Positions 1-64,000 are shown, counted from the stretch's first letter. The stretch is 64,000 nt of DNA from an uncultured Bacteroidaceae bacterium (GCA_905235565.1 CAJOLR010000001.1:1-64000); one strand, 5' to 3'. Numbers and translations: made by a program. Notes: generated by a model from the letters alone, not told the origin.

Positions 1-1
1 C

Positions 2-1153
2 GGTCTGTCACGTCTGTTCGGACTATCGTTCGGCATTGACTACAGCTGGTGCGTGCTGGGTATGGCCATCCTGACAGGTATCTATGTGCTGGTGGGCGGA
101 TATATGGCAACAGCCGTGAATGACTTCATTCAGGGCATGATCATGCTGGTTGGTATCGTTGCTGTAATACTGTCCGTACTTAACGGAAACGGCGGATTCA
201 CCGCAGCAATCGAGAAACTGTCACAGCTTCAGAGTGAGAGCGCCCCTGCACTGAACGGTGCTTTCGTATCGTTCTTCGGCCCGCAGCCAATCTATCTGCT
301 GGGCGTGGTTCTGCTCACATCACTTGGCACATGGGGTCTGCCCCAGATGGTCGGCAAGTTCTACGCCATCCGTGACGAGGCTGCCATACGCAAGGGTACT
401 TTCATATCCACATTCTTTGCCATCATCGTGGCCGGCGGCTGCTATTTCCTGGGCGGATTCGGCCGTCTGTATGCCGATAAGATAGAGTATGGAGCCAAGG
501 GCCCGATATACGACAGCATAGTACCCTCAATGCTTCAGACACTGCCTGACCTTATGATAGGTGTGGTAATAATCCTGGTGCTTTCCGCATCAATGTCAAC
601 CCTTTCATCGCTGGTTCTGACATCGGGCTCAACCCTTACGCTCGATATAATCAAGCCTGCACTTGCCAAAGGCGGCAAGAGCATGAGCGAGAAGTCTCAG
701 CTGCTCTCCATCCGTCTGCTGGTGGTGTTCTTTATTGCCGTATCATCAGTTCTGGCCATCATTCAGGCCAAGAGCTCAGTTACCTTCATAGCTCAGCTTA
801 TGGGTATCAGCTGGGGTGCCCTTGCCGGCGCTTTCCTGGCTCCGTTCATGTACGGACTTTACTGGAAAAAGACCACCAAGGCATCGGTCTGGGCCAGTTT
901 CATCGTGGGTGTGGGCATCATGTGCGGCTGCATGTACGGAACATTTACGGGGACCACATTCATAAGCCCGTTCTTCAGTTCACCAATCAATGCCGGTGTG
1001 CTGTCAATGGTGGCAGGTCTGGTGATAGTTCCCGTTGTCAGCGCATTCACCAAGGTAGACGATAAGGAGAACGTTGACAAGATGTTTGGTTGCTACGAGC
1101 GTCAGGTTACCGTTCACGCATCGACATCACTCATGGATGCCGATGAGAAATAA
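2..1153 (+). CDS. Sodium:solute symporter family protein (5' partial)
   Basis: This is the C-terminal part of an inner-membrane transporter of the sodium/solute symporter (SSS) family, which couples Na+ influx to uptake of a small solute. The reading frame is open from base 2 (GLSRLFGLSF...), so the track start at base 53 (a GTG) is only an internal codon and the true start lies before the window. At least eight hydrophobic segments are visible. The stretch around VVIILVLSASMSTLSSLVLTS resembles the conserved Ser-rich helix of this family that helps form the second Na+ site. A short charged cytoplasmic tail ends in DADEK. The substrate cannot be read from the sequence. It is followed after 41 bp by an unrelated DUF975 protein on the same strand. 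Family assignment is firm; the substrate is unknown. Confidence 0.85.
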   Translation, partial: GLSRLFGLSFGIDYSWCVLGMAILTGIYVLVGGYMATAVNDFIQGMIMLVGIVAVILSVLNGNGGFTAAIEKLSQLQSESAPALNGAFVSFFGPQPIYLLGVVLLTSLGTWGLPQMVGKFYAIRDEAAIRKGTFISTFFAIIVAGGCYFLGGFGRLYADKIEYGAKGPIYDSIVPSMLQTLPDLMIGVVIILVLSASMSTLSSLVLTSGSTLTLDIIKPALAKGGKSMSEKSQLLSIRLLVVFFIAVSSVLAIIQAKSSVTFIAQLMGISWGALAGAFLAPFMYGLYWKKTTKASVWASFIVGVGIMCGCMYGTFTGTTFISPFFSSPINAGVLSMVAGLVIVPVVSAFTKVDDKENVDKMFGCYERQVTVHASTSLMDADEK

Positions 1154-1194
1154 ATCCTTATATTTGTATCAGTTTAACTAAAACAACTGGTATT

Positions 1195-1974
1195 ATGAAA
1201 AGAATAACTCAACTCAAGAATGAGGCACTGGATGCCCTTCACGGAAATTTTGCAAAGGCTGCTCTGGCAACATTGGGCGTGTTTATAGTAAGCATTGCCT
1301 TCAGTGTGGTTATTCAGCTGATTTCGGGCACCAATATCCTGGATTATTATGAGGCTCTGTTCACCAATGACACTGCCGCTCTTATGGAGGCAATGGGAGG
1401 CAATATCTACGTCACCATACTTCAGATCCTGGGCGGAATACTCTTTACAATGCCTCTGGTTATAGGTGTTTACAATTCTTTCAGGGTACTATTTGAAAGC
1501 AAGGGTTCCGATAACGCCATTTTCAGGAACTTCTTCAAGCTGGCCTTCAGCAAACATTATCTTCATATAGTTCTGGTTTATTTATGCGCTGGAATACTGG
1601 TGGCATTAATACTTATTCCGGCTATCATAATCCTGGTATTGGTAGGATTAGTATTACAGAGTATTATAGTTGCCGTCATTCTGACTGTTGTAGCTCTTGT
1701 ATATTGCATCTGGATTGGCCTTATGTACTCACAGATCAGTTTTATCCTGGTTGACAATCCTGAGCTGGACATTATAGATACGATGCGTCGCAGCCGCACC
1801 CTTATGAAAGGAAACAAATGGAGATTCCTGCTTTTGGACCTGAGTTTCATAGGCTGGATACTTCTGGGAATCCTTACCCTCGGCATAGGTTACCTCTGGC
1901 TGCTGCCGTATATCCACACAACTGTGTCTGCATTCTATTGTGAAATAAGAGACGCTGAAAAAACTGCTGAATAA
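1195..1974 (+). CDS. DUF975 family integral membrane protein
   Basis: A 259-residue membrane protein with about five to six hydrophobic helices, roughly at residues 21-43, 78-98, 124-146, 150-175 and 212-240. The segment SRTLMKGNKWRFLLLDLSF followed by GWILLGILTLGIGYLWLLPY is the signature region of the DUF975 family, whose function is unknown. Codon use and composition match the neighbours. The gene lies 41 bp after the symporter and only 9 bp before iorA, so it may be co-transcribed with the aminotransferase/oxidoreductase cluster, but nothing in the protein suggests a shared job. Family call is from memory of the C-terminal motif; no catalytic residues are visible. Confidence 0.75.
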   Translation: MKRITQLKNEALDALHGNFAKAALATLGVFIVSIAFSVVIQLISGTNILDYYEALFTNDTAALMEAMGGNIYVTILQILGGILFTMPLVIGVYNSFRVLFESKGSDNAIFRNFFKLAFSKHYLHIVLVYLCAGILVALILIPAIIILVLVGLVLQSIIVAVILTVVALVYCIWIGLMYSQISFILVDNPELDIIDTMRRSRTLMKGNKWRFLLLDLSFIGWILLGILTLGIGYLWLLPYIHTTVSAFYCEIRDAEKTAE

Positions 1975-1983
1975 ACATCATAT

Positions 1984-3588
1984 ATGAAAAAACTCTTACT
2001 TGGCGATGAAGCCATAGCGCAGGGTGCAATCGATGCCGGACTGAGCGGAGTTTACGCTTACCCGGGCACACCCTCAACTGAGATTACCGAATACATACAG
2101 GGTTACTGCAAGAAGAACCCTGCAGAGAAAATACACTCTCGCTGGTGTACCAATGAGAAAACTGCCATGGAGGCCGCTCTGGGTATGTCATTTGCCGGCA
2201 AGCGTGCGCTTGTGTGCATGAAGCACGTAGGCATGAACGTCGCCGCCGACCCGTTCGTTAACTCATCCATCACCGGAGTGAACGGCGGTCTGATAGTCCT
2301 TGTGGCCGATGACCCCTCGATGCACTCGTCACAGGATGAGCAGGATACCCGTTTCTATGGCAAATTCGCCCTGATACCGGTCCTGGAACCCTCTTCGCAG
2401 CAGGAGGCATACGATATGATGTCATACGCATACGACCTGTCGGAGTCACTCAAACTGCCGGTCCTGATGCGTACCGTTACACGTCTTGCCCACTCCCGTG
2501 CTGTTGTGGCCATGAAACCTAAGCGCGAACAGAATGCCCTGAATCCAATATCGGGTAACCGTGACTGGGTGTTGCTGCCCGTAAACGCCAAGCGCCGCTA
2601 CGCCTCGCTTCTGGAGCGTCAGCCGGAGATAATGCGTCTGTCGGTAGAATCACCGTTCAACAGTTTCAAGGCCCAGGCCAAGCGCTTTAAGATGGGCGCC
2701 ATTGCTTGCGGTAACGCATTCAACTACCTGTCGGAGTGCTACCCGAAAGGCATACCGTTCCCCGTACTCAAGATTTCACAGTACCCCATACCTGCCGAGA
2801 CCGTACGTACTCTTGCCGAGCAGAGTGACTCAGTAATGGTTATTGAGGACGGCCAGCCCTTTGTTGAGGAACAGGTGGCAGGCATACTGCCCTCTGACTG
2901 CAGGATTATCGGCCGTTTGACCGGAGAATTGCCCCGTCAGGGAGAACTCAATCCCGATATCGTAAAGGCCGCCTTAGGTCTGGCTCCGCTGCCGCATCCG
3001 GATGTTGCCAAAAACGTTGTGGCACGTCCGCCAGCCCTCTGTCAGGGTTGCGGTCACCGCTCAGTATATGAGGCCATCAACATTGTGCTCAAGGATTACA
3101 ATACAGCCAAGGTGTTCGGTGACATAGGCTGCTACACCTTAGGCGCCCTGCCTCCTTTCCAGGCTCTTGACAGTACCGTTGATATGGGTGCCAGCATCAC
3201 CATGGCCAAGGGTGCCGCCGATGCAGGCGTGTTCCCCGCTGTGGCCATCATAGGTGACAGCACATTCACCCACTCCGGCATGACCGGTCTGCTGGATGCA
3301 GTAAATGAGAACTCTCCCATAACAATCATCATATCCGATAACCTGACCACCGGTATGACCGGCGGACAGGACAGCGCCGGCACCAACAAGTTCGAGGCCA
3401 TATGCCGCGGCATAGGCGTAGACCCGGATCACCTCAAGGTGGTTGTCCCGCTGCCCCAGAACATGGAGGAGATTACACGCACCCTGCGTGAGGAGATTGA
3501 GTATCAGGGCTTGTCGGTTATCATACCGCGCCGTGAATGTATCCAGACACTTGCCCGTAAGGCAAAGGCAAAAGCAGCACAGAAATGA
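1984..3588 (+). CDS. iorA: Indolepyruvate:ferredoxin oxidoreductase, alpha subunit
   Basis: The large subunit of the thiamine-diphosphate enzyme that oxidatively decarboxylates aryl pyruvates (indolepyruvate, phenylpyruvate) to aryl-acetyl-CoA with reduction of ferredoxin. The N-terminal pyrimidine-binding domain starts MKKLLLGDEAIAQG and contains YPGTPSTEI. The C-terminal TPP/Mg domain shows GDIGCYTLG near residue 379 and GDSTFTHSG near 424, ending in the expected SDN about 25 residues later. CQGCGHR near residue 357 corresponds to the usual CPGCPHR motif. The protein is 534 residues and ends just after PRREC. Archaeal IorA proteins continue with a two-[4Fe-4S] ferredoxin domain that is absent here. 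The stop overlaps the iorB start (ATGA), so the short end is not an assembly frameshift. It works with IorB. Confidence 0.92.
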   Translation: MKKLLLGDEAIAQGAIDAGLSGVYAYPGTPSTEITEYIQGYCKKNPAEKIHSRWCTNEKTAMEAALGMSFAGKRALVCMKHVGMNVAADPFVNSSITGVNGGLIVLVADDPSMHSSQDEQDTRFYGKFALIPVLEPSSQQEAYDMMSYAYDLSESLKLPVLMRTVTRLAHSRAVVAMKPKREQNALNPISGNRDWVLLPVNAKRRYASLLERQPEIMRLSVESPFNSFKAQAKRFKMGAIACGNAFNYLSECYPKGIPFPVLKISQYPIPAETVRTLAEQSDSVMVIEDGQPFVEEQVAGILPSDCRIIGRLTGELPRQGELNPDIVKAALGLAPLPHPDVAKNVVARPPALCQGCGHRSVYEAINIVLKDYNTAKVFGDIGCYTLGALPPFQALDSTVDMGASITMAKGAADAGVFPAVAIIGDSTFTHSGMTGLLDAVNENSPITIIISDNLTTGMTGGQDSAGTNKFEAICRGIGVDPDHLKVVVPLPQNMEEITRTLREEIEYQGLSVIIPRRECIQTLARKAKAKAAQK

Positions 3589-4157
3589 AGACAGATATAA
3601 TTCTTGCAGGCGTAGGAGGACAAGGTATCCTCTCTATCGCAACAGTAATAGGTCAGGCCGCCCTTGAGGAGGACCTCTATATCAAGCAGGCCGAGGTTCA
3701 CGGAATGAGCCAGCGCGGCGGTGACGTGCAGTCCAACCTGCGCATATCGGACCAGCCCATTGCAAGTGACCTCATATCGCTTGGTCAGGCCGATATCATA
3801 ATAGCCATGGAGCCAATGGAGGCCCTGCGTTACAAGCACTACCTGAGCAAGGACGGATGGGTGATAACATCGTCCAACCCCTTTGTGAACATAGGCAACT
3901 ATCCCGACAAGGATGCCATCATAGCCGAGCTCAAGGAGCTGGGTAACGTAATCCTGATTGATACCGATGAGCTGGGTAAGGAGCACAAGATGCCAAAGGC
4001 AGTCAACATGATCCTTTTAGGGGCCGCATCAAAGGCACTCAAGAGCATCAGCTTTGACAAGCTCTGCCAGAGCGTACGCACCATATTCGGCGCCAAGGGC
4101 GATGCCATAGTAGATATGAACATTAAGGCCCTCGAGATAGGCCGTGACTGCAAATAA
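3585..4157 (+). CDS. iorB: Indolepyruvate:ferredoxin oxidoreductase, beta subunit
   Basis: The small subunit of the aryl-pyruvate ferredoxin oxidoreductase, 190 residues, equivalent to the gamma domain of pyruvate:ferredoxin oxidoreductase. The family signature GVGGQGILSIATVIG lies at residues 9-23, and SQRGGDVQSNLRIS follows near residue 42. It begins inside the iorA stop codon by a 4-bp ATGA overlap, implying translational coupling and a 1:1 complex. It is followed after about 18 bp by an aminotransferase gene that can supply the 2-oxo acid substrate. Length and motifs fit the family well. Confidence 0.92.
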   Translation: MKTDIILAGVGGQGILSIATVIGQAALEEDLYIKQAEVHGMSQRGGDVQSNLRISDQPIASDLISLGQADIIIAMEPMEALRYKHYLSKDGWVITSSNPFVNIGNYPDKDAIIAELKELGNVILIDTDELGKEHKMPKAVNMILLGAASKALKSISFDKLCQSVRTIFGAKGDAIVDMNIKALEIGRDCK

Positions 4158-4175
4158 AAACGATTGAATCCACCG

Positions 4176-5501
4176 ATGAATACGATTATTCCCAAAAACG
4201 TTATTGATGATTTCCTCAAGAGTATAGAGGTAACCGATATGAACAAGGCCTCCATCCGTCAGGTGCTGGCCTGCGCCATGAACGCCGAGAAGGTGACCGG
4301 CAAGGAGTTCATACATTTTGAGATGGGTGTACCCGGAATTCCGGCTGCAGCCGTAGGTATCCAGGCACAGAAAGAGGCCCTGGACCGCGGAGTCGCCTCC
4401 AAGTACCCCAACATTGAGGGAATAACCGAACTTAAGGAGCAGGCTGCCCGTTTTGTAAAGGCTTTCATCAACACCGATATCCAGCCCTCTCACTGCACTC
4501 CCACTTGCGGAGCCATGCAGGGCACATTCGCAGCCTTCCTGCTCTGCTCGCAGGTTGACCCGGGGAAGGATACCATCCTCTTTATTGACCCGGGATTCCC
4601 TGTCCAGAAGATGCAGTGCCAGGTTATGGGTGTCAAGTTCGCCCAGTTTGACGTGGCCGGTTTCCGTGCCGGGAAACTGGGACCCAAGCTGGAGAGTTAT
4701 TTAGAGAAAGGCAACATCTGCAGTATTGTCTATTCCAACCCCAACAACCCCAGCTGGATGTGCCTTACCGAAGAGGAGATAAAAACCATCGGTGAATTGG
4801 CCACAAAATATGATACCATCATCTTAGAGGACCTGGCCTACATGACTATGGATTTCCGCCGTGACGGTCTGGGCGTTCCTTTCCAGCCGCCTTATCAGGT
4901 AAGTGTATCACACTACACCGATAACTACATCATGATGATAAGCGGCAGCAAGATATTCAGTTACGCCGGCGAGCGTATCGCCGTGGCCTGCATATCGGAC
5001 AAACTTGCCGAGCGTCATTTTGAGACTCTGCAGAAACGCTACAACATATCCCGCTTTGGCGCAGTATATGCATACGATATGCTTTACGCCATGTCATCGG
5101 GTGTAACACACTCGGTACAGTGTGCTATGGCTGCCATGCTCAAGGCCGCATGTGACGGTACTTACAGGTTCCGCGAGGATATCCGTGAGTATGCACGCCG
5201 GTCGGAGAAAATCAAGGAGGCTATGCTGCGTAACGGATTCCATATCACTTACGATAAGGACCTGGAGGAGCCGGTAAGTGACGGTTTCTACTTTACGTTC
5301 GGATATAATCTCCCAGACGGCACACCCATGGAGGGCGGACAGCTTATGCATGAGTTGCTCTACTACGGAATAAGCGGAATTGTCCTGTCATCGACCGGAA
5401 GCGACCGCCAGGGCATGCGCGGCTGCTCATCAAACTTCCGCGACGACCAGTTCCCCGCTCTTGAGGAGCGCCTCCGCCTCTTTAACCAGGATCACAAATA
5501 A
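4176..5501 (+). CDS. PLP-dependent class I/II aminotransferase
   Basis: A cytoplasmic pyridoxal-phosphate aminotransferase of about 441 residues. NPNNPSW near residue 187 is the substrate/cofactor Asn-Pro motif. SGSKIFSYAGERIAV carries the PLP Lys near residue 259, with the family Arg after it. I take ATG 4176 (MNTIIPKNV) as the start; the track begins at TTG 4164, four codons upstream. Its position immediately after iorAB suggests it converts aromatic amino acids to aryl pyruvates for the oxidoreductase, giving an amino-acid oxidation route to aryl-acetyl-CoA. Substrate preference is inference from context. Confidence 0.85.
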   Translation: MNTIIPKNVIDDFLKSIEVTDMNKASIRQVLACAMNAEKVTGKEFIHFEMGVPGIPAAAVGIQAQKEALDRGVASKYPNIEGITELKEQAARFVKAFINTDIQPSHCTPTCGAMQGTFAAFLLCSQVDPGKDTILFIDPGFPVQKMQCQVMGVKFAQFDVAGFRAGKLGPKLESYLEKGNICSIVYSNPNNPSWMCLTEEEIKTIGELATKYDTIILEDLAYMTMDFRRDGLGVPFQPPYQVSVSHYTDNYIMMISGSKIFSYAGERIAVACISDKLAERHFETLQKRYNISRFGAVYAYDMLYAMSSGVTHSVQCAMAAMLKAACDGTYRFREDIREYARRSEKIKEAMLRNGFHITYDKDLEEPVSDGFYFTFGYNLPDGTPMEGGQLMHELLYYGISGIVLSSTGSDRQGMRGCSSNFRDDQFPALEERLRLFNQDHK

Positions 5502-5569
5502 AAACGACTTGGCATAAAGACGTATTTTGAGTATCTTGCCGTTCTAAAATCGGATAAGCTGAAATTTGA

Positions 5570-6124
5570 ATGAGAACTGAGCAGGAACTGGCACGCTTGT
5601 GTACTGCAGGCGATAGGGAGGCGCAAGGCGAACTCTACGCTCAGTATGCGTCGCGACTGTATGCTCTCTGCTACCGATACGTGGCTGACCGCGATGAGGC
5701 CCAGGACCTTATGCATGACGCCATGATAAAGGCTATGGACAGTTTCCGGTCTTTCAGTTATTCCGGTGACGGGTCACTCTACGCATGGCTGCGCCGCCTT
5801 ACGGTCAACGTTGTGATTGACCGTCTGCGCCAGATGAGCAAGTTGCGTCTTGTCCCGCTGGATCAGACGATGGAAACGGAAAATCCGGATACCAATGAAG
5901 ATGCCGCCGATGATATTCCTGCACAGGTATTGATGGATATGGTGGCTGCCCTGCCATCGGTCAGACGTACGGTATTCAACATGTACTGCATAGACGGATT
6001 CAACCATAGGGATATAGCCGCAGCCATAGGCATCACGGAGAAAGGTTCGGCATCCATTCTGGCCAAGGCCCGCGCCCAACTTAAGAGCCAGGTTAATGAT
6101 TATCTTAAAAGGACAGGAAAATGA
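5570..6124 (+). CDS. ECF-type RNA polymerase sigma factor
   Basis: A 184-residue sigma-70 family regulator with only regions 2 and 4. Region 2 covers about residues 20-85 and includes YRYVADRDEAQDLMHDAMIKA. Region 4 covers about 125-178 and includes a helix-turn-helix around FNHRDIAAAIGITEKGSAS. An acidic linker (ETENPDTNEDAADD) joins them, as in many Bacteroidota ECF factors. Its stop overlaps the start of the next gene (ATGA), which encodes a single-pass membrane protein, the normal place for an anti-sigma factor. Promoter targets cannot be told from this window. Confidence 0.9.
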   Translation: MRTEQELARLCTAGDREAQGELYAQYASRLYALCYRYVADRDEAQDLMHDAMIKAMDSFRSFSYSGDGSLYAWLRRLTVNVVIDRLRQMSKLRLVPLDQTMETENPDTNEDAADDIPAQVLMDMVAALPSVRRTVFNMYCIDGFNHRDIAAAIGITEKGSASILAKARAQLKSQVNDYLKRTGK

Positions 6125-6933
6125 AAGATTTTGACGATATATTCAAGCAGCGCCTGGAAGGCTATGAGATGAAACTGCCTGACACAGACCGTGATGCTTT
6201 CCTCAACAGGCAGGCAACACGGGAGCGTTTTGCACGCAGACGCCGCACATATCTGAGTATTGCAGTTGGACTACCTGCCGTAGCCGCAATCATAATGGCA
6301 TTGGTGTTCACCATCAGCCTGCTCTCCAAACAGGATGATGTTCCGGTAGACAACACCCAAACACCTGCCGTTCAGGAACAAGTAATCCCGGCCCAAGGCA
6401 ATAAAGGCATAGCCGAGGACGATGCGGATATCCTTGTCTGTACAGATGGTGCTGTTGAATGGGTAACTTTAGATGGTGACGATGACTGGGATAAGCCTAT
6501 TGAATCTGCCCAGAAGAGTCAAGCACCCGGTGAGGAGGATGTTTTTATGGTGGTTGAAGAATCACCGGAGTTCCCGGGTGGCATTAATGCCCTAATGGGA
6601 TACCTTAGAGACAATATGGTTGTCCCGGACTCCTGCTGGGAGAATAATATTCAGGGACGTGTCCTGGTTACATTCATCGTTGAAAAGGACGGTTCCATCA
6701 CAAAACCGGTGGTTGTAAAGAGTGTACACCCCATTCTTGATGCAGAGGCATTACGCCTGGTATCGGCAATGCCCAAATGGAAACCCGGCAGGCAGAATGG
6801 TGAAGTCCAACGGGTAAAATATACAATTCCTGTCAACTTCAGAAAAGATTACTACAAAAACCTGGCTATCCCAGCTACTGACGCGGTAATTGAGGAGGAT
6901 ATTATGGCCAGCACCAAAGATAAAACCTTCTGA
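6121..6933 (+). CDS. Single-pass membrane protein with periplasmic TonB C-terminal domain, candidate anti-sigma partner
   Basis: A 270-residue protein translationally coupled to the ECF sigma gene. Residues 1-43 are cytoplasmic, charged and rich in Arg near the membrane (RERFARRRRTYL). One transmembrane helix spans about 44-68. An acidic periplasmic linker follows, then a TonB C-terminal domain at about 145-243, with EESPEFPGGINALMGYL and the late motif AMPKWKPGRQNGEVQRVKY. TonB_C domains usually contact outer-membrane receptors, so the layout suggests a sensor that passes an envelope signal to the sigma factor. A plain energy-transducing TonB-like protein is the alternative. The N-terminus does not show a textbook zinc anti-sigma motif. 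Its end abuts the convergent ugd gene with no gap. Confidence 0.7.
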   Translation: MKDFDDIFKQRLEGYEMKLPDTDRDAFLNRQATRERFARRRRTYLSIAVGLPAVAAIIMALVFTISLLSKQDDVPVDNTQTPAVQEQVIPAQGNKGIAEDDADILVCTDGAVEWVTLDGDDDWDKPIESAQKSQAPGEEDVFMVVEESPEFPGGINALMGYLRDNMVVPDSCWENNIQGRVLVTFIVEKDGSITKPVVVKSVHPILDAEALRLVSAMPKWKPGRQNGEVQRVKYTIPVNFRKDYYKNLAIPATDAVIEEDIMASTKDKTF

Positions 6934-8205
6934 TTAGTCGCGACGGAAGAGGTCACGGGTATAGACCTTGTCCTGGACATCATCCAGGCAGGAGTCGTAG
7001 CGGTTGGCTATGATAGAGTTACAGCGGCGCTTGAACTCGTCCAGACTGTTGACCACCTCACTCCCGAAGAATGTATCGCCGTCCTTGAGCGCGGGCTCAT
7101 AGATGATTACCTTGGCTCCCTTGGCCTTGACACGCTTCATTACACCCTGTATGGAGCTCTGGCGGAAATTGTCGGAGTTGAATTTCATGGTAAGACGGTA
7201 GACACCCACAGTTATCACCTTCTCGGATGCCTCGTTCCATACACTGTTGGCGGTATAGTAACCGGCCTTTTCCAGCACGCGGTCAGCAATGAAGTCCTTA
7301 CGGGTGCGGTTGCTGTCTACAATTGCCTGGATAAGGTTCTCAGGCACATCGTTGTAGTTAGCCAGCAGCTGCTTGGTATCCTTAGGCAGGCAGTAGCCGC
7401 CGTAACCGAACGACGGGTTGTTATAGTGGTTGCCTATGCGCGGATCCAGGCCCACGCCGTCTATAATGGCACGGGTGTCAAGACCCTTCATCTCGGCGTA
7501 TGTGTCAAGTTCATTGAAGAAACTGACGCGCAGGGCCAGATAGGTGTTGGCGAACAGTTTCACGGCCTCGGCCTCGGTGGTTCCCATATATAGGGTATCT
7601 ATGTTCTCCTTTATGGCTCCCTCCTGCAGCAGACGGGCAAAAGTGTGTGCAGCCTCCTCCAGACGTTTTACATTTTTATCGAATCCAACGATGATTCTGG
7701 ACGGATAGAGGTTGTCATAGAGGGCCTTGCTCTCACGCAGGAACTCGGGGGCGAATATGATATTGGGCACAACAACCTTCATGGTGCCGTCCTGAAGACG
7801 CTCGCGATATGAGAATCTATCGCGTACACTCTCGGTATAACCTACTGGAATGGTTGACTTGATTACCATTATCGCATCCGGATTGACCTTGAGCACCAGG
7901 TCTATCACCTCCTCCACATGGCTGGTGTCAAAGAAGTTCTTCTTGCTGTCATAGTTGGTGGGAGCGGCAATGACCACAAAGTCCGCATCGGAATATGCCT
8001 TTTCACCGTCCAATGTGGCGGTCAGGTCAAGATCCTTCTCTGCCAGATACTTTTCAATGAATTCATCCTGGATAGGCGATTTATGATTGTTTATCAGGTC
8101 AACCTTCTCCTTTATGACGTCTACGGCTGTCACATGATTTTTCTGAGCAAGCAATGTGGCCAAAGACAGGCCTACATAACCGGTTCCCGCTACTGCAATG
8201 TTCAT
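6934..8205 (-). CDS. ugd: UDP-glucose/GDP-mannose dehydrogenase family protein, likely UDP-glucose 6-dehydrogenase
   Basis: A 423-residue cytoplasmic NAD-dependent sugar-nucleotide dehydrogenase, most likely oxidising UDP-glucose to UDP-glucuronate for surface polysaccharides. The Rossmann motif [16 protein letters not shown] lies at residues 6-21. The catalytic Cys sits in [14 protein letters not shown], at about residue 272. The C-terminal UDP-binding domain includes [19 protein letters not shown]. It lies 3 bp after a UpxY-like antiterminator on the same strand, so the two look co-transcribed; no other polysaccharide gene follows. UDP-GlcNAc or GDP-mannose dehydrogenases share the fold, so the exact substrate is inferred. 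Confidence 0.88.
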
Positions 8206-8208
8206 AAT

Positions 8209-8769
8209 CTATCGCTTTTTATCTTCAATTGTTTCTATATAATCAAGAGGCAACTCTATCCTGGCGGAACCAAGTACCCCTAATCCGACTGCAATGCATT
8301 TCTTGTTGAATACTTCCACAAGTTCACATTCATAGTCCATCAACGGACCGCATTTGACACGTACATGATCTCCGGGTGAGAACTTAACTTTGTCAATTGT
8401 TATCGGCCTGTCTTCATACTCAACCATAAGCCTGAACAAATCAAGTTCCTTTTCACGTATCACAGCCGCAAGCCCGGTCTCATGATCTGCCATAAAGTTG
8501 GTTATACTGGGTATACCCTGAAGTATCCCAACTCTCTGGGAGTTCATGCAACGGATGAATATATATCTGGGCAGGAGCAGCATCCTGATTTTTTTGGTCC
8601 GGTCGCTCCATTGACGGCTAACTGTCTGCTCCGGAAGATAATACTCTACTCCCATATTGCCGAGCATACCTGCTGCCTTATGTTCATGACAGTACTTTAC
8701 CCTGCCGATAAACCATTGCGGCATTGTGTAATAATCCGGAATCTCAGTTCCTATGGGAAACAGCGGCAT
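8209..8769 (-). CDS. UpxY-like NusG-family transcription antiterminator
   Basis: A 186-residue NusG paralogue. The NusG N-terminal domain covers about residues 17-115 (MPQWFIGRVKYCHEHKAAG, then LLLPRYIFIRC). A KOW domain follows at about 130-165 (FSPGDHVRVKCGPLMDYECEL). Such proteins (UpxY in Bacteroides) load on RNA polymerase early in capsule operons and prevent premature termination. Here it is the first gene of a two-gene unit with ugd, whereas the housekeeping nusG is at 29.7 kb. A clear -7 box TATCTTTG lies 25-32 bp upstream on this strand. Family is clear; calling it a dedicated regulator of ugd is inference. Confidence 0.8.
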   Translation of the reverse strand: MPLFPIGTEIPDYYTMPQWFIGRVKYCHEHKAAGMLGNMGVEYYLPEQTVSRQWSDRTKKIRMLLLPRYIFIRCMNSQRVGILQGIPSITNFMADHETGLAAVIREKELDLFRLMVEYEDRPITIDKVKFSPGDHVRVKCGPLMDYECELVEVFNKKCIAVGLGVLGSARIELPLDYIETIEDKKR

Positions 8770-8793
8770 AGCTTAAGGTTTAATGCTTTAACG

Positions 8794-8801
8794 CAAAGAT
8801 A
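8794..8801 (-). promoter_or_regulatory. -7 promoter box for the UpxY-ugd unit
   Basis: TATCTTTG on the minus strand matches the Bacteroidota -7 consensus TAnnTTTG exactly. It lies about 25 bp before the antiterminator ATG. No good TTTG -33 element is at the standard spacing. It shares a 96-bp divergent intergenic region with the promoter of the cyclophilin gene. Confidence 0.55.
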
Positions 8802-8824
8802 CGTGATTTATAACAAAATAAGGT

Positions 8825-8832
8825 TACCTTTG
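8825..8832 (+). promoter_or_regulatory. -7 promoter box for cyclophilin-alkaline phosphatase unit
   Basis: TACCTTTG matches TAnnTTTG exactly and lies 33 bp before the ATG at 8866. No TTTG lies at the expected -33 position. Only the -7 match supports it. Confidence 0.55.
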
Positions 8833-8865
8833 CAGTAAAGAATCAAACAAAAAGAATTCTATCAA

Positions 8866-9711
8866 ATGAAATACAAACTAATAGCATTACTACTGATGGC
8901 AGCAACAATCAATTCCTGTGGAACCGGTACTTCACAGAAAGCCAACGCACAATCGGCTGAGAATGAAACCAAAGTACTCATAAAGACTACGGCTGGCGAC
9001 ATAACGGTCAAACTGTACAACGAGACACCCCAGCATAGGGACAACTTCATAAAGCTGGTCCAGGAACACTTTTATGACAGCATACTGTTTCACAGGGTTA
9101 TCAGGGAGTTTATGATACAGGCCGGTGATCCGGAATCCAAGAACGCCGGAAAATACGAGATATTGGGTGCAGGCGGTCCCGGTTATGACCTTCCGGCAGA
9201 ATTCATATATCCTAAATATTTCCATAAGCGTGGTGCCCTGAGTGCAGCCAGACAGGCCGATCAGGTTAATCCTGAACGCCGTTCATCGGGCTCTCAGTTT
9301 TACATTGTTACCGGTAAGACATACAATAAGTATGATCTGCAGGACATGGAAAAACAGCTGAACGATCAGATGGCACAGGGTATATTTGACAGACTCTGCG
9401 GACAGAACAGGGATACCATTATGAAACTTCAGATGGCCAATGACCGTGATGGGCTGTTGAAACTGCAGGACGAACTGGTTGCCAAGATGCAGGAAAAGAT
9501 TAAGGAAGAGGGGCCGTTCAAGTTTACCAAGGAGCAGGTTGATGCATATACCACGACTGGCGGCACTCCTGGTTTGGACAACCAGTACACCGTATTCGGC
9601 GAGGTTATAGACGGAATGAAGGTTGTAGATAAGATAGAATATGCCGGTACAGATACCCATGACCGTCCACGCAAGGATATCAGAATTCTGACAATGGAAA
9701 TAATCAAATAA
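8866..9711 (+). CDS. Cyclophilin-type peptidyl-prolyl cis-trans isomerase lipoprotein
   Basis: A 281-residue exported prolyl isomerase that should help fold envelope proteins. The N-terminus MKYKLIALLLMAATINSC is a lipoprotein signal peptide with the lipidated Cys at 18. The cyclophilin core starts near residue 40, with LFHRVIREFMIQAGDP and later GSQFYIVTG and YTVFGEVIDGM. A helical, charged insert of roughly 70 residues (about 160-225) separates the two halves of the barrel; I recall similar inserts in other Bacteroidota cyclophilins. The gene is followed after 10 bp by alkaline phosphatase, probably in one transcript. Confidence 0.88.
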   Translation: MKYKLIALLLMAATINSCGTGTSQKANAQSAENETKVLIKTTAGDITVKLYNETPQHRDNFIKLVQEHFYDSILFHRVIREFMIQAGDPESKNAGKYEILGAGGPGYDLPAEFIYPKYFHKRGALSAARQADQVNPERRSSGSQFYIVTGKTYNKYDLQDMEKQLNDQMAQGIFDRLCGQNRDTIMKLQMANDRDGLLKLQDELVAKMQEKIKEEGPFKFTKEQVDAYTTTGGTPGLDNQYTVFGEVIDGMKVVDKIEYAGTDTHDRPRKDIRILTMEIIK

Positions 9712-9721
9712 TAACTGACCT

Positions 9722-11122
9722 ATGAGAAAGAAAACTACATTGTTATTAGCTTTGATGCTGTTCATTCTTTCAGCATCAGCAAAAAAAGCACCCAAGTATG
9801 TCTTTTACTTTATCGGTGACGGTATGGGAACAAATCAGGTAATGGGTGTACAGAATTATCTTCAGGACATCGAAGGGCAATACGGCTTCAAGCCTTTGTG
9901 CTTTACCCAGTTTCCATACACCGGATTAGTAGTGACATATTCTGCCAACAGCGACGTAACCGACAGTTCTGCTGCCGGCACTGCCTTGGCCGGAGGAAAG
10001 AAAACCGACAACAACGTGCTCGGTGTACTCCCCGACAAGACGACAAGAGTGGAATCCATCGCTGAAATGGCACATAAAAAAGGAATACGGGTTGCAATAG
10101 GTACATCTGTCTGCATTGACCATGCCACCCCAGGTTGCTTCTATGGACACCGTCCGCACCGCAACCAGTATCACGAGATAGCCAGCCAACTGGGAGAATC
10201 CGGTTTTGAATTCTTTGGCGGAGCCGATTTCCACTCTCCGTATACAAGGAACAACAGTGATGAAGGCAATTATGTTCAGGCCGAAAAGGCCGGTTATACC
10301 ATAGTCCACGGATATGATGAGTACAAGCAGAAAGCCAAATCAACCGATAAAATCATACTTTTTGACAAGGAACCCAACAGTGATCACTATCTGTCATATG
10401 CTATAGACCACAAGGAAGATGACCTGAAACTCTCCGAGATAACCGAGGCAGCCATCGACTTTATGATGAAAGACCCCAAGAAGGGTTTCTTCATGATGAT
10501 GGAAGGCGGACGCATAGACCAGGCTTGCCACAATAACGATCCCGGTGCATACATTCAGGAGATGCTGGATTTTGACGAAGCCATAAAGGTTGCCTACAAC
10601 TTCTATCTCAAACATAAGAAAGAGACCCTGATAGTAATTACCGCCGATCATGAGACCGGCGGACTGGGGCTTACAGCAGGAGATTACAAGACCAACCTCA
10701 AGGTTCTTCAGCACCAGAAGATGAGTAAAGACGCTTTCAACGCCCATCTTGAGAAAATGGGACGTGAAATAGGTGATATCCTTACATGGGATGAAGTTCA
10801 GCAGGAACTCAAGGAGAACTTCGGTTTCTGGGAAACAGTCAAACTGACCGATAAGCAGACTGACCGACTCAGAAGCGTATATGTCGAGACCTTCGGTATG
10901 GGTCCTGGTGAACTCAAGGAGGGAGAATACTTCAAGGTAGACAACCTGACCAACGAAGCCGCACGCATTATGACAGAGTGCGCCCAGATCAGTTGGGCTG
11001 CAGGTTCTCATTCGGGCAGCTACGTTCCAGTGTTTGCCATAGGTGCCGGCGCAGAACTGTTCACCGGACAGATGGACAACACCGAAATTCCCATGAAGAT
11101 CAAGAAACTGGCCAAATACTGA
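9722..11122 (+). CDS. Secreted alkaline phosphatase
   Basis: A 466-residue periplasmic phosphomonoesterase. A signal peptide (MRKKTTLLLALMLFILSASA) precedes the mature protein. The metal/catalytic motifs of the PhoA family are in order: FIGDGMG near residue 31, the nucleophile Ser at about 82 in TDSSAAGTALAGG, DHATPG, MMEGGRIDQACH, ITADHETGG, and a late HSGSYVPVF. It should release phosphate from organic esters outside the cytoplasm. It ends 1 bp from the convergent HhH gene. I see no Pho-box-like repeat; regulation by phosphate is not shown. Confidence 0.92.
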   Translation: MRKKTTLLLALMLFILSASAKKAPKYVFYFIGDGMGTNQVMGVQNYLQDIEGQYGFKPLCFTQFPYTGLVVTYSANSDVTDSSAAGTALAGGKKTDNNVLGVLPDKTTRVESIAEMAHKKGIRVAIGTSVCIDHATPGCFYGHRPHRNQYHEIASQLGESGFEFFGGADFHSPYTRNNSDEGNYVQAEKAGYTIVHGYDEYKQKAKSTDKIILFDKEPNSDHYLSYAIDHKEDDLKLSEITEAAIDFMMKDPKKGFFMMMEGGRIDQACHNNDPGAYIQEMLDFDEAIKVAYNFYLKHKKETLIVITADHETGGLGLTAGDYKTNLKVLQHQKMSKDAFNAHLEKMGREIGDILTWDEVQQELKENFGFWETVKLTDKQTDRLRSVYVETFGMGPGELKEGEYFKVDNLTNEAARIMTECAQISWAAGSHSGSYVPVFAIGAGAELFTGQMDNTEIPMKIKKLAKY

Positions 11123-11123
11123 T

Positions 11124-11852
11124 TCATCTGAAATCAAGGTAAGGCAACAGTCTGTCAAGGTCCCGTTCAGTGAACTCCTCCATGAAGGATAGCTGGCCGG
11201 GACCTTGTATCTTACCCCGCTCGCGCCTGTACTCAACAATGGCTCTTGCCTGATAGAAATCAATGTAAGGATGTTTACGCAGTTCTGACAGCGTTGAATT
11301 GTTTACGCTAACCTTTCTCAACGGAACAGAGTCTGAAACCGTAAACCACTCCATGATGGAATCCGGCAATCCGCTTATATCTGTAATCTGGGATACACTT
11401 TCAAAACCTCCCAACTGCTCCCTGTAGCGGATGATACGTGAAGCATAATAGGGACCTATCCCTGGTAATGAAACCAGCAGGATACTGTCAGCCAGGTTTA
11501 TATCCAGTGGAGATGATGGTCTGACTTTTACCGGATAGCGCTCCGTCCGTTCACTGTCTTTTGCTACAGGCTTTTGCCTGACCGTATCCCTTTCTAAAGT
11601 ATTCTTTCTGTTCCTTTCATAACCGGACTTTGGACGGGAGTAATCCGTCCTTCGCCGGGAAACAGCGACAGTATCGGCCTTAGGCGTATCATACGTCACT
11701 GTCACCTGACTGACGGAATCTCTGTCATCAACGTACTCAGGTATAGTTATCTTTCGGGGCATTCGTATCAGATTTACGACAACAATCACAAAAAGCAGTA
11801 TCAATGCTACAATCTTGTCGTTCCTGCTGAAATAGAAATGGTCTTTAGACAT
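11124..11852 (-). CDS. Membrane-anchored helix-hairpin-helix (ComEA-like) protein
   Basis: A 242-residue protein with an N-terminal transmembrane anchor (about residues 13-31, IVALILLFVIVVVNLI), a basic low-complexity linker of about 75 residues, and two HhH regions. The first is around 120-160 (LVSLPGIGPYYASRIIRYREQ) and the second around 190-235 (ARAIVEYRRERGKIQG). ComEA-type proteins bind double-stranded DNA outside the membrane during uptake; the architecture fits, but no other competence gene is adjacent. dprA at 58 kb is the only other DNA-processing gene in the window. Role in DNA uptake is inference. Confidence 0.75.
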   Translation of the reverse strand: MSKDHFYFSRNDKIVALILLFVIVVVNLIRMPRKITIPEYVDDRDSVSQVTVTYDTPKADTVAVSRRRTDYSRPKSGYERNRKNTLERDTVRQKPVAKDSERTERYPVKVRPSSPLDINLADSILLVSLPGIGPYYASRIIRYREQLGGFESVSQITDISGLPDSIMEWFTVSDSVPLRKVSVNNSTLSELRKHPYIDFYQARAIVEYRRERGKIQGPGQLSFMEEFTERDLDRLLPYLDFR

Positions 11853-11872
11853 AATGTTCTGGTATTATTGGT

Positions 11873-11880
11873 TATTTTTG
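11873..11880 (+). promoter_or_regulatory. -7 promoter box four bases before the VanZ-like start codon
   Basis: TATTTTTG matches TAnnTTTG exactly and ends only 4 bases before ATG 11885. If used, transcription would start at or within a few bases of the start codon, giving a leaderless mRNA. The whole divergent gap to the HhH gene is 32 bp. Confidence 0.45.
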
Positions 11881-11884
11881 CCAT

Positions 11885-12268
11885 ATGATTCAATTCATCA
11901 GAAAATACCCGCTGTCCTTACTGGTTATAGCAGCCATCCTGTTCCTGTCTCTGGCAAATCCTCCCAAGACAAAACTGGACGACATAAGCAATATAGACAA
12001 ACTAGCCCATGTATGTATGTATTGCGGGCTGGAACTGATGGTTTGGTTTGAGTATCTGCATCATCATTCCACTCTCTTCTGGTTCAAGATCATTCTGCTG
12101 GGTATACTGTTCCCGATAGTGCTGGGAGGACTGATGGAAATAGCCCAGATGGAACTTACTCAGGGAAGGAGCGGCGAGTGGGCCGACTTCATTGCCGATA
12201 CCATAGGCGTGGTCATCGGAGTTGCAATCGGATACCTGGCATTGCGGAGATTGATCCGTAACAGATAA
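11885..12268 (+). CDS. VanZ-like small membrane protein
   Basis: A 127-residue protein with about four hydrophobic helices. The spacing fits the VanZ-like family: a conserved acidic segment DKLAHVCMYCGLELMVW, then GGLMEIAQ, then GRSGEWADFIADTIGVVIG. VanZ-like proteins have no settled biochemical role; some alter teicoplanin sensitivity. The ATG at 11885 is preferred because it immediately follows a good -7 box. It ends 3 bp before the convergent CYTH gene. Family assignment is good; function is unknown. Confidence 0.8.
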   Translation: MIQFIRKYPLSLLVIAAILFLSLANPPKTKLDDISNIDKLAHVCMYCGLELMVWFEYLHHHSTLFWFKIILLGILFPIVLGGLMEIAQMELTQGRSGEWADFIADTIGVVIGVAIGYLALRRLIRNR

Positions 12269-12271
12269 ATC

Positions 12272-12745
12272 CTACTTCCAGGTCTTATAGGGATTTGCAG
12301 CCAGATACGCGTTATAATAACGATGGTCACCTGTCACTTCTTTGCCGATGAAATCGGGCTTTATGAATGCTTCGGACTCAGAACTCAACTCTACCTCTGC
12401 CATGACCAGGCCCTCGTTGTCTCCATGGAATTCATCTATCTCAAACACATGGGGACCGCTGTGGACCAGATAACGGCGCTTCTCTATAGAACCGCACTGA
12501 TGAAGTTCGAACAACTCCCTTGCATCATCAACAGGTATTACATGATTCCATTCATAACGACTCATTCCCTTACTGTCCGATGGACCCTTAATGGTAAGGA
12601 TAGCTTCCTTGTCAGTGATGCGAACTCTTACGGAACGACCGTTCTCATGGGCAATATAACCCTGCTGAATGTCATAATAGCTGAAAGCCTGTGTCCGGTA
12701 CGATGTTCCCTTGACAAGAAACTTGCGTTCAATTTCAATGGACAT
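12272..12745 (-). CDS. CYTH domain protein (triphosphate tunnel metalloenzyme)
   Basis: A 157-residue cytoplasmic protein of the CYTH/TTM superfamily. The signature EIERKFLV (ExExK) is at residues 3-10. Later alternating charged strands supply Arg/Lys and Glu side chains to the tunnel (SVRVRITDKEAILTIKG, FEIDEFHGDNEGLVMAEVEL). Bacterial members hydrolyse inorganic or nucleoside triphosphates; some make cAMP. Nothing here distinguishes these. It follows prfB on the same strand by 24 bp and may be co-transcribed. Confidence 0.85.
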   Translation of the reverse strand: MSIEIERKFLVKGTSYRTQAFSYYDIQQGYIAHENGRSVRVRITDKEAILTIKGPSDSKGMSRYEWNHVIPVDDARELFELHQCGSIEKRRYLVHSGPHVFEIDEFHGDNEGLVMAEVELSSESEAFIKPDFIGKEVTGDHRYYNAYLAANPYKTWK

Positions 12746-12769
12746 AGTATTAGTTTGTTTTGTTTATGG

Positions 12770-13891
12770 TTATTGTTGATTCTGGGATTCGGCAAAAGAC
12801 ATGAGGTATGATTTGATGAAACCGTCAATATGACCGTCCATGACTCCATTTACATCAGATGTCTGATATCCGGTGCGATGGTCCTTGACACGTCTGTCAT
12901 CAAACACGTATGAGCGTATCTGAGAGCCCCATTCTATCTTTTTCTTGCCTGCTTCTATCTTTTCCTGCTCTGCCATGCGATGCTGCAGTTCCTTGTCGTA
13001 CAAAATTGAACGAAGGTGCTGCAGGGCTCGTTCCTTGTTCTTGGGCTGGTCGCGGGTCTCAGTATTCTCAATGAGAATCTCCTCCTCGACACCTGTATAC
13101 GGATCCTTGAACTGATATCTCAGGCGCACTCCTGATTCAACCTTGTTTACGTTCTGACCGCCGGCGCCTCCACTGCGGAACGTGTCCCAACTCATAAGCG
13201 CCGGATTGATGTCAACCTCTATGGAGTCATCTATAAGAGGAGTGACGAAAACGCTGGCAAATGATGTCATACGCTTGCCTTGGGCATTATAGGGTGATAC
13301 CCTGACCAGACGGTGAACTCCGTTCTCTCCCTTAAGGTAACCATAGGCAAACGGTCCCTCTATCTCAAGGGTAACCTGCTTTATGCCTGCCTCGTCGCCT
13401 TCCTGGAGGTTAGCCACCGTAACCTTGTATTTGTTGTCCTCGCCCCAGCGCATATACATACGCATAAGCATCTGGGCCCAGTCCTGACTCTCTGTTCCAC
13501 CTGCTCCGGAATTGATCTTAAGCACACAGTCCATCTCATCAGCCTCTTCGCGGAGCATGTTCTTCAACTCAAGGGATTCAACCGCATCAATGGCTTTGGC
13601 GTAATTGTCATCAACCTCCTGCTCAGTCACCAGTTCCTCCTTGTAGAAATCCATCGCCAGTTGCAACTCATCGGCCAATGCCTTGACCTGCTTGTAACCA
13701 TCTATCCAACTCTGCAGATCCTTGACTTTTTTCATCTGCACCTCTGCCTTCCTGGGGTCATCCCAGAAACCGGGAGCCTGAGTGCGCAACTGCTCCTCCT
13801 CAACCTGGATAAGTTTGGAATCTATGTTAAGATAGCGTTTCAGGGCTTCGGTGCGGTCAAGCACATCTTTGAGTTGTTCAGCTGTAATCAT
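12770..13891 (-). CDS. prfB: Peptide chain release factor 2
   Basis: RF2 recognises UGA/UAA stop codons and triggers peptide release. The protein is 373 residues in one continuous frame. GGQ, which contacts the peptidyl-transferase centre, is at residues 244-246 (SGGAGGQNVNKVES). The stop-codon recognition tripeptide, SPF in E. coli RF2, reads SPY at 199-201 (VRVSPYNAQGKR). The N-terminus runs LKRYLNIDSKL where many bacteria have the in-frame UGA programmed +1 frameshift site; no such site is present. A TAATTTTG -7 box lies just upstream. Confidence 0.96.
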   Translation of the reverse strand: MITAEQLKDVLDRTEALKRYLNIDSKLIQVEEEQLRTQAPGFWDDPRKAEVQMKKVKDLQSWIDGYKQVKALADELQLAMDFYKEELVTEQEVDDNYAKAIDAVESLELKNMLREEADEMDCVLKINSGAGGTESQDWAQMLMRMYMRWGEDNKYKVTVANLQEGDEAGIKQVTLEIEGPFAYGYLKGENGVHRLVRVSPYNAQGKRMTSFASVFVTPLIDDSIEVDINPALMSWDTFRSGGAGGQNVNKVESGVRLRYQFKDPYTGVEEEILIENTETRDQPKNKERALQHLRSILYDKELQHRMAEQEKIEAGKKKIEWGSQIRSYVFDDRRVKDHRTGYQTSDVNGVMDGHIDGFIKSYLMSFAESQNQQ

Positions 13892-13910
13892 ACTGATTGG
13901 TTTTGGACTG

Positions 13911-13942
13911 CAAAATTAGTTAAAAAATCCGATACCGTCAAC
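13911..13942 (-). promoter_or_regulatory. Promoter of prfB
   Basis: On the minus strand TAATTTTG (13911-13918) matches the -7 consensus TAnnTTTG. A GTTG (one mismatch to TTTG) lies 20 bases upstream at the -33 position. The element overlaps the last codons of the upstream EnvC-like gene. Confidence 0.55.
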
Positions 13943-15134
13943 GGCGTAGCCAATCCGAAGGATTGAGACGGGTACTTTCCTTATGTAACTGAAAATGAAG
14001 TACAGGTGTGCCGTCCTCGGAAGTCTGTATATTGCCTACTATATCCGAAGTCTTTACCTTGTCACCCTTCTTGAGCCGGGTCTCGCTCAAGTTACAGTAG
14101 ACCGATATATATGATCCGTGACGGATAAGGACTCCTATCTGTCCCTTACCTTGCTGGAAGATTGACGATACGGTTCCGTCAAATACGGCCCGGGCCTGAG
14201 AATTCTCCTGTCCCTGGATGTCAATACCAAGATTATTCTGCTTGACATCCTTCATGCCTGCCACGTTCTGTACGCCATACTCTCCGACCACGAGATAAGC
14301 GCCTGTAATAGGCATGGGCAGCTTGCCCTTATTGCTCTCGAAACTGCCGGAAAGCTTGATATCCTCCTGGGGCTGTTCCGGCTGACGGTTTTTATCCGTT
14401 TCCTCCTTTAAGGCAAGCTGAATCTGGCGGTCTATCTCTTTTGAAAGGTCATTCATCTTTTTTTGCTGTGCAGCTATTTCTTTCTTTAGATTGGAACGTT
14501 TGTTCTTTAGCTGGTCAACCAGACTCTTCTGCTGTTTCTCCTCCTTGCGTGCAACCTCTTCATTCTCTTGCTGTACTTTCTGTAACTCAACTTTCTCCTG
14601 TTTCAGGAGTTCAATCTGTACCCGTCTGTCTTCAAGAGTGTCTTTCTTTTGTATGATTTCATCGGCCATTTCACGCAATGAACTGGAGTACTCGCTTACA
14701 TAGCGGGCCCTTCGGCTCATCTCACGGAAAGATTCAGTCGCGAGAATAAAGGTAAGAGGATTGAAACTGGAGTTCTGCCGCTGATAGAAATGACAGGCAT
14801 CCGCATAACGTTCCTTACACTGCTCATGATCTTTCTCCAACTGTATAATCTCCTTCTCGATACGGCTTGACTCCCTGTCAAGTGAGCGTATCTCACTGCG
14901 TGTCTTGTCAAGCACCTTGGTACGTTCCTTGAGTTTAGCCGAAATGATATTGAGATTCTTTATCTGGCTTGTTATATCTGTTTCCGTGCTGGTCAGTATC
15001 TTTTCCTGACGGGCTATCTGCTCCTCCATCTCCGCCCGCTCCCTGCGCATCTTTTCTATCAGGGAGTTGTTCTGTCCCCATATCAGCACAGGTACAGACA
15101 TAAGGAACATAGTAAACAGATATTTTCTAATCAT
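13938..15134 (-). CDS. EnvC-like murein hydrolase activator: coiled coil plus degenerate LytM/M23 domain
   Basis: A 398-residue exported protein: signal peptide (about 1-20), long charged coiled coil (about 25-250), then an M23/LytM domain (about 275-398). The zinc and catalytic positions are mostly lost. The first His is Asn (QNNLGIDI, Asp kept), the helper His is Asn (SVYCNLSE instead of YxHLS), and the HxH pair has only its second His (PVLHFQLH). That is the pattern of EnvC-type proteins, which activate amidases rather than cut peptidoglycan. It ends an operon dut-TPR-DUF4292-this gene, overlapping DUF4292 by 4 bp. Which amidase it would activate is not visible here. Confidence 0.85.
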   Translation of the reverse strand: MIRKYLFTMFLMSVPVLIWGQNNSLIEKMRRERAEMEEQIARQEKILTSTETDITSQIKNLNIISAKLKERTKVLDKTRSEIRSLDRESSRIEKEIIQLEKDHEQCKERYADACHFYQRQNSSFNPLTFILATESFREMSRRARYVSEYSSSLREMADEIIQKKDTLEDRRVQIELLKQEKVELQKVQQENEEVARKEEKQQKSLVDQLKNKRSNLKKEIAAQQKKMNDLSKEIDRQIQLALKEETDKNRQPEQPQEDIKLSGSFESNKGKLPMPITGAYLVVGEYGVQNVAGMKDVKQNNLGIDIQGQENSQARAVFDGTVSSIFQQGKGQIGVLIRHGSYISVYCNLSETRLKKGDKVKTSDIVGNIQTSEDGTPVLHFQLHKESTRLNPSDWLRR

Positions 15135-15934
15135 ATGTCAAGATTATTGAGAAGTTCATCAAGTGACACCTGCCTTAGCCTACGCGATACCGCCGTCCTG
15201 TCTGCCCAGTTCTTGTTCTCCACAGATACAGAGGACAATCTGGCCGAGACCTTATACGCAGAACCGGAGATATTTATCTCGGCACCTATCCCAGAAGGAA
15301 AATTCCATGATCCGGAAACATCAGTGAAATCGGAATAATCAATGCGGAAACCGTATCCGCTTCCTGATTTTGACACCGATTTAAGATGCTTCTTTCCGTC
15401 AGTCTGGAACTTGTATCCATATTCGATATCCTTTAAGGAAACATAGCCGTCTTCATCGGGGCTTCCCATTATAAGACGCGTGGATGCATCGGCGATATCT
15501 GCACTCTCCGGTACAAACACCCTGTTCCAAAGCATAGCCTGCACCACATCAAAACTAAGTCCAAGCTCATTGCGGTAGGGTATCTCGGCATAATGACAAA
15601 CCGAGTAGACATTGTGTATCCTGTCAGTTACCACAACCATTTCTGGCAGGAACTCTATGCGTGCCACCTCAACCAGCCCCAACATACTGGCGCTGATATG
15701 GATACTGCGGTCACGGCGCATCCTGAGCTGTCCGTTAACCCTGTTGCCGCTTACGTTAATTGAAACCGCGGCTGTCAACTCCTGTACAGGAGGAGGCTCC
15801 AAAAGGGAACGTACCAGCATCACGTTCTCCTGCTCCTCCTTGTCTTTCTGTTTACGCAGGGAAGATGTTGAACGGCAGCCGCCCAACAGTAAGGCAGCCA
15901 GGACAACCGGCAATATGTTCCTCAAGAATCTCAT
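15131..15934 (-). CDS. DUF4292 family lipoprotein
   Basis: A 267-residue outer-envelope lipoprotein of unknown function. The signal peptide ends LLLGGC with the lipidated Cys at 20. The mature part is rich in alternating beta strands (MRRDRSIHISASMLGLVEVARIEF, then GIGAEINISGSAYKVSARL), somewhat like LolB/LolA-type lipid-binding folds. That resemblance is only an impression. It overlaps its upstream and downstream genes by 4 bp each, indicating translational coupling with the TPR lipoprotein and the EnvC-like protein. Confidence 0.78.
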   Translation of the reverse strand: MRFLRNILPVVLAALLLGGCRSTSSLRKQKDKEEQENVMLVRSLLEPPPVQELTAAVSINVSGNRVNGQLRMRRDRSIHISASMLGLVEVARIEFLPEMVVVTDRIHNVYSVCHYAEIPYRNELGLSFDVVQAMLWNRVFVPESADIADASTRLIMGSPDEDGYVSLKDIEYGYKFQTDGKKHLKSVSKSGSGYGFRIDYSDFTDVSGSWNFPSGIGAEINISGSAYKVSARLSSVSVENKNWADRTAVSRRLRQVSLDELLNNLDI

Positions 15935-17274
15935 TCTATGTATTTCTGCTCACGGATCTTACGGTCCAATGTGGGCGATGCACCGTTAAACTGGACTGCC
16001 TTATGCCAGTTCTCTATGGCTTTCTCCTTTTCCCCGCACATAAAAAGGACATCCCCGTAATGCTCGTAGATTTCCGGATTGTCGGCATCCAGATATCGCA
16101 ACGCCTTTTCCATATATCCAAGTGCCTCCCTGTACCTCTTCATCTTAAAAAGTATCCAAGCGTAAGTATCCAGATAGGTGGAATACAGCGGCTCGGACTC
16201 AAGAGTCCTGGAGCTCATCCTAAGCGCTCTTTCCAGTTCCCGGCCCTCAACTGAGAGATAATAGGCATAATTGTTCAATACATTGATGTTATCCGGATCA
16301 TACATCAGGGTAGTATCATAATCGGCATACATCCTCTCAGTATCCCCAATAGTATGGTAGAAATCTCCCCTCATATTATAAATCGAGGCTCTATCGGCGT
16401 CAGTCCGGACGGAACGCAGTCCTAATCCAAGCATTTCGATTGCCTTGTCGTTGTCGCCCATCCAGAAATAAGCCAAAGACTTCTGGGTATACGGAGCAAG
16501 CAGATGCGGCTCATGTCTGGAAACCACATCACAGAAATTCATGGTAATATCCAGAAGAGAACGGCAACGCGCCTTGTCAATTTGAGTCTCGGCTTTTTCA
16601 ATTATGTCCTTTGTGGTATTCATCAGGAGTTCAATCACCTCAGCAGGATCATCAGACTCATAATAAGCGGAGTCCAGTTCACCCATCTGAAGATAACAGA
16701 CAAACCTCTGAAGCTTAAGCTCATCGGCAACATCCTCCAGCGTACCATAACGCTTCAGCACATGCAGTTCTTTCTCATAGTCACCCGTTTCGTCATACAG
16801 ACTAGCCAGCGTAATCAGCACATCCGTACGTCCCGGAAAACGCCTGACAATCTCTTCGTACTGATCTATAGCATCCTGATGCCTGTTCTGGCGCAAATAG
16901 CCCAATGCCAGCAGACGACGATACCAGTAATTGTCCGGTTCCAGCCGTACGGCCCTCAACAGAAGGTTTCTGGCAACATCGCTATATTTTTCGACCAGAG
17001 CCCGGTCATTGAGAGACATATAGTATTGAGCCAGATTATAGCATGTGGCAGCCGATGCCGTATCGTAATCCAGACTGCGCGACATAAGGTCCATGGCCGC
17101 ATCATAATTACCGTCATTATACTGCTTTACCCCTTCATTGAAAAAATGGTCACGTGCATAACCGTCCAGTTCAGCCTGACCCAGAGGTTCAGAAGATGCA
17201 CGACGGACAGTGCCGCATGAAACCGATACGACCAGCAACGCTATCAGGAAAGCTATGGCAATGACTCTTTTCAT
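15931..17274 (-). CDS. TPR repeat lipoprotein
   Basis: A 447-residue lipoprotein: signal peptide MKRVIAIAFLIALLVVSVSC with lipidated Cys at 20, followed almost entirely by tetratricopeptide repeats (for example DAAMDLMSRSLDYDTASAAT, GYLRQNRHQDAIDQYEEIVR, and late repeats near LGYMEKALRYLDADNPEI). TPR proteins scaffold protein complexes, so it probably assembles partners in the periplasm or at the outer membrane. It starts 17 bp after dut and overlaps the DUF4292 gene, in what looks like one operon. No enzymatic domain is present. Confidence 0.85.
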   Translation of the reverse strand: MKRVIAIAFLIALLVVSVSCGTVRRASSEPLGQAELDGYARDHFFNEGVKQYNDGNYDAAMDLMSRSLDYDTASAATCYNLAQYYMSLNDRALVEKYSDVARNLLLRAVRLEPDNYWYRRLLALGYLRQNRHQDAIDQYEEIVRRFPGRTDVLITLASLYDETGDYEKELHVLKRYGTLEDVADELKLQRFVCYLQMGELDSAYYESDDPAEVIELLMNTTKDIIEKAETQIDKARCRSLLDITMNFCDVVSRHEPHLLAPYTQKSLAYFWMGDNDKAIEMLGLGLRSVRTDADRASIYNMRGDFYHTIGDTERMYADYDTTLMYDPDNINVLNNYAYYLSVEGRELERALRMSSRTLESEPLYSTYLDTYAWILFKMKRYREALGYMEKALRYLDADNPEIYEHYGDVLFMCGEKEKAIENWHKAVQFNGASPTLDRKIREQKYIE

Positions 17275-17291
17275 CGGCTTAGGAAATTCTT

Positions 17292-17723
17292 TTATACTCC
17301 ACTGTGTCCAAATCCGCCAGCTCCACGTTCCGTCTCATCAAGCACTTCAACCAGATCCCACTGTGCCTGCTCATGACGGGCTATAACCATCTGAGCGATG
17401 CGCTCACCGTCATTGACAGTAAAATCCTCCTGAGACAGGTTGATGAGTATGACGCCTATCTCGCCGCGATAATCGGCATCAATGGTACCTGGAGTGTTTA
17501 ATACGGTAATTCCCTTCTTGATGGCCAGACCGCTACGAGGACGCACCTGAGCCTCAAACCCTACGGGAAGGGATATGAACAGACCGGTAGGGATAAGACG
17601 GCGTTCCATGGGTTTCATAACAACTGGCTCATCCAGGTTAGCTCTCAGATCCACCCCTGCCGACTGTGCAGTGGCATATTCAGGAAGCTGATGATGGGAA
17701 CGGTTTATGATTTTTACCTTCAT
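17292..17723 (-). CDS. dut: dUTP diphosphatase
   Basis: A trimeric dUTPase that turns dUTP into dUMP and PPi, keeping uracil out of DNA. All classical motifs are present: SAGVDLRA (residues 21-28), RPRSGLA (61-67), [16 protein letters not shown] (about 75-90), GERIAQM, and the C-terminal [10 protein letters not shown] arm. I place the start at ATG 17723 (MKVKIINRS, 143 aa). The track start at 17774 lies upstream of a good -7 promoter box and adds a non-family extension. It heads an operon with three envelope genes and diverges from dgt. Confidence 0.95.
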
Positions 17724-17759
17724 GCTGAAAAAGGTTTTGGTTTTACACAGCGAAAATAA

Positions 17760-17767
17760 CAAATATA
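17760..17767 (-). promoter_or_regulatory. -7 promoter box for the dut operon
   Basis: TATATTTG on the minus strand matches TAnnTTTG exactly, 36 bp before the dut ATG at 17723. It argues against the longer ORF start at 17774. No TTTG lies at the -33 spacing. Confidence 0.5.
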
Positions 17768-17802
17768 CCGCCAACTAATTCAGAAATCATCTGAAAAACC
17801 AT

Positions 17803-17810
17803 TAATTTTG
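17803..17810 (+). promoter_or_regulatory. -7 promoter box for dgt
   Basis: TAATTTTG matches TAnnTTTG exactly and ends 19 bp before the dgt ATG. It is back to back with the dut box, 35 bp away. Confidence 0.5.
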
Positions 17811-17829
17811 AAACAAAAGAAACTAACAG

Positions 17830-19167
17830 ATGGATTGGGAAAGACTCATTTCAGCCAAGCGTTTAGGGATGGAAGGCATAGAAACCGCTCACAAGGATGA
17901 CCGTTCGGCATTCCTGAGGGATTATGACCGGCTCATATTCTCCGCACCTTTCCGCCGGTTGCAGAACAAGACCCAGGTGTTTCCCCTGCCCGGCAGCGTA
18001 TTTGTACACAACCGTTTGACCCATAGCCTGGAGGTTGCATGCGTTGGCCGCTCATTAGGCAATAATGTAGCCCGCGGCATCTTACTTGAACATCCTGAAC
18101 TGGCCTCCTCAAACATATCTGAGATAGGCAATATAGTATCTGCCGCCTGCCTTGCCCATGACATGGGCAATCCACCGTTCGGACACTCTGGCGAAAAGGC
18201 AATTTCGGCCTATTTCACCGAAGGAAAGGGGCAATCCCTGAAACAACAGTTTTCTGACAGGCCTGGTCAGTGGACAGACATAATAAACTTTGAAGGAAAT
18301 GCCAATGCGTTCCGACTCCTGGCTCATCAGTTTATCGGCAGGCGTAAGGGAGGCTTTGCCATGACCTATTCAACCCTGGCGTCGATAGTAAAATATCCCT
18401 ATGCTTCGATACTGGCAAACGGCAGGCACAAATTCGGATTCTTTGACAGCGAAGCTCCCATTTATGCCAAAATTGCCGATGAATTGGGCATATTACGTAT
18501 TTCAGGACCGGATGAACCTCTCAAATATGTGCGTTATCCGCTGGTATGGCTGGTTGAAGCAGCCGATGACATATGCTACCTTCTGATGGACCTTGAGGAT
18601 GCTCACAAGCTCAAGCTCCTCTCTACAGACAATACCGTCAGTCTGATGATGGATTTTCTTGAGCCCACAGAACAGGACCATGCCAGAAGCATAATCGGAA
18701 TGGTGACCGATGTCAACGAGCAGGTCTCTTATCTCAGGTCAAAGCTGGTAGGCATTCTGGTTGAAGAGTGCACACAGGTCTTCCTGGAGAATGAGAAGGC
18801 AATCCTGGATGGTACATTCAACGGCTCATTGATTAAACACATCAGCCCTACTCCCAGAGAAGCTTACAGCCGCCTGGCCGATCTCTCCATCCGGAAAATA
18901 TACCGGTCGAGGGATGTGCTTGAGGTGGAGCTGGCCGGTTTCCGCATCATAAGCACTCTTTTGGACCTGATGGTTGAAGCCGTACTGAATCCCGAACGTG
19001 AGTACTCCAAGCTGTTGATCGGCCGCGTCTCAAGCCAATATGACATCAATGCCACTGATATTTACAACCGTATCCAAGCGGTTCTGGACTACATAAGCGG
19101 CATGACCGATGTCTATGCATTGGACATATACCGGAAGATCAACGGGAACAGCCTGCCAGCTGTATAA
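17830..19167 (+). CDS. dgt: Deoxyguanosinetriphosphate triphosphohydrolase (dGTPase-like HD protein)
   Basis: A 445-residue HD-domain dNTP triphosphohydrolase that converts dGTP (and possibly other dNTPs) to the nucleoside plus triphosphate. NRLTHSLEVACVGRSLG supplies the first His (near residue 63), and CLAHDMGNPPFGHSG the HD pair (near 105-120). RLQNKTQVFP near residue 45 is typical of the family. It diverges from dut, pairing two nucleotide-pool enzymes around one 106-bp region. It ends at a bidirectional hairpin before rpoC. Confidence 0.9.
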   Translation: MDWERLISAKRLGMEGIETAHKDDRSAFLRDYDRLIFSAPFRRLQNKTQVFPLPGSVFVHNRLTHSLEVACVGRSLGNNVARGILLEHPELASSNISEIGNIVSAACLAHDMGNPPFGHSGEKAISAYFTEGKGQSLKQQFSDRPGQWTDIINFEGNANAFRLLAHQFIGRRKGGFAMTYSTLASIVKYPYASILANGRHKFGFFDSEAPIYAKIADELGILRISGPDEPLKYVRYPLVWLVEAADDICYLLMDLEDAHKLKLLSTDNTVSLMMDFLEPTEQDHARSIIGMVTDVNEQVSYLRSKLVGILVEECTQVFLENEKAILDGTFNGSLIKHISPTPREAYSRLADLSIRKIYRSRDVLEVELAGFRIISTLLDLMVEAVLNPEREYSKLLIGRVSSQYDINATDIYNRIQAVLDYISGMTDVYALDIYRKINGNSLPAV

Positions 19168-19170
19168 GAC

Positions 19171-19206
19171 AGAACGGGGTGACGCTCAAGACACCACCCC
19201 GTTCTT
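19171..19206. terminator. Bidirectional hairpin terminator between dgt and rpoC
   Basis: An 11-bp perfect stem, AGAACGGGGTG paired with CACCCCGTTCT, with a 13-base loop sits between the convergent ends of dgt and rpoC. There is no long T run on either side, so it may act with other factors or simply protect 3' ends. Confidence 0.6.
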
Positions 19207-19220
19207 ACTATCAAGTATAA

Positions 19221-22200
19221 TCAATCTTCTTTAGCAGGGAGATTCATATCAAGGAAATTGTTGCGTGATGCCTGAAGGCGCTCGTACTCCTCCTTGTCAC
19301 CCACAATAATCTTCTCGAACTCACGCAGACCTGTTCCGGCAGGAATCAGGTGACCGCAGATAACGTTCTCCTTCATACCCAGCAGACTGTCGCTCTTACC
19401 GTTGATGGCAGCCTCATTCAGAACCTTTGTGGTCTCCTGGAATGATGCGGCAGACATGAAGCTCTGGGTGGCCAAAGCAGCACGTGTAATACCCTGCAGG
19501 ATCTGAGTAGAAGTAGCAGGACGTGCCTCCTGTGCCTGAACAAGCTTGAGGTCCTTACGCTTGAGCATTGAGTTCTCGTCGCGCAGCTTGCGTGCTGTTA
19601 CCATCTGACCTGCAAACAGATTCTCACTGTCACCCGGATCAGTTACCACGAACTTACCCCAGATGCGGTCATTCTCCTCCATGAACTCCAGCTTGTCTAC
19701 AACCTGCTGTGCCAGGAAACGGGTATCGCCCGGCTCGTCAATCTCAACCTTACGCATCATCTGACGAACAATAATCTCAAAGTGTTTGTCATTGATCTTA
19801 ACACCCTGCAGACGATATACATCCTGAACCTCGTTCACAATATACTCCTGAACGGCAGTGGGACCCTTAATGGCAAGAATATCACTCGGAGTGATGGCAC
19901 CGTCGGACAGAGGAGTTCCGGCGCGTACATAGTCGCCCTCCTGAACCAGGATCTGCTTGGAGAGGGCTACCAGATACTTGCGCTCATCATCTGTACGTGA
20001 CACCACCGAGATCTCACGGTTACCACGCTTGATCTTACCCATGTGAACTGTACCGTCTATTTCAGATACTACAGCGGGATTGGACGGGTTACGTGCCTCG
20101 AACAGCTCTGTGACACGGGGCAGACCACCAGTGATATCACCAGCCTTACCCTGAACGCGCGGAATCTTGACAAGGATATCACCGGCTGCAAGTTCCTGAC
20201 CATCCTTTATGACCACGTGACCGCCTACCGGCAGGTTGTAAGAACGGAGCACCTCTCCCTTAGGTCCGATGATATCGGCCGACGGAATCTTGGTCCTGTC
20301 CTTGGTCTCTGTGATAATGATCTCCTCAAGGCCGGTAGCCTCATCGGATTCAATCTTATATGTTACGTTAGCGATAACGTCCGTAAGCTTAACCTTACCG
20401 GCAACCTCAGTGATGATAAGAGCGTTGAACGGATCCCATGTAGCTATCATATCACCCTTCTTTACAGTTGCACCGCTCTTGACAAAGAGTTTTGAACCGT
20501 AAGGCAGGTTGTGTGTAGAAAGGGCAATACCCGTGTTCTCATCAATGAACTTGGCTTCGCCCAGACGTCCTACTACGATCTGTACCTTGCTGCCGTCATC
20601 ATTCAAAGCATCTACTGTACGAAGCTCCTCAAACTCGATGCGGCAGTCATACTTGGCTGTCAGGCTTGAATTGGCTGCAATGTTAGATGCAGTACCACCG
20701 GCGTGGAATGTACGCAGTGTAAGCTGTGTACCAGGCTCACCGATTGACTGGGCTGCAATAACGCCCACAGCCTCACCCTTCTCAACCAGACGGCCTGTAG
20801 CCAGGTTACGTCCGTAGCACTTGGCGCAGACACCGCGCTTGCTCTCACAGGTGAGTACTGAACGTATCTCAACACTCTCAATAGGTGACTCATCTATCTT
20901 TTTGGCAATATCCTCTGTTATAATCTCACCGTCGGCAACCAGAAGCTCACCGGTAGTAGGATGAATAACATCATGTACAGATACACGACCCAGAATACGC
21001 TCATATAGAGAAGCAACTACCTCCTCATTCTCCTTAAGGGCGGTGCATACAAGGCCACGCAGAGTACCGCAGTCCTCCTCGGTGATGATCACATCATGTG
21101 ATACGTCAACAAGACGACGTGTCAGATAACCGGCATCGGCTGTCTTAAGAGCGGTATCGGCCAGACCCTTACGGGCACCGTGAGTAGAGATGAAGTACTC
21201 CAGCACTGACAGACCCTCCTTGAAGTTTGAAAGGATCGGGTTCTCAATGATCTGTGCACCCTCGGCACCGGCTTTCTGAGGCTTGGCCATCAGACCACGC
21301 ATACCGGAAAGCTGACGTATCTGCTCCTTGGATCCACGGGCACCGGAATCAAGCATCATGTATACTGAGTTGAATCCCTGGTCATCGTTGGAGATGGTCT
21401 TCATCAGAACCTTTGACAGGTCCTCATTGACGTGTGTCCATACATCGATAACCTTGTTGTAACGCTCGTTATCGGTGATAAGACCCATGTTATACTCGGC
21501 CATGATACCCTCGACCTCCTCATTACCCTTGGCAACAAGTTCCTGCTTCTCCTTAGGAATGATGATATCGTTCAGGTTGAATGACAGACCACCCTGAAAA
21601 GCCATCTTGTATCCCAGGTTCTTGATTCCGTCCAGGAACTCGCAGGCGCGGGCTACACCAACCTTCTTGATTACGTCCGATATCAGGTCACGCAGAGTCT
21701 TCTTTGATATGATGTAGTTGATGTAACCAACCTCATCGGGTATCAACTCATTGACGATTACACGACCTACTGACGTCTCTACGAGATGAGTGATAGGACT
21801 GCCCTGCTCGTCAACGTCATTTACCATAACCTTGACAACGGCATGGATATCAACCTTACCCTCATTATAGGCAATCAGGGCCTCCTCAGGTCCGTAGAAT
21901 GTCAGACCCTCACCCTTAACCTTCTCTATATAGTTGCCATCGGAATCCTTGACTGAACGGCGCAGTTTGGTGATGTAGTACAGACCAAGTACCATATCCT
22001 GTGCTGGCACTGTGATAGGAGCGCCGTTGGCAGGATTCAGGATATTATGAGACTGCAGCATAAGCATCTGTGCCTCCAGGATAGCCTCGTTGCTGAGCGG
22101 GAGGTGTACAGCCATCTGGTCACCGTCAAAGTCGGCGTTGAAAGCTGTACATGCCAGCGGGTGCAGCTGAATGGCCTTACCCTCAATCATCTTTGGCTGG

Positions 22201-23564
22201 AATGCCTGGATACCCAGACGGTGAAGTGTAGGAGCACGGTTCAAAAGAACGGGGTGACCCTTCATTACATATTCCAGGATGTCCCAAACGATAGGATCCT
22301 TGCGGTCAACAATCTTCTTGGCAGACTTTACGGTCTTAACTATACCGCGCTCAATGAGCTTACGGATGATGAAAGGCTTGTATAGCTCGGCAGCCATCAG
22401 TTTAGGTATACCGCACTCACCCATCTTAAGCTCAGGACCTACAACGATAACCGAACGGGCTGAATAGTCGACACGCTTACCCAGAAGGTTCTGACGGAAA
22501 CGACCCTGCTTACCCTTGAGTGAGTCAGAGAGTGACTTGAGCGGACGGTTGGCCTCGCTCTTTACGGCGCTGGCCTTGCGGCTGTTGTCGAACAGACTGT
22601 CGACAGCCTCCTGGAGCATACGTTTCTCGTTACGCAGGATAACCTCAGGAGCCTTTATCTCTATAAGTCTCTTAAGACGGTTGTTACGGATTATGACCCT
22701 ACGATACAGCTCGTTCAGATCGGATGTGGCAAAACGGCCGCCATCCAGAGGAACCAGAGGACGCAATTCAGGAGGAGTAACCGGAACAACCTTGAGGATC
22801 ATCCACTCGGGGCGGTTGATCTCACGTGAAGAACGGAATGACTCCACAATCTGAAGGCGCTTCAGGGCCTCAGTCTTGCGCTGCATTGTGGTCTTCTCAT
22901 CATTGGCCTTCTCACGGAGCTGATATGAGAGCTTGTCCAGATCCAGCTTGCACAGCAGGTCATAGATAGCCTCGGCTCCCATCTTGGCTACAAACTTATC
23001 GGGATCATTGTCATCCAGCATCTGATTCTCCTTAGGCAGCTTGTCAAGGATATCCAGATACTCATCCTCTGTCAGCAGGATAGGATCCTCGGGCTTGCGG
23101 GTGTCACCAATGGGATCTTCCCAAACGCCCTTGTTGATAACGATATAGCGCTCGTAGTAAATGATTGAATCAAGCAGCTTGGTAGGTATACCCAGAAGAT
23201 AACCGATCTTGTTAGGAAGGGAACGGAAATACCAGATATGAGCCACAGGAACAACCAGCTGGATGTGTCCCATACGCTCACGGCGTACTTTCTTCTCCGT
23301 AACTTCGACACCGCAACGCTCGCACACGATACCTTTGTAACGGATTCTCTTGTACTTTCCGCAATGGCACTCATAATCCTTTACAGGACCGAATATGCGC
23401 TCGCAGAACAGACCGTCACGCTCAGGCTTGTAAGTGCGGTAGTTGATGGTCTCAGGCTTTAGAACCTCACCGCTGGAGTTTGTCAGAATCTCCTCGGGCG
23501 AAGCAAGACTGATGGTTATCTTTGAGAAATTGTTCTTGATCTTTGTATCTTTTTTGAAAGGCAT
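19221..23564 (-). CDS. rpoC: RNA polymerase beta' subunit
   Basis: The 1447-residue beta' subunit. The N-terminal zinc region reads [20 protein letters not shown] (about residues 67-86). The catalytic Mg motif NADFDGDQ is near residue 475. A second zinc site shows [13 protein letters not shown]. Length and order fit Bacteroidota RpoC. It is the last gene of the tuf-secE-nusG-rplKAJL-rpoBC block and follows rpoB by 23 bp. It ends at a hairpin shared with dgt. Confidence 0.98.
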
Positions 23565-23587
23565 AGCTTCTTACTTTTTAATGGTGA

Positions 23588-26500
23588 TTACTCAAGATTG
23601 ATGCTAAGACCCAGACCACGCAACTCATGCAAGAGCACGTTGAGTGATTCGGGGATGCCTGGGGTAGGCATCGGATCACCTTTCACAATAGCCTCATAAG
23701 CCTTTGAACGGCCGGTCACATCATCAGACTTGATAGTCAGGATCTCCTGCAGCACATGGCTGGCACCGAATGCCTCAAGAGCCCAAACCTCCATCTCACC
23801 GAAACGCTGACCACCGAACTGGGCCTTACCGCCAAGCGGCTGCTGAGTGATAAGAGAGTACGGTCCGATAGAACGGGCATGCATCTTGTCCTCGACCATA
23901 TGACCCAGCTTAAGCATATAGGTAACACCTACTGTTGCGCACTGGTCAAACGGCTCGCCTGTACCTCCGTCATAAAGCTGTGTCTTACCGTAGCGCGGCA
24001 GACCAGCCTTGTCAGTCCACTCATTCAGGTCATCAATGGTAGCACCATCAAAGATAGGTGTAGCGAACTTGACACCAAGTTCACGTCCTGCATGACCAAG
24101 TACTGTCTCGAATATCTGACCGATGTTCATACGTGAAGGCACGCCCAGCGGGTTCAGGACGATATCAACGGGAGTACCATCGGCCAGGAACGGCATATCC
24201 TCCTGCTTAACCACGCGTGACACGATACCCTTGTTACCGTGACGACCGGCCATCTTGTCACCTACACCGATCTTACGCTTCTTGGCAACGTAAACCTTGG
24301 CCATCTGGATGATACCTGAAGGCAGTTCATCACCGATGGTAAGTGCAAATTTCTTACGCTTGTTCTCGGCGTCATACTCCTTGTACTTACGCAGGAAGTT
24401 TACGATCAGCTTTGATATCAGCTCATTGGAATGCTCATCGGATGTCCAGCTGTCAGACTGGACTGATGAATAGTCAATGGCCTCAAGTATCTGCTTGCTG
24501 AAACGCTGTCCCTTTGGAACAACCTCAGTGCCAAGCAGGTCAAATATGCCCTGTGATGTCTTGTTGGTGGTAAGAGTCATGAGTTTCTTGACAAGAATGC
24601 CCTTAAGCTCATTCACCTTATCCTCAAACTCTACGTCAATCATCGGCAGACGGGCCTTGTCGGCCTGACGGGAACTGCGGGTCTTGATGGCGCGTGCAAA
24701 TAGCTTCTTGTCTATTACAACACCCTTAAGTGAAGGTGAAGCCTTGAGTGAAGCATCCTTAACGTCACCAGCCTTGTCACCGAAAATGGCGCGCAGCAGT
24801 TTCTCTTCAGGTGAAGGATCGGACTCTCCCTTAGGAGTGATCTTACCGATCAGGATATCACCCGGCTGGATGTAAGCACCGATACGTACTATACCGTTCT
24901 CATCCAGGTCCTTGGTGGCATCATCACTGACGTTAGGTATATCATTGGTGAGTTCCTCCATGCCGCGTTTGGTCTCGCGGACTTCAAGGATGAACTCCTC
25001 GACATGTACAGAAGTAAGGATATCCTCGCGGACCACGCGCTCGTTCAGAACGATGGCATCCTCATAATTGTAACCCTTCCAAGGCATGTAAGCCACCAGC
25101 AGGTTCTTACCAAGTGCCAACTCACCGTTCTGGGTTGAGTAACCCTCGGTAAGGATGTCACCGGCCTTTACGCGCTGACCAACCTCGCAGATAGGACGCA
25201 GGTCAATGGTCATGTTCTGGTTGGTACGACGGAACTTAGGAAGCTTGTACTCCTTCTCGGCGGGTTCAAAGCTTACGAACTCCTCATCCTCGGTACGGTC
25301 ATACAATATCCGGATAACCGAAGCATCCACGTAGGTAACCACTCCTTCTCCCTCGGCGGTTATCTGAGTACGCGAATCCTCGGCAAGCTGTTTCTCAATA
25401 CCGGTTCCTACAATAGGAGCCTCGGTACGCATCAGAGGAACTGCCTGACGCATCATGTTAGATCCCATCAGGGCACGGTTGGCGTCATCGTGCTCCAGGA
25501 ACGGAATCAGAGCGGCAGCGATTGAAGCAATCTGCTGTGGCGATACGTCCATAAGCTCTACCTCATCTGGCGGAACAACCGGGAAGTCAGCATCGCGACG
25601 GGCCTTGACGCGGTTACGGATGAACTTGCCGTTCTCATCGTAAGGAGCATTACCCTGACCGATGATTACACCCTCCTCTTCTTCGGCTGTGAGATACTTG
25701 ACCTCATCGTTGTTAAGGTTCACATGGCAATCCTTGACCTTACGGTAAGGAGTCTCGATGAAGCCCAGGTCATTGATCTTTGCGTAGATGCAAAGAGAAG
25801 AGATAAGACCGATGTTTGGTCCTTCAGGAGTCTCGATCGGGCAGAGACGGCCATAATGTGTATAGTGTACGTCACGGACCTCGAATCCGGCACGCTCACG
25901 AGACAGACCGCCAGGTCCCAGAGCGGACATACGGCGCTTGTGAGTGATCTCGGCCAGAGGATTGGTCTGGTCCATGAACTGTGACAGTGCGTTGGTTCCA
26001 AAGAACGAGTTGATCACAGCCGATACTGTCTTGGCGTTGATGAGGTCGGTCGGAGTGAAGACCTCATTATCACGTACGTTCATGCGCTCGCGTATAGTGC
26101 GGGCCATACGGGCCAGACCTACAGCAAACTGATTGGACAGCTGCTCGCCGACGGTACGTACACGACGGTTAGACAGGTGGTCGATATCATCAACCACTGC
26201 GTGTGAGTTTACAAGTTCAATAAGATACTTGATGATCTCAATGATATCCTCCTTGGTAAGTACACCGATGCTCATGTCGGTGGTAAGACCAAGCTTGCGG
26301 TTAACGCGATAGCGTCCAACCTCACCCAGGTCATAGCGCTTCTCTGAGAAGAAAAGGTTGTTTATGACCTCACGTGCGCTTGAGTCATCAGCGGGATCGG
26401 CATTACGCAGCTGACGGTAGATATAGAGAACAGCCTCCTTCTCCGAGTTGCATGGATCCTTCTGCAGGGTGTTGAATATGATAGAATAGTCTGACTGACC

Positions 26501-27400
26501 CTCGGTCTCCTTATGCAGGAGGATAGTCTCCAGACCTGACTCCAGAATATCGTTGATGTTATCCTCGTTCAGTTCGGCCTCACGGTCAACCACCACTTCG
26601 TGACGGTCAATTGAAACAACCTCGCCGGTATCTGAATCCACAAAGTCCTCAATGCGTGTCCTAAGGACTCTTGCGGCAAGTTTGCGTCCTATGCACTTCT
26701 TCAGATTGGTCTTGTTGACCTTTACCTCCTCGGCCAGGTCAAATATATCCACTATGTCCTTATCGGTCTCAAATCCGATGGCACGGAGCAATGTTGTGAC
26801 AGGGAGTTTCTTCTTACGGTCGATGTAGGCGTACATCACGTTGTTGATGTCGGTAGCAAACTCGATCCATGAACCTTTGAACGGGATGATACGGGCCGAA
26901 TAGAGCTGTGTTCCGTTAGAGTGGACACTCTGTCCGAAGAACACGCCGGGTGAACGGTGCAGCTGTGAAACCACAACACGCTCGGCGCCGTTGATAACGA
27001 ATGTACCCTGTGCGGTCATGTACGGAATCGGGCCAAGGAAAACATCCTGTATCACTGTATCAAAATCCTCGTGATCGGGATCGGTGCAATACAGTTTCAG
27101 CTTGGCCTTCAAAGGTACGCTATAGGTCAGGCCATGCTCCAGACACTCTTCGATAGTGTAGCGGGGCGGGTCGATGTAATAGTCCAGAAATTCCAGAACG
27201 AAATTGTTCCTGGTGTCTGCTATGGGGAAGTTCTCTGAGAATACTTTGTAGAGTCCTTCGTTCTTGCGCTTTTCAGGTGGTGTGTCCAACTGAAGGAAAT
27301 CCTTGAATGATTTGAGCTGAACCTCAAGGAAATCAGGACACGGCATCGGATTCCTTACGGAAGCGAAATTAATTCTCTGATTATCTGTGTTTGAAGACAT
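23588..27400 (-). CDS. rpoB: RNA polymerase beta subunit
   Basis: The 1270-residue beta subunit. Landmarks are the rifampicin region ([20 protein letters not shown], then [20 protein letters not shown]), the conserved [24 protein letters not shown], and the C-terminal [20 protein letters not shown]. The rifampicin cluster has the wild-type-like residues (no common resistance change is obvious by eye). It starts 130 bp after rplL, and a large terminator-like hairpin lies in that gap. Confidence 0.98.
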
Positions 27401-27440
27401 ATAGGGGAGGTTAATAGGGAACTTGATTCTTTAACGCACA

Positions 27441-27496
27441 AAAAGGTTAAGCACCCTAGACAGTCCCAGATGGACTGCCGTCGGGGTTACTTAACC
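27441..27496 (-). terminator. Terminator/attenuator-like hairpin between rplL and rpoB
   Basis: On the transcript strand GGTTAAG (27496-27490) pairs with CTTAACC (27451-27445). Inside it CCC/GGG and an 8-bp GGCAGTCC/GGACTGTC helix (one G-U) continue the stem. The 3' arm is followed directly by TTTTTG. This is the layout of an intrinsic terminator placed inside the ribosomal protein-RNA polymerase operon, where partial read-through would lower rpoBC relative to rplJL. A smaller ACCTGC/GCAGGT hairpin precedes it at 27502-27519. Confidence 0.7.
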
Positions 27497-27530
27497 GTTT
27501 TACCTGCATTTAGGCAGGTCTCCAAAGAAG

Positions 27531-27908
27531 TTACTTAAGTTCTACTTCTGCGCCAGCCTCTTCCAGAGTCTTCTTCATTGACTCGGCTTCGTTCTTGGCG
27601 AGACCTTCCTTAACTACACTGGGAGCAGCGTCAACAAGATCCTTAGCCTCCTTCAGACCAAGACCGCAAGCCTCCTTGACTGCCTTAACGACAGCAAGCT
27701 TGTTTGCGCCAAAGCCCTTCAGTACTACGTCGAATGAAGACTTCTCCTCTGCAGCCTCAGCAGCGGCAGCAGGACCAGCAGCAGCTACAGCTACAGCTGC
27801 GGCAGCGGGTTCAATTCCATATTCATCCTTCAGGATGGTTGCGAGTTCGTTGACCTCCTTAACGGTAAGGTTAACCAGTTCTTCTGCTAATGCTTTCAAA
27901 TCAGCCAT
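27531..27908 (-). CDS. rplL: 50S ribosomal protein L7/L12
   Basis: A 125-residue stalk protein that recruits translation factors. The N-terminal dimerisation helix ([20 protein letters not shown]) and Ala-rich hinge precede the C-terminal factor-binding domain ([32 protein letters not shown]). It follows rplJ by 42 bp. The 130-bp gap after it holds a terminator-like hairpin before rpoB. Confidence 0.97.
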
Positions 27909-27950
27909 TGTTGTATAATTTTAATAGGTTTGTTACTTTGTTTTGAATAA

Positions 27951-28475
27951 TTAGTTCTCTCTTTCTCCAAGGGTCTTGAGGACTCCGTGGATGGTGTTTG
28001 CACCAGACTGCAGAGCAGAAATGACGTTCTTGGCCGGTGACTGCAGGAGTGCAATGACATCGGCGATGAGCTCCTTCTTGCTCTTGATATTGACCAGAGC
28101 CTCCAGCTGGTTTGCTCCAATATAGAAACTCTCCTCTGCGTAAGCAGCCTTAAGGCCCGGGATACCGGTTTTCTTATCAGAAACCTCCTTCAGCAGTTTG
28201 GCAGGAGCGTTGGCTGTGTTGGCCAGCATCAGAGCTGTAGTACCCTTGAGAGAGTCATACAGGGGTGAGTAATCAACATCCAGCTGTTCCAATGCCTTCT
28301 GAAGGAGAGTGTTCTTGACAACAACCATCTTAACCTCATTCTTGAAGCACTTTCTGCGAAGGTCGCTTGTAGCCGATGAATTGAGACCGGTTACGTCAAC
28401 CAGGTAGAGAGCGGAGTAGCTCTGAATGGTCTGCTTAAGAGACTCTATTACAAGTGCTTTATTTTCTTTCTTCAT
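27951..28475 (-). CDS. rplJ: 50S ribosomal protein L10
   Basis: A 174-residue stalk base protein that anchors L7/L12 dimers to 23S rRNA. It begins MKKENKALVIESLKQTIQS and keeps LRRKCFKNEVKMVVVKNTLL, the rRNA-binding region. The C-terminal helix region carries the L12 contacts. It follows rplA by 12 bp, so any L10 autoregulatory leader would have to lie inside rplA. Confidence 0.96.
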   Translation of the reverse strand: MKKENKALVIESLKQTIQSYSALYLVDVTGLNSSATSDLRRKCFKNEVKMVVVKNTLLQKALEQLDVDYSPLYDSLKGTTALMLANTANAPAKLLKEVSDKKTGIPGLKAAYAEESFYIGANQLEALVNIKSKKELIADVIALLQSPAKNVISALQSGANTIHGVLKTLGEREN

Positions 28476-28487
28476 GATTGTCAGTTA

Positions 28488-29183
28488 TTAATCGTCAAGT
28501 GACTTGGTATCGATCTTGATACCCTTGCTCATAGTACTTGAAAGATAAAGGCTCTTGATATAGGTACCCTTAGCTGCAGAAGGTTTCAGTTTGATGATAG
28601 TATCAATGAACTCCTTTGCGTTCTCTCTGATAGCATCGGCAGTGAAAGATACCTTGCCGATTGAAGTGTGGACAATACCGCTCTTGTCAACCTTGAAGTC
28701 AATCTTACCTTGTTTGACCTCCTTGACAGCCTTGGCAACGTCCATTGTTACTGTACCGCTCTTGGGGTTAGGCATGAGTCCACGGGGACCCAGTACACGG
28801 CCAAGAGGACCAAGCTTACCCATGAGGGCAGGCTGAGTGATGATGACGTCAACGTCAGTCCAACCACCCTTGATCTTCTCGATGTACTCCTCAAAACCTA
28901 CATAGTCAGCACCAGCCTCCTTTGCAGCTGCCTCCTGATCGGGAGTGCAGAGAGCAAGAACTCTGGTAACCTTACCTGTGCCGTTAGGAAGAGACACCAC
29001 GCCACGGACCATCTGGTTGGCCTTACGGGGATCAACACCAAGACGGACATCAATGTCTACTGATGCGTCAAACTTAGTGGTGGTGATATCCTTGACCAGC
29101 TGAGATGCCTCCTTGAGGGTATATGCCTTGCCGGCTTCTATCTTAGAAGCGACACTCTTTTGGTTTTTAGTCAGTTTACCCAT
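28488..29183 (-). CDS. rplA: 50S ribosomal protein L1
   Basis: A 231-residue L1-stalk protein that binds 23S rRNA near the E site and, in other bacteria, represses its own operon by binding mRNA. Motifs include [20 protein letters not shown] and [20 protein letters not shown]. It is 32 bp after rplK. A hairpin just upstream of rplK (29679-29703) is a candidate regulatory target. Confidence 0.97.
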
Positions 29184-29215
29184 TTCTTAAAACATTTTTA
29201 AGTGAATGCCAGGAT

Positions 29216-29641
29216 TTAGTCCTTGACTGTGATTCCCATGCTTCTTGCGGTACCGGCTACCATAGAGATAGCTGATTCCAGTGTGAAACAGTTCAGGTCG
29301 GGCATCTTGTCCTGAGCAATCGCTTCTACCTGAGCCTTGGTTACTGAAGCTACTTTCTTACGGTTAGGTTCGGGTGAACCGCCCTTAGCCCTTGAAGCCT
29401 CAAGCAACTGGATGGCTACAGGAGGAGTCTTGATGACAAAGTCAAATGATTTATCACTGTAATAAGTGATGATCACTGGCAGAGTCTTTCCTGATTTGTC
29501 CTGGGTTCTGGCGTTGAACTGCTTGCAAAACTCCATTATGTTCAAGCCCTTTGAACCGAGAGCCGGTCCTACGGGAGGTGATGGGTTTGCTGCGCCTCCT
29601 TTAATCTGCAATTTGATTAATCCAGCAACTTCTTTTGCCAT
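29216..29641 (-). CDS. rplK: 50S ribosomal protein L11
   Basis: A 141-residue protein of the GTPase-associated centre. The N-terminal domain keeps [20 protein letters not shown], and the C-terminal rRNA-binding domain keeps TVKDIAQ-like residues near GTARSMGI. It is 58 bp after nusG, and a hairpin occupies part of that gap. Confidence 0.97.
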
Positions 29642-29678
29642 TTTCCAAAAAATTATATGTGAACACTATACGGAAAAG

Positions 29679-29703
29679 GTAAACCTGGTAACAGGCGGTT
29701 TAC
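29679..29703 (-). promoter_or_regulatory. Hairpin at the nusG-rplK junction
   Basis: GTAAACC and GGTTTAC form a 7-bp perfect stem around an 11-base loop, overlapping the nusG stop codon and followed on the transcript by CTTTTCC. It may be a weak attenuator or part of the L1 autoregulatory target expected in front of rplK-rplA. No comparison with the 23S L1 site was possible here. Confidence 0.4.
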
Positions 29704-30242
29704 ATCTTTTCCACTTGCATAAAACCAAGATCTATAGGGGTCTTGCGACCAAAGATCTTGACCATGACCTTGAGCTTCTTCTTTTGATCGTCAACCTCTT
29801 CAATAACACCATTGAAGCCTGAAAACGGTCCGAAGGTAACCTTCACGGTTTCGCCTACCGTGTACGGTACAAGAACCTCCTCCTGCGTCTCTTCCAGTTC
29901 ATTCGCTGAACCGAGAATCCTGCTCACTTCTGAGGGACGGAGAGGCGTGGGATTATCCATGCCACCAAGAAAACCCAAAACGTTGGGGCAGCTTCTGAGG
30001 CGTTGCTTAATCTCTCCTACCAGGGCTGCCTCTACGAGTACATAACCCGGAAGATAGCTACGCTCCTTAACGACACGCTTGCCGTTCTGGATCTTCACAA
30101 CCTTCTCAGTAGGAATAAGCACCTGAGCAATGTAATCCTCAAGCTTGTTATTGCGGGCATCGGCCTCAAGATATTCCTTTACCTTGAGTTCCTTGCCGCT
30201 GATAGCCTTAAGGACATACCATTTCTTCTCCAACTCTGCCAT
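29700..30242 (-). CDS. nusG: Transcription termination/antitermination factor NusG
   Basis: A 180-residue housekeeping NusG that contacts RNA polymerase and couples it to the ribosome or Rho. The N-terminal NGN domain starts KKWYVLKAISGKELKVKEYL. The KOW domain has GETVKVTFGPFSGFNGVIEE. It sits 10 bp after secE in the universal secE-nusG-rplK order. The UpxY-like paralogue is at 8.2 kb. Confidence 0.97.
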   Translation of the reverse strand: MAELEKKWYVLKAISGKELKVKEYLEADARNNKLEDYIAQVLIPTEKVVKIQNGKRVVKERSYLPGYVLVEAALVGEIKQRLRSCPNVLGFLGGMDNPTPLRPSEVSRILGSANELEETQEEVLVPYTVGETVKVTFGPFSGFNGVIEEVDDQKKKLKVMVKIFGRKTPIDLGFMQVEKM

Positions 30243-30252
30243 TTCTCAACGA

Positions 30253-30444
30253 TTAGGGATAAATGATATTTGACATTATCACCTGGAAGCATTTATCCAT
30301 GAGGTAAACCACGACAGCAATCATCAGGGAAGCAACTAAAACGATGACTGCGCTGCTGGCCAGTTCTTTGCCAGTGGGCCATGTTGTCTTATGGACAAGC
30401 TCGTTGTAAGATTCCTTACAGTTATGAATAAAATTCTTGAACAT
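30253..30444 (-). CDS. secE: Preprotein translocase subunit SecE
   Basis: A 63-residue single-helix SecE that stabilises SecY in the inner membrane. An amphipathic N-terminal segment with the typical YNELVHKTTWPTGKEL is followed by one membrane helix (SAVIVLVASLMIAVVVYLM). I use ATG 30444 (MFKNFIHNCKE). The track start at 30492 would read through the end of the tRNA-Trp gene and adds a non-family extension. Confidence 0.93.
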   Translation of the reverse strand: MFKNFIHNCKESYNELVHKTTWPTGKELASSAVIVLVASLMIAVVVYLMDKCFQVIMSNIIYP

Positions 30445-30462
30445 AGTTCTTATTTCTACTTG

Positions 30463-30535
30463 CACGGGTGGAAAGGCTCGAACTCTCGACACTCGGTTTT
30501 GGAGACCGATGCTCTACCAACTGAGCTACACCCGT
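30463..30535 (-). tRNA. trnW: tRNA-Trp (CCA anticodon)
   Basis: The 73-base cloverleaf starts ACGGGTG and ends CACCCGT, a perfect 7-bp acceptor stem. The D stem is GCTC/GAGC. The anticodon loop CTCCAAA gives CCA. The T arm contains TTCGAGC. The 3' CCA is not encoded. It lies between tuf and secE, four bases after a stable hairpin. Confidence 0.95.
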
Positions 30536-30539
30536 AGGT

Positions 30540-30569
30540 AATGTCAGCACCCCGAAGGGAGCTGACATT
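30540..30569 (-). other. UUCG-capped hairpin between tuf and tRNA-Trp
   Basis: AATGTCAGC pairs with GCTGACATT (9 bp), then one mismatch and CCC/GGG closed by a TTCG loop, an exceptionally stable tetraloop. No T run follows, and the tRNA-Trp 5' end is four bases downstream, so this is more likely a 3' end protector of tuf mRNA after RNase P processing than a terminator. Confidence 0.6.
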
Positions 30570-30583
30570 TATTATACAATCAA

Positions 30584-31780
30584 TTAGTCGATGATTGCGG
30601 TGATCTGACCTGAACCAACGGTACGGCCGCCCTCACGGATAGCGAAACGCAGACCAACGTTGATAGCTACAGGATAGATCAGGGTAACGGTGATCTCAAC
30701 GTTATCACCAGGCATTACCATCTCAGTTCCCTCGGGGAGAGTGATCTCACCGGTGCAGTCCATTGTACGGATGTAGAACTGAGGACGATACTTGTTACGG
30801 AATGAGGTGTGACGACCACCCTCCTTCTGTGTCAGTACATAGATAGAAGCCTTGAAAGTGGTGTGAGGCTTGATCTGACCCGGATGGCAAAGAACCATAC
30901 CGCGCTTGATCTCAGTCTTCTCAATACCACGGAGCAGCAGACCTACGTTATCACCAGCCTCGCCCTGCTCAAGGAGCTTACGGAACATCTCGACACCGGT
31001 AACGGTTGTCTCTTTCTCCTCACCAAGACCAAGGATCTCAACCTTGTCACCTACCTTAACAACGCCAGTCTCGATACGACCGGTAGCAACTGTACCACGG
31101 CCAGTGATTGAGAATACGTCCTCAACAGGCATCAGGAACGGCTGATCAACAGCACGCGGAGGCAGAGGAATCCACTCGTCAACAGCATCCATCAGCTCCA
31201 TAACCTTATCCTCCCACTCCTTAACGCCGTTCAAGGCACCAAGGGCAGAACCACGGATGATAGGAGTGTTGTCGCCATCGAACTCATAAGCATCCAGAAG
31301 CTCACGCATCTCCATCTCAACGAGGTCGATCATCTCTGAGTCAACATCGGGAGAATCGCACTTGTTCAGGAATACAACCAGCTTAGGAACGTTCACCTGA
31401 CGGGCAAGCAGGATGTGCTCACGGGTCTGAGGCATCGGACCATCAGTAGCAGCAACCACAACGATAGCACCATCCATCTGGGCAGCACCGGTAACCATGT
31501 TCTTTACATAGTCAGCGTGACCCGGGCAGTCAACGTGAGCGTAGTGACGTTTCTCAGTCTCATACTCAACGTGAGCGGTGTTGATGGTTATACCACGCTC
31601 CTTCTCCTCAGGTGCGTTATCAATCTGATCAAATGACTTGATCTTGTCAGCATTACCTGATACTCTCTCAGCCAATACCTTGGTGATAGCAGCGGTCAGG
31701 GTAGTCTTACCGTGGTCAACGTGACCGATAGTACCAATGTTTACGTGCGGTTTAGTGCGCACAAATGTCTCTTTTGCCAT
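30584..31780 (-). CDS. tuf: Elongation factor Tu
   Basis: A 398-residue GTPase that delivers aminoacyl-tRNA to the ribosome. G motifs are GHVDHGKT (residues 19-26), DCPGHADYV and NKCD. Domain 2/3 signatures such as [17 protein letters not shown] are present. It is embedded in a tRNA operon: four tRNAs upstream, tRNA-Trp downstream. It is the only tuf copy in this window. Confidence 0.98.
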
Positions 31781-31823
31781 AGTTTTAAGCTATTTTATTG
31801 ATTATAAACTTGATGTCAACTAC

Positions 31824-31850
31824 AAAAAGGCTCCCGCCAAGGCGGTCTCC
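31824..31850 (-). terminator. Weak terminator-like hairpin in the tuf leader
   Basis: On the transcript a CCGC/GCGG stem with flanking partial GG/CC pairing is followed by CCTTTTTG. It lies between tRNA-Thr(GGT) and tuf. The stem has internal mismatches, so this is a tentative attenuator that would separate tRNA and tuf output. Confidence 0.3.
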
Positions 31851-31873
31851 TCCAATCCTCATTTAAAAATTTG

Positions 31874-31946
<73 letters not shown>

Positions 31947-31957
31947 GACAAATCTGG

Positions 31958-32030
31958 AGCGGGAAACGGGACTCAAACCCGCGACCCTCAGCTTGGAAGG
32001 CTAATGCTCTATCAACTGAGCTATTCCCGC
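31958..32030 (-). tRNA. trnG: tRNA-Gly (TCC anticodon)
   Basis: A 73-base cloverleaf with acceptor stem GCGGGAA/TTCCCGC, anticodon loop CTTCCAA (TCC) and T arm GGTTTGAGTCC. It lies 11 bases before tRNA-Thr(GGT). The 112-base gap between it and tRNA-Tyr holds no ORF but contains a short CCGG-GAAA-CCGG hairpin and an AT-rich CCTTAT/ATAAGG stem. Confidence 0.95.
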
Positions 32031-32142
32031 AACTTTCTTTGTCACGATTGTTACCCCCAGACCTGCCTTATAATATTAATAAGGTGGTTTCATGGAAGAA
32101 CCGCAGGCTCCGGTTTCCCGGCATCGTCATGTCCTGCCTTTG

Positions 32143-32225
32143 TGGGTGAAGATGGATTCGAACCACCGAAGTCGAAAGACAGCAGATTTACAGTCTGCCC
32201 CATTTGGCCACTCTGGAATTCACCC
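32143..32225 (-). tRNA. trnY: tRNA-Tyr (GTA anticodon)
   Basis: An 83-base class II tRNA with acceptor stem GGGTGAA/TTCACCC, anticodon loop CTGTAAA (GTA), a long variable arm (TGTCTTTCGACTTCG region) and T arm GGTTCGAATCC. The length and long variable arm are those expected for bacterial tRNA-Tyr. Confidence 0.95.
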
Positions 32226-32231
32226 CCTTGG

Positions 32232-32303
32232 AGCCGCTAGTCGGAATCGAACCAACAACCTACGCATTACAAGTGCGTTGCTCTACCATTGAGCCATAGC
32301 GGC
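32232..32303 (-). tRNA. trnT: tRNA-Thr (TGT anticodon)
   Basis: A 72-base cloverleaf with acceptor stem GCCGCTA/TAGCGGC, anticodon loop CTTGTAA (TGT) and T arm GGTTCGATTCC. It is the first gene of the tRNA-tuf operon, six bases before tRNA-Tyr. Confidence 0.95.
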
Positions 32304-32316
32304 ATTGTGTCAATGA

Positions 32317-32352
32317 GCACCCGCTCTCCGTACTTGGGCGAAGAGCGGGTGC
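32317..32352 (-). other. Leader hairpin at the 5' end of the tRNA-tuf transcript
   Basis: An 11-bp perfect stem (GCACCCGCTCT with AGAGCGGGTGC, 14-base loop) starts at the expected transcription start just after the -7 box. No T run follows on the transcript strand. It may protect the 5' end or guide processing of the first tRNA; it could also serve as an end signal for hpf. Confidence 0.5.
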
Positions 32353-32382
32353 AAAGATATCTCAAATTTCTTTCTGAACAAA
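32352..32382 (-). promoter_or_regulatory. Consensus promoter of the tRNA-tuf operon
   Basis: On the minus strand TTTG (32382-32379), 19 bases, then TATCTTTG (32359-32352) match the Bacteroidota -33/-7 consensus in sequence and spacing. It sits just downstream of hpf and about 50 bases before tRNA-Thr(TGT). It is one of the two best promoter matches found in the window. Confidence 0.8.
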
Positions 32383-32399
32383 GAAAAGATGCTGTTTTT

Positions 32400-32699
32400 T
32401 TATTTCTCGCGCAGTTTTTCCTTGTTTTTCTTAAGCTGTCGGGTCAAAGCATCCAGGCATCCGTCAATCGCTTCCTCAAACGTATCACAGGTCTTCTCTG
32501 CAAAAAACTCACCGTTCGGAATAGTAACATCAATGCTTGCCTGCTTGTTCATTGCTGTTTCCGGCTTAACCACTTTCAGGGTAACCTCTACCTTCTGAAT
32601 CAACTCGTGTACTCTTTCAAGTTTTGCACACTTCTTCTCGATGAACGCCTGAAGCTGTTCTGTTGCAGTAAAATGCAACGCCTTAATCTTAGTTTCCAT
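32400..32699 (-). CDS. hpf: Ribosome hibernation-promoting factor, HPF/RaiA family
   Basis: A 99-residue short-form HPF/YfiA protein that binds the 30S decoding region in slow growth and blocks tRNA and mRNA. It starts METKIKALHFTATEQLQAFIEKK and keeps VTLKVVKPETAMNKQASIDV and a basic C-terminus (RQLKKNKEKLREK). The long-form dimerisation domain is absent. It follows xerC by 12 bp and lies right before the tRNA-tuf promoter. Confidence 0.88.
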   Translation of the reverse strand: METKIKALHFTATEQLQAFIEKKCAKLERVHELIQKVEVTLKVVKPETAMNKQASIDVTIPNGEFFAEKTCDTFEEAIDGCLDALTRQLKKNKEKLREK

Positions 32700-32711
32700 A
32701 GTCTTTTGGTT

Positions 32712-33599
32712 TTAGGCCCTTGGATGAGCCTGTTTATATATTTCCTTCAGTTCCTGGAACGTTGTATGTACATATATCTCGGTAGTCTGAAGGCTGTTAT
32801 GCCCCAGCAGCTCCTTTACGGCACCAAGCTCTGCATCATGGTTGAGCATGGATGTGGCAAATGTATGACGCAGCACATGAGGGCTTTTCTTGGATACGTC
32901 CGATACCTTGCTTAGAGCATCCTTTACCAACAGATATACCTGATGACGGGGTATGCGCCCACCTTTCGGGCTCAGGAAAAAAGCCCCATGAGTCTCGCCA
33001 AACTCATTTGTCCTGGCCTCAAGGTATTCCTTAAGACGGCGTTCCAGATCATTACCGAAAGGTATGAAACGCTGCTTGTCACGTTTACCGGTAACCTTGA
33101 TGGTGCGTGAACCGAAGTCTATATCCCTGTCATTCAGTCCGATCAGCTCTGCCATACGCATTCCCGTCTCATAGAAGACAGCTATCACGGTCCTGTTCCT
33201 GACTCCCGTAAAGCCCTCTCCAAGATCAATGTCATTGTCATCAAGGAGCTTGTCCATATCGGTCTCCTTGACAAACTGAGGCAAAGGTTTCTTGTTCTTG
33301 GGGCCTTTGATGCCCTGCACAGGCGATTGTTCCGTGACTCCCTTTATGCGGAGGAACCTGTAGAAGGAGCGCAGGGTGCTGAGCTTGCGGTTGACGGTGG
33401 TGGATTTCTCTCCCTTGTCCATCATCTCCACAATCCACAGGCGCACCACGTCCCTATCGGCATTGAGCATATCCAGCTCGGGGTCAGTCTCCTTCAGGAA
33501 GTCCTGAAACAGGACGAGGTCCCTACGGTAACTGGCTACGGTCCTGGGCGAGTAATTACGCTCCAACCTGAGATAATCCGCGAACTGGTCTATATACAT
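32712..33599 (-). CDS. xerC: Tyrosine recombinase XerC
   Basis: A 295-residue site-specific recombinase that with XerD resolves chromosome dimers at dif. The SAM-like N-terminal domain (FADYLRLERNYSPRTVASYR) precedes the catalytic domain with Arg in GMRMAELIGL, HVLRHTFATSML, and LLGHNSLQTTEIYVH carrying His and the nucleophile Tyr. The rpsU-xerC-hpf setting is housekeeping, not a mobile element. XerC versus XerD is assigned from context, since the copy at 61 kb sits in a typical xerD neighbourhood. Confidence 0.85.
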   Translation of the reverse strand: MYIDQFADYLRLERNYSPRTVASYRRDLVLFQDFLKETDPELDMLNADRDVVRLWIVEMMDKGEKSTTVNRKLSTLRSFYRFLRIKGVTEQSPVQGIKGPKNKKPLPQFVKETDMDKLLDDNDIDLGEGFTGVRNRTVIAVFYETGMRMAELIGLNDRDIDFGSRTIKVTGKRDKQRFIPFGNDLERRLKEYLEARTNEFGETHGAFFLSPKGGRIPRHQVYLLVKDALSKVSDVSKKSPHVLRHTFATSMLNHDAELGAVKELLGHNSLQTTEIYVHTTFQELKEIYKQAHPRA

Positions 33600-33600
33600 A

Positions 33601-33635
33601 ACAAAATTCGTCTCCGAACGGATTCAGAGACGAAT
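33601..33635 (-). terminator. Hairpin between rpsU and xerC
   Basis: ATTCGTCTC and GAGACGAAT form a 9-bp perfect stem with a 12-base loop, followed on the transcript by TTTTGT a few bases before the xerC ATG. It probably limits read-through from the highly expressed rpsU into xerC-hpf. Confidence 0.5.
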
Positions 33636-33678
33636 ATATGAAAGAAAAAACCAAAAAGCAAGAACTGCGGATTTTTTT

Positions 33679-33870
33679 TTAATCCTCAGACTGCTGCAGT
33701 TTCTGAACGTAGATGGCGTGCTCCATCTGGAGGCGCTTGAGTTCTGACGGCTTGTCAAACTGCTGACGGCGACGGAGTTCTTTTACAACACCGGTCTTCT
33801 CATACTTTCTCTTGAATTTCTTGAGGGCGCGCTCTATGTTCTCACCCTCCTTTACGGGAACAATGATCAT
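33679..33870 (-). CDS. rpsU: 30S ribosomal protein S21
   Basis: A 63-residue S21 starting MIIVPVKEGENIERALKKFK, with the basic helical core KRKYEKTGVVKELRRRQQFD. It is the first gene of rpsU-xerC-hpf and has a near-consensus promoter upstream. S21 is notable in Bacteroidota because it helps hide the anti-Shine-Dalgarno sequence; that is family knowledge, not visible here. Confidence 0.95.
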   Translation of the reverse strand: MIIVPVKEGENIERALKKFKRKYEKTGVVKELRRRQQFDKPSELKRLQMEHAIYVQKLQQSED

Positions 33871-33923
33871 TTTAAGTTCTTTATTTTTATTTAGTTCTGA
33901 CTTTTCTTAGGGAATAAGCGGCG

Positions 33924-33954
33924 CAAATTTAGATAAAATTTCATCAAGAGCAAA
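33924..33954 (-). promoter_or_regulatory. Consensus promoter of rpsU
   Basis: On the minus strand TTTG (33954-33951), 19 bases, TAAATTTG (33931-33924) match the -33/-7 consensus exactly in both boxes and spacing. It lies 54 bases before the rpsU ATG. No comparable box is seen for the divergent porP gene. Confidence 0.78.
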
Positions 33955-33995
33955 AATAATGGACAATTTTTGCCGTTATTCTTTTGATGAACATA

Positions 33996-34946
33996 ATGAA
34001 ACGTTACGTTTCCCTACTCCTGTTGCTGTGCCTGACTACGTTCGCAAACGTACAGGCCCAGTTTGACGCGCACTTTACCCATTTCAGTGAAGTGGAGAAT
34101 TTCTATAACCCTGCCGCCATGAACAGGAACACCCGCATGAACGTGGTCGGATCTCTGGCCATGCAGATGGCAGGCTATACCCACGCTCCGGTCTCCATGT
34201 ACATAGGTGCCAATACTGCAGTTCCCTTTGGAAAGATGCGCAACTCCGTAGGTGCCGGACTGTTCAATGAGACCATGGGACTCTTTACCAACCGCAGGCT
34301 CTTCTTCAACTACGCATATAAAATAGGTATGGGTAACGGATGGATGAACATCGGCGTACAGGGAGGTGTGATGTCCGAAGAGTTCAATGGCGGAAAGCTT
34401 AAACTTGAGACTCAGGGCGATCCTGCCTTTCCCACCGGTCAGGAACGCGGTACGACAGGCGACCTGGGTGCCGGACTGCTTTACGTAAGGGGCGACTGGT
34501 ACTTGGGGGCATCGGCCCAGCATCTGAATTTTCCGCGTCTGGAATTCGGCAAGTCCGAAGGAAAAACAGCCCGGATGGAGATAAAGCCCACACTATATTT
34601 GAACGGAGGATGCAATATAGAACTCAGAAATCCGTTATTATCGGTACAGCCATGCTTCCTGGTGGAGAGTGACCTGGACTTTTACAGAGTGGATCTATCG
34701 GTAAGAGGTACTTACCAGTATGATTCCGCGCTGATGTATCTGGGAGCCACATACAGCCCGGGAATATCGGTCACTGCCATGGTGGGAGGCAAGCTGAGAG
34801 ACGTTCTTATAGGTTATGCATATGAGTTCTTCACATCGGGAGTGGGTGCCTTGAACGGCTGTCATGACCTGATGGTAAGCTGGCAGACCGACATGGACCT
34901 GTTCAAGAAGGGAAAGAACGTACATAAGAGTGTAAGATATTTATAA
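33996..34946 (+). CDS. porP: PorP/SprF-family type IX secretion system outer-membrane protein
   Basis: An outer-membrane barrel of about 316 residues of the PorP/SprF family. Members of this family work with T9SS; several bind secreted adhesins or anchor the PorKN ring. The signal peptide MKRYVSLLLLLCLTTFANVQA supports ATG 33996; the track start is a TTG and ATG 33987 is possible. The family-typical N-terminus QFDAHFTHFSEVENFYNPAAMNR and C-terminal SWQTDMDL with a basic tail are visible. It opens the porP-gldK-gldL-gldM-gldN operon, 10 bp before gldK. Confidence 0.88.
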   Translation: MKRYVSLLLLLCLTTFANVQAQFDAHFTHFSEVENFYNPAAMNRNTRMNVVGSLAMQMAGYTHAPVSMYIGANTAVPFGKMRNSVGAGLFNETMGLFTNRRLFFNYAYKIGMGNGWMNIGVQGGVMSEEFNGGKLKLETQGDPAFPTGQERGTTGDLGAGLLYVRGDWYLGASAQHLNFPRLEFGKSEGKTARMEIKPTLYLNGGCNIELRNPLLSVQPCFLVESDLDFYRVDLSVRGTYQYDSALMYLGATYSPGISVTAMVGGKLRDVLIGYAYEFFTSGVGALNGCHDLMVSWQTDMDLFKKGKNVHKSVRYL

Positions 34947-34956
34947 TAACTATACA

Positions 34957-36396
34957 ATGAAACTTAAAAACATTGTTTTGACCGGTTTTGCGGCAATGAT
35001 GGCGCTGACACAGTCCTGCACCAGCAGCGGCTATGCAGGTGCCAACGGCGGCGAGGTAACCGGTGCTTCCCAGACGGCACTGCGCGAACCGGTGCCTTAT
35101 GGTATGGTTCTTGTCAAGAGAGGATCGCTTAAGATAGGTGAAGAAGCCAGTGACAGTCTGTGGGGCTCAAACTCACCTACCAAAGAGATATCGGTCGAGT
35201 CATTCTGGATGGATGAGAAAGAGGTGTCCAACGCCAAGTACCGCCAGTTTGTAAATTGGGTACGTGACTCCATCATCCGCACACGTCTGGCAGATCCCGC
35301 ATACGGCGGTGATGAATCTTTCATGATTACTGAGGACAAATACGGCGAACCTGTCACTCCTCACCTCAACTGGAGCAAGCCCATTCCTTGGAAGAAGCCC
35401 AATGAAGACCAGCAGAGAGCCATTGAGAGTATCTTCTACACACATCCCATCACAGGCGAGAAACTGCTTGACATCAAGCAGCTCAACTATCGTTACGAGC
35501 TGTTTGACTACACTCAGGCCGCCTTGCGCAAGAACCAGCTTGACCCAAATGACAGGTTCAGGAACACCGATCAGGAGGTTTCCAGTGAGAAAGTCACCAT
35601 ATCAAAGGATACAGCCTATATTGATGATAACGGAAACATCGTCCGCAAGACCCTTAACCGTGAGCTTTCAAACCTGTATGATTTTGTCAACACATACATA
35701 GTCAACATCTTCCCCGACACCACTTGCTGGGTGAATGACTTCCCGAATGCCAACAACGAGACCTATATGCGCCTCTACTTCAATCACCCCAACTACGATG
35801 ACTATCCGGTGGTGGGTGTAAGTTGGGAGCAGGCCAACGCTTTCTGCGCATGGCGTACCGAGTATCTGCTTTCAGGACTTGGAGCACAGGCCAAATATAT
35901 CCAGCGTTACCGTCTGCCCACAGAGGCCGAATGGGAGTTCGCAGCCCGCGGACGTGAGAACAACCGGTATCCCTGGAAGGTTTCGGGTTCCAAGGATGAT
36001 GAGGGATGCTATTATGCCAACTTCAAGCCCGAGCGCGGAAACTACACCAAGGACGGAAGCCTGATAACCACTAAGGTAGGTTCTTACAAGCCCAACTCCA
36101 ACGGACTATTCGATATGGCCGGAAATGTTGCCGAATGGACATCCACCGCATACACTGAGGCCGGTATTCTGCAAATGAACGACATAAACCCGGAACTCTA
36201 CTACAATGCAGCCGTCGAGGACCCCTATTACATGAAGAAGAAGGCTGTCCGCGGCGGATCCTGGAAGGACCCCGAAAAGTTCATCGAATCATCATGGCGT
36301 ACATATGAGTATCAGAACGAACAGCGTTCATACATAGGATTCCGTTGCGTACGCACACAGGTAGGCACCGCCGGTTCATCAAAGGGCCGCAAATAA
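34957..36396 (+). CDS. gldK: Gliding motility/T9SS lipoprotein GldK (PorK)
   Basis: A 479-residue outer-membrane lipoprotein that, with GldN/PorN, forms the large periplasmic ring of the type IX secretion system. The signal peptide ends LTQSC (Cys near 21). The mature part has an FGE-sulfatase (formylglycine-generating-enzyme-like) fold: VSVESFWMDEKEVSNAKYRQF near 85, VVGVSWEQANAFCAWR, RLPTEAEWEFAARG and the late KAVRGGSWKDP and GFRCVRT. A central insert of about 120 residues is typical of GldK. It precedes gldL by 17 bp. Confidence 0.93.
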   Translation: MKLKNIVLTGFAAMMALTQSCTSSGYAGANGGEVTGASQTALREPVPYGMVLVKRGSLKIGEEASDSLWGSNSPTKEISVESFWMDEKEVSNAKYRQFVNWVRDSIIRTRLADPAYGGDESFMITEDKYGEPVTPHLNWSKPIPWKKPNEDQQRAIESIFYTHPITGEKLLDIKQLNYRYELFDYTQAALRKNQLDPNDRFRNTDQEVSSEKVTISKDTAYIDDNGNIVRKTLNRELSNLYDFVNTYIVNIFPDTTCWVNDFPNANNETYMRLYFNHPNYDDYPVVGVSWEQANAFCAWRTEYLLSGLGAQAKYIQRYRLPTEAEWEFAARGRENNRYPWKVSGSKDDEGCYYANFKPERGNYTKDGSLITTKVGSYKPNSNGLFDMAGNVAEWTSTAYTEAGILQMNDINPELYYNAAVEDPYYMKKKAVRGGSWKDPEKFIESSWRTYEYQNEQRSYIGFRCVRTQVGTAGSSKGRK

Positions 36397-36413
36397 CTTG
36401 TAAAACTACTGAT

Positions 36414-37118
36414 ATGGAAAATATAGAGAAAAAAGGTCTTCTGACACGTATACAGGACTATCTGGATTCACCCAAAGGAAGAATCCTTCTGAACTATCTG
36501 TACAGCTGGGGTGCAGCTGTGGTTATTCTGGGCGCACTCTTCAAGCTGACGCACATCAAAGGAGCCAACCTGATGCTGTTCATAGGAATGGGCACAGAGG
36601 TACTTGTGTTCTTCATTTCAGGATTTGAAAGACCCTACATACCGGCTGATGCCGAAGAAGACGATGAGGATGATGCTCCCCGACTGAGAGGCAACATTAT
36701 CATAAACGGCAATGCCGCTGCTCCTGTACAGCAGATTCCCGTTCAGGAACAGCCCGCACCGGCAGTTGCAGCCACCTGTGCAGAAAACGGGAGCAGCCTG
36801 AACGTAGGCGGTGTGGAACAGATCACTCAGGACTATATAGCCCGCGTACATGACCTGACACTCAAGATGGAGCAGATGTGCCGCCATTCAGAGCGTATGG
36901 AACAGAGTTCCGAGGAGTTGGAACAGCTTTCACGCAACCTGATAAGCATCAATACCTTCTATGAGATGCACCTCAAGTCTGCCAGCACTCAGATGGAGAA
37001 TCTGGATAAGGTGAGCCAGCAGACACGTCAGATGGTGGATCAGATTGAAGAGCTGAACCGCGTTTATGCCCGCATGATCGAGGCTATGAAGGTGAATTCA
37101 CAGATGGGAGCCAAGTAA
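36414..37118 (+). CDS. gldL: T9SS inner-membrane motor protein GldL (PorL)
   Basis: A 234-residue inner-membrane protein that with GldM forms the proton-driven motor of T9SS/gliding. Two membrane helices lie at about residues 26-46 and 51-70. A Glu inside the second helix (GTEVLVFFISGF, residue 62) is in the place of the essential helix Glu of characterised GldL; that equivalence is inference. A long Ala/Pro linker and a helical cytoplasmic tail (RVHDLTLKMEQMCRHSERME) follow. ATG 36414 (MENIEKKG) is chosen; the track start at 36345 overlaps gldK and is not family-like. Confidence 0.93.
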   Translation: MENIEKKGLLTRIQDYLDSPKGRILLNYLYSWGAAVVILGALFKLTHIKGANLMLFIGMGTEVLVFFISGFERPYIPADAEEDDEDDAPRLRGNIIINGNAAAPVQQIPVQEQPAPAVAATCAENGSSLNVGGVEQITQDYIARVHDLTLKMEQMCRHSERMEQSSEELEQLSRNLISINTFYEMHLKSASTQMENLDKVSQQTRQMVDQIEELNRVYARMIEAMKVNSQMGAK

Positions 37119-37120
37119 CT

Positions 37121-38698
37121 ATGAAAAGAAAGACAGTACAGAGACCGCCATCGGCGCGTCAGAAGATGATCAACCTCATGTACATCGTCCTTTTGGCGAT
37201 GCTTGCCATGAATGTATCATCGGACGTACTGAACGGTTTCAGGATAGTTGAGGAGAGTCTGGGTAAGAGCACCGCCAATGCTACGATCCAGAACGAGCAG
37301 GCTTACCGCGAGTTTGCCATAGCAGACTCCATCAACCACGAGAAGGTGGGCGAATGGTACGGCAAGGCTCTCTATGTGAAGCAGATATCAGACTCCCTGT
37401 TCAACTTTGCCGATGAACTCAAGAAGCTCATTGCAATTGAGGCCGACGGAAAGGATGCCGATGTGAACGATATCCGCAACCGTGAGGACCTGGAGGCAGC
37501 CACACAGGTTATGCTCCACCCCACACGCGGTAAGGGAGGTATGCTGTTTGATGCCATCAACAACTACCGGGACAGGATTCTCGAGATGGTAAATGACCCT
37601 ACACAGAGGGATATCATAAGCAATAATTTCAGCACAGAGGTTCCTCTCAATGCAGGCTCATTAGGCAAGAACTGGCAGGAGTACAACTATGAGAACATGC
37701 CTGTGGCAGCCGCAATCACCATGCTTACAAAACTGCAGAATGATATACGCTACGCCGAGGGTGAGGTACTTCATACCCTGGTCAACAACATCGATGTGGG
37801 CGACCTGCGTGTAAACGCCATCAACGCATACGTTATACCCACTACTCAGAACGTGGTTCAGGGTAACAGTTTCAAGGCCCGCATCATTATGGCTGCCGTT
37901 GACTCAACCGCCCGTCCTGCCATTTACATTGACGGCAAGAGGATTGACTCCGAGGACGGCTGGTATGAGGTTCCAGCCACCAAGACCGGCGATTATACCC
38001 TTTCTGGTTATATGGAACTCAACTCCGGCAATGGAGTGATACGCCGGGACTTTACACAGGACTATTCCGTAGTATCACCGCTGGCCACCGTATCGGCCAC
38101 AATGATGAACGTGCTCTATGCCGGATACGACAACCCCATCAGCATATCCGTACCGGGCGTACCCAGCAACATGATTTCGGCCCGACTCAAGAACGGCGGA
38201 GGCACTCTTACCCGCAGCGGAAACGGATTCATCTGCAAGCCCACAAGCGTTGGACAGGATGTGGTTATAGCCGTTACCGCCAACCAGGAGGGACGCCAGC
38301 AGAGCATGGGTGAATATGCATTCCGAGTCCGCCAACTGCCTGACCCCACCCCGTTCATAGAATACAAGGACGAGAACGGCAATACGCAGCGCTACCGTGG
38401 AGGCGGTACACCTATCTCCAAGAAGAACCTGCAGGCTGCCGACGGCATAGTGGCCGCAATTGATGACGGTCTGCTGAACATCGGATTCCGTGTACTCGGT
38501 TTTGAGACCACATTCTTTGACAACAGCGGTAACGCCGTTCCGGAACTATCGGACGGTCCACGTTTCTCAAACCGCCAGAAGAGGGTGTTTGACCAGTTGG
38601 GACGCGGCAAACGTTTTTACATACAGCGCGTAAAGGCTATCGGTCCTGACGGCATAGAGCGTCAGCTCAACACTGCGCTTGAAGTGATAATAAATTAA
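37121..38698 (+). CDS. gldM: T9SS motor protein GldM (PorM)
   Basis: A 525-residue protein with one N-terminal membrane helix (about residues 17-36, INLMYIVLLAMLAMNVSSDV) and a long periplasmic part of four domains that reaches the GldK/GldN ring. The N-terminal RPPSARQKMINLMYIVLLAM is strongly conserved in the family. It starts 2 bp after gldL, suggesting coupled translation of motor subunits. A 59-bp gap with a 14-bp tandem repeat separates it from gldN. Confidence 0.94.
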   Translation: MKRKTVQRPPSARQKMINLMYIVLLAMLAMNVSSDVLNGFRIVEESLGKSTANATIQNEQAYREFAIADSINHEKVGEWYGKALYVKQISDSLFNFADELKKLIAIEADGKDADVNDIRNREDLEAATQVMLHPTRGKGGMLFDAINNYRDRILEMVNDPTQRDIISNNFSTEVPLNAGSLGKNWQEYNYENMPVAAAITMLTKLQNDIRYAEGEVLHTLVNNIDVGDLRVNAINAYVIPTTQNVVQGNSFKARIIMAAVDSTARPAIYIDGKRIDSEDGWYEVPATKTGDYTLSGYMELNSGNGVIRRDFTQDYSVVSPLATVSATMMNVLYAGYDNPISISVPGVPSNMISARLKNGGGTLTRSGNGFICKPTSVGQDVVIAVTANQEGRQQSMGEYAFRVRQLPDPTPFIEYKDENGNTQRYRGGGTPISKKNLQAADGIVAAIDDGLLNIGFRVLGFETTFFDNSGNAVPELSDGPRFSNRQKRVFDQLGRGKRFYIQRVKAIGPDGIERQLNTALEVIIN

Positions 38699-38700
38699 TT

Positions 38701-38728
38701 GATAATTGACAATTGATAATGGACAATT
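38701..38728. repeat. Two-copy 14-bp tandem repeat between gldM and gldN
   Basis: GATAATTGACAATT is followed immediately by GATAATGGACAATT, one mismatch, and then a more diverged third unit. The same AATTGACAATTGATAATT-type pattern is, as I recall, frequent in intergenic regions of Bacteroidota genomes. Copy number may vary between strains. It lies 2 bp after the gldM stop and 29 bp before the gldN ATG. Confidence 0.7.
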
Positions 38729-38757
38729 GAAAAGTGACATAATTGAAAAATGATGAT

Positions 38758-39762
38758 ATGAGAAAGATTGTATTTCTTTTATTGATACTGGCTGGTGCGG
38801 TAAGCGTGAATGCGCAGCCCACACGCAGACTGCAGGAACAGCAGGCCCAGAAAGAGGCAGAGAAAAGCCCCACTGCAGTTACCCTGTCGGACCGTGCACG
38901 TTCACAATATACGGCACAGACGGCTATGCCCACCGACCTTACCTGGAGGCGTGACATTTACCGCGAACTTGACCTGAAGAAGGAGAAAAACGCCGCACTC
39001 TACTATCCGGAGGAGCCTCTTGGTGACAGGGTCAACTTCTTTACACTCGTCCTGAATCTTATTCTGGACGGAAAGATCAAAGCATACGAGTATCGTCTGG
39101 ACGGCAATGAGCTGTTTACCCCTGATAACGAGCTGGACCTGGAAAGCATGCTCGACAAGTTCTACATCGATTACAAAAAGGATGAGAACGGAAAATACAA
39201 GATAGACATACCAAGCCGTGACATAGGCAAGTATTACATCAAGGAGAGCAACTATCTGGACAAACTCTCCAATTATCAGACCAAGGTGACGGCCATCTGC
39301 CCGGTGCTGATGCAGGGCGGATATGGAGACAAGCCCACCGCATACCCGATGTTCTGGCTCAACTATGACGAGATAAGCCCCTATCTGGGACAGACCCAGG
39401 TCATGACCAGCAGTTTCAACAACACTACAAACATGTCACTTGACGACTATTTTGTAATGCGTCAGTATGAGGGGGATATCTACAAGACATCAAATCTGAG
39501 AAACGTACCCTTGTCCGAGTATTGCGAGACAGATTCCGCCCTCCAGGCTGAGCGTGCACGAATAGAGAAGCAGCTCCTGGATTTCCAGAACAGCCTGTGG
39601 AACGAATCAGATGAGAAAGCGGCTACGGACAACAGCACCTCTGCCCAAAAGGAAAAGAAGGAGACCAGAGAGCCCAGGGAACCGAAACAGAGACGGGAGA
39701 AAGCCCCCAGGGCTCCAAGGCAAAGCGCTTCAAGTGGAGAAAGGCTGTCGGTACACCGTTAA
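38758..39762 (+). CDS. gldN: T9SS ring protein GldN (PorN)
   Basis: A 334-residue periplasmic protein that pairs with GldK in the T9SS ring. The signal peptide MRKIVFLLLILAGAVSVNAQ supports ATG 38758; the track start is a TTG five codons earlier. Family motifs include DLTWRRDIYRELDLKKEKNA and PMFWLNYDEISPYLGQ. The last roughly 40 residues are very basic and Pro-rich (KEKKETREPREPKQRREKAP), a tail not needed for the ring core as far as I know. It ends the motor/ring operon. Confidence 0.93.
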   Translation: MRKIVFLLLILAGAVSVNAQPTRRLQEQQAQKEAEKSPTAVTLSDRARSQYTAQTAMPTDLTWRRDIYRELDLKKEKNAALYYPEEPLGDRVNFFTLVLNLILDGKIKAYEYRLDGNELFTPDNELDLESMLDKFYIDYKKDENGKYKIDIPSRDIGKYYIKESNYLDKLSNYQTKVTAICPVLMQGGYGDKPTAYPMFWLNYDEISPYLGQTQVMTSSFNNTTNMSLDDYFVMRQYEGDIYKTSNLRNVPLSEYCETDSALQAERARIEKQLLDFQNSLWNESDEKAATDNSTSAQKEKKETREPREPKQRREKAPRAPRQSASSGERLSVHR

Positions 39763-39777
39763 TATTAAAAAAATTGT

Positions 39778-39785
39778 TAACTTTG
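39778..39785 (+). promoter_or_regulatory. -7 promoter box for the barrel pair after gldN
   Basis: TAACTTTG matches TAnnTTTG and lies 26 bp before ATG 39812. No TTTG is at the -33 spacing. It suggests that the two barrel genes have their own transcript and are not simply the end of the T9SS operon. Confidence 0.5.
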
Positions 39786-39811
39786 TAGCCGAACCTTAAT
39801 TATTACTCTGA

Positions 39812-40408
39812 ATGAAAACCATCAGATTATTTCTAATGATTATTCTGTCGGCATTGTGCATCAATGTTGCTGCAGAAACAAGATTCGGTCTTAGAGGCGG
39901 TCTATCACTGGTCAACAACGATATCTCCATGATTTCTACGGAGAGTGTTCAAGACCAGGATACTTACAGCGGGTTCTTTATCGGCCCGGCTCTTACTGTC
40001 GAAGCAGAGCATCTTCTTGGATTTGACGTAGGTCTTCTCTATCAGAAAACAACATTCAAGGTTGCCGATGAATCTTATTCCCAGGAATTCCTGGAGATAC
40101 CCCTTTCCCTCAGACTCAAGTTCGGACTCAAGAACCTGAGCATTATCGGTCAGTTCGGCCCCCAATGGAATGTCAACATCGGAGATATTCAGTCCTACAT
40201 GGAAGGTGGTGAGAAGATTGATGGCGATAAGATTATCACCACCGGTAATATCGGAGCCGGCGTAAGACTGATGGACCGTCTTGAACTCATGCTCAACTTC
40301 AATGTTCCATGGAAAATCATTGCCGACAACACTGATGATTTCCAGAAAATGGGTGACCTTATTGGTGATTACAAGACTATCCAGTTTGTAGTAGGCTGGA
40401 GATTCTGA
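39812..40408 (+). CDS. Small outer-membrane beta-barrel protein, copy 1
   Basis: A 198-residue exported protein with signal peptide (MKTIRLFLMIILSALCINVAA) and an eight-stranded-barrel pattern of the kind annotated as outer membrane beta-barrel domain or PorT family. Shared motifs with the next gene are FGLRGGLSLVNND (residues 25-37) and YSGFFIGPAL, plus an aromatic C-terminal strand (VVGWRF). The relation to T9SS PorT is only by fold and neighbourhood. It has its own -7 box upstream. Confidence 0.75.
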   Translation: MKTIRLFLMIILSALCINVAAETRFGLRGGLSLVNNDISMISTESVQDQDTYSGFFIGPALTVEAEHLLGFDVGLLYQKTTFKVADESYSQEFLEIPLSLRLKFGLKNLSIIGQFGPQWNVNIGDIQSYMEGGEKIDGDKIITTGNIGAGVRLMDRLELMLNFNVPWKIIADNTDDFQKMGDLIGDYKTIQFVVGWRF

Positions 40409-40442
40409 TTTAATGACCGGTTATATACAAAAAACAAATAAT

Positions 40443-41075
40443 ATGAAAAAAACATTAGTTATCTGCGGTCTTGCACTGCTTTCATTCATTCCCGCTTCAG
40501 CTCAGTTCAGTTGGGGTATCCGTGGCGGTCTCAACCTTGTCAACAACGACATCACTGCTGTTACCAAGGAGTCATCAGCAAACAAGGACAGCTACACCGG
40601 TTACTTTATCGGTCCGATGGCCGAGGTACAGATTCCTGTCATAGGTATTGGAATTGATCTTGCCGCACTCTATTCACAGAAGGGCATAGAACTGCCTGAT
40701 ACATCCACAATGAAGAATCAGTCACTCTCCATCCCCATTTCTCTGAAATACTCACTGGGACTCGGAAACTTTGCTGCAGTCTACTTAGCAGCCGGTCCTC
40801 AGCTGGATTTCAAGATCGGTGACATGAAAACATCCTTCAATGATGGAGAAGAGGTTAAGGATTTTGCCCTTGATAAGAGTTCATGGAGCATCAACGTAGG
40901 TGCCGGCGTTAAACTGATCAACCACATACAGGCCGGTATCAACTATAACATCCCCGTTTCAAAGGAGGGTGCGGTCAAGGTGATTGACAGCCCCAGTCCG
41001 GGTGCTGTGATAGACAATAAGCCCGTAGATTTTAAGTCAAGCACACTTCAGTTCTGCCTTACCTGGACATTCTGA
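40443..41075 (+). CDS. Small outer-membrane beta-barrel protein, copy 2
   Basis: A 210-residue paralogue of the preceding gene. The signal peptide MKKTLVICGLALLSFIPASAQ supports ATG 40443; the track start 10 codons earlier is spurious. WGIRGGLNLVNNDITAV and YTGYFIGPMAEV align with copy 1, and the last strand ends LTWTF. It lies 34 bp after copy 1 and ends 20 bp before an intrinsic terminator. Function is unknown; an outer-membrane role is predicted. Confidence 0.75.
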   Translation: MKKTLVICGLALLSFIPASAQFSWGIRGGLNLVNNDITAVTKESSANKDSYTGYFIGPMAEVQIPVIGIGIDLAALYSQKGIELPDTSTMKNQSLSIPISLKYSLGLGNFAAVYLAAGPQLDFKIGDMKTSFNDGEEVKDFALDKSSWSINVGAGVKLINHIQAGINYNIPVSKEGAVKVIDSPSPGAVIDNKPVDFKSSTLQFCLTWTF

Positions 41076-41095
41076 AATAAAGAGCCACATATTGA

Positions 41096-41129
41096 GACCG
41101 GTTCCCATCAACGGGAGCCGGTCTTTTTT
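41096..41129 (+). terminator. Intrinsic terminator after the barrel pair
   Basis: GACCGGTTCCC pairs with GGGAGCCGGTC (11 bp, one G-U) around a 6-base loop, followed by six T residues. This is a textbook Rho-independent terminator, placed 20 bp after the second barrel gene and 16 bp before the priA ATG. Confidence 0.88.
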
Positions 41130-41145
41130 GTATCTTCGCGCTGCT

Positions 41146-43416
41146 ATGGGTATATATGCGGACATAATACTGCCTGTACCTCTGAATATTACATTCACCT
41201 ACAGGATACCTGAACCGCTTGAGCACCGGACAGTGCCCGGAGCCAGGGTATATGTGCCTTTCGGAAAGGGGCGCAGGCTGACCGGCATAGTGGTCAGGAT
41301 ACACTCCGTAAAGCCAGAGGGACATACCGTCAAGGATATTCTCACAGTACTGGATGATGAGTATCCGTCAGTATTACCTGGCCAGCTTAAACTCATGGAA
41401 TGGTTGAGAGATTACTGCATGTGCACGCCTGGCGATGTCATGAAAGCCGCACTTCCCTCCGGATTGCGCCCTGACAACGGGGCGAACGAGCACCCCTACA
41501 AGCCCAAAACCGAGGTATTCGTAAGGCCCGGAAACAAGCTTGCCAACACTGTATCAACAGATTACGGCAATCTGGTTGGAAAGACTGCCGTTAGACAGAA
41601 AGAGATGCTGGATAGATACGTTGAAATGTCCGGTCTGACAGAAAACCCACTCAACCCCAGTCCTGTCACTAAGAAGGCTCTGTTGAATGCCTGCAAATCC
41701 AGCGCCGCAATGAACGCGCTGGTTGAGAACGGTATACTGGAACTGTATGAGCTGGAGACAGGCAGGCTGCCGGAATTCGGCGGACACATACAGCAACCAC
41801 CGGAACTGAGTCCTGCTCAGCAAAAGGCATTCAACGGAATAAAGGATTGTTTCAGGACAAAGAACGTTTGTCTGTTGCACGGAGTCACCTCCAGCGGAAA
41901 GACAGAAATATACATCCATCTTATCAAGGAACACATCGCCAAAGGCGGACAGGTGCTCTACCTGTTACCCGAGATTGCCCTGACTACCCAGATAATGCAT
42001 CGGTTACAGAAGGTTTTCGGGGGTGATATGTGCGTATACCATTCCAGATGCTCAGAGAATATCAGGGTTGAGGTCTGGAACCGCCTTACTGGCCCGAATC
42101 CTTATAAACTGATTCTGGGAGCACGCTCGGCAGTGATGCTACCTCTGCAAAGGCTTAGTCTGGTCATCGTCGATGAGGAGCATGAACCCAGTTACAAGCA
42201 GGAAGATCCCGCTCCTCGTTATCATGGCCGAAACACAGCCATAATGCTTGCCTCCATATGCGGGGCCAAGACTCTGCTTGGAAGCGCTACACCATCGATT
42301 GAGAGTTACTCCAATGCCACAAGCGGAAAATATGGGCTGATAACCTTGGAGCAGAGGTTCCGGAACATAAGGCTTCCCAAGATAGAGATTGTTGATACTG
42401 CCGACCTGAGACGCCGCAAATACATGCAGGGGCTGTTCTCTCCATTGCTGATTGAGCAGATTGGCAACGCACTGGAAAACGGGAAACAGGCCATACTGTT
42501 CCATAACCGCAGGGGTTATTCCGGAACAGTGGAGTGTCCTGACTGCGGATGGGTACAGAAATGTGATTGCTGTGACGTGAGTCTTACTTTCCACAAGTCC
42601 ACAGACTCTGCCTCATGCCACTATTGCGGCCGAAGATACAGGGTTCCGGCGATATGTCCCTCATGCGGCAGCAAAAGCCTGCGCCAACGCGGATTCGGAA
42701 CCGAGCGTATTGAGGAGGAGGTAAGTTCACTGTTTCCCAAGGCACGTGTGGCCAGACTTGACCTGGATTCTTCCAGAGGCGGGTACGAATCAATCATATC
42801 TGATTTTCAGGAGGGTCTTACCGACATTCTGATAGGGACTCAGATGGTTTCAAAAGGTCTGGATTTTGACAACGTAAGCGTGGTAGGCATCATCGAAGCA
42901 GACTCCATAATGAGTTACCCTGACTTCAGGGCAACAGAGAGGGCTTTTCAACTGATGGCACAAGTTGCCGGTCGTGCCGGACGTAAAGAGAGTCAGGGTA
43001 CCGTAATCATACAGACACGTCAGCCCGATGCCCCAGTTCTGGAGATGGTACGGCGGAATGACTACAAAGGATTTCACAACACCCAACTCCAGGAACGCCG
43101 TGCATTCAATTATCCGCCCTTTTCCAGACTGACAACCGTCTCGGTCAAGGGAACCATACAGAACGCTGTCGAGAAAACTGCAACCGCCCTGGCAAGCATC
43201 CTGGCCGATTCGTTCGGGCAGGACAGGATTCTGGGGCCTGACGCTCCACCGGTTTCCAAAATACAATACAGGCATATCCGCAGGATTATCATTAAAGCAG
43301 GACTTGACCTTCCAACCTGGGCTGTGCGTGAAAAAACAAACGAGGCCGTCAGAAAGACAGCCTCACAAAACAGTACCGCAGGAATCACTATTTCATTTGA
43401 TCCTGACCCACAGTAG
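41146..43416 (+). CDS. priA: Primosomal protein N' (replication restart helicase PriA)
   Basis: A superfamily 2 DNA helicase of about 756 residues that reloads the replisome at stalled forks. The N-terminal 3'-DNA-binding domain (MGIYADIILPVPLN) precedes the helicase core: Walker A GVTSSGKTEIY, DEEH box VDEEHEPSY, then two zinc-binding clusters (CPDCGWVQKCDCC, CHYCGRRY, CPSCGS), and QMVSKGLDFDNVSVVG. ATG 41146 is used; the track start at a TTG lies inside the upstream terminator. Its 3' end overlaps the convergent HD gene by 29 bp. Confidence 0.94.
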   Translation: MGIYADIILPVPLNITFTYRIPEPLEHRTVPGARVYVPFGKGRRLTGIVVRIHSVKPEGHTVKDILTVLDDEYPSVLPGQLKLMEWLRDYCMCTPGDVMKAALPSGLRPDNGANEHPYKPKTEVFVRPGNKLANTVSTDYGNLVGKTAVRQKEMLDRYVEMSGLTENPLNPSPVTKKALLNACKSSAAMNALVENGILELYELETGRLPEFGGHIQQPPELSPAQQKAFNGIKDCFRTKNVCLLHGVTSSGKTEIYIHLIKEHIAKGGQVLYLLPEIALTTQIMHRLQKVFGGDMCVYHSRCSENIRVEVWNRLTGPNPYKLILGARSAVMLPLQRLSLVIVDEEHEPSYKQEDPAPRYHGRNTAIMLASICGAKTLLGSATPSIESYSNATSGKYGLITLEQRFRNIRLPKIEIVDTADLRRRKYMQGLFSPLLIEQIGNALENGKQAILFHNRRGYSGTVECPDCGWVQKCDCCDVSLTFHKSTDSASCHYCGRRYRVPAICPSCGSKSLRQRGFGTERIEEEVSSLFPKARVARLDLDSSRGGYESIISDFQEGLTDILIGTQMVSKGLDFDNVSVVGIIEADSIMSYPDFRATERAFQLMAQVAGRAGRKESQGTVIIQTRQPDAPVLEMVRRNDYKGFHNTQLQERRAFNYPPFSRLTTVSVKGTIQNAVEKTATALASILADSFGQDRILGPDAPPVSKIQYRHIRRIIIKAGLDLPTWAVREKTNEAVRKTASQNSTAGITISFDPDPQ

Positions 43417-45445
43417 GCTCCGGATAGCTGATACGCGTATGATACATGGTACGCAGCTTCTCCTTGAAAGTCTCCTTTATCCTGTTTATCTCCTGCCAGT
43501 TGATGGGACAGTCCATAAAATAGCCCTCATTGACCTGGGTATCTATGATCTTGTCCACAAGTTCTGCTATACTGTCCTCCGTGTATTCCTTAAGGCTCCT
43601 TGAAGCCGCCTCCACGGCATCGGCCATCATCAGAATGGCTGTCTCCTTGGAGTATGGGTTTGGGCCCGGATAACTGAAATCCAACTGATCCGGAGCGGCG
43701 TCGGGATGATCCTGCATATACTTTATATAGAAGTAACGTGCCACACCCTTGCCGTGATGGGAGGCAATGAAACCCTTGATGGACTCCGGCAGACCGAACT
43801 TATCGGCCAGGGCTAAACCTTTTTCAACATGGCCCACTATGATTCTGGCACTCTCCAGCGAAGTCAGTTTGTCATGAGGATTTACCTTGTTCTGGTTTTC
43901 TGTAAAGAATGGGGCATTATCTATCTTCCCGATATCATGATACAACGCGGCGGTACGTACCAGCTGCGAGTTGGACTTAAGACGTGTGGCGGCTTCGGAT
44001 GCCAGGGTTGAAACCTGCATGGAGTGCTGGAATGTGCCTGGAGCCTTCTCTGCCAGTTCCCTTAAAAGAGGGTTGTTTATGTTGGAGAGTTCGATGAGTG
44101 TAACGTTTGATGTAAACCCGAAAAGTTTCTCTATTATGAACAGAAGCGGATAGACAAGCAGGATGACCGTGCAGTTTATTGCAAAAAAGATGAATGTCCA
44201 TGGATCTATATCGCGGATGTCCTCCAGCTGCATCATCTGGATTGAACCCCACACAAGGCTGTATGTAACAAAAATGAGCAGGCAGGTGCGCAGTATCTGA
44301 GAACGTTGGGACAGTTCCTTGAGCGTATAGATGCCTGCTATTCCCGCCATAAACTGAAGCAGGAAATACTCATAAGGCATGGGTACGATAAGTGAAGTGC
44401 ACAATATGAACACCAGGTAACCGGTAAGAGCAGTGCGGGAATCAAGGAATATTCGCAGCAATATGGCCAGCATGGAACATGGGAACAGCAGCACGCTCCA
44501 GCCCGAGTATTGGCAGAAGAGCTCAAGAGCCACTGTGAACAGAGTTGTGAATCCTAGCAGGAAATATAGTATGGAACGACTCTCTATATCATCTATCCTA
44601 TACAGAATCAGATAGATGAACATAACCAGGAAACAGAGTAGCACAAAGACCGAACGTCCCGCCCAAGTGAGTACCTTGAACTGCTTGGATGATGAAGTCT
44701 CATTAGCCTTGTCCAGATAGGATTGTATTATCTGGCTTTTCTGCTCATCAACTATCTCACCCTGACCTATTATCTTCTGCCCCTCAACTACCATACCTCT
44801 AAAATGGGATATCTCATTGAGCTGGCTTTCCAGGTCACTCTCCGAACGCGCATCGTCATATATGATATTGGGACGTATGAAATTTTCCAGATTATGCTGC
44901 AACAGGGTATAGCGGTCATATGCATAAAGGTCGGCATCAGTAACATAGCGGTATGCGTCACGCACGCTCCTTACATCGGATATCTTCCGGAAAGTTGATG
45001 TATTGCCCTCATAGACCCTGAACAACTCCTTGCCTGCCAGTACCTCCTCATCAGAAGTGGATATTATACCGTCATTGTAGACCTTCTCAAACCGGCGGCG
45101 TATTATCCGGTAAGACTCATCCCAGACCAGTTTGCTCAGACTGTCCCTGTAAAAACGGTCCAATTCAGCCAGAGCGTTATCTGCAACAGCGGCGTTACGG
45201 CTGAAGTAAGGAGCAAATACAGCCTTGACACTGTCAGCCTCGACTTGCCAGACTTCATCGCTTTTGGCTATCGAAAAACTGAACGGAGCTATCAGCACAT
45301 CATAAGTCCATGGTTTACCGACCGTATATGAATAACTCTCCTTGTGGCTGGCGGGCATGAAGTAAACTGTAAGCAATACAGAAACCAGAGATAGGATAAT
45401 CAGAAGATTCCTGTTGCTCTTTATGAAACGCCTCTTGTCTTCCAT
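43388..45445 (-). CDS. 7TM-HD family membrane phosphodiesterase (PgpH-like)
   Basis: A 685-residue membrane protein: one N-terminal helix, an extracytoplasmic domain (about residues 40-270), about seven helices (about 275-470), then a cytoplasmic HD domain with HSMQVSTLASEA, ALYHDIGKIDNAPFF and ASHHGKG. Proteins of this build (PgpH) hydrolyse cyclic di-AMP. Substrate here is inferred from architecture. Convergent with priA (29-bp 3' overlap) and divergent from gltX. Confidence 0.85.
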   Translation of the reverse strand: MEDKRRFIKSNRNLLIILSLVSVLLTVYFMPASHKESYSYTVGKPWTYDVLIAPFSFSIAKSDEVWQVEADSVKAVFAPYFSRNAAVADNALAELDRFYRDSLSKLVWDESYRIIRRRFEKVYNDGIISTSDEEVLAGKELFRVYEGNTSTFRKISDVRSVRDAYRYVTDADLYAYDRYTLLQHNLENFIRPNIIYDDARSESDLESQLNEISHFRGMVVEGQKIIGQGEIVDEQKSQIIQSYLDKANETSSSKQFKVLTWAGRSVFVLLCFLVMFIYLILYRIDDIESRSILYFLLGFTTLFTVALELFCQYSGWSVLLFPCSMLAILLRIFLDSRTALTGYLVFILCTSLIVPMPYEYFLLQFMAGIAGIYTLKELSQRSQILRTCLLIFVTYSLVWGSIQMMQLEDIRDIDPWTFIFFAINCTVILLVYPLLFIIEKLFGFTSNVTLIELSNINNPLLRELAEKAPGTFQHSMQVSTLASEAATRLKSNSQLVRTAALYHDIGKIDNAPFFTENQNKVNPHDKLTSLESARIIVGHVEKGLALADKFGLPESIKGFIASHHGKGVARYFYIKYMQDHPDAAPDQLDFSYPGPNPYSKETAILMMADAVEAASRSLKEYTEDSIAELVDKIIDTQVNEGYFMDCPINWQEINRIKETFKEKLRTMYHTRISYPEPTVGQDQMK

Positions 45446-45501
45446 AGGAACCTATACTTTGTTATGATGTGTAAAAATACAACATTTCATAAGAAATTGA
45501 T

Positions 45502-45509
45502 TAATTTTG
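45502..45509 (+). promoter_or_regulatory. -7 promoter box for gltX
   Basis: TAATTTTG matches TAnnTTTG and ends 19 bp before the gltX ATG. There is no TTTG at the -33 spacing. Confidence 0.5.
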
Positions 45510-45528
45510 CACCGCTAAAACTAAAGAG

Positions 45529-47058
45529 ATGACAGAGAATTCAGGCAGCCGCCGCGTCAGAGTACGTTTTGCGCCCAGTCCCACTGGTCCGCTGCACATA
45601 GGAGGCGTCAGGACGGCACTATATAACTACCTTTTTGCGCGCAAGCACAGGGGAGATCTGATATTCAGGATAGAGGATACTGACAGCAACCGTTTTGTTC
45701 CCGGTGCCGAGGAGTATATACTTGAAGCTTTCCGCTGGCTGGGAATCAAGTTTGATGAGGGCGTATCCTTTGGCGGGAACTACGGCCCCTACCGTCAGTC
45801 AGAGCGCAGGGAGATATATAAAAAATATGTAGACCGGCTTCTTGAATCCGGCAAGGCATACATAGCATTCGACACTCCCGCAGAGTTGGAGGCCAAGCGT
45901 AATGAGATACCCAATTTCCAGTACGATGCCGCCACCCGCGGCCGGATGCGCAACTCACTCACGCTGCCGGCCGATGAGGTCAAATCCCTTATTGAAGCCG
46001 GCAACCAGTATGTGGTCCGTTTCCTTATAGAGCCTGACCGGGAGGTTGAGGTTGATGACCTTATCCGCGGCAAGATTACCATAAACTCATCCGTCCTGGA
46101 TGATAAGGTATTGTATAAATCAGCCGACCAGCTGCCCACATATCACCTGGCCAACATCGTTGATGACCATCTGATGGAAGTGACTCATGTGATACGCGGC
46201 GAAGAGTGGCTTCCCTCCGCCCCGCTGCACGTCCTTCTGTACCGCGCATTCGGATGGGAGGATACAATGCCCAGGTTTGCACACCTGCCCCTGCTGCTCA
46301 AGCCCGAGGGCAACGGCAAGCTGAGCAAACGCGACGGTGACCGTCTGGGATTCCCCGTATTCCCGCTTGAGTGGCACGATCCCAAGACCGGCGAGGTATC
46401 ATCGGGCTACCGGGAGAAAGATTATCTGCCCGAGGCTGTAATCAATTTCCTGGCACTATTAGGCTGGAATCCCGGCGATGACCGTGAGATAATGACCATG
46501 GATGAGATGGTAGACCTTTTCAACCTGGAAAAGTGCAGCAAGGCCGGCGCCAGATTCAACTATCAGAAACTCGTCTGGTTCAACCACGAATATATAATGC
46601 TCAAGAGTGACCTCGATGTGGCTGAGCTGTTCAGGCCTGTCCTGGAGAGCCACGGCATCAATGCCACCATGGACCGTATAGTGAAGGCTGTAGGTCTGGT
46701 CAAGAACCGCGTCAACTTTATAGGTGAACTCTGGGACAACTGCAAGTTCCTGTTCCAGGCCCCCACTGAGTATGACGAAAAGTCATTAAAGAAATGGTGG
46801 AAGGATGATGCACCCCGCACCACTGCAGAGCTCTGTGATTTCCTTGAGTCACAATCTGACTGGAACGGTGAAACGCTTGAGCCCAAGGTAATGGAGTGGA
46901 TAGCGTCAAAAGGGTACGCCACCGGTAAGGTGATGAATGCCCTGCGCGTTACACTGGTTGGAGCAGCCATGGGTCCGCAGATATTCCTGATTACGGATTT
47001 CCTGGGACGCGAAGAGACTTTGAACCGTGCCCGTAAGGCCATTGCAGAACTTGCCTGA
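45529..47058 (+). CDS. gltX: Glutamate--tRNA ligase
   Basis: A 509-residue class I aminoacyl-tRNA synthetase charging tRNA-Glu. The HIGH motif appears as [20 protein letters not shown] (about 17-36) and KMSKS as GKLSKRDGD near 263. The C-terminal anticodon-binding domain is present. It is followed after 15 bp by waaA, probably in the same transcript. Confidence 0.96.
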
Positions 47059-47073
47059 ACCCAGAATAAGGAT

Positions 47074-48303
47074 ATGATCTTTTACTCCATCCTGATTTAT
47101 CTCTACGCAGGTTGCATCCGTCTGGCAGCCTTGTTCAACCGCAAGGCACGTCTGCTCATCAAAGGGCATAAAAGAATACTTGACACCATCAGTGAGCAGG
47201 TTGATCCCAGTTCCAGTTACCTGTGGTTCCACGCATCATCGCTGGGTGAGTTTGAGCAGGGGCGTCCGCTTATTGAACGCATTCACAACAAGCACCCCGA
47301 GTGCCGTATACTGCTTACGTTCTTCTCACCCTCCGGATATGAGGTAAGAAAAGACTATAAAGGTGCCGATATAGTATGTTACATACCGTTTGACACACCC
47401 CACAACGTAAAGAGATTCCTGGATTCAATAAAAATAGAGAAAGCCTTCTTTATCAAATATGAGTTCTGGCCCAATTTCCTAAAGGGGTTACACAAACGCG
47501 GAATCGAGATATTCAGCGTATCATCCATATTCCGTGACAACCAGCTCTTTTTCAAGTGGTACGGCAAGGGATACGCCAAGGCCCTGACATATTTCAAGCA
47601 TCTGTTTGTACAGGACCGTCACTCCAAGGACCTGCTCAAGAGCATAGGCATAACCGAAGTCTCAATAGTAGGCGATACACGCGCCGACCGCGTGCTTGAG
47701 GTTGCAGCAGCATCCAGGCAGTTCCCCGTAATAGAGAAGTTCGTGAACGGTGACCCGACATTCATTGCCGGCAGTTCATGGCCGGCCGATGAGGAGTTGT
47801 TCATACCCTATTTCATGACCAAGCCTGACTGGAAGCTGATAATTGCCCCGCATGAGATACACGAGGAGCATCTGGCACAGATAGAAACACTCCTTAAGGG
47901 CCGTGACTTCATACGTCTTTCGGAGGCCACGCTTGAAAACATCAAAGGGTACGACACCCTGATAATAGACTGTTTCGGAATGCTGTCATCCATTTACCGC
48001 TATGGGCATATAGCATACATAGGCGGCGGATTCGGAGTAGGAATCCATAACGTGCTTGAAGCCGCGGTATTTGATATCCCCGTACTTTTCGGTCCCAACA
48101 ACCAGCGTTTCCGCGAGGCTAAGGACCTGAAACGTGTCAAGGGCGGTTTTGAGATAACCGATGCCTACAGCCTCAGGATCCTGATAGACAAGTTCATCAG
48201 CGATCCAGCATTCCTTAAGAAAGCCGGCCGCAACGCCGGAGACTACGTACGCAGCAGCAGCGGCACATCGGACCGCATCCTGGGCGAGATAGGTCTCGAC
48301 TAG
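47074..48303 (+). CDS. waaA: 3-deoxy-D-manno-octulosonic acid (Kdo) transferase
   Basis: A 409-residue inner-membrane-associated glycosyltransferase that adds Kdo to lipid A precursor. An N-terminal membrane segment (MIFYSILIYLYAGCIRLAALF) and the family motifs WFHASSLGEFEQGRPLIE, FSPSGYEV, KYEFWPNFL, and the C-terminal GGGFGVGIHNVLEAA near 313 are all present. The stop codon is two bases before a 29-bp perfect inverted repeat. Confidence 0.94.
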   Translation: MIFYSILIYLYAGCIRLAALFNRKARLLIKGHKRILDTISEQVDPSSSYLWFHASSLGEFEQGRPLIERIHNKHPECRILLTFFSPSGYEVRKDYKGADIVCYIPFDTPHNVKRFLDSIKIEKAFFIKYEFWPNFLKGLHKRGIEIFSVSSIFRDNQLFFKWYGKGYAKALTYFKHLFVQDRHSKDLLKSIGITEVSIVGDTRADRVLEVAAASRQFPVIEKFVNGDPTFIAGSSWPADEELFIPYFMTKPDWKLIIAPHEIHEEHLAQIETLLKGRDFIRLSEATLENIKGYDTLIIDCFGMLSSIYRYGHIAYIGGGFGVGIHNVLEAAVFDIPVLFGPNNQRFREAKDLKRVKGGFEITDAYSLRILIDKFISDPAFLKKAGRNAGDYVRSSSGTSDRILGEIGLD

Positions 48304-48304
48304 G

Positions 48305-48365
48305 GCACAAAAGTATCGTATCCCTGTGTCATCGCTGATGACACAGGGATACGATACTTTTGTGC
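48305..48365. terminator. 61-base perfect palindrome, bidirectional terminator between waaA and carbonic anhydrase
   Basis: Two perfectly complementary 29-bp arms (48305-48333 and 48337-48365) are separated by only GCT. The structure fills the whole gap between the convergent stop codons and includes a CTTTTGTGC end on each strand in place of a longer T run. The right arm ends at the first base of the minus-strand stop codon. A stem this long and perfect is unusual for an ordinary terminator. Confidence 0.75.
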
Positions 48366-48877
48366 TACTTGTACCAGCTGGCGTACATGTGGTAATCACG
48401 GGCTATGCGCTGGTTGATCTCCTTGGCCTGCTCGGGGGCTACATCCTTTACGTACCTGGCGGGAACTCCGGCCCAGATAGTGTTGGGCGGTATTACGGTC
48501 TTGCTCAGGACTACTGATCCGGCGGCTACTATGGCGCCCTCGCCTACTACGGCGTGGTCAAGCACTACCGATCCCATACCTATCAGTGCGTTGTCACGGA
48601 TCTCGGCTCCATGGATGGTCACGTTATGGCCTACCGATACGTTATCGCCTATTACGGTGGTGGAGCGCTGATAAAGCGTGTGTATCACTGATCCGTCCTG
48701 GATGTTGGTTCCGTTACCTATGCGGATGGAGTTGACATCACCGCGCAGCACCGTTCCGAACCAGATGCTGCAACCCTCGCCAATCACCACGTCACCTATG
48801 ATTGCGGCGTTATCGGCCAGAAAACAATCCTCTCCTATCTGGGGTGTGAATCCTCTTACTGATTTTATAATAGCCAT
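48365..48877 (-). CDS. Gamma-carbonic-anhydrase-like hexapeptide repeat protein
   Basis: A 170-residue left-handed beta-helix protein of the YrdA/PaaY/gamma-carbonic-anhydrase family. Hexapeptide turns run through most of it (IGDVVIGEGCSIWFG, IRIGNGTNIQDGSVIH). Three candidate zinc His lie in SVIHTL, VSVGHN and VTIHGA near residues 70-93. The C-terminal helix follows AGVPARYVKDV. Catalytic carbonic anhydrase activity is not guaranteed in this subgroup. Confidence 0.88.
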   Translation of the reverse strand: MAIIKSVRGFTPQIGEDCFLADNAAIIGDVVIGEGCSIWFGTVLRGDVNSIRIGNGTNIQDGSVIHTLYQRSTTVIGDNVSVGHNVTIHGAEIRDNALIGMGSVVLDHAVVGEGAIVAAGSVVLSKTVIPPNTIWAGVPARYVKDVAPEQAKEINQRIARDYHMYASWYK

Positions 48878-48904
48878 ATACTGTCATTTAATGTTTTACG
48901 GGGT

Positions 48905-48912
48905 CAAAATTA
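48905..48912 (-). promoter_or_regulatory. -7 promoter box for the carbonic-anhydrase-like gene
   Basis: On the minus strand TAATTTTG matches TAnnTTTG, 28 bp before the ATG at 48877. No -33 TTTG at standard spacing. Confidence 0.5.
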
Positions 48913-48957
48913 GTGCAACTTTTCTGAATTTATATACCAATCAAACAAGTAATTGAT

Positions 48958-48965
48958 TACTTTTG
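48958..48965 (+). promoter_or_regulatory. -7 promoter box for mdh
   Basis: TACTTTTG matches TAnnTTTG and lies 44 bp before the mdh ATG. No -33 TTTG at standard spacing. Confidence 0.5.
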
Positions 48966-49009
48966 TGGTCCAAGACTGAAATAACGGACTTAATATACTT
49001 AAAACAACT

Positions 49010-50008
49010 ATGAAGTTTTTGACAAATGAGAAACTGGTCATCTCTGGCGCAGCCGGTATGATCGGATCAAACATGGCTCAGACAGCCATCATGATGGGAC
49101 TTTCATCAAACATCTGCCTTTATGATGTTTATCTGCCCGGTCTGGAGGGTGTGGTTGAGGAGCTTCGCCACTGCGCATTCCCCGGTGTCAACATCACCTT
49201 TACCGATAAGGTTGAGGAGGCTTTCAAGGATGCCAAGTATATGGTTTCATCAGGTGGTGCTCCCCGTAAGGCCGGCATGACCCGTGAGGATCTGCTGGTT
49301 GGCAACGCCAAGATAGCCGAGCAGCTGGGTAAGGACATCAAGACCTACTGCCCAGACCTCAAGCACTGCGTTATCATCTTTAACCCGGCCGATATCACCG
49401 GTCTGGTAACTCTGGTTTACTCTGGTCTGAAACCTTCACAGATTACAACTCTTGCAGCTCTTGACTCAACACGTCTGCAGAGCGCCCTGGCCAAGCACTT
49501 TGGTGTAGCTCAGGATAAGGTTACCACCGCACGCACTTACGGCGGTCACGGTGAGCAGATGGCAGTGTTCGCATCAACCGCCAAGGTTGACGGCAAGCCT
49601 CTGACCGATATCATCGGTACTCCCGCTCTTACAAACGAGCAGTGGGCACAGATGAAGCAGGATGTTATCAAGGGCGGTGCCAAGATCATCGAGCTGCGCG
49701 GACGTTCATCATTCCAGAGCCCATCTTTCGTATCAATCGAGATGATAGGTGCTGCCATGGGCGGCGAGAAGTTTGAGTGGCCCGCAGGCTGCTACGTGAA
49801 CAACTCACAGTTCCAGAACGTGATGATGGCTATGCCTTCAACCATTGATGCCACCGGCGTACACTACACCGACGTTAAGGGTACCGCTACCGAGATGGCT
49901 GACATTGAGGCCAGCTACAAGCATCTGCAGGCTATGCGTGATGAAGTGATTTCACTTGGCGTACTTCCCGCAGTTAGCGAGTGGAAGAAATACAACCCCA
50001 ATCTCTGA
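49010..50008 (+). CDS. mdh: Malate dehydrogenase
   Basis: A 332-residue NAD-dependent LDH/MDH superfamily enzyme interconverting malate and oxaloacetate; in anaerobic Bacteroidota it serves the reductive branch to fumarate and succinate. The dinucleotide motif GAAGMIGSNMAQ is at residues 13-24. APRKAGMTREDLL carries the mobile-loop Arg residues, and RTYGGHGEQMAVF holds the catalytic His near residue 184. It stands alone between its own -7 box and a clear terminator. Confidence 0.92.
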   Translation: MKFLTNEKLVISGAAGMIGSNMAQTAIMMGLSSNICLYDVYLPGLEGVVEELRHCAFPGVNITFTDKVEEAFKDAKYMVSSGGAPRKAGMTREDLLVGNAKIAEQLGKDIKTYCPDLKHCVIIFNPADITGLVTLVYSGLKPSQITTLAALDSTRLQSALAKHFGVAQDKVTTARTYGGHGEQMAVFASTAKVDGKPLTDIIGTPALTNEQWAQMKQDVIKGGAKIIELRGRSSFQSPSFVSIEMIGAAMGGEKFEWPAGCYVNNSQFQNVMMAMPSTIDATGVHYTDVKGTATEMADIEASYKHLQAMRDEVISLGVLPAVSEWKKYNPNL

Positions 50009-50030
50009 TAAGGGACTCTGTATGGATTTA

Positions 50031-50062
50031 GGCGCACGGATTTCTTCCGTGCGTCTTTTTTT
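50031..50062 (+). terminator. Intrinsic terminator of mdh
   Basis: GGCGCACGGA pairs with TCCGTGCGTC (10 bp, one G-T) around a 5-base loop, followed by seven T residues. It lies 22 bp after the mdh stop. Confidence 0.88.
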
Positions 50063-50107
50063 GTTTAAAAAAGCTGCCTGAAAATCGGAAATAAGGCGCA
50101 CTTTAAT

Positions 50108-50115
50108 TAGATTTG
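50108..50115 (+). promoter_or_regulatory. -7 promoter box for the HTCS pair
   Basis: TAGATTTG matches TAnnTTTG and ends 13 bp before ATG 50129 (34 bp before the alternative ATG 50150). No TTTG is at the -33 spacing. No similar box is seen in the 37-bp gap before the second HTCS gene, which may rely on this promoter. Confidence 0.45.
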
Positions 50116-50128
50116 TAGTTATTATCGG

Positions 50129-53100
50129 ATGTCAGATACGCATATGTCTATGAGAAAAGCCATAATAACTGCGTTAGCTGTCCTCTACGCTTCACTGCTT
50201 GGAGCAGTGAACGGTTTCTCCATATCCCAAAGCACCATAGGCAACGGATTGGAGAGCCAGTCGCTCAATGTGCTGGCCAAGGACCGCCATGGGCGTCTGT
50301 GGGTGGGTTCCGACGTCGGTATATCAGTGATATCAAACGGTATAGTGACCAACATCAGGGATATAGCATCCGAGGGGGGGCTGGTGATGCTGGGCAACGT
50401 AAAGAACATTGCCTGCACCGAGACCGTACTGCTGGCATGTGAGGACCGGATTCTGCACTATGACCACAAGAAAGGATATGCCACTACGCTAAGGTACAAT
50501 GACAGGATACTGCACACCAATGATTTTCTGTTAGAAGGCGATATCGTAACATTCTATGATGCCGATATGCACTCTCTGTTTACATATGACATGAACAACA
50601 GCGAGTGCAGTCTGGTAGCCGGACTAAGCACACGTGAGGATTTAAACTTTGTCAGGATTCTGCGTTCAGAGTCTGATTCAGCAATTATCTATCTGGCCGA
50701 TGATATACTGGGACTGTACCGTTATGACCGCAACAACGGATCACTTGAACACATATCCGGCACTGACCGTCCCATAGTAGCCAGAGCCACTGCCATAGAC
50801 AAAAGCAACGTCATATGGCTGTCAATACCCGGTAACGGTCTTAAAGGATATTATATCAACAGCCGTTACGAAATGGTGGCTGAATATAATACAAGTAACT
50901 GCGACCTGCTGTCCGATGATATATCCCTCATAAAAACGCTTTCAGACGGCAACCTGCTTACTGTACATTCAGACATAGGGATATGCCTTATAGAGCGTAA
51001 CAGTATAGGCCGCAATGCGAAAGTCACTGCCATAAACAACCTCAGGAACGTGACATCCGCCCTGGTCAACCCCGATTATCGGGAATCACTTTACGCCACT
51101 TCGGGATTCGGACTGATATCAATAAAGAGATCATTCATCGGACAGATACGCCACTTGCATGAGAATGAGGAAGGCATAATCAGCTATGACAATTACATAT
51201 CCGCATTTGAAGAGCCGGAAGGAACGGTAATTCTGGGAACTACGGGCAACGGACTGTGCAGGTTAGACCCTCAGACACAGCAGACAACAGTATTCAAAGG
51301 CACCGAAGACCTTCTGATAATATCGATGAGCCGGTTTGACGATGATAACATCCTGATGGCCGATGCAGACAAAGGCCTGATGCTGTTCAACCGCAAGCTG
51401 GGCCGGATAACCGCCGGCAAACCCAATATAGACCTACCCTCACCATCGTTCGCCAATCTCAGAAATATAAGCATGACCGTTGCCTATAACGGAGATATCT
51501 TTATATTCAATGCCAATGCCCACCATTACGTATTGCGTAAGAGTACCGGCAGACTGGAGGAGATATCGGTATTGTCCGAAGACAGGGAACCTGTCAAACA
51601 GGTTGAGAATGTCTGCTCCACCCAATATGCAGTGTACGTAACCTACAGAGGTGCCATCATAGAAATTAATTTCAGCACACTTGAAAGCACACTCATTTAC
51701 AAGAACAAGGATAAGGTCATACACAACATTACATCGTTGGACGCCAACTCTCAGGGTGAGCTGTTCTTTACGGAGCCTGAGGGACTTCACCGTTATGACC
51801 CGCGTTCCAACTTTGACGAGATTCTGGTGGAGACATGGGGGAACGGACGCTTCATGAACGTGGCAGTCGATTCAAATGACCGCATCTGGTTTACCACTAC
51901 AGATGAGTATATACAGATGTATGACCTAAGCAAGAAAGAATTGCTGTCATACTCCCTTGAGGACGGCGTGCCAAGCTCCCGTTTTATGAATTATTTTGCC
52001 TTAAGTACCAGATCCGGATATATCATGATTCCCAATGCAGACGGAATCGTAACCATAAACACCAACGGGGCGCTCATGTCTGACACTCCACCCTCCAAGG
52101 TTACGTGTATATCGGCCTATACAGAAAAGAGGGAGATTGCGGCAGAGGATATAATGAAATCCCTTGAAACTCCGTTCATGCTGCCATCCAAATTCAGGGA
52201 GCTCCATCTGGAATTCTCGTACAACAGTTTCAATCCCACATACCCGCACCTGTTCATCTATAACATCTATAGGGGCAATATCCTGATTAAGTCAGTCTAT
52301 ACCACAAGCACCGTCATCACACTACCCAAACTGGAAAACGGTACATACAGGGTTGAGATACGGCAGGCTTTCCGCAAAGGACTTAGTGAACCGGAGACAA
52401 TTGTCATGTTCAAGATACCCAAACATTTCCTGAGCACTGTACCGGGAGTGCTGGTTGCCCTTTTACTGATGCTGTTGTTTGGTTACACGATAGCCAAATT
52501 AACCAGTACTATGGAGAAAAACCGAATGGAGAAAGCAATGGCTGCCCAGGACATCAAGAACCGTGAGGATAAGATTGCATTCCTCTCCAACATAGCCCAC
52601 GAACTGCGTACACCCCTCTCGCTCATATACAATCCCGTAAAGGACTTCCTGCAGGAGAAATCCGTAGACGGCATTGACTATGAGCGTATGGAACGTATAT
52701 TCAACCAGGTAAACAAGATGACCGTTATGGTCAACATGATTCTGGACAGCAGCCGGGCCGATGTCAACAAGGCGGACATACTGATAGAAGAGGTTAACCT
52801 GAACGAATGGCTGAATTTCCTGCTGGAGGATTACCGCATTGACTGTTACGGAAAGGGATTCAGTCTGAAATTCATAATGGACAACACCATTGGTAATGTC
52901 TCAATAGATAAGAGAATAATTGAGACAGGACTATCCAATATGGTGAATAACGCCATCAAATACAGTACCAGCGGCACAACCATAACGGTTATCACATCCC
53001 GATCCGGAAACATGATACGCGTTACCGTCAAGGATCAGGGACGTGGTTTTACCTGTGATCCTGAGGATCTGTTCAAGCGTTACTATAGGGATAATGTTGA

Positions 53101-54106
53101 TACAAACATTCCCGGATACGGACTTGGACTTCCGTATGCAAGGCTTCAGTTGAGCCTTATTGGCGGAAAGATGTCGGCCATGAACAATGAAGACGGGATA
53201 GGATCGTCATTCTATATGGAATTCCCCGCCGAGATAGGAAAGAACGGCAGCCCGTCTGCTACAGTTGAGAAGAGTTCAAACAGCCAGGCAACACAAACAG
53301 ATATTGTTGAGGATACCCAGGAGGGTATGGCCCAGGATTTTGACACCAACAACATGACAATCATGTTTGTATGTGCCGACAAGTCAGAGACAGACTTATT
53401 CACAGATGAGTTTGACGGCATGTTCCAGAGTATCATTACGGCCGAAGAAGGCTCCGATGCCTTGAGTAAACTGAAACGTAAGAAGACAGATCTGGTGATA
53501 AGTGACATTGAAATGCCCAAGATGGATGGTTTTGAGTTGTGCCGTAACATAAAAGGCACACTGGAGATAAGCCATATCCCCATTATACTCCTTACCTCCA
53601 GGACTGACCAAAGGAACAAGAACCAGGGGTATAAGATGGGAGCGGATGCTTTCATACCCAAACCTTATGACTTCAAGCAGTTATATGCTTTGATCAGAGG
53701 TCAGTTAGGCGGACGGTTTGAAATAAAACGCCAGTACAATTTCGGGTTCTTCAGCAAAATGAATATCGACCAGACGTTCAGCGTTACTGATGAGGAGTTC
53801 ATCAGCTCCCTGAACTCTCTCATTGACCAGTTCATATCTGACCCGTCACTGAATGAAGACTACATCCTGAAGCAGACCGGTATATCACGTTCCGTAATGA
53901 ATAGGAAGATGGAAGGACTTCTTGGTACGGATTTGGCCGGATACCTGACAAGAATCCGTATCAGCATCGTCAAGGATAAGCTTACAAACACTGAAGAAGA
54001 TCCTGAATCCATAGCCAAAGAGACTGGTTTTATCAGTGTTGAAGCCATGAACAAGGCTTTCAAACGTGAAACAGGCAAGTCTATCAATGCTGTACGTGAG
54101 CAATAA
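50129..54106 (+). CDS. Hybrid two-component system regulator (HTCS), copy 1, with altered receiver
   Basis: A 1325-residue one-protein signalling system spanning the inner membrane. Order: signal peptide (MRKAIITALAVLYASLLGA; ATG 50150 also possible), periplasmic beta-propeller repeats (such as DRHGRLWVGSDVGISVI), a Y_Y_Y domain, one membrane helix (about 769-790), HisKA with His824 (AHELRTPLSLIYNPVKD), HATPase (NNAIKYS, GYGLGLPYARL), receiver and AraC-type HTH. The receiver keeps Asp1126 (ISDIEMPKMDGFE) and the Lys in PKP, but the Mg-binding acidic pair is Cys-Ala (VCADKS) where copy 2 has Asp-Asp. The last HTH is also weak (EAMNKAFKRETGKSINAV). Confidence 0.9.
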   Translation: MSDTHMSMRKAIITALAVLYASLLGAVNGFSISQSTIGNGLESQSLNVLAKDRHGRLWVGSDVGISVISNGIVTNIRDIASEGGLVMLGNVKNIACTETVLLACEDRILHYDHKKGYATTLRYNDRILHTNDFLLEGDIVTFYDADMHSLFTYDMNNSECSLVAGLSTREDLNFVRILRSESDSAIIYLADDILGLYRYDRNNGSLEHISGTDRPIVARATAIDKSNVIWLSIPGNGLKGYYINSRYEMVAEYNTSNCDLLSDDISLIKTLSDGNLLTVHSDIGICLIERNSIGRNAKVTAINNLRNVTSALVNPDYRESLYATSGFGLISIKRSFIGQIRHLHENEEGIISYDNYISAFEEPEGTVILGTTGNGLCRLDPQTQQTTVFKGTEDLLIISMSRFDDDNILMADADKGLMLFNRKLGRITAGKPNIDLPSPSFANLRNISMTVAYNGDIFIFNANAHHYVLRKSTGRLEEISVLSEDREPVKQVENVCSTQYAVYVTYRGAIIEINFSTLESTLIYKNKDKVIHNITSLDANSQGELFFTEPEGLHRYDPRSNFDEILVETWGNGRFMNVAVDSNDRIWFTTTDEYIQMYDLSKKELLSYSLEDGVPSSRFMNYFALSTRSGYIMIPNADGIVTINTNGALMSDTPPSKVTCISAYTEKREIAAEDIMKSLETPFMLPSKFRELHLEFSYNSFNPTYPHLFIYNIYRGNILIKSVYTTSTVITLPKLENGTYRVEIRQAFRKGLSEPETIVMFKIPKHFLSTVPGVLVALLLMLLFGYTIAKLTSTMEKNRMEKAMAAQDIKNREDKIAFLSNIAHELRTPLSLIYNPVKDFLQEKSVDGIDYERMERIFNQVNKMTVMVNMILDSSRADVNKADILIEEVNLNEWLNFLLEDYRIDCYGKGFSLKFIMDNTIGNVSIDKRIIETGLSNMVNNAIKYSTSGTTITVITSRSGNMIRVTVKDQGRGFTCDPEDLFKRYYRDNVDTNIPGYGLGLPYARLQLSLIGGKMSAMNNEDGIGSSFYMEFPAEIGKNGSPSATVEKSSNSQATQTDIVEDTQEGMAQDFDTNNMTIMFVCADKSETDLFTDEFDGMFQSIITAEEGSDALSKLKRKKTDLVISDIEMPKMDGFELCRNIKGTLEISHIPIILLTSRTDQRNKNQGYKMGADAFIPKPYDFKQLYALIRGQLGGRFEIKRQYNFGFFSKMNIDQTFSVTDEEFISSLNSLIDQFISDPSLNEDYILKQTGISRSVMNRKMEGLLGTDLAGYLTRIRISIVKDKLTNTEEDPESIAKETGFISVEAMNKAFKRETGKSINAVREQ

Positions 54107-54143
54107 GAGTTTTTTTACTACATTAGCCGAACATACCTAACAT

Positions 54144-57100
54144 ATGAGACATATGAACAAAAGGTTACTGACATTACTGTTATCAGTTATTTCTTGTCTG
54201 AATATCAGCGCCCACTACACACTGCAGGCGCAGATAGACACCGAAAAGGGACTTAGTTGCAATGCCGTCAAAGCGTTTGCCAGAGATATGTACGGACGCC
54301 TTTGGGTTGGAACTATAAACGGAGCCAACCTGATATCAAACGGAACCATACGCCAATACCAATATTTTACAGTAGGCGGAAATGATATCGTTACCGGAGA
54401 TGTTCAGGCCATAGCATGCTCCAGGCGGGCTCTAATTGCCACAAACAACCATATCATTGACTTTGATCCCGACAATGACTCCACCCATCTGGTTTCTTTT
54501 GAGGGGAAAACCATCCGAACCGATTATATCATGATGAGAGGAGACTCAGCCTTCTTCTTCAACGCACCTCTCAGTGCGGTCATGATGTATGACCTGAACA
54601 ACTATACCACAAGCATTGTCGCCCAGTTCCCTACAGAACGCCAGTTCCATTTTACCAAGATACTCCAGATATCCAATGAGCCCAACCAGCTGATGCTGGT
54701 AGAGGATGAACGTGGTTTTTATCATCTTGATATTAACACCGGCATGCTTACCCACATGGAACAGCTCGGCGTCAATATAACCACCAGGGCGACTTTCATT
54801 GACTCAAAGGATATACTGTGGGTTGCGTACAGAGACAAGGGCATAACCGGTTTCTATGTAAAATCCGGCTTTGACAAGATATCCCATTTTGACACATCCA
54901 ATTCCGAGATTACGGACAACAATATTCTATGTCTTAGCGAAATGCCCGATGGAAATCTGTTTATCTGCACCACAGGCAATGGTACACTGGTCCTTAACCG
55001 CAAGACTGGAAAGGCCGAAAAAGAGATGTTCGGGGAGATGTCACATCTGCAAGTAATGTGTTCATTCGTAAACGATAATGAGAATGAGGTATTGTTGGGA
55101 ACCCTTCATCGTGGAATAATCTCCATGAAACGGTCATTTTTCCATAACATGGGTAACAACAGGAAAGAACACGGAACAGACATATCATGTATACCTATAT
55201 CCGGTTTTCAGGAGAATGACGGTACCATCTGGTTCGGCTTCGGAGGGTTAGGCCTGAGCCGTTTTGACCAGAAAACAGAGAATCATACCTTCTTCAAGTC
55301 TACGGATGAGATGAGAATCTCCGGAGTTTGCAGTTTTGATAAAGACAATCTCCTTATTACAGACCGTATACGGGGACTGTTCCTTTTCAACAAGAGGAGA
55401 GAAACCATAACACCTGCAAGTTTTCTGTCAGACGCGGGCATCAATATCTCATCGTCCAGACTGGCCAATCTCAAGACCATAACAACCCCCGACGGGGATA
55501 TCATGCTTTTTAACTGCAACGGCCGTCATCTCATTTATAGACGGGACATAAAAGAGGCCAGAGAGATAGTTCTGCAGATGAACGGCGAAGAGAACCGGGG
55601 GCTTGTAGAAGATGTACAGGTACAACCGTCACATGCTACTGTGGTATGCAACGGCTGTATCTATGAGATTGATTACAGGACCCTGCTGGCACGTCTCATC
55701 TTCCAGAATCCGGAAGACGGACACAGCGCTGTCTCAAAAGTAGCCGAAGATTCACGCGGTATCATTTGGGCCAGTTCTCCCGATGAACTGATAAGCTATG
55801 ATCCGCGCACCAACAAGCTATCCAGGATTATGGGAAAGATGGATTATGGTGTATTCCTGTCCATGAGCATTGACCATAACGATCATCTTTGGATTACTAC
55901 AGACAAGTCATTCATGATAATGTATGACACAAACAACAAGGAATTTAAAGAGCCATTCACCTATTACGGCAGAGACTGCGGAACGATGCTTAATTTCATA
56001 CCCGGATTCTCATTGGTATCGAATGACGGTTTTGTATATTTTCCAAACTCGTCAGGTCTTCTGGTGATAGATCCGAATGATGTGAACATACGCTATAACA
56101 GCACATCACAGCCTCTCTACCTGACAAAGATTGCACTTGACGGCAATATATACAGCAACACAGGAGGGCATAACAAGGCATTGAACATACCTAACAAGTT
56201 CTCATTGCTGACTGTAAACGTGGCCATTGACCAGTTTGACCCATCCAGGCCTGTTTTACTCAAATACACCCTGCTCAAGAAGGGACGTCCGTTCCCCATA
56301 ATGGAATCTGTAACATCAAATACCGAATTTACCATTCCAAAATCCTCTCACGGAACATTCTCCCTAACCGTAAGTCAGCGGACTATCCAGGGATGGAGCG
56401 AACCTCAGGAGATACTCTCCTTTAAAGTAGCCAGGCCATTCATAATGACGGTCCCGGCCTATCTGCTGATCATTGCCATAATCATCTCCTTAAGCGTGAC
56501 AATATCAAAGATTAGCATCAGCCTGAAGCAGATTGGCATTGACAGGGCCATGAATGCCCAGGAAAACAAGCATAAGGATGATAAGATATCCCTGATGTCA
56601 AATCTGGCCCATGAGTTGCGCACCCCGCTTTCACTCATCTATAACCCGGTAAAGGACATGCTTGAGGAGAAGGCTGTGAAAGGTATCGATTATGACCGTC
56701 TGGAGCGAATATTCAATCAGGTTCAGAAAATGACGGATATGGTCAACACCATTCTGGATAAAGGTACCAATGACGTAAGCAGGAGTGATATTGTAATTGA
56801 GAGCATTGACCTTAATAAATGGTTGGGCAAGATAATAGAAGATTTCAAGATAGACTGCTACGCCAAGGGACTGAAAACCCGTTTTGAGCCGATGGACGGT
56901 TTGGGTAAGGTTAATCTGGATGTCAAGATGATGGAAGTGGCTGTGAACAATATCATGAGCAATGCCATCAAATACAGCGACACCGGTACGATAACCATAT
57001 CTACGGGGCATGAAAGGAACAGGATTTGGATTAGTTTCCATGATGAAGGAAGAGGATTCACTTGTAAGCCTGAGGAACTGTTCAAACGATACTACAGGGA

Positions 57101-58124
57101 GAATGAGAATATCCCAGGTTTCGGACTTGGACTATCAAATGCCAAACTGATGGTTGAAACCCTTAACGGGTCCATTACAGCCAAAAAGAATAACGGTCCG
57201 GGTTCTACATTCACCATAGAGATTCCGGATGACCTGGAAGAAAAGAACCACAGCAAAGACATCATCCCGCAGCCTGCTCCGCAAATAAATGAGGTTGCCA
57301 ATTTTGACGAGATCGATAATCAGACACAGACCGACGAGGTAAACTTCAATACCAAGAGCATGACACTGCTTATTGTCGACGATCAGGAAGATATACTCCA
57401 GTTCATAAAGGATGAGTACTCTCCCCTGTTCAAGACCATATATACAGCCCACGACGGGAAGGAAGCCCTGGATCTGATACATCAGCGAATGCCCAATGTG
57501 GTGGTCAGCGATATAATGATGCCTCGCATGAACGGATTTGAGCTCTGTAAAACCATAAAGACTGACCTTGAGTTAAGTAGCATTCCTGTAATACTGCTGA
57601 CATCCCGAAGCGACCCAAAGAATCAGGATATGGGATATAAGATGGGTGCTGACTCATTCCTTCCCAAGCCTTTTGACTCCAAACTTCTATACAAGATCAT
57701 AAGGAGTCAGCTAAAGAACAGGTTTGAGATCAAACGGCAGTACGCCACATCATTCTTTACCGCTATTTCCGAAGATCAGACATTCAGTGCAGCCGATGAG
57801 CAGTTCGTACTTAAACTCAACCGCTTTATCCGTGAGAACCTTAGCAATACCATGCTCGGCGTCGATATGATAGTAGACCATATGAACGTATCACGCACCA
57901 CACTGTTCAACAAGATGAACAATCTGGTTGGTGCATCGACAAACAAGTATATACGCCGCATCAGGATAGAAGTAGCCAAGGAGATGCTCTCCAAGACAAA
58001 CAAGTCTGTAGGCACTATAGCCGAGGAGACAGGATTCTCTGAGAGCCAGTATTTCAGCACGGTATTCAAGCAGGAGACCGGCATGACTCCGTCACAGTTC
58101 AAGGATTCACTGCGCAAGGGCTGA
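54144..58124 (+). CDS. Hybrid two-component system regulator (HTCS), copy 2
   Basis: A 1326-residue paralogue of the preceding gene with the same order: signal peptide (MNKRLLTLLLSVISCLNISA), propeller repeats (DMYGRLWVGTINGANLIS), Y_Y_Y, membrane helix, HisKA with His823 (AHELRTPLSLIYNPVKD), HATPase (GFGLGLSNAKL), receiver with intact Asp1079-Asp1080 (IVDDQED) and Asp1123 (SDIMMPRMNGFELC), and a canonical AraC HTH ending YFSTVFKQETGMTPSQFK. HTCS normally sense glycan breakdown products and switch on polysaccharide utilisation genes. No SusC/SusD or glycosidase gene is near, so the ligand and targets are unknown. It ends 2 bp from the convergent dprA. Confidence 0.93.
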   Translation: MRHMNKRLLTLLLSVISCLNISAHYTLQAQIDTEKGLSCNAVKAFARDMYGRLWVGTINGANLISNGTIRQYQYFTVGGNDIVTGDVQAIACSRRALIATNNHIIDFDPDNDSTHLVSFEGKTIRTDYIMMRGDSAFFFNAPLSAVMMYDLNNYTTSIVAQFPTERQFHFTKILQISNEPNQLMLVEDERGFYHLDINTGMLTHMEQLGVNITTRATFIDSKDILWVAYRDKGITGFYVKSGFDKISHFDTSNSEITDNNILCLSEMPDGNLFICTTGNGTLVLNRKTGKAEKEMFGEMSHLQVMCSFVNDNENEVLLGTLHRGIISMKRSFFHNMGNNRKEHGTDISCIPISGFQENDGTIWFGFGGLGLSRFDQKTENHTFFKSTDEMRISGVCSFDKDNLLITDRIRGLFLFNKRRETITPASFLSDAGINISSSRLANLKTITTPDGDIMLFNCNGRHLIYRRDIKEAREIVLQMNGEENRGLVEDVQVQPSHATVVCNGCIYEIDYRTLLARLIFQNPEDGHSAVSKVAEDSRGIIWASSPDELISYDPRTNKLSRIMGKMDYGVFLSMSIDHNDHLWITTDKSFMIMYDTNNKEFKEPFTYYGRDCGTMLNFIPGFSLVSNDGFVYFPNSSGLLVIDPNDVNIRYNSTSQPLYLTKIALDGNIYSNTGGHNKALNIPNKFSLLTVNVAIDQFDPSRPVLLKYTLLKKGRPFPIMESVTSNTEFTIPKSSHGTFSLTVSQRTIQGWSEPQEILSFKVARPFIMTVPAYLLIIAIIISLSVTISKISISLKQIGIDRAMNAQENKHKDDKISLMSNLAHELRTPLSLIYNPVKDMLEEKAVKGIDYDRLERIFNQVQKMTDMVNTILDKGTNDVSRSDIVIESIDLNKWLGKIIEDFKIDCYAKGLKTRFEPMDGLGKVNLDVKMMEVAVNNIMSNAIKYSDTGTITISTGHERNRIWISFHDEGRGFTCKPEELFKRYYRENENIPGFGLGLSNAKLMVETLNGSITAKKNNGPGSTFTIEIPDDLEEKNHSKDIIPQPAPQINEVANFDEIDNQTQTDEVNFNTKSMTLLIVDDQEDILQFIKDEYSPLFKTIYTAHDGKEALDLIHQRMPNVVVSDIMMPRMNGFELCKTIKTDLELSSIPVILLTSRSDPKNQDMGYKMGADSFLPKPFDSKLLYKIIRSQLKNRFEIKRQYATSFFTAISEDQTFSAADEQFVLKLNRFIRENLSNTMLGVDMIVDHMNVSRTTLFNKMNNLVGASTNKYIRRIRIEVAKEMLSKTNKSVGTIAEETGFSESQYFSTVFKQETGMTPSQFKDSLRKG

Positions 58125-58126
58125 CA

Positions 58127-59239
58127 TCAGCAAGGCTTGCACAGTGAACCTGGAGTCTGTTTTATAAGGCCCTGCATCTCAAGACCGAACAAAATAGAGG
58201 AGAGCCGCGGGAAAGGTATGTTCAGTTCCGTCATGAGCGTACTTATAAGTACTCCCTGTGCCTTCAGGCAGATTCGCTTGTATACCTTTTCCTCTTCGGC
58301 CGTAAGTTGCGGAAACAGCTCCTTCTGTACTGATTTGTTCCTTTTTCCTTTACTTTTCCAGTTCATTGCGGCAACAAAATCCGATGCGGATGTAATGAGG
58401 CCTGCACGATTATCCCTGATCAGTTCATTGCACCCTACCGAATAGGGGTCCCCTACACTACCTGGAAAGGCAAAACACTCACGGTTATAACTCCCTGCTA
58501 TCTCGGCTGTAACCAGAGATCCGCTCTTGGCGGCAGACTCCACAACGATGACTGCATCGGACAAACCGGCTATTATACGGTTACGGCGTACAAAATTCTG
58601 GGCAAGAGGTATTGTTCGGGACATATATTCAGTAACCAGACCTCCTTGAGCCAACATCTCTTTGGCAATGTTACGGTGGGCCGTGGGATAAATCATGTCC
58701 AATCCGTGTGCCAGGACACCAAGTGTAGGGATACCCGACTCAAGGGATGACTTATGGGCCTCGACGTCTATTCCATAAGCCAACCCGCTGACTACTGTCA
58801 CATCCGGGCACAACTCATGCAGTTCTTTTATAAAGGTATGACACATGCGTCGGCCATACTCTGTTGCTTTTCTCGTACCTACAACTGCCACCGTTCCGGC
58901 AGCATTGAAATTGACGTTACCCAAAGAAAACAGAACAAGGGGAGCATCGCTAAGGTCCAGCAGCCTGGCCGGATACTCGGGATCAACCGGAGTAACGCAT
59001 CTTATACCGTGTCTTTCAATGAATTCCAGTTCTTCACGGATAAAAGAATCATACCCAGAGCCGTCCAACGCCTCAATAAGGCGGGTATCGACTCCGGGTA
59101 TGATTTCTTTAAGATGATCGCGACTTCTGAATATCTCCAGCGCGCTTCCGAACTGGCCATAAAGGTATTTGGCACCTGCAGGACCCAGCCCGTCTATCCT
59201 GTTTAGTGTGAGCAACGCCGTCAGTTCATCTTCCGGCAT
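58127..59239 (-). CDS. dprA: DNA-processing protein DprA
   Basis: A 370-residue protein that binds incoming single-stranded DNA and loads RecA in transformation. The Rossmann core has VAVVGTRKATEYGRRMC, SGLAYGIDVEAHKSSLESG and RNRIIAGLSDAVIVVESAA. An N-terminal HhH-like region (LNRIDGLGPAGAKYLYG) and a C-terminal winged-helix domain (ILFGLEMQGLIKQTPG) flank it. It is conserved even in species not known to be competent. Confidence 0.93.
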   Translation of the reverse strand: MPEDELTALLTLNRIDGLGPAGAKYLYGQFGSALEIFRSRDHLKEIIPGVDTRLIEALDGSGYDSFIREELEFIERHGIRCVTPVDPEYPARLLDLSDAPLVLFSLGNVNFNAAGTVAVVGTRKATEYGRRMCHTFIKELHELCPDVTVVSGLAYGIDVEAHKSSLESGIPTLGVLAHGLDMIYPTAHRNIAKEMLAQGGLVTEYMSRTIPLAQNFVRRNRIIAGLSDAVIVVESAAKSGSLVTAEIAGSYNRECFAFPGSVGDPYSVGCNELIRDNRAGLITSASDFVAAMNWKSKGKRNKSVQKELFPQLTAEEEKVYKRICLKAQGVLISTLMTELNIPFPRLSSILFGLEMQGLIKQTPGSLCKPC

Positions 59240-59262
59240 CTGTTCACGCTATTTAATTGCTG

Positions 59263-60948
59263 TCAGAGAGCGTTTACTGCATCCTGGAACTTAGCGAACT
59301 CAAGATCCTTCTTGGCCTTATCCTTCAGTGAAGAATCAATGCCTACGGCCTTCTTGAGGTTCTGAGCTACAGCAGCTGCATCGTTGGTACGTGCGGCGGC
59401 AACAGCAGCCAGATAAGCGGTATAACCGTCAGGATTCTTAACGGCGGCAAGAACCCTCTTGGCACCTGCATAATCCTTGGTCATGATCATGGCAAGAGCC
59501 TCACCATTGGTGTTGCTGCCCTTAAGAGCTGTGAGAGCACGCTCGTACTGACCCTGTGCGATGTACATGTTACCGAGAGCCTCGCTGTTCTGTGAGCTCT
59601 GACCACCCTTAGCAAAATATGTGGCTGCATCGGCAGGCTTGTTCTGTGCAAGGCAGAGCAGACCCATGTTGGTGTTGACCTCAGGAGCTGAAGAATTCAG
59701 AGCAAGAGCCTTCTTGAAGTTGGTCTCTGCTGTTGCCAGGTCAAGATCCTTGAATGCAATCTCACCAAGGTTGTTGAATGCACGGTAGTCATTGGGATAG
59801 TTCTTGGAAGCTGTGGTGTAGATGGCCTTCTTCTGAGCCTTGTCCTCAGTCAGGGTAGCGGCATAAAGCAGCTCATCAACACTCAGAACAGAAGCATCAG
59901 TCCTGTAAGCCTCCTTAATCTCCTCGTCTGAACGGCCGATGATCTGATAGTTCAGAGTCAGACGGGCACGACGCAACTGCGGGAGAATTTCAGCAGCAAG
60001 ATCCTTGTAAACAGCTGAGAGGTTCTTGATTTCGGCCTCACGCTTCTCCGGATCATTGTACATTGAAAGAACACGGAGGATAAGGTCCTTATCCTGCAGA
60101 TTTGACTGCTGTACAAGCTCCTTGAAACCGTCCCAGTCCTGAGCGGTATACTTTGACTCGATGGCAGCGTCTGCCTTAGCCTTCTTAACTTCACCCTTTA
60201 CATACTGGGCAGCGTTCTTTTCACGCTGAGCAGCCAGCTTGTCATTCAGCTTGACGCCACCATCAGGTGATGCATATGCTGAAACCTCAACATTTTCGAT
60301 TGCATAGTTCTTGGTATCGGCGGCAAAGTTCTTGAGAGACTCCTTCAAAGCCTTTACGGCATCACCGTTAGTCTCTGATGAACGTACGTTAGCCTGCTGG
60401 ATTACGAACATGATGTTGGCATCCTGAGCCTGCTTGATTATACGCTGGAAAGCATCCTTTGAACCTGCGGTGTTGGCACCCTTTGCTGTCTCGGCGTAAA
60501 GCTCTGCGGTTGAGAGTACACCGTCAGCAATCTTGACGGGCTCTACCTCGATGGCCTTACCCTTCTTGGTTGCCTTAAAGGTCACCCAAAGTTCTGACTT
60601 GGCCATCTCAGGCTGATACTTGAAATTGCCGTTGTAGGTGAATTTACCACCTTCCTTCCACTCGATAACCTGGTTGTTACCGGTAATCTTCTCACCCTGA
60701 AGGGTTACAGGCTCACCCTTAACAGAACCTCCTTCCCAACGCAGCTCGGGAGTTGCAGTACATACAACCTTCTTGATGAAAGTCTTTGAAGGGAATGTTC
60801 CGGTAACAGTGTAGTTTACCTGACCACCCTGAACCTCAAGGGGATTAGGATTAACTACAAAATACTCATCCTTTACCTGGAAGTTCTTGCAGCTGGCAAA
60901 CATCATGATACCTGCGCAGAACAACACGAAACGAAATGATTTTGACAT
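59263..60948 (-). CDS. Lipoprotein with OmpA-like region and TPR repeats
   Basis: A 561-residue lipoprotein of unknown role. Signal peptide MSKSFRFVLFCAGIMMFASC, lipidated Cys at 20, supports ATG 60948; the track start adds 13 residues. A beta-rich N-terminal part (about 25-170) is followed by a region with OmpA-like features (NVEVSAYASPDGGVKLNDKLAAQREKNA) and at least three TPR units (FNNLGEIAFKDLDLATAETNFKKALAL). It is Lys/Ala-rich with regular codons, suggestive of high expression. It has a good promoter upstream. Confidence 0.78.
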   Translation of the reverse strand: MSKSFRFVLFCAGIMMFASCKNFQVKDEYFVVNPNPLEVQGGQVNYTVTGTFPSKTFIKKVVCTATPELRWEGGSVKGEPVTLQGEKITGNNQVIEWKEGGKFTYNGNFKYQPEMAKSELWVTFKATKKGKAIEVEPVKIADGVLSTAELYAETAKGANTAGSKDAFQRIIKQAQDANIMFVIQQANVRSSETNGDAVKALKESLKNFAADTKNYAIENVEVSAYASPDGGVKLNDKLAAQREKNAAQYVKGEVKKAKADAAIESKYTAQDWDGFKELVQQSNLQDKDLILRVLSMYNDPEKREAEIKNLSAVYKDLAAEILPQLRRARLTLNYQIIGRSDEEIKEAYRTDASVLSVDELLYAATLTEDKAQKKAIYTTASKNYPNDYRAFNNLGEIAFKDLDLATAETNFKKALALNSSAPEVNTNMGLLCLAQNKPADAATYFAKGGQSSQNSEALGNMYIAQGQYERALTALKGSNTNGEALAMIMTKDYAGAKRVLAAVKNPDGYTAYLAAVAAARTNDAAAVAQNLKKAVGIDSSLKDKAKKDLEFAKFQDAVNAL

Positions 60949-61001
60949 AGTTTTTGTTATTAATTGTTGGTTAAACATTTTTGTCAATAGTGCATACTTC
61001 G

Positions 61002-61032
61002 CAAAACTACAAAAAAGAATGCGAGCTACAAC
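61002..61032 (-). promoter_or_regulatory. Promoter of the OmpA/TPR lipoprotein gene
   Basis: On the minus strand GTTG (61032-61029, one mismatch to TTTG), 19 bases, TAGTTTTG (61009-61002, matches TAnnTTTG). The leader to ATG 60948 is about 50 bases. The rest of the 144-bp gap to xerD is AT-rich with A and T runs. Confidence 0.62.
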
Positions 61033-61092
61033 GTTTACAGCCCATATTTTTTATAAAAGAAAGTGTTTTTTAAAAAAAAGTGAAAGGGTCAA

Positions 61093-62019
61093 CTATATGT
61101 TACGGGGATGATGACCGGTAATTTCCTCCCTGAGTCTGCTCCGGTCGATATGGGTGTAGATTTCGGTTGTAGAGATCTTTTCATGGCCGAGCATACACTG
61201 TATGGCTCTGAGATTTGCTCCACCCTCCAGCAGATGGGTGGCAAAGGAGTGGCGGAATGTATGAGGACTGACGGTTTTGGTTATTCCTGCCTTGGCGGAA
61301 AGTTTTTTTACAATATCAAAAACCATTACTCTGGTCAGATGGCGCCCGCGCCTTCTGCTTACAAAGAGATACGAAGCGGATTCCGGCTTGATATCCACAT
61401 GGCATCTGTCCTGAAGCCAATTACCGATTTCGTGGACCGCCCTGTCTGAAATGGGTACCAGACGCTGCTTACTGCCCTTTCCGGTGACACGTATGAAACC
61501 GTCTTCAAGAAACAGGTCTTCCATCTTAAGGGAACACAGTTCCGATACACGCAGTCCGCAACTGTACATTGTCTCTATCATGGCCCTGTTACGCTGACCC
61601 TCGGGTGACGAAAGGTCTATCTGGGATATGATGCGGTCTATCTCGTCTACCGTCAGTACATCCGGCAGATGCCTGCCTGTCTTGGGCGCCTCAAGCAATT
61701 CGCTGGGGTCATCCTGACGGTATCCGTCAAGCAACAGGAATCTGAACAGGGATTTGGCTCCGGAAATGATCCGGGCCTGTGAACGGGGAGCAATACCCAG
61801 ATCGCCCATTGCAGCGGCAAAACCGTGCAGGTCATCAAGGGAGACATCGGCCAGGTCTAATCCGCAGTCATCCATATAACCCAGGAGTTTTAGAGCGTCA
61901 TCCATATAGGCCTCCAGGGTATTGGGCGAGAGTGACTTCTCCAAAAGCAGATACTGACGGTAACGCTTGAGCATTGCTCCGTGACTATCTTTTGACTTAT
62001 GGTCGTCCACACTATTCAT
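61093..62019 (-). CDS. xerD: Tyrosine recombinase XerD
   Basis: A 308-residue tyrosine recombinase partner of XerC. The N-terminal core-binding domain (YRQYLLLEKSLSPNTLEAYM) precedes the catalytic residues: Arg in GLRVSELCSL, HTFRHSFATHLL, and MLGHEKISTTEIYTH with the nucleophile Tyr. The start may instead be Met16 (ATG 61974). It diverges from the O-methyltransferase/rbfA unit, an arrangement I recall for xerD in Bacteroides. Confidence 0.88.
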   Translation of the reverse strand: MNSVDDHKSKDSHGAMLKRYRQYLLLEKSLSPNTLEAYMDDALKLLGYMDDCGLDLADVSLDDLHGFAAAMGDLGIAPRSQARIISGAKSLFRFLLLDGYRQDDPSELLEAPKTGRHLPDVLTVDEIDRIISQIDLSSPEGQRNRAMIETMYSCGLRVSELCSLKMEDLFLEDGFIRVTGKGSKQRLVPISDRAVHEIGNWLQDRCHVDIKPESASYLFVSRRRGRHLTRVMVFDIVKKLSAKAGITKTVSPHTFRHSFATHLLEGGANLRAIQCMLGHEKISTTEIYTHIDRSRLREEITGHHPRNI

Positions 62020-62037
62020 ATTGTCAGAAAAACCGAT

Positions 62038-62045
62038 TAACTTTG
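62038..62045 (+). promoter_or_regulatory. -7 promoter box for the O-methyltransferase-rbfA unit
   Basis: TAACTTTG matches TAnnTTTG and lies 38 bp before ATG 62084. It falls inside the track ORF that begins at TTG 62021, which argues that the ORF start is too far upstream. Confidence 0.55.
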
Positions 62046-62083
62046 CGCTTAGAACTGCGGTACATCACAAAGATAGACAAAAT

Positions 62084-62764
62084 ATGCCTACATCCGGACA
62101 GGGAATCGGATATACCGGCGAAGACAGGCTCGAGGAGTACATATCGGCACACATCCAACCGGAGAGCAGTCTGCTGAAACGCATCTACAGAGAGACTAAC
62201 CTGAAGATGCTTAACCCGCGTATGGCATCCGGACATATTCAGGGAAGACTGCTCAAGATGCTGGTATCCATGATAGGACCGAAGTTGGTGCTTGAGGTTG
62301 GAACGTTTACCGGTTACGCCACCTTATGCATAGCCGAGTCACTCCCTGAAGGCGGAACTGTACACACGGTCGAAATTGACGATGAATTGGAGGATTTCAT
62401 CAGAAAAGGATTTGGTGAATCACCTTTTTCCGACCGCATCATCCTCCATATAGGGGATGCCCTTGAGACGGTTCCAAAGCTGGGGCTTGTGTTTGACATG
62501 ATTTTTCTGGATGCCGAAAAGAGGGAGTACCCTGACTATTATGCCGTCCTGATGGATTATCTCAAACCGGGAGGCTATATGCTGGCCGACAACACCCTGT
62601 GGGACGGTCATGTGGTTGACAGCAGCTATGATTCAGACCCACAGACTATGGCTGTAAAACGCTTCAATGACATTGCGGCAGCCGATGAAAGGGTTGAGGT
62701 GGCTATGATACCCATCAGGGACGGGCTGACGATAATCAGGAAGAAACAGAGTTTTGAATATTGA
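62084..62764 (+). CDS. Class I SAM-dependent O-methyltransferase
   Basis: A 226-residue catechol-O-methyltransferase-like enzyme. The SAM-binding motif LEVGTFTGYATLCIAESL is near residue 69, followed by HTVEIDDELEDF, DMIFLDAEKREYPDYY with metal-binding Asp, and GGYMLADNTLWDGHV. ATG 62084 (MPTSGQGIG) is chosen because a -7 box lies between it and the track start. The substrate is unknown. It is followed by rbfA after 3 bp. Confidence 0.88.
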   Translation: MPTSGQGIGYTGEDRLEEYISAHIQPESSLLKRIYRETNLKMLNPRMASGHIQGRLLKMLVSMIGPKLVLEVGTFTGYATLCIAESLPEGGTVHTVEIDDELEDFIRKGFGESPFSDRIILHIGDALETVPKLGLVFDMIFLDAEKREYPDYYAVLMDYLKPGGYMLADNTLWDGHVVDSSYDSDPQTMAVKRFNDIAAADERVEVAMIPIRDGLTIIRKKQSFEY

Positions 62765-62767
62765 CAT

Positions 62768-63103
62768 ATGGACAGTACCAGACAACAGAAGATTTCACGA
62801 CTCATACAGAAAGAGTTGAGTGAATTGTTCCTTTATCAAACCAAACTTACCAAGGGGCTGATGATTACTGTCAGTGAGGTAAAGATCAGCAGCGACCTGA
62901 GCATTGCCAGCGTCTACCTGAGCATCTTCCCGTCAGAGAAGGGCGAGGAGACGGTCAAGAACATTAACGCCAACGTAAAGGATATCAGATATGATTTCGG
63001 ACAGAGAGTAAGGCATCAGCTCCGCATCATTCCGGAACTGCGTTTTTTCCTGGACAAAACCATTGATTACATGGCCCATATAGACGAATTGCTCAAAAAG
63101 TGA
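62768..63103 (+). CDS. rbfA: Ribosome-binding factor A
   Basis: A 111-residue KH-like protein that matures the 16S rRNA 5' end during 30S assembly. It begins MDSTRQQKISRLIQKELSELF and keeps SDLSIASVYLSIFPS and RHQLRIIPELRFFLDKTIDY. Its stop overlaps the next gene's GTG start (GTGA). No metal or enzymatic site is expected. Confidence 0.93.
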   Translation: MDSTRQQKISRLIQKELSELFLYQTKLTKGLMITVSEVKISSDLSIASVYLSIFPSEKGEETVKNINANVKDIRYDFGQRVRHQLRIIPELRFFLDKTIDYMAHIDELLKK

Positions 63104-64000
63104 AACTGCCCCTGTTCATAGCCCACCGTTATCTCTTTGCCAAAAAGAGCCACAACGTGATCAACGTGATATCAGCCATATCAGTGGCTGGAATCATGCT
63201 GGCTTCATTTGCCCTGATCTGCACGCTATCCGTTTTCAACGGTTTCCATGACCTTGTGGAGTCCCTGTTCAGGGATTTTGACCCCGAGATTAAGGTGGTT
63301 CCGGCCGATAAGAAGTTCTTCAGCATGGATGACGAACGCATCCTGAAGGCCGCCTCACTTGATTTTGTTCAGATATCGGCTTTCACTCTCGAGGAACAGG
63401 CTCTGATCAGTTACAAGAGCAAGCAACACATTGCCGTAATAAAAGGCGTTCAGGATAGTTTCCATGACCTGGCCGGTATAGAGAACCTTCTGAAAGGCAA
63501 CGGTATATTCATGCTGAAAGATGAAGTGTGCAACTACGGGATTCCCGGCATAGGTCTTGTGAACCGGATGAACTGCGGCATGCAACCGACAGACCCCTTC
63601 CTGATATCGGTTCCAAAGAAAGACGGACGGGTAAACCTGACAAATCCCGCGGCATCATTCAATCAGGCCAGGATATTCTCCCCTGGCGTGGCTTTCCTTG
63701 TGGAGCAGGAAAAGTATGATGACAACTATGTACTCATTTCGCTGGATCTGGCTCAACAACTCACAGACCGTGAAAACGAAGCGTCGGCACTGGAAATAAA
63801 GACAGTTCAGGGCGTACCCGTCAGGAAAGCGATACATGAACTGGAGAACCTGTTGGGACCGGATTTTGAGGTACAGGACCGCATCAGGCAACAACAGGAT
63901 GTATTCAAGGTATTTAAACTGGAAAAATTCATATCCTATCTGTTCCTCACTTTCATACTACTCATAGCCTGCTTCAACATTATAGGTTCGCTGATAATGC
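63100..64000 (+). CDS. ABC transporter permease, LolC/LolE-FtsX type (3' partial)
   Basis: The frame opens with GTG at 63100 (VKLPLFIAHRYLFAKKSHNV), overlapping the rbfA stop by 4 bp, and stays open to the window end, so it was left out of the ORF track. About 300 residues are visible: a first membrane helix (VINVISAISVAGIMLASFAL), a large periplasmic MacB-like domain (EIKVVPADKKFFSMDDERIL onward), and the start of the second helix (FLTFILLIACFNIIGSLIM). This is the layout of LolC/LolE-type permeases that release lipoproteins from the inner membrane. Partner ATPase is not in the window. Confidence 0.85.
   Translation, partial: MKLPLFIAHRYLFAKKSHNVINVISAISVAGIMLASFALICTLSVFNGFHDLVESLFRDFDPEIKVVPADKKFFSMDDERILKAASLDFVQISAFTLEEQALISYKSKQHIAVIKGVQDSFHDLAGIENLLKGNGIFMLKDEVCNYGIPGIGLVNRMNCGMQPTDPFLISVPKKDGRVNLTNPAASFNQARIFSPGVAFLVEQEKYDDNYVLISLDLAQQLTDRENEASALEIKTVQGVPVRKAIHELENLLGPDFEVQDRIRQQQDVFKVFKLEKFISYLFLTFILLIACFNIIGSLIM

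Follow-up and report, generated by a model that had tools for sequence, protein, structure and literature searches.

Reciprocal conservation in a tandem HTCS pair suggests a division of kinase and DNA-binding roles between two chains

HTCSs are usually viewed as self-contained one-chain switches with one sensor and one output. A tandem pair of HTCS genes in an uncultured rumen Bacteroidaceae bacterium, one of which lacks the acidic pair of its receiver, raises the question of whether each chain is such a switch or whether the two share the task. The pair lies in a 64,000-nt window (GCA_905235565.1 CAJOLR010000001.1:1-64000; positions refer to this whole stretch), part of a 2.2-Mb draft genome that is 91% complete. 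A first-pass annotation had described two ORFs of 1,325 and 1,326 aa with a shared domain order, and translation and domain profiles confirmed both coordinates and architecture (Table 1). Copy 1 and copy 2, separated by 37 bases, each contain Reg_prop repeats, HisKA, HATPase_c, Response_reg, and HTH_18, uniting in one chain the propeller, kinase, receiver, and AraC-type HTH domains by which an HTCS is recognized.

Table 1. Features of the tandem HTCS locus
Feature	Position	Strand	Evidence
Terminator-like hairpin between mdh and copy 1	50030..50056	+	sequence
Bacteroidota-type -7 element (TAnnTTTG)	50107..50119	+	kept in most relatives
Copy 1: propeller sensor, TM, intact HisKA/HATPase, pseudo-receiver, drifting HTH	50129..54106	+	ORF, domain profiles
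Copy 1 kinase core (HisKA aa 816-878, HATPase aa 928-1035)	52574..53233	+	domain profiles, alignment
Copy 1 pseudo-receiver (aa 1076-1192), receiver fold predicted kept	53354..53704	+	alignment, AlphaFold, PDB matches
Cys1082-Ala1083 replacing acidic pair, copy 1	53372..53377	+	translation, alignment
SHIP loop, copy 1 (consensus receiver/DNA-binding-domain autoinhibition motif)	53570..53581	+	alignment; motif from PMC11253607
Copy 1 HTH_18 domain, divergent	53870..54103	+	domain profile, alignment
Copy 2: complete HTCS, receiver and HTH nearly invariant genus-wide	54144..58124	+	ORF, domain profiles, alignment
Copy 2 kinase core (HisKA aa 816-872, HATPase aa 930-1029)	56589..57230	+	domain profiles
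Asp1079-Asp1080 acidic pair, copy 2	57378..57383	+	translation, alignment
SSIP loop, copy 2; non-consensus (His to Ser), invariant among copy 2 orthologues	57576..57587	+	alignment
Copy 2 HTH_18 domain	57876..58103	+	domain profile

The pair is flanked by mdh upstream and by a convergent dprA (at 58127) downstream. As the first-pass annotation had stated, no SusC/D or glycosidase gene adjoins it, a neighborhood that is usual but not strict for HTCSs; the four SusD-type matches of the draft genome all lie elsewhere. SusD was considered as a target by co-occurrence and rejected: the genes on contigs 7, 29, and 31 occur in 35, 13, and 4 of 37 genomes of the genus, and none of these three tracks the pair. 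A search of relatives for a conserved operator between mdh and copy 1 showed the terminator and a -7 element as the sole shared features. This element, TTAGATTTGTAGT (also given as TTAGnTTTGTAGT), is conserved in most relatives and carries TAnnTTTG, the -7 consensus of Bacteroidota. It is the probable promoter of copy 1 and copy 2, which together resemble an operon of two genes that has a promoter to itself and includes no cotranscribed target. The start of copy 1 is probably the ATG at 50150, which gives about 1,318 aa: the proteins of relatives start opposite query residue 8 and align at that point. Elsewhere in the window, at 19221-27400 and 30462-32303, lie two giant minus-strand ORFs of 1,447 and 1,270 aa plus a tRNA cluster (Trp, Thr, Gly, Tyr, Thr), all ordinary; by size and setting, the ORFs are probably rpoC and rpoB.

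The receiver of copy 1 reads IMFV-C1082-A1083-D1084-K at this site and that of copy 2 LLIV-D1079-D1080-Q, so that the reported substitution of the acidic pair is correct, as is the presence of the acceptor Asp (D1126 and D1123) and the Lys (K1178 and K1175) in both copies. The second HTH of copy 1 also departs from the canonical pattern as described (GFISVEAMNKAFKRETGKSINAV versus GFSESQYFSTVFKQETGMTPSQF in copy 2). Among the 37 genomes of the genus, all of them drafts, 17 carry both genes between mdh and dprA. An intact Asp-Asp in copy 1 orthologues had been set beforehand as the observation that would speak for a strain-specific mutation; it was found in 0 of 17, and the loss is genus-wide. 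The position instead reads CA, SA, SS, SD, GT, GG, or CM, with the second acidic residue retained by G026 alone. The acceptor Asp has become Glu or Asn in four orthologues (G026, G009, G008, and G031), and the Lys is Arg in G031. An earlier proviso was that the neighboring ADK residues might supply the acid. D1084 is kept in 15 of 17 (missing in G008 and G031), and the acceptor itself is gone in the four genomes above; judged from sequence alone, a residual metal site may still exist. Copy 1 thus lacks the full set of a phosphorylatable HTCS receiver (acidic pair, Asp, Thr/Ser, and Lys) and has the makeup of a pseudo-receiver, a receiver fold without key active-site residues, whereas the receiver of copy 2 is intact in all 17 orthologues.

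The receiver fold of copy 1 is predicted to be retained, given PDB receiver matches and one AlphaFold model with a pLDDT of 74; the other copy 1 models reached 51-55, so AlphaFold was trusted for the receiver fold alone. The AlphaFold model of the copy 2 REC-HTH region (pLDDT 54) was set aside; copy 2 aligns along the full length of the solved HTCS receiver-HTH fragment 12aw. Variability in the copy 1 receiver peaks in the beta1-alpha1 region and alpha2 (1.6-1.7 bits), and the alpha3-beta4 loop, beta4, beta5, and the alpha5 extension are conserved (0.1-0.3 bits). Since alpha1 is the usual kinase-docking helix of receivers, copy 1 seems to have lost both the chemistry and the kinase docking of its receiver while keeping contact surfaces.

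Conservation computed over 16 syntenic copy 1-copy 2 pairs revealed that the two proteins are constrained in opposite halves. In copy 1, identity is 98% in the DHp (70 of 73 positions invariant), 84% in the CA, 63% in the REC, and 57% in the HTH; in copy 2, the corresponding values are 89%, 77%, 97%, and 94%. Invariant columns number 155/211 in copy 1 versus 88/206 in copy 2 for the kinase half (p 2e-10) and 45/224 versus 184/226 for REC plus HTH (p 8e-41), the columns being phylogenetically dependent in both comparisons. Kinase motifs are complete in each full-length copy 1 orthologue, and those of copy 2 (H, N, G1, and G2) are likewise preserved wherever the pair occurs (the G1/G2 stretch is partly masked in G010). 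As a control, we used an ordinary HTCS orthologue group (contig 52 in this genome) from 11 of the same genomes and expressed module divergence relative to each protein's own propeller. The control showed no skew of either sort (DHp 0.42, REC 0.41, and HTH 0.27), and a general laxity of HTCS receivers was dismissed on this ground; copy 1 gave 0.04, 0.91, and 1.12, and copy 2 gave 0.31, 0.09, and 0.16.

Substitution rates followed the same pattern. The dN/dS of the copy 1 DHp is 0-0.016, and that of the REC is 0.08-0.22 in copy 1 versus 0.003-0.020 in copy 2, roughly ten times or more higher but far below 1, as expected of selection that is relaxed, not neutral. With dN/dS at about 0.1, the copy 1 HTH and receiver are under purifying selection and therefore have some role; together with the open frames, this also dismisses a pseudogene. 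Judged by these rates, the reciprocal skew is specialization rather than decay. Between the copies, identity is 70% in the DHp, 48% in the CA, and 27% in the propeller, so the near identity earlier ascribed to the kinase motifs stands for the DHp and fails overall. Origin of the pair by duplication is supported, but the event is old, because overall identity is only about 35%. Gene conversion was dismissed, as the copies group separately in kinase and receiver trees.

The copies also differ in the S/CHIP-DK motif, a conserved contact that silences the HTH of HTCSs according to Gao and co-workers (PMC11253607). Copy 1 and the control have SHIP and copy 2 has SSIP throughout, and its HTH may therefore be less self-silenced, a lead rather than a test; the motif is not strictly defining, because about 90% of HTCSs have the consensus (PMC11253607).

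Across the genus, the two genes behave as a unit. No case of copy 1 without copy 2 or a third-protein partner was seen in the genomes examined; single copy-2-like HTCSs, the converse case, are restricted to genomes outside the pair clade. In six genomes (G007, G017, G018, G020, G022, and G023), mdh and dprA are directly adjacent and the locus is absent; G018 nests within the pair clade of the flanking-gene tree as a loss of the whole locus. By copy 1, the nearest named relatives are the MAGs RUG450, RUG14751, and RUG11961, the label standing for rumen uncultured genome. The best matches beyond the genus are ordinary full-length HTCSs at 28-30% identity, some of which adjoin a SusC/SusD pair (in two of the genomes checked, L158 and L159) or a SusC-type receptor (in a third, L165). 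Two genomes, G034 (L202) and G030 (L204), keep dprA and have a rearranged mdh side, with unrelated genes in place of the locus. The mdh gene (window 49010-50008) shows 94-100% identity across most of the genus and 89% in the outgroup genomes G035 and G003. At the same place, identity is only 62-65% in G014 and G017, and the G031 gene matches about as poorly; xenologue replacement is probable in these three.

Several genomes carry harder forms of the split at this locus, reached by independent domain losses along the same line. In G004, G033, and G015, a membrane protein of 286-325 aa consists of the histidine kinase only, without propeller, receiver, or HTH, and is partnered by a 622-624-aa protein with intact REC and HTH whose His is replaced by Asn or Tyr. 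In G014, copy 1 ends before the second HTH motif, copy 2 retains its DHp without an ATPase, and Asn has replaced the His of an additional, third regulator at the locus. The pair is joined by a third protein of this same type in G013, with a DHp and no ATPase, and in G031, with a His-less DHp and a degenerate ATPase. G024 has an apparent propeller and kinase with a broken frame next to a regulator fragment. The third regulator, propeller-less and with a DHp remnant, receiver, and HTH, lies upstream of copy 1 at L135 (5068-6549), L136 (1391-3163), and L137 (12704-14419). The kinase tree, which is partly unsure owing to long branches, places the HK-only proteins as the sister group of copy 1 (support 95/90), and a single clade of the receiver tree (90/93) unites the third proteins with those of 622-624 aa. 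The flanking-gene tree (SH-aLRT support only) places the single-HTCS genomes G003, G035, and G032 outside, with three-gene loci branching early and the pair clade nested. The simplest history would lead from one HTCS to three genes, followed by loss of either the third gene, leaving the pair, or copy 2 and the sensor domains, leaving the HK-only form.

Regions of G028 and G001 (L142-L146 and L150) contain further tandem HTCS groups, some members having a live kinase without an HTH and others degenerate kinase motifs with receiver and HTH intact; the split apparently recurs in these places. Both members of a tandem pair in another genus (L168) retain the His, acidic residues, Asp, and Lys by eye, so tandem position alone is insufficient for a split. 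Possibly, fused HTCSs have been dismantled here repeatedly into obligate multichain complexes of a kinase chain, a regulator chain, and at times a third chain, in which several propellers serve one DNA-binding output. The HK-only and His-less forms, the mdh-dprA pair, and the G001/G028 groups would then be stages of one process; we hold this broader view tentatively.

How, then, might the pair work? With a sound kinase in one chain and a sound receiver and HTH in the other, in full pairs and hard forms alike, phosphotransfer from copy 1 to copy 2 is the most economical reading. It is likely that duplication of an HTCS gave rise to a system of two proteins in which copy 1 is a sensor kinase that acts in trans on the copy 2 receiver, probably as a DHp heterodimer. 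The HTCS locus would have been duplicated early in the genus and the copies would have divided the work. The copy 1 propeller would sense, its DHp/ATPase would autophosphorylate, and the phosphoryl group would pass to Asp1123 of copy 2, whose HTH would be the output that binds target promoters; the copy 1 receiver would no longer be an efficient phosphate acceptor, and its HTH would be freed from DNA-sequence constraint. Most likely, the chains would meet through their well-matched DHp helices. Such heterodimerization, already proposed in the first-pass annotation, is plausible: it is favored by the 70% DHp similarity and by the regulators that keep a DHp without an ATPase (G014 and G013). From the comparative patterns, we infer trans-phosphorylation, heterodimerization, and a two-signal input, in which two different propellers would feed one DNA-binding output. 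Since the kinase motifs of copy 2 are intact in the pairs, copy 1 may not be the only donor and may instead supply an additional input.

Those same motifs (H, N, G1, and G2) mean that copy 2 may act alone, with copy 1 merely a modulator that heterodimerizes with a self-sufficient partner and shifts the balance of its kinase and phosphatase activities up or down, much as RetS and LadS act on GacS. The hyperconserved copy 1 DHp would suit a docking or phosphatase role, and the conserved surfaces of its receiver (alpha3-beta4 loop, beta4, beta5, and extended alpha5) could dock on copy 2. However, a pure modulator would not need the ATP-binding motifs that are invariant in copy 1, and a copy-1-type kinase is the only local donor in G014, where copy 2 has no ATPase, and in G004, G033, and G015, where the regulators are His-less; we therefore consider modulation alone unlikely. 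Also weighing against a copy 1-to-copy 2 relay are the purifying selection on the HTH and receiver of copy 1 and, outside the copy 1 lineage, further partial HTCSs of the genus that lack an assigned partner.

Two further accounts are much less probable still. A decaying duplicate that is losing its receiver and HTH and has no function dependent on copy 2 would fit the drift of these domains at propeller pace, the missing second HTH motif of G014, and the frequent loss of the whole locus, but hardly a DHp that is 98% identical genus-wide with dN/dS near 0, frames that are open in almost all genomes, and the constant company of a regulator partner. Nor do we give much credence to the first-pass proposal of a phosphorylation-independent partner or decoy, which would titrate copy 2 or its DNA sites. 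The pseudo-receiver and the retained SHIP-type REC-DBD contact motif agree with it, but competition for DNA sites is unlikely because the HTH is the least conserved domain of copy 1 and its kinase the most conserved. That the kinase half is the most constrained in the locus, and that an HK-only lineage stands beside a His-less regulator in three genomes, points to copy 1 as an active kinase donor rather than a dummy.

If phosphotransfer from copy 1 to copy 2 is the true reading, the pair is an example of evolution taking fused sensors apart again. A conserved, half-swapped pair would break the one-chain rule, offer a new explanation for dead-kinase regulators such as BT4236, and provide a natural fused-to-split series for studying how kinase specificity is regained after tethering, which relaxes kinase-receiver specificity in HTCSs as discussed by Gao and co-workers (PMC11253607), has been lost. 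It also cautions that deletion of a single HTCS gene may take away just half a regulator. The first-pass view of an undescribed regulatory arrangement agrees with our search of open-licence papers, which returned no description of it and no relevant report of HTCS heterodimers or of split or heteromeric HTCSs.

The copies share with the Bacteroides HTCSs BT4663 and BT4124 (PMC11253607) the single-chain order of periplasmic propeller, TM, HisKA, HATPase, receiver, and AraC-type HTH; here, however, one chain has the active receiver/HTH and the other the kinase under strongest constraint, no PUL is adjacent, and copy 2 has SSIP in place of the S/CHIP His found in over 90% of HTCSs. BT4236, a natural HTCS with Gln for the phospho-His, has a broken kinase like the 622-624-aa proteins and a CSIP loop comparable to the SSIP of copy 2; its authors suggest a phosphorylation-independent mechanism (PMC11253607), whereas in our locus the neighboring gene encodes a partner kinase. 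BT4111/BT4124 and BT4178/BT4182 (PMC3878776) likewise place two related HTCSs at one locus, with a shared PUL and a proposed joint regulon, but in the part of that account considered here each pair is proposed to share one DNA motif and domain loss goes unmentioned, unlike the loss of opposite halves in our pair. Pseudo-receivers (PMC12632262) similarly have a receiver fold without metal-binding acids, and a partnership with a true receiver is proposed for CmrT with CmrR; HTCS cases go unmentioned there, with neither "Bacteroid" nor "AraC" in the text. RetS, GacS, and LadS of Pseudomonas (PMC4866733) are also hybrid kinases that act on each other, but they belong to an unrelated family in which GacS is modulated by the other kinases and GacA is a regulator on its own, whereas the partner here is a fused regulator of the same operon. 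Set beside such heterodimeric histidine kinases, the copies offer the indirect sign that they are more alike in the DHp (70%) than in the CA (48%) or the propeller (27%). The gene architecture of G004, G033, and G015 approaches that of a classical two-component system, with separate HK and RR and phosphotransfer in trans, and the pair has probably reverted to a relay between two proteins, one keeping the kinase and the other the DNA-binding switch.
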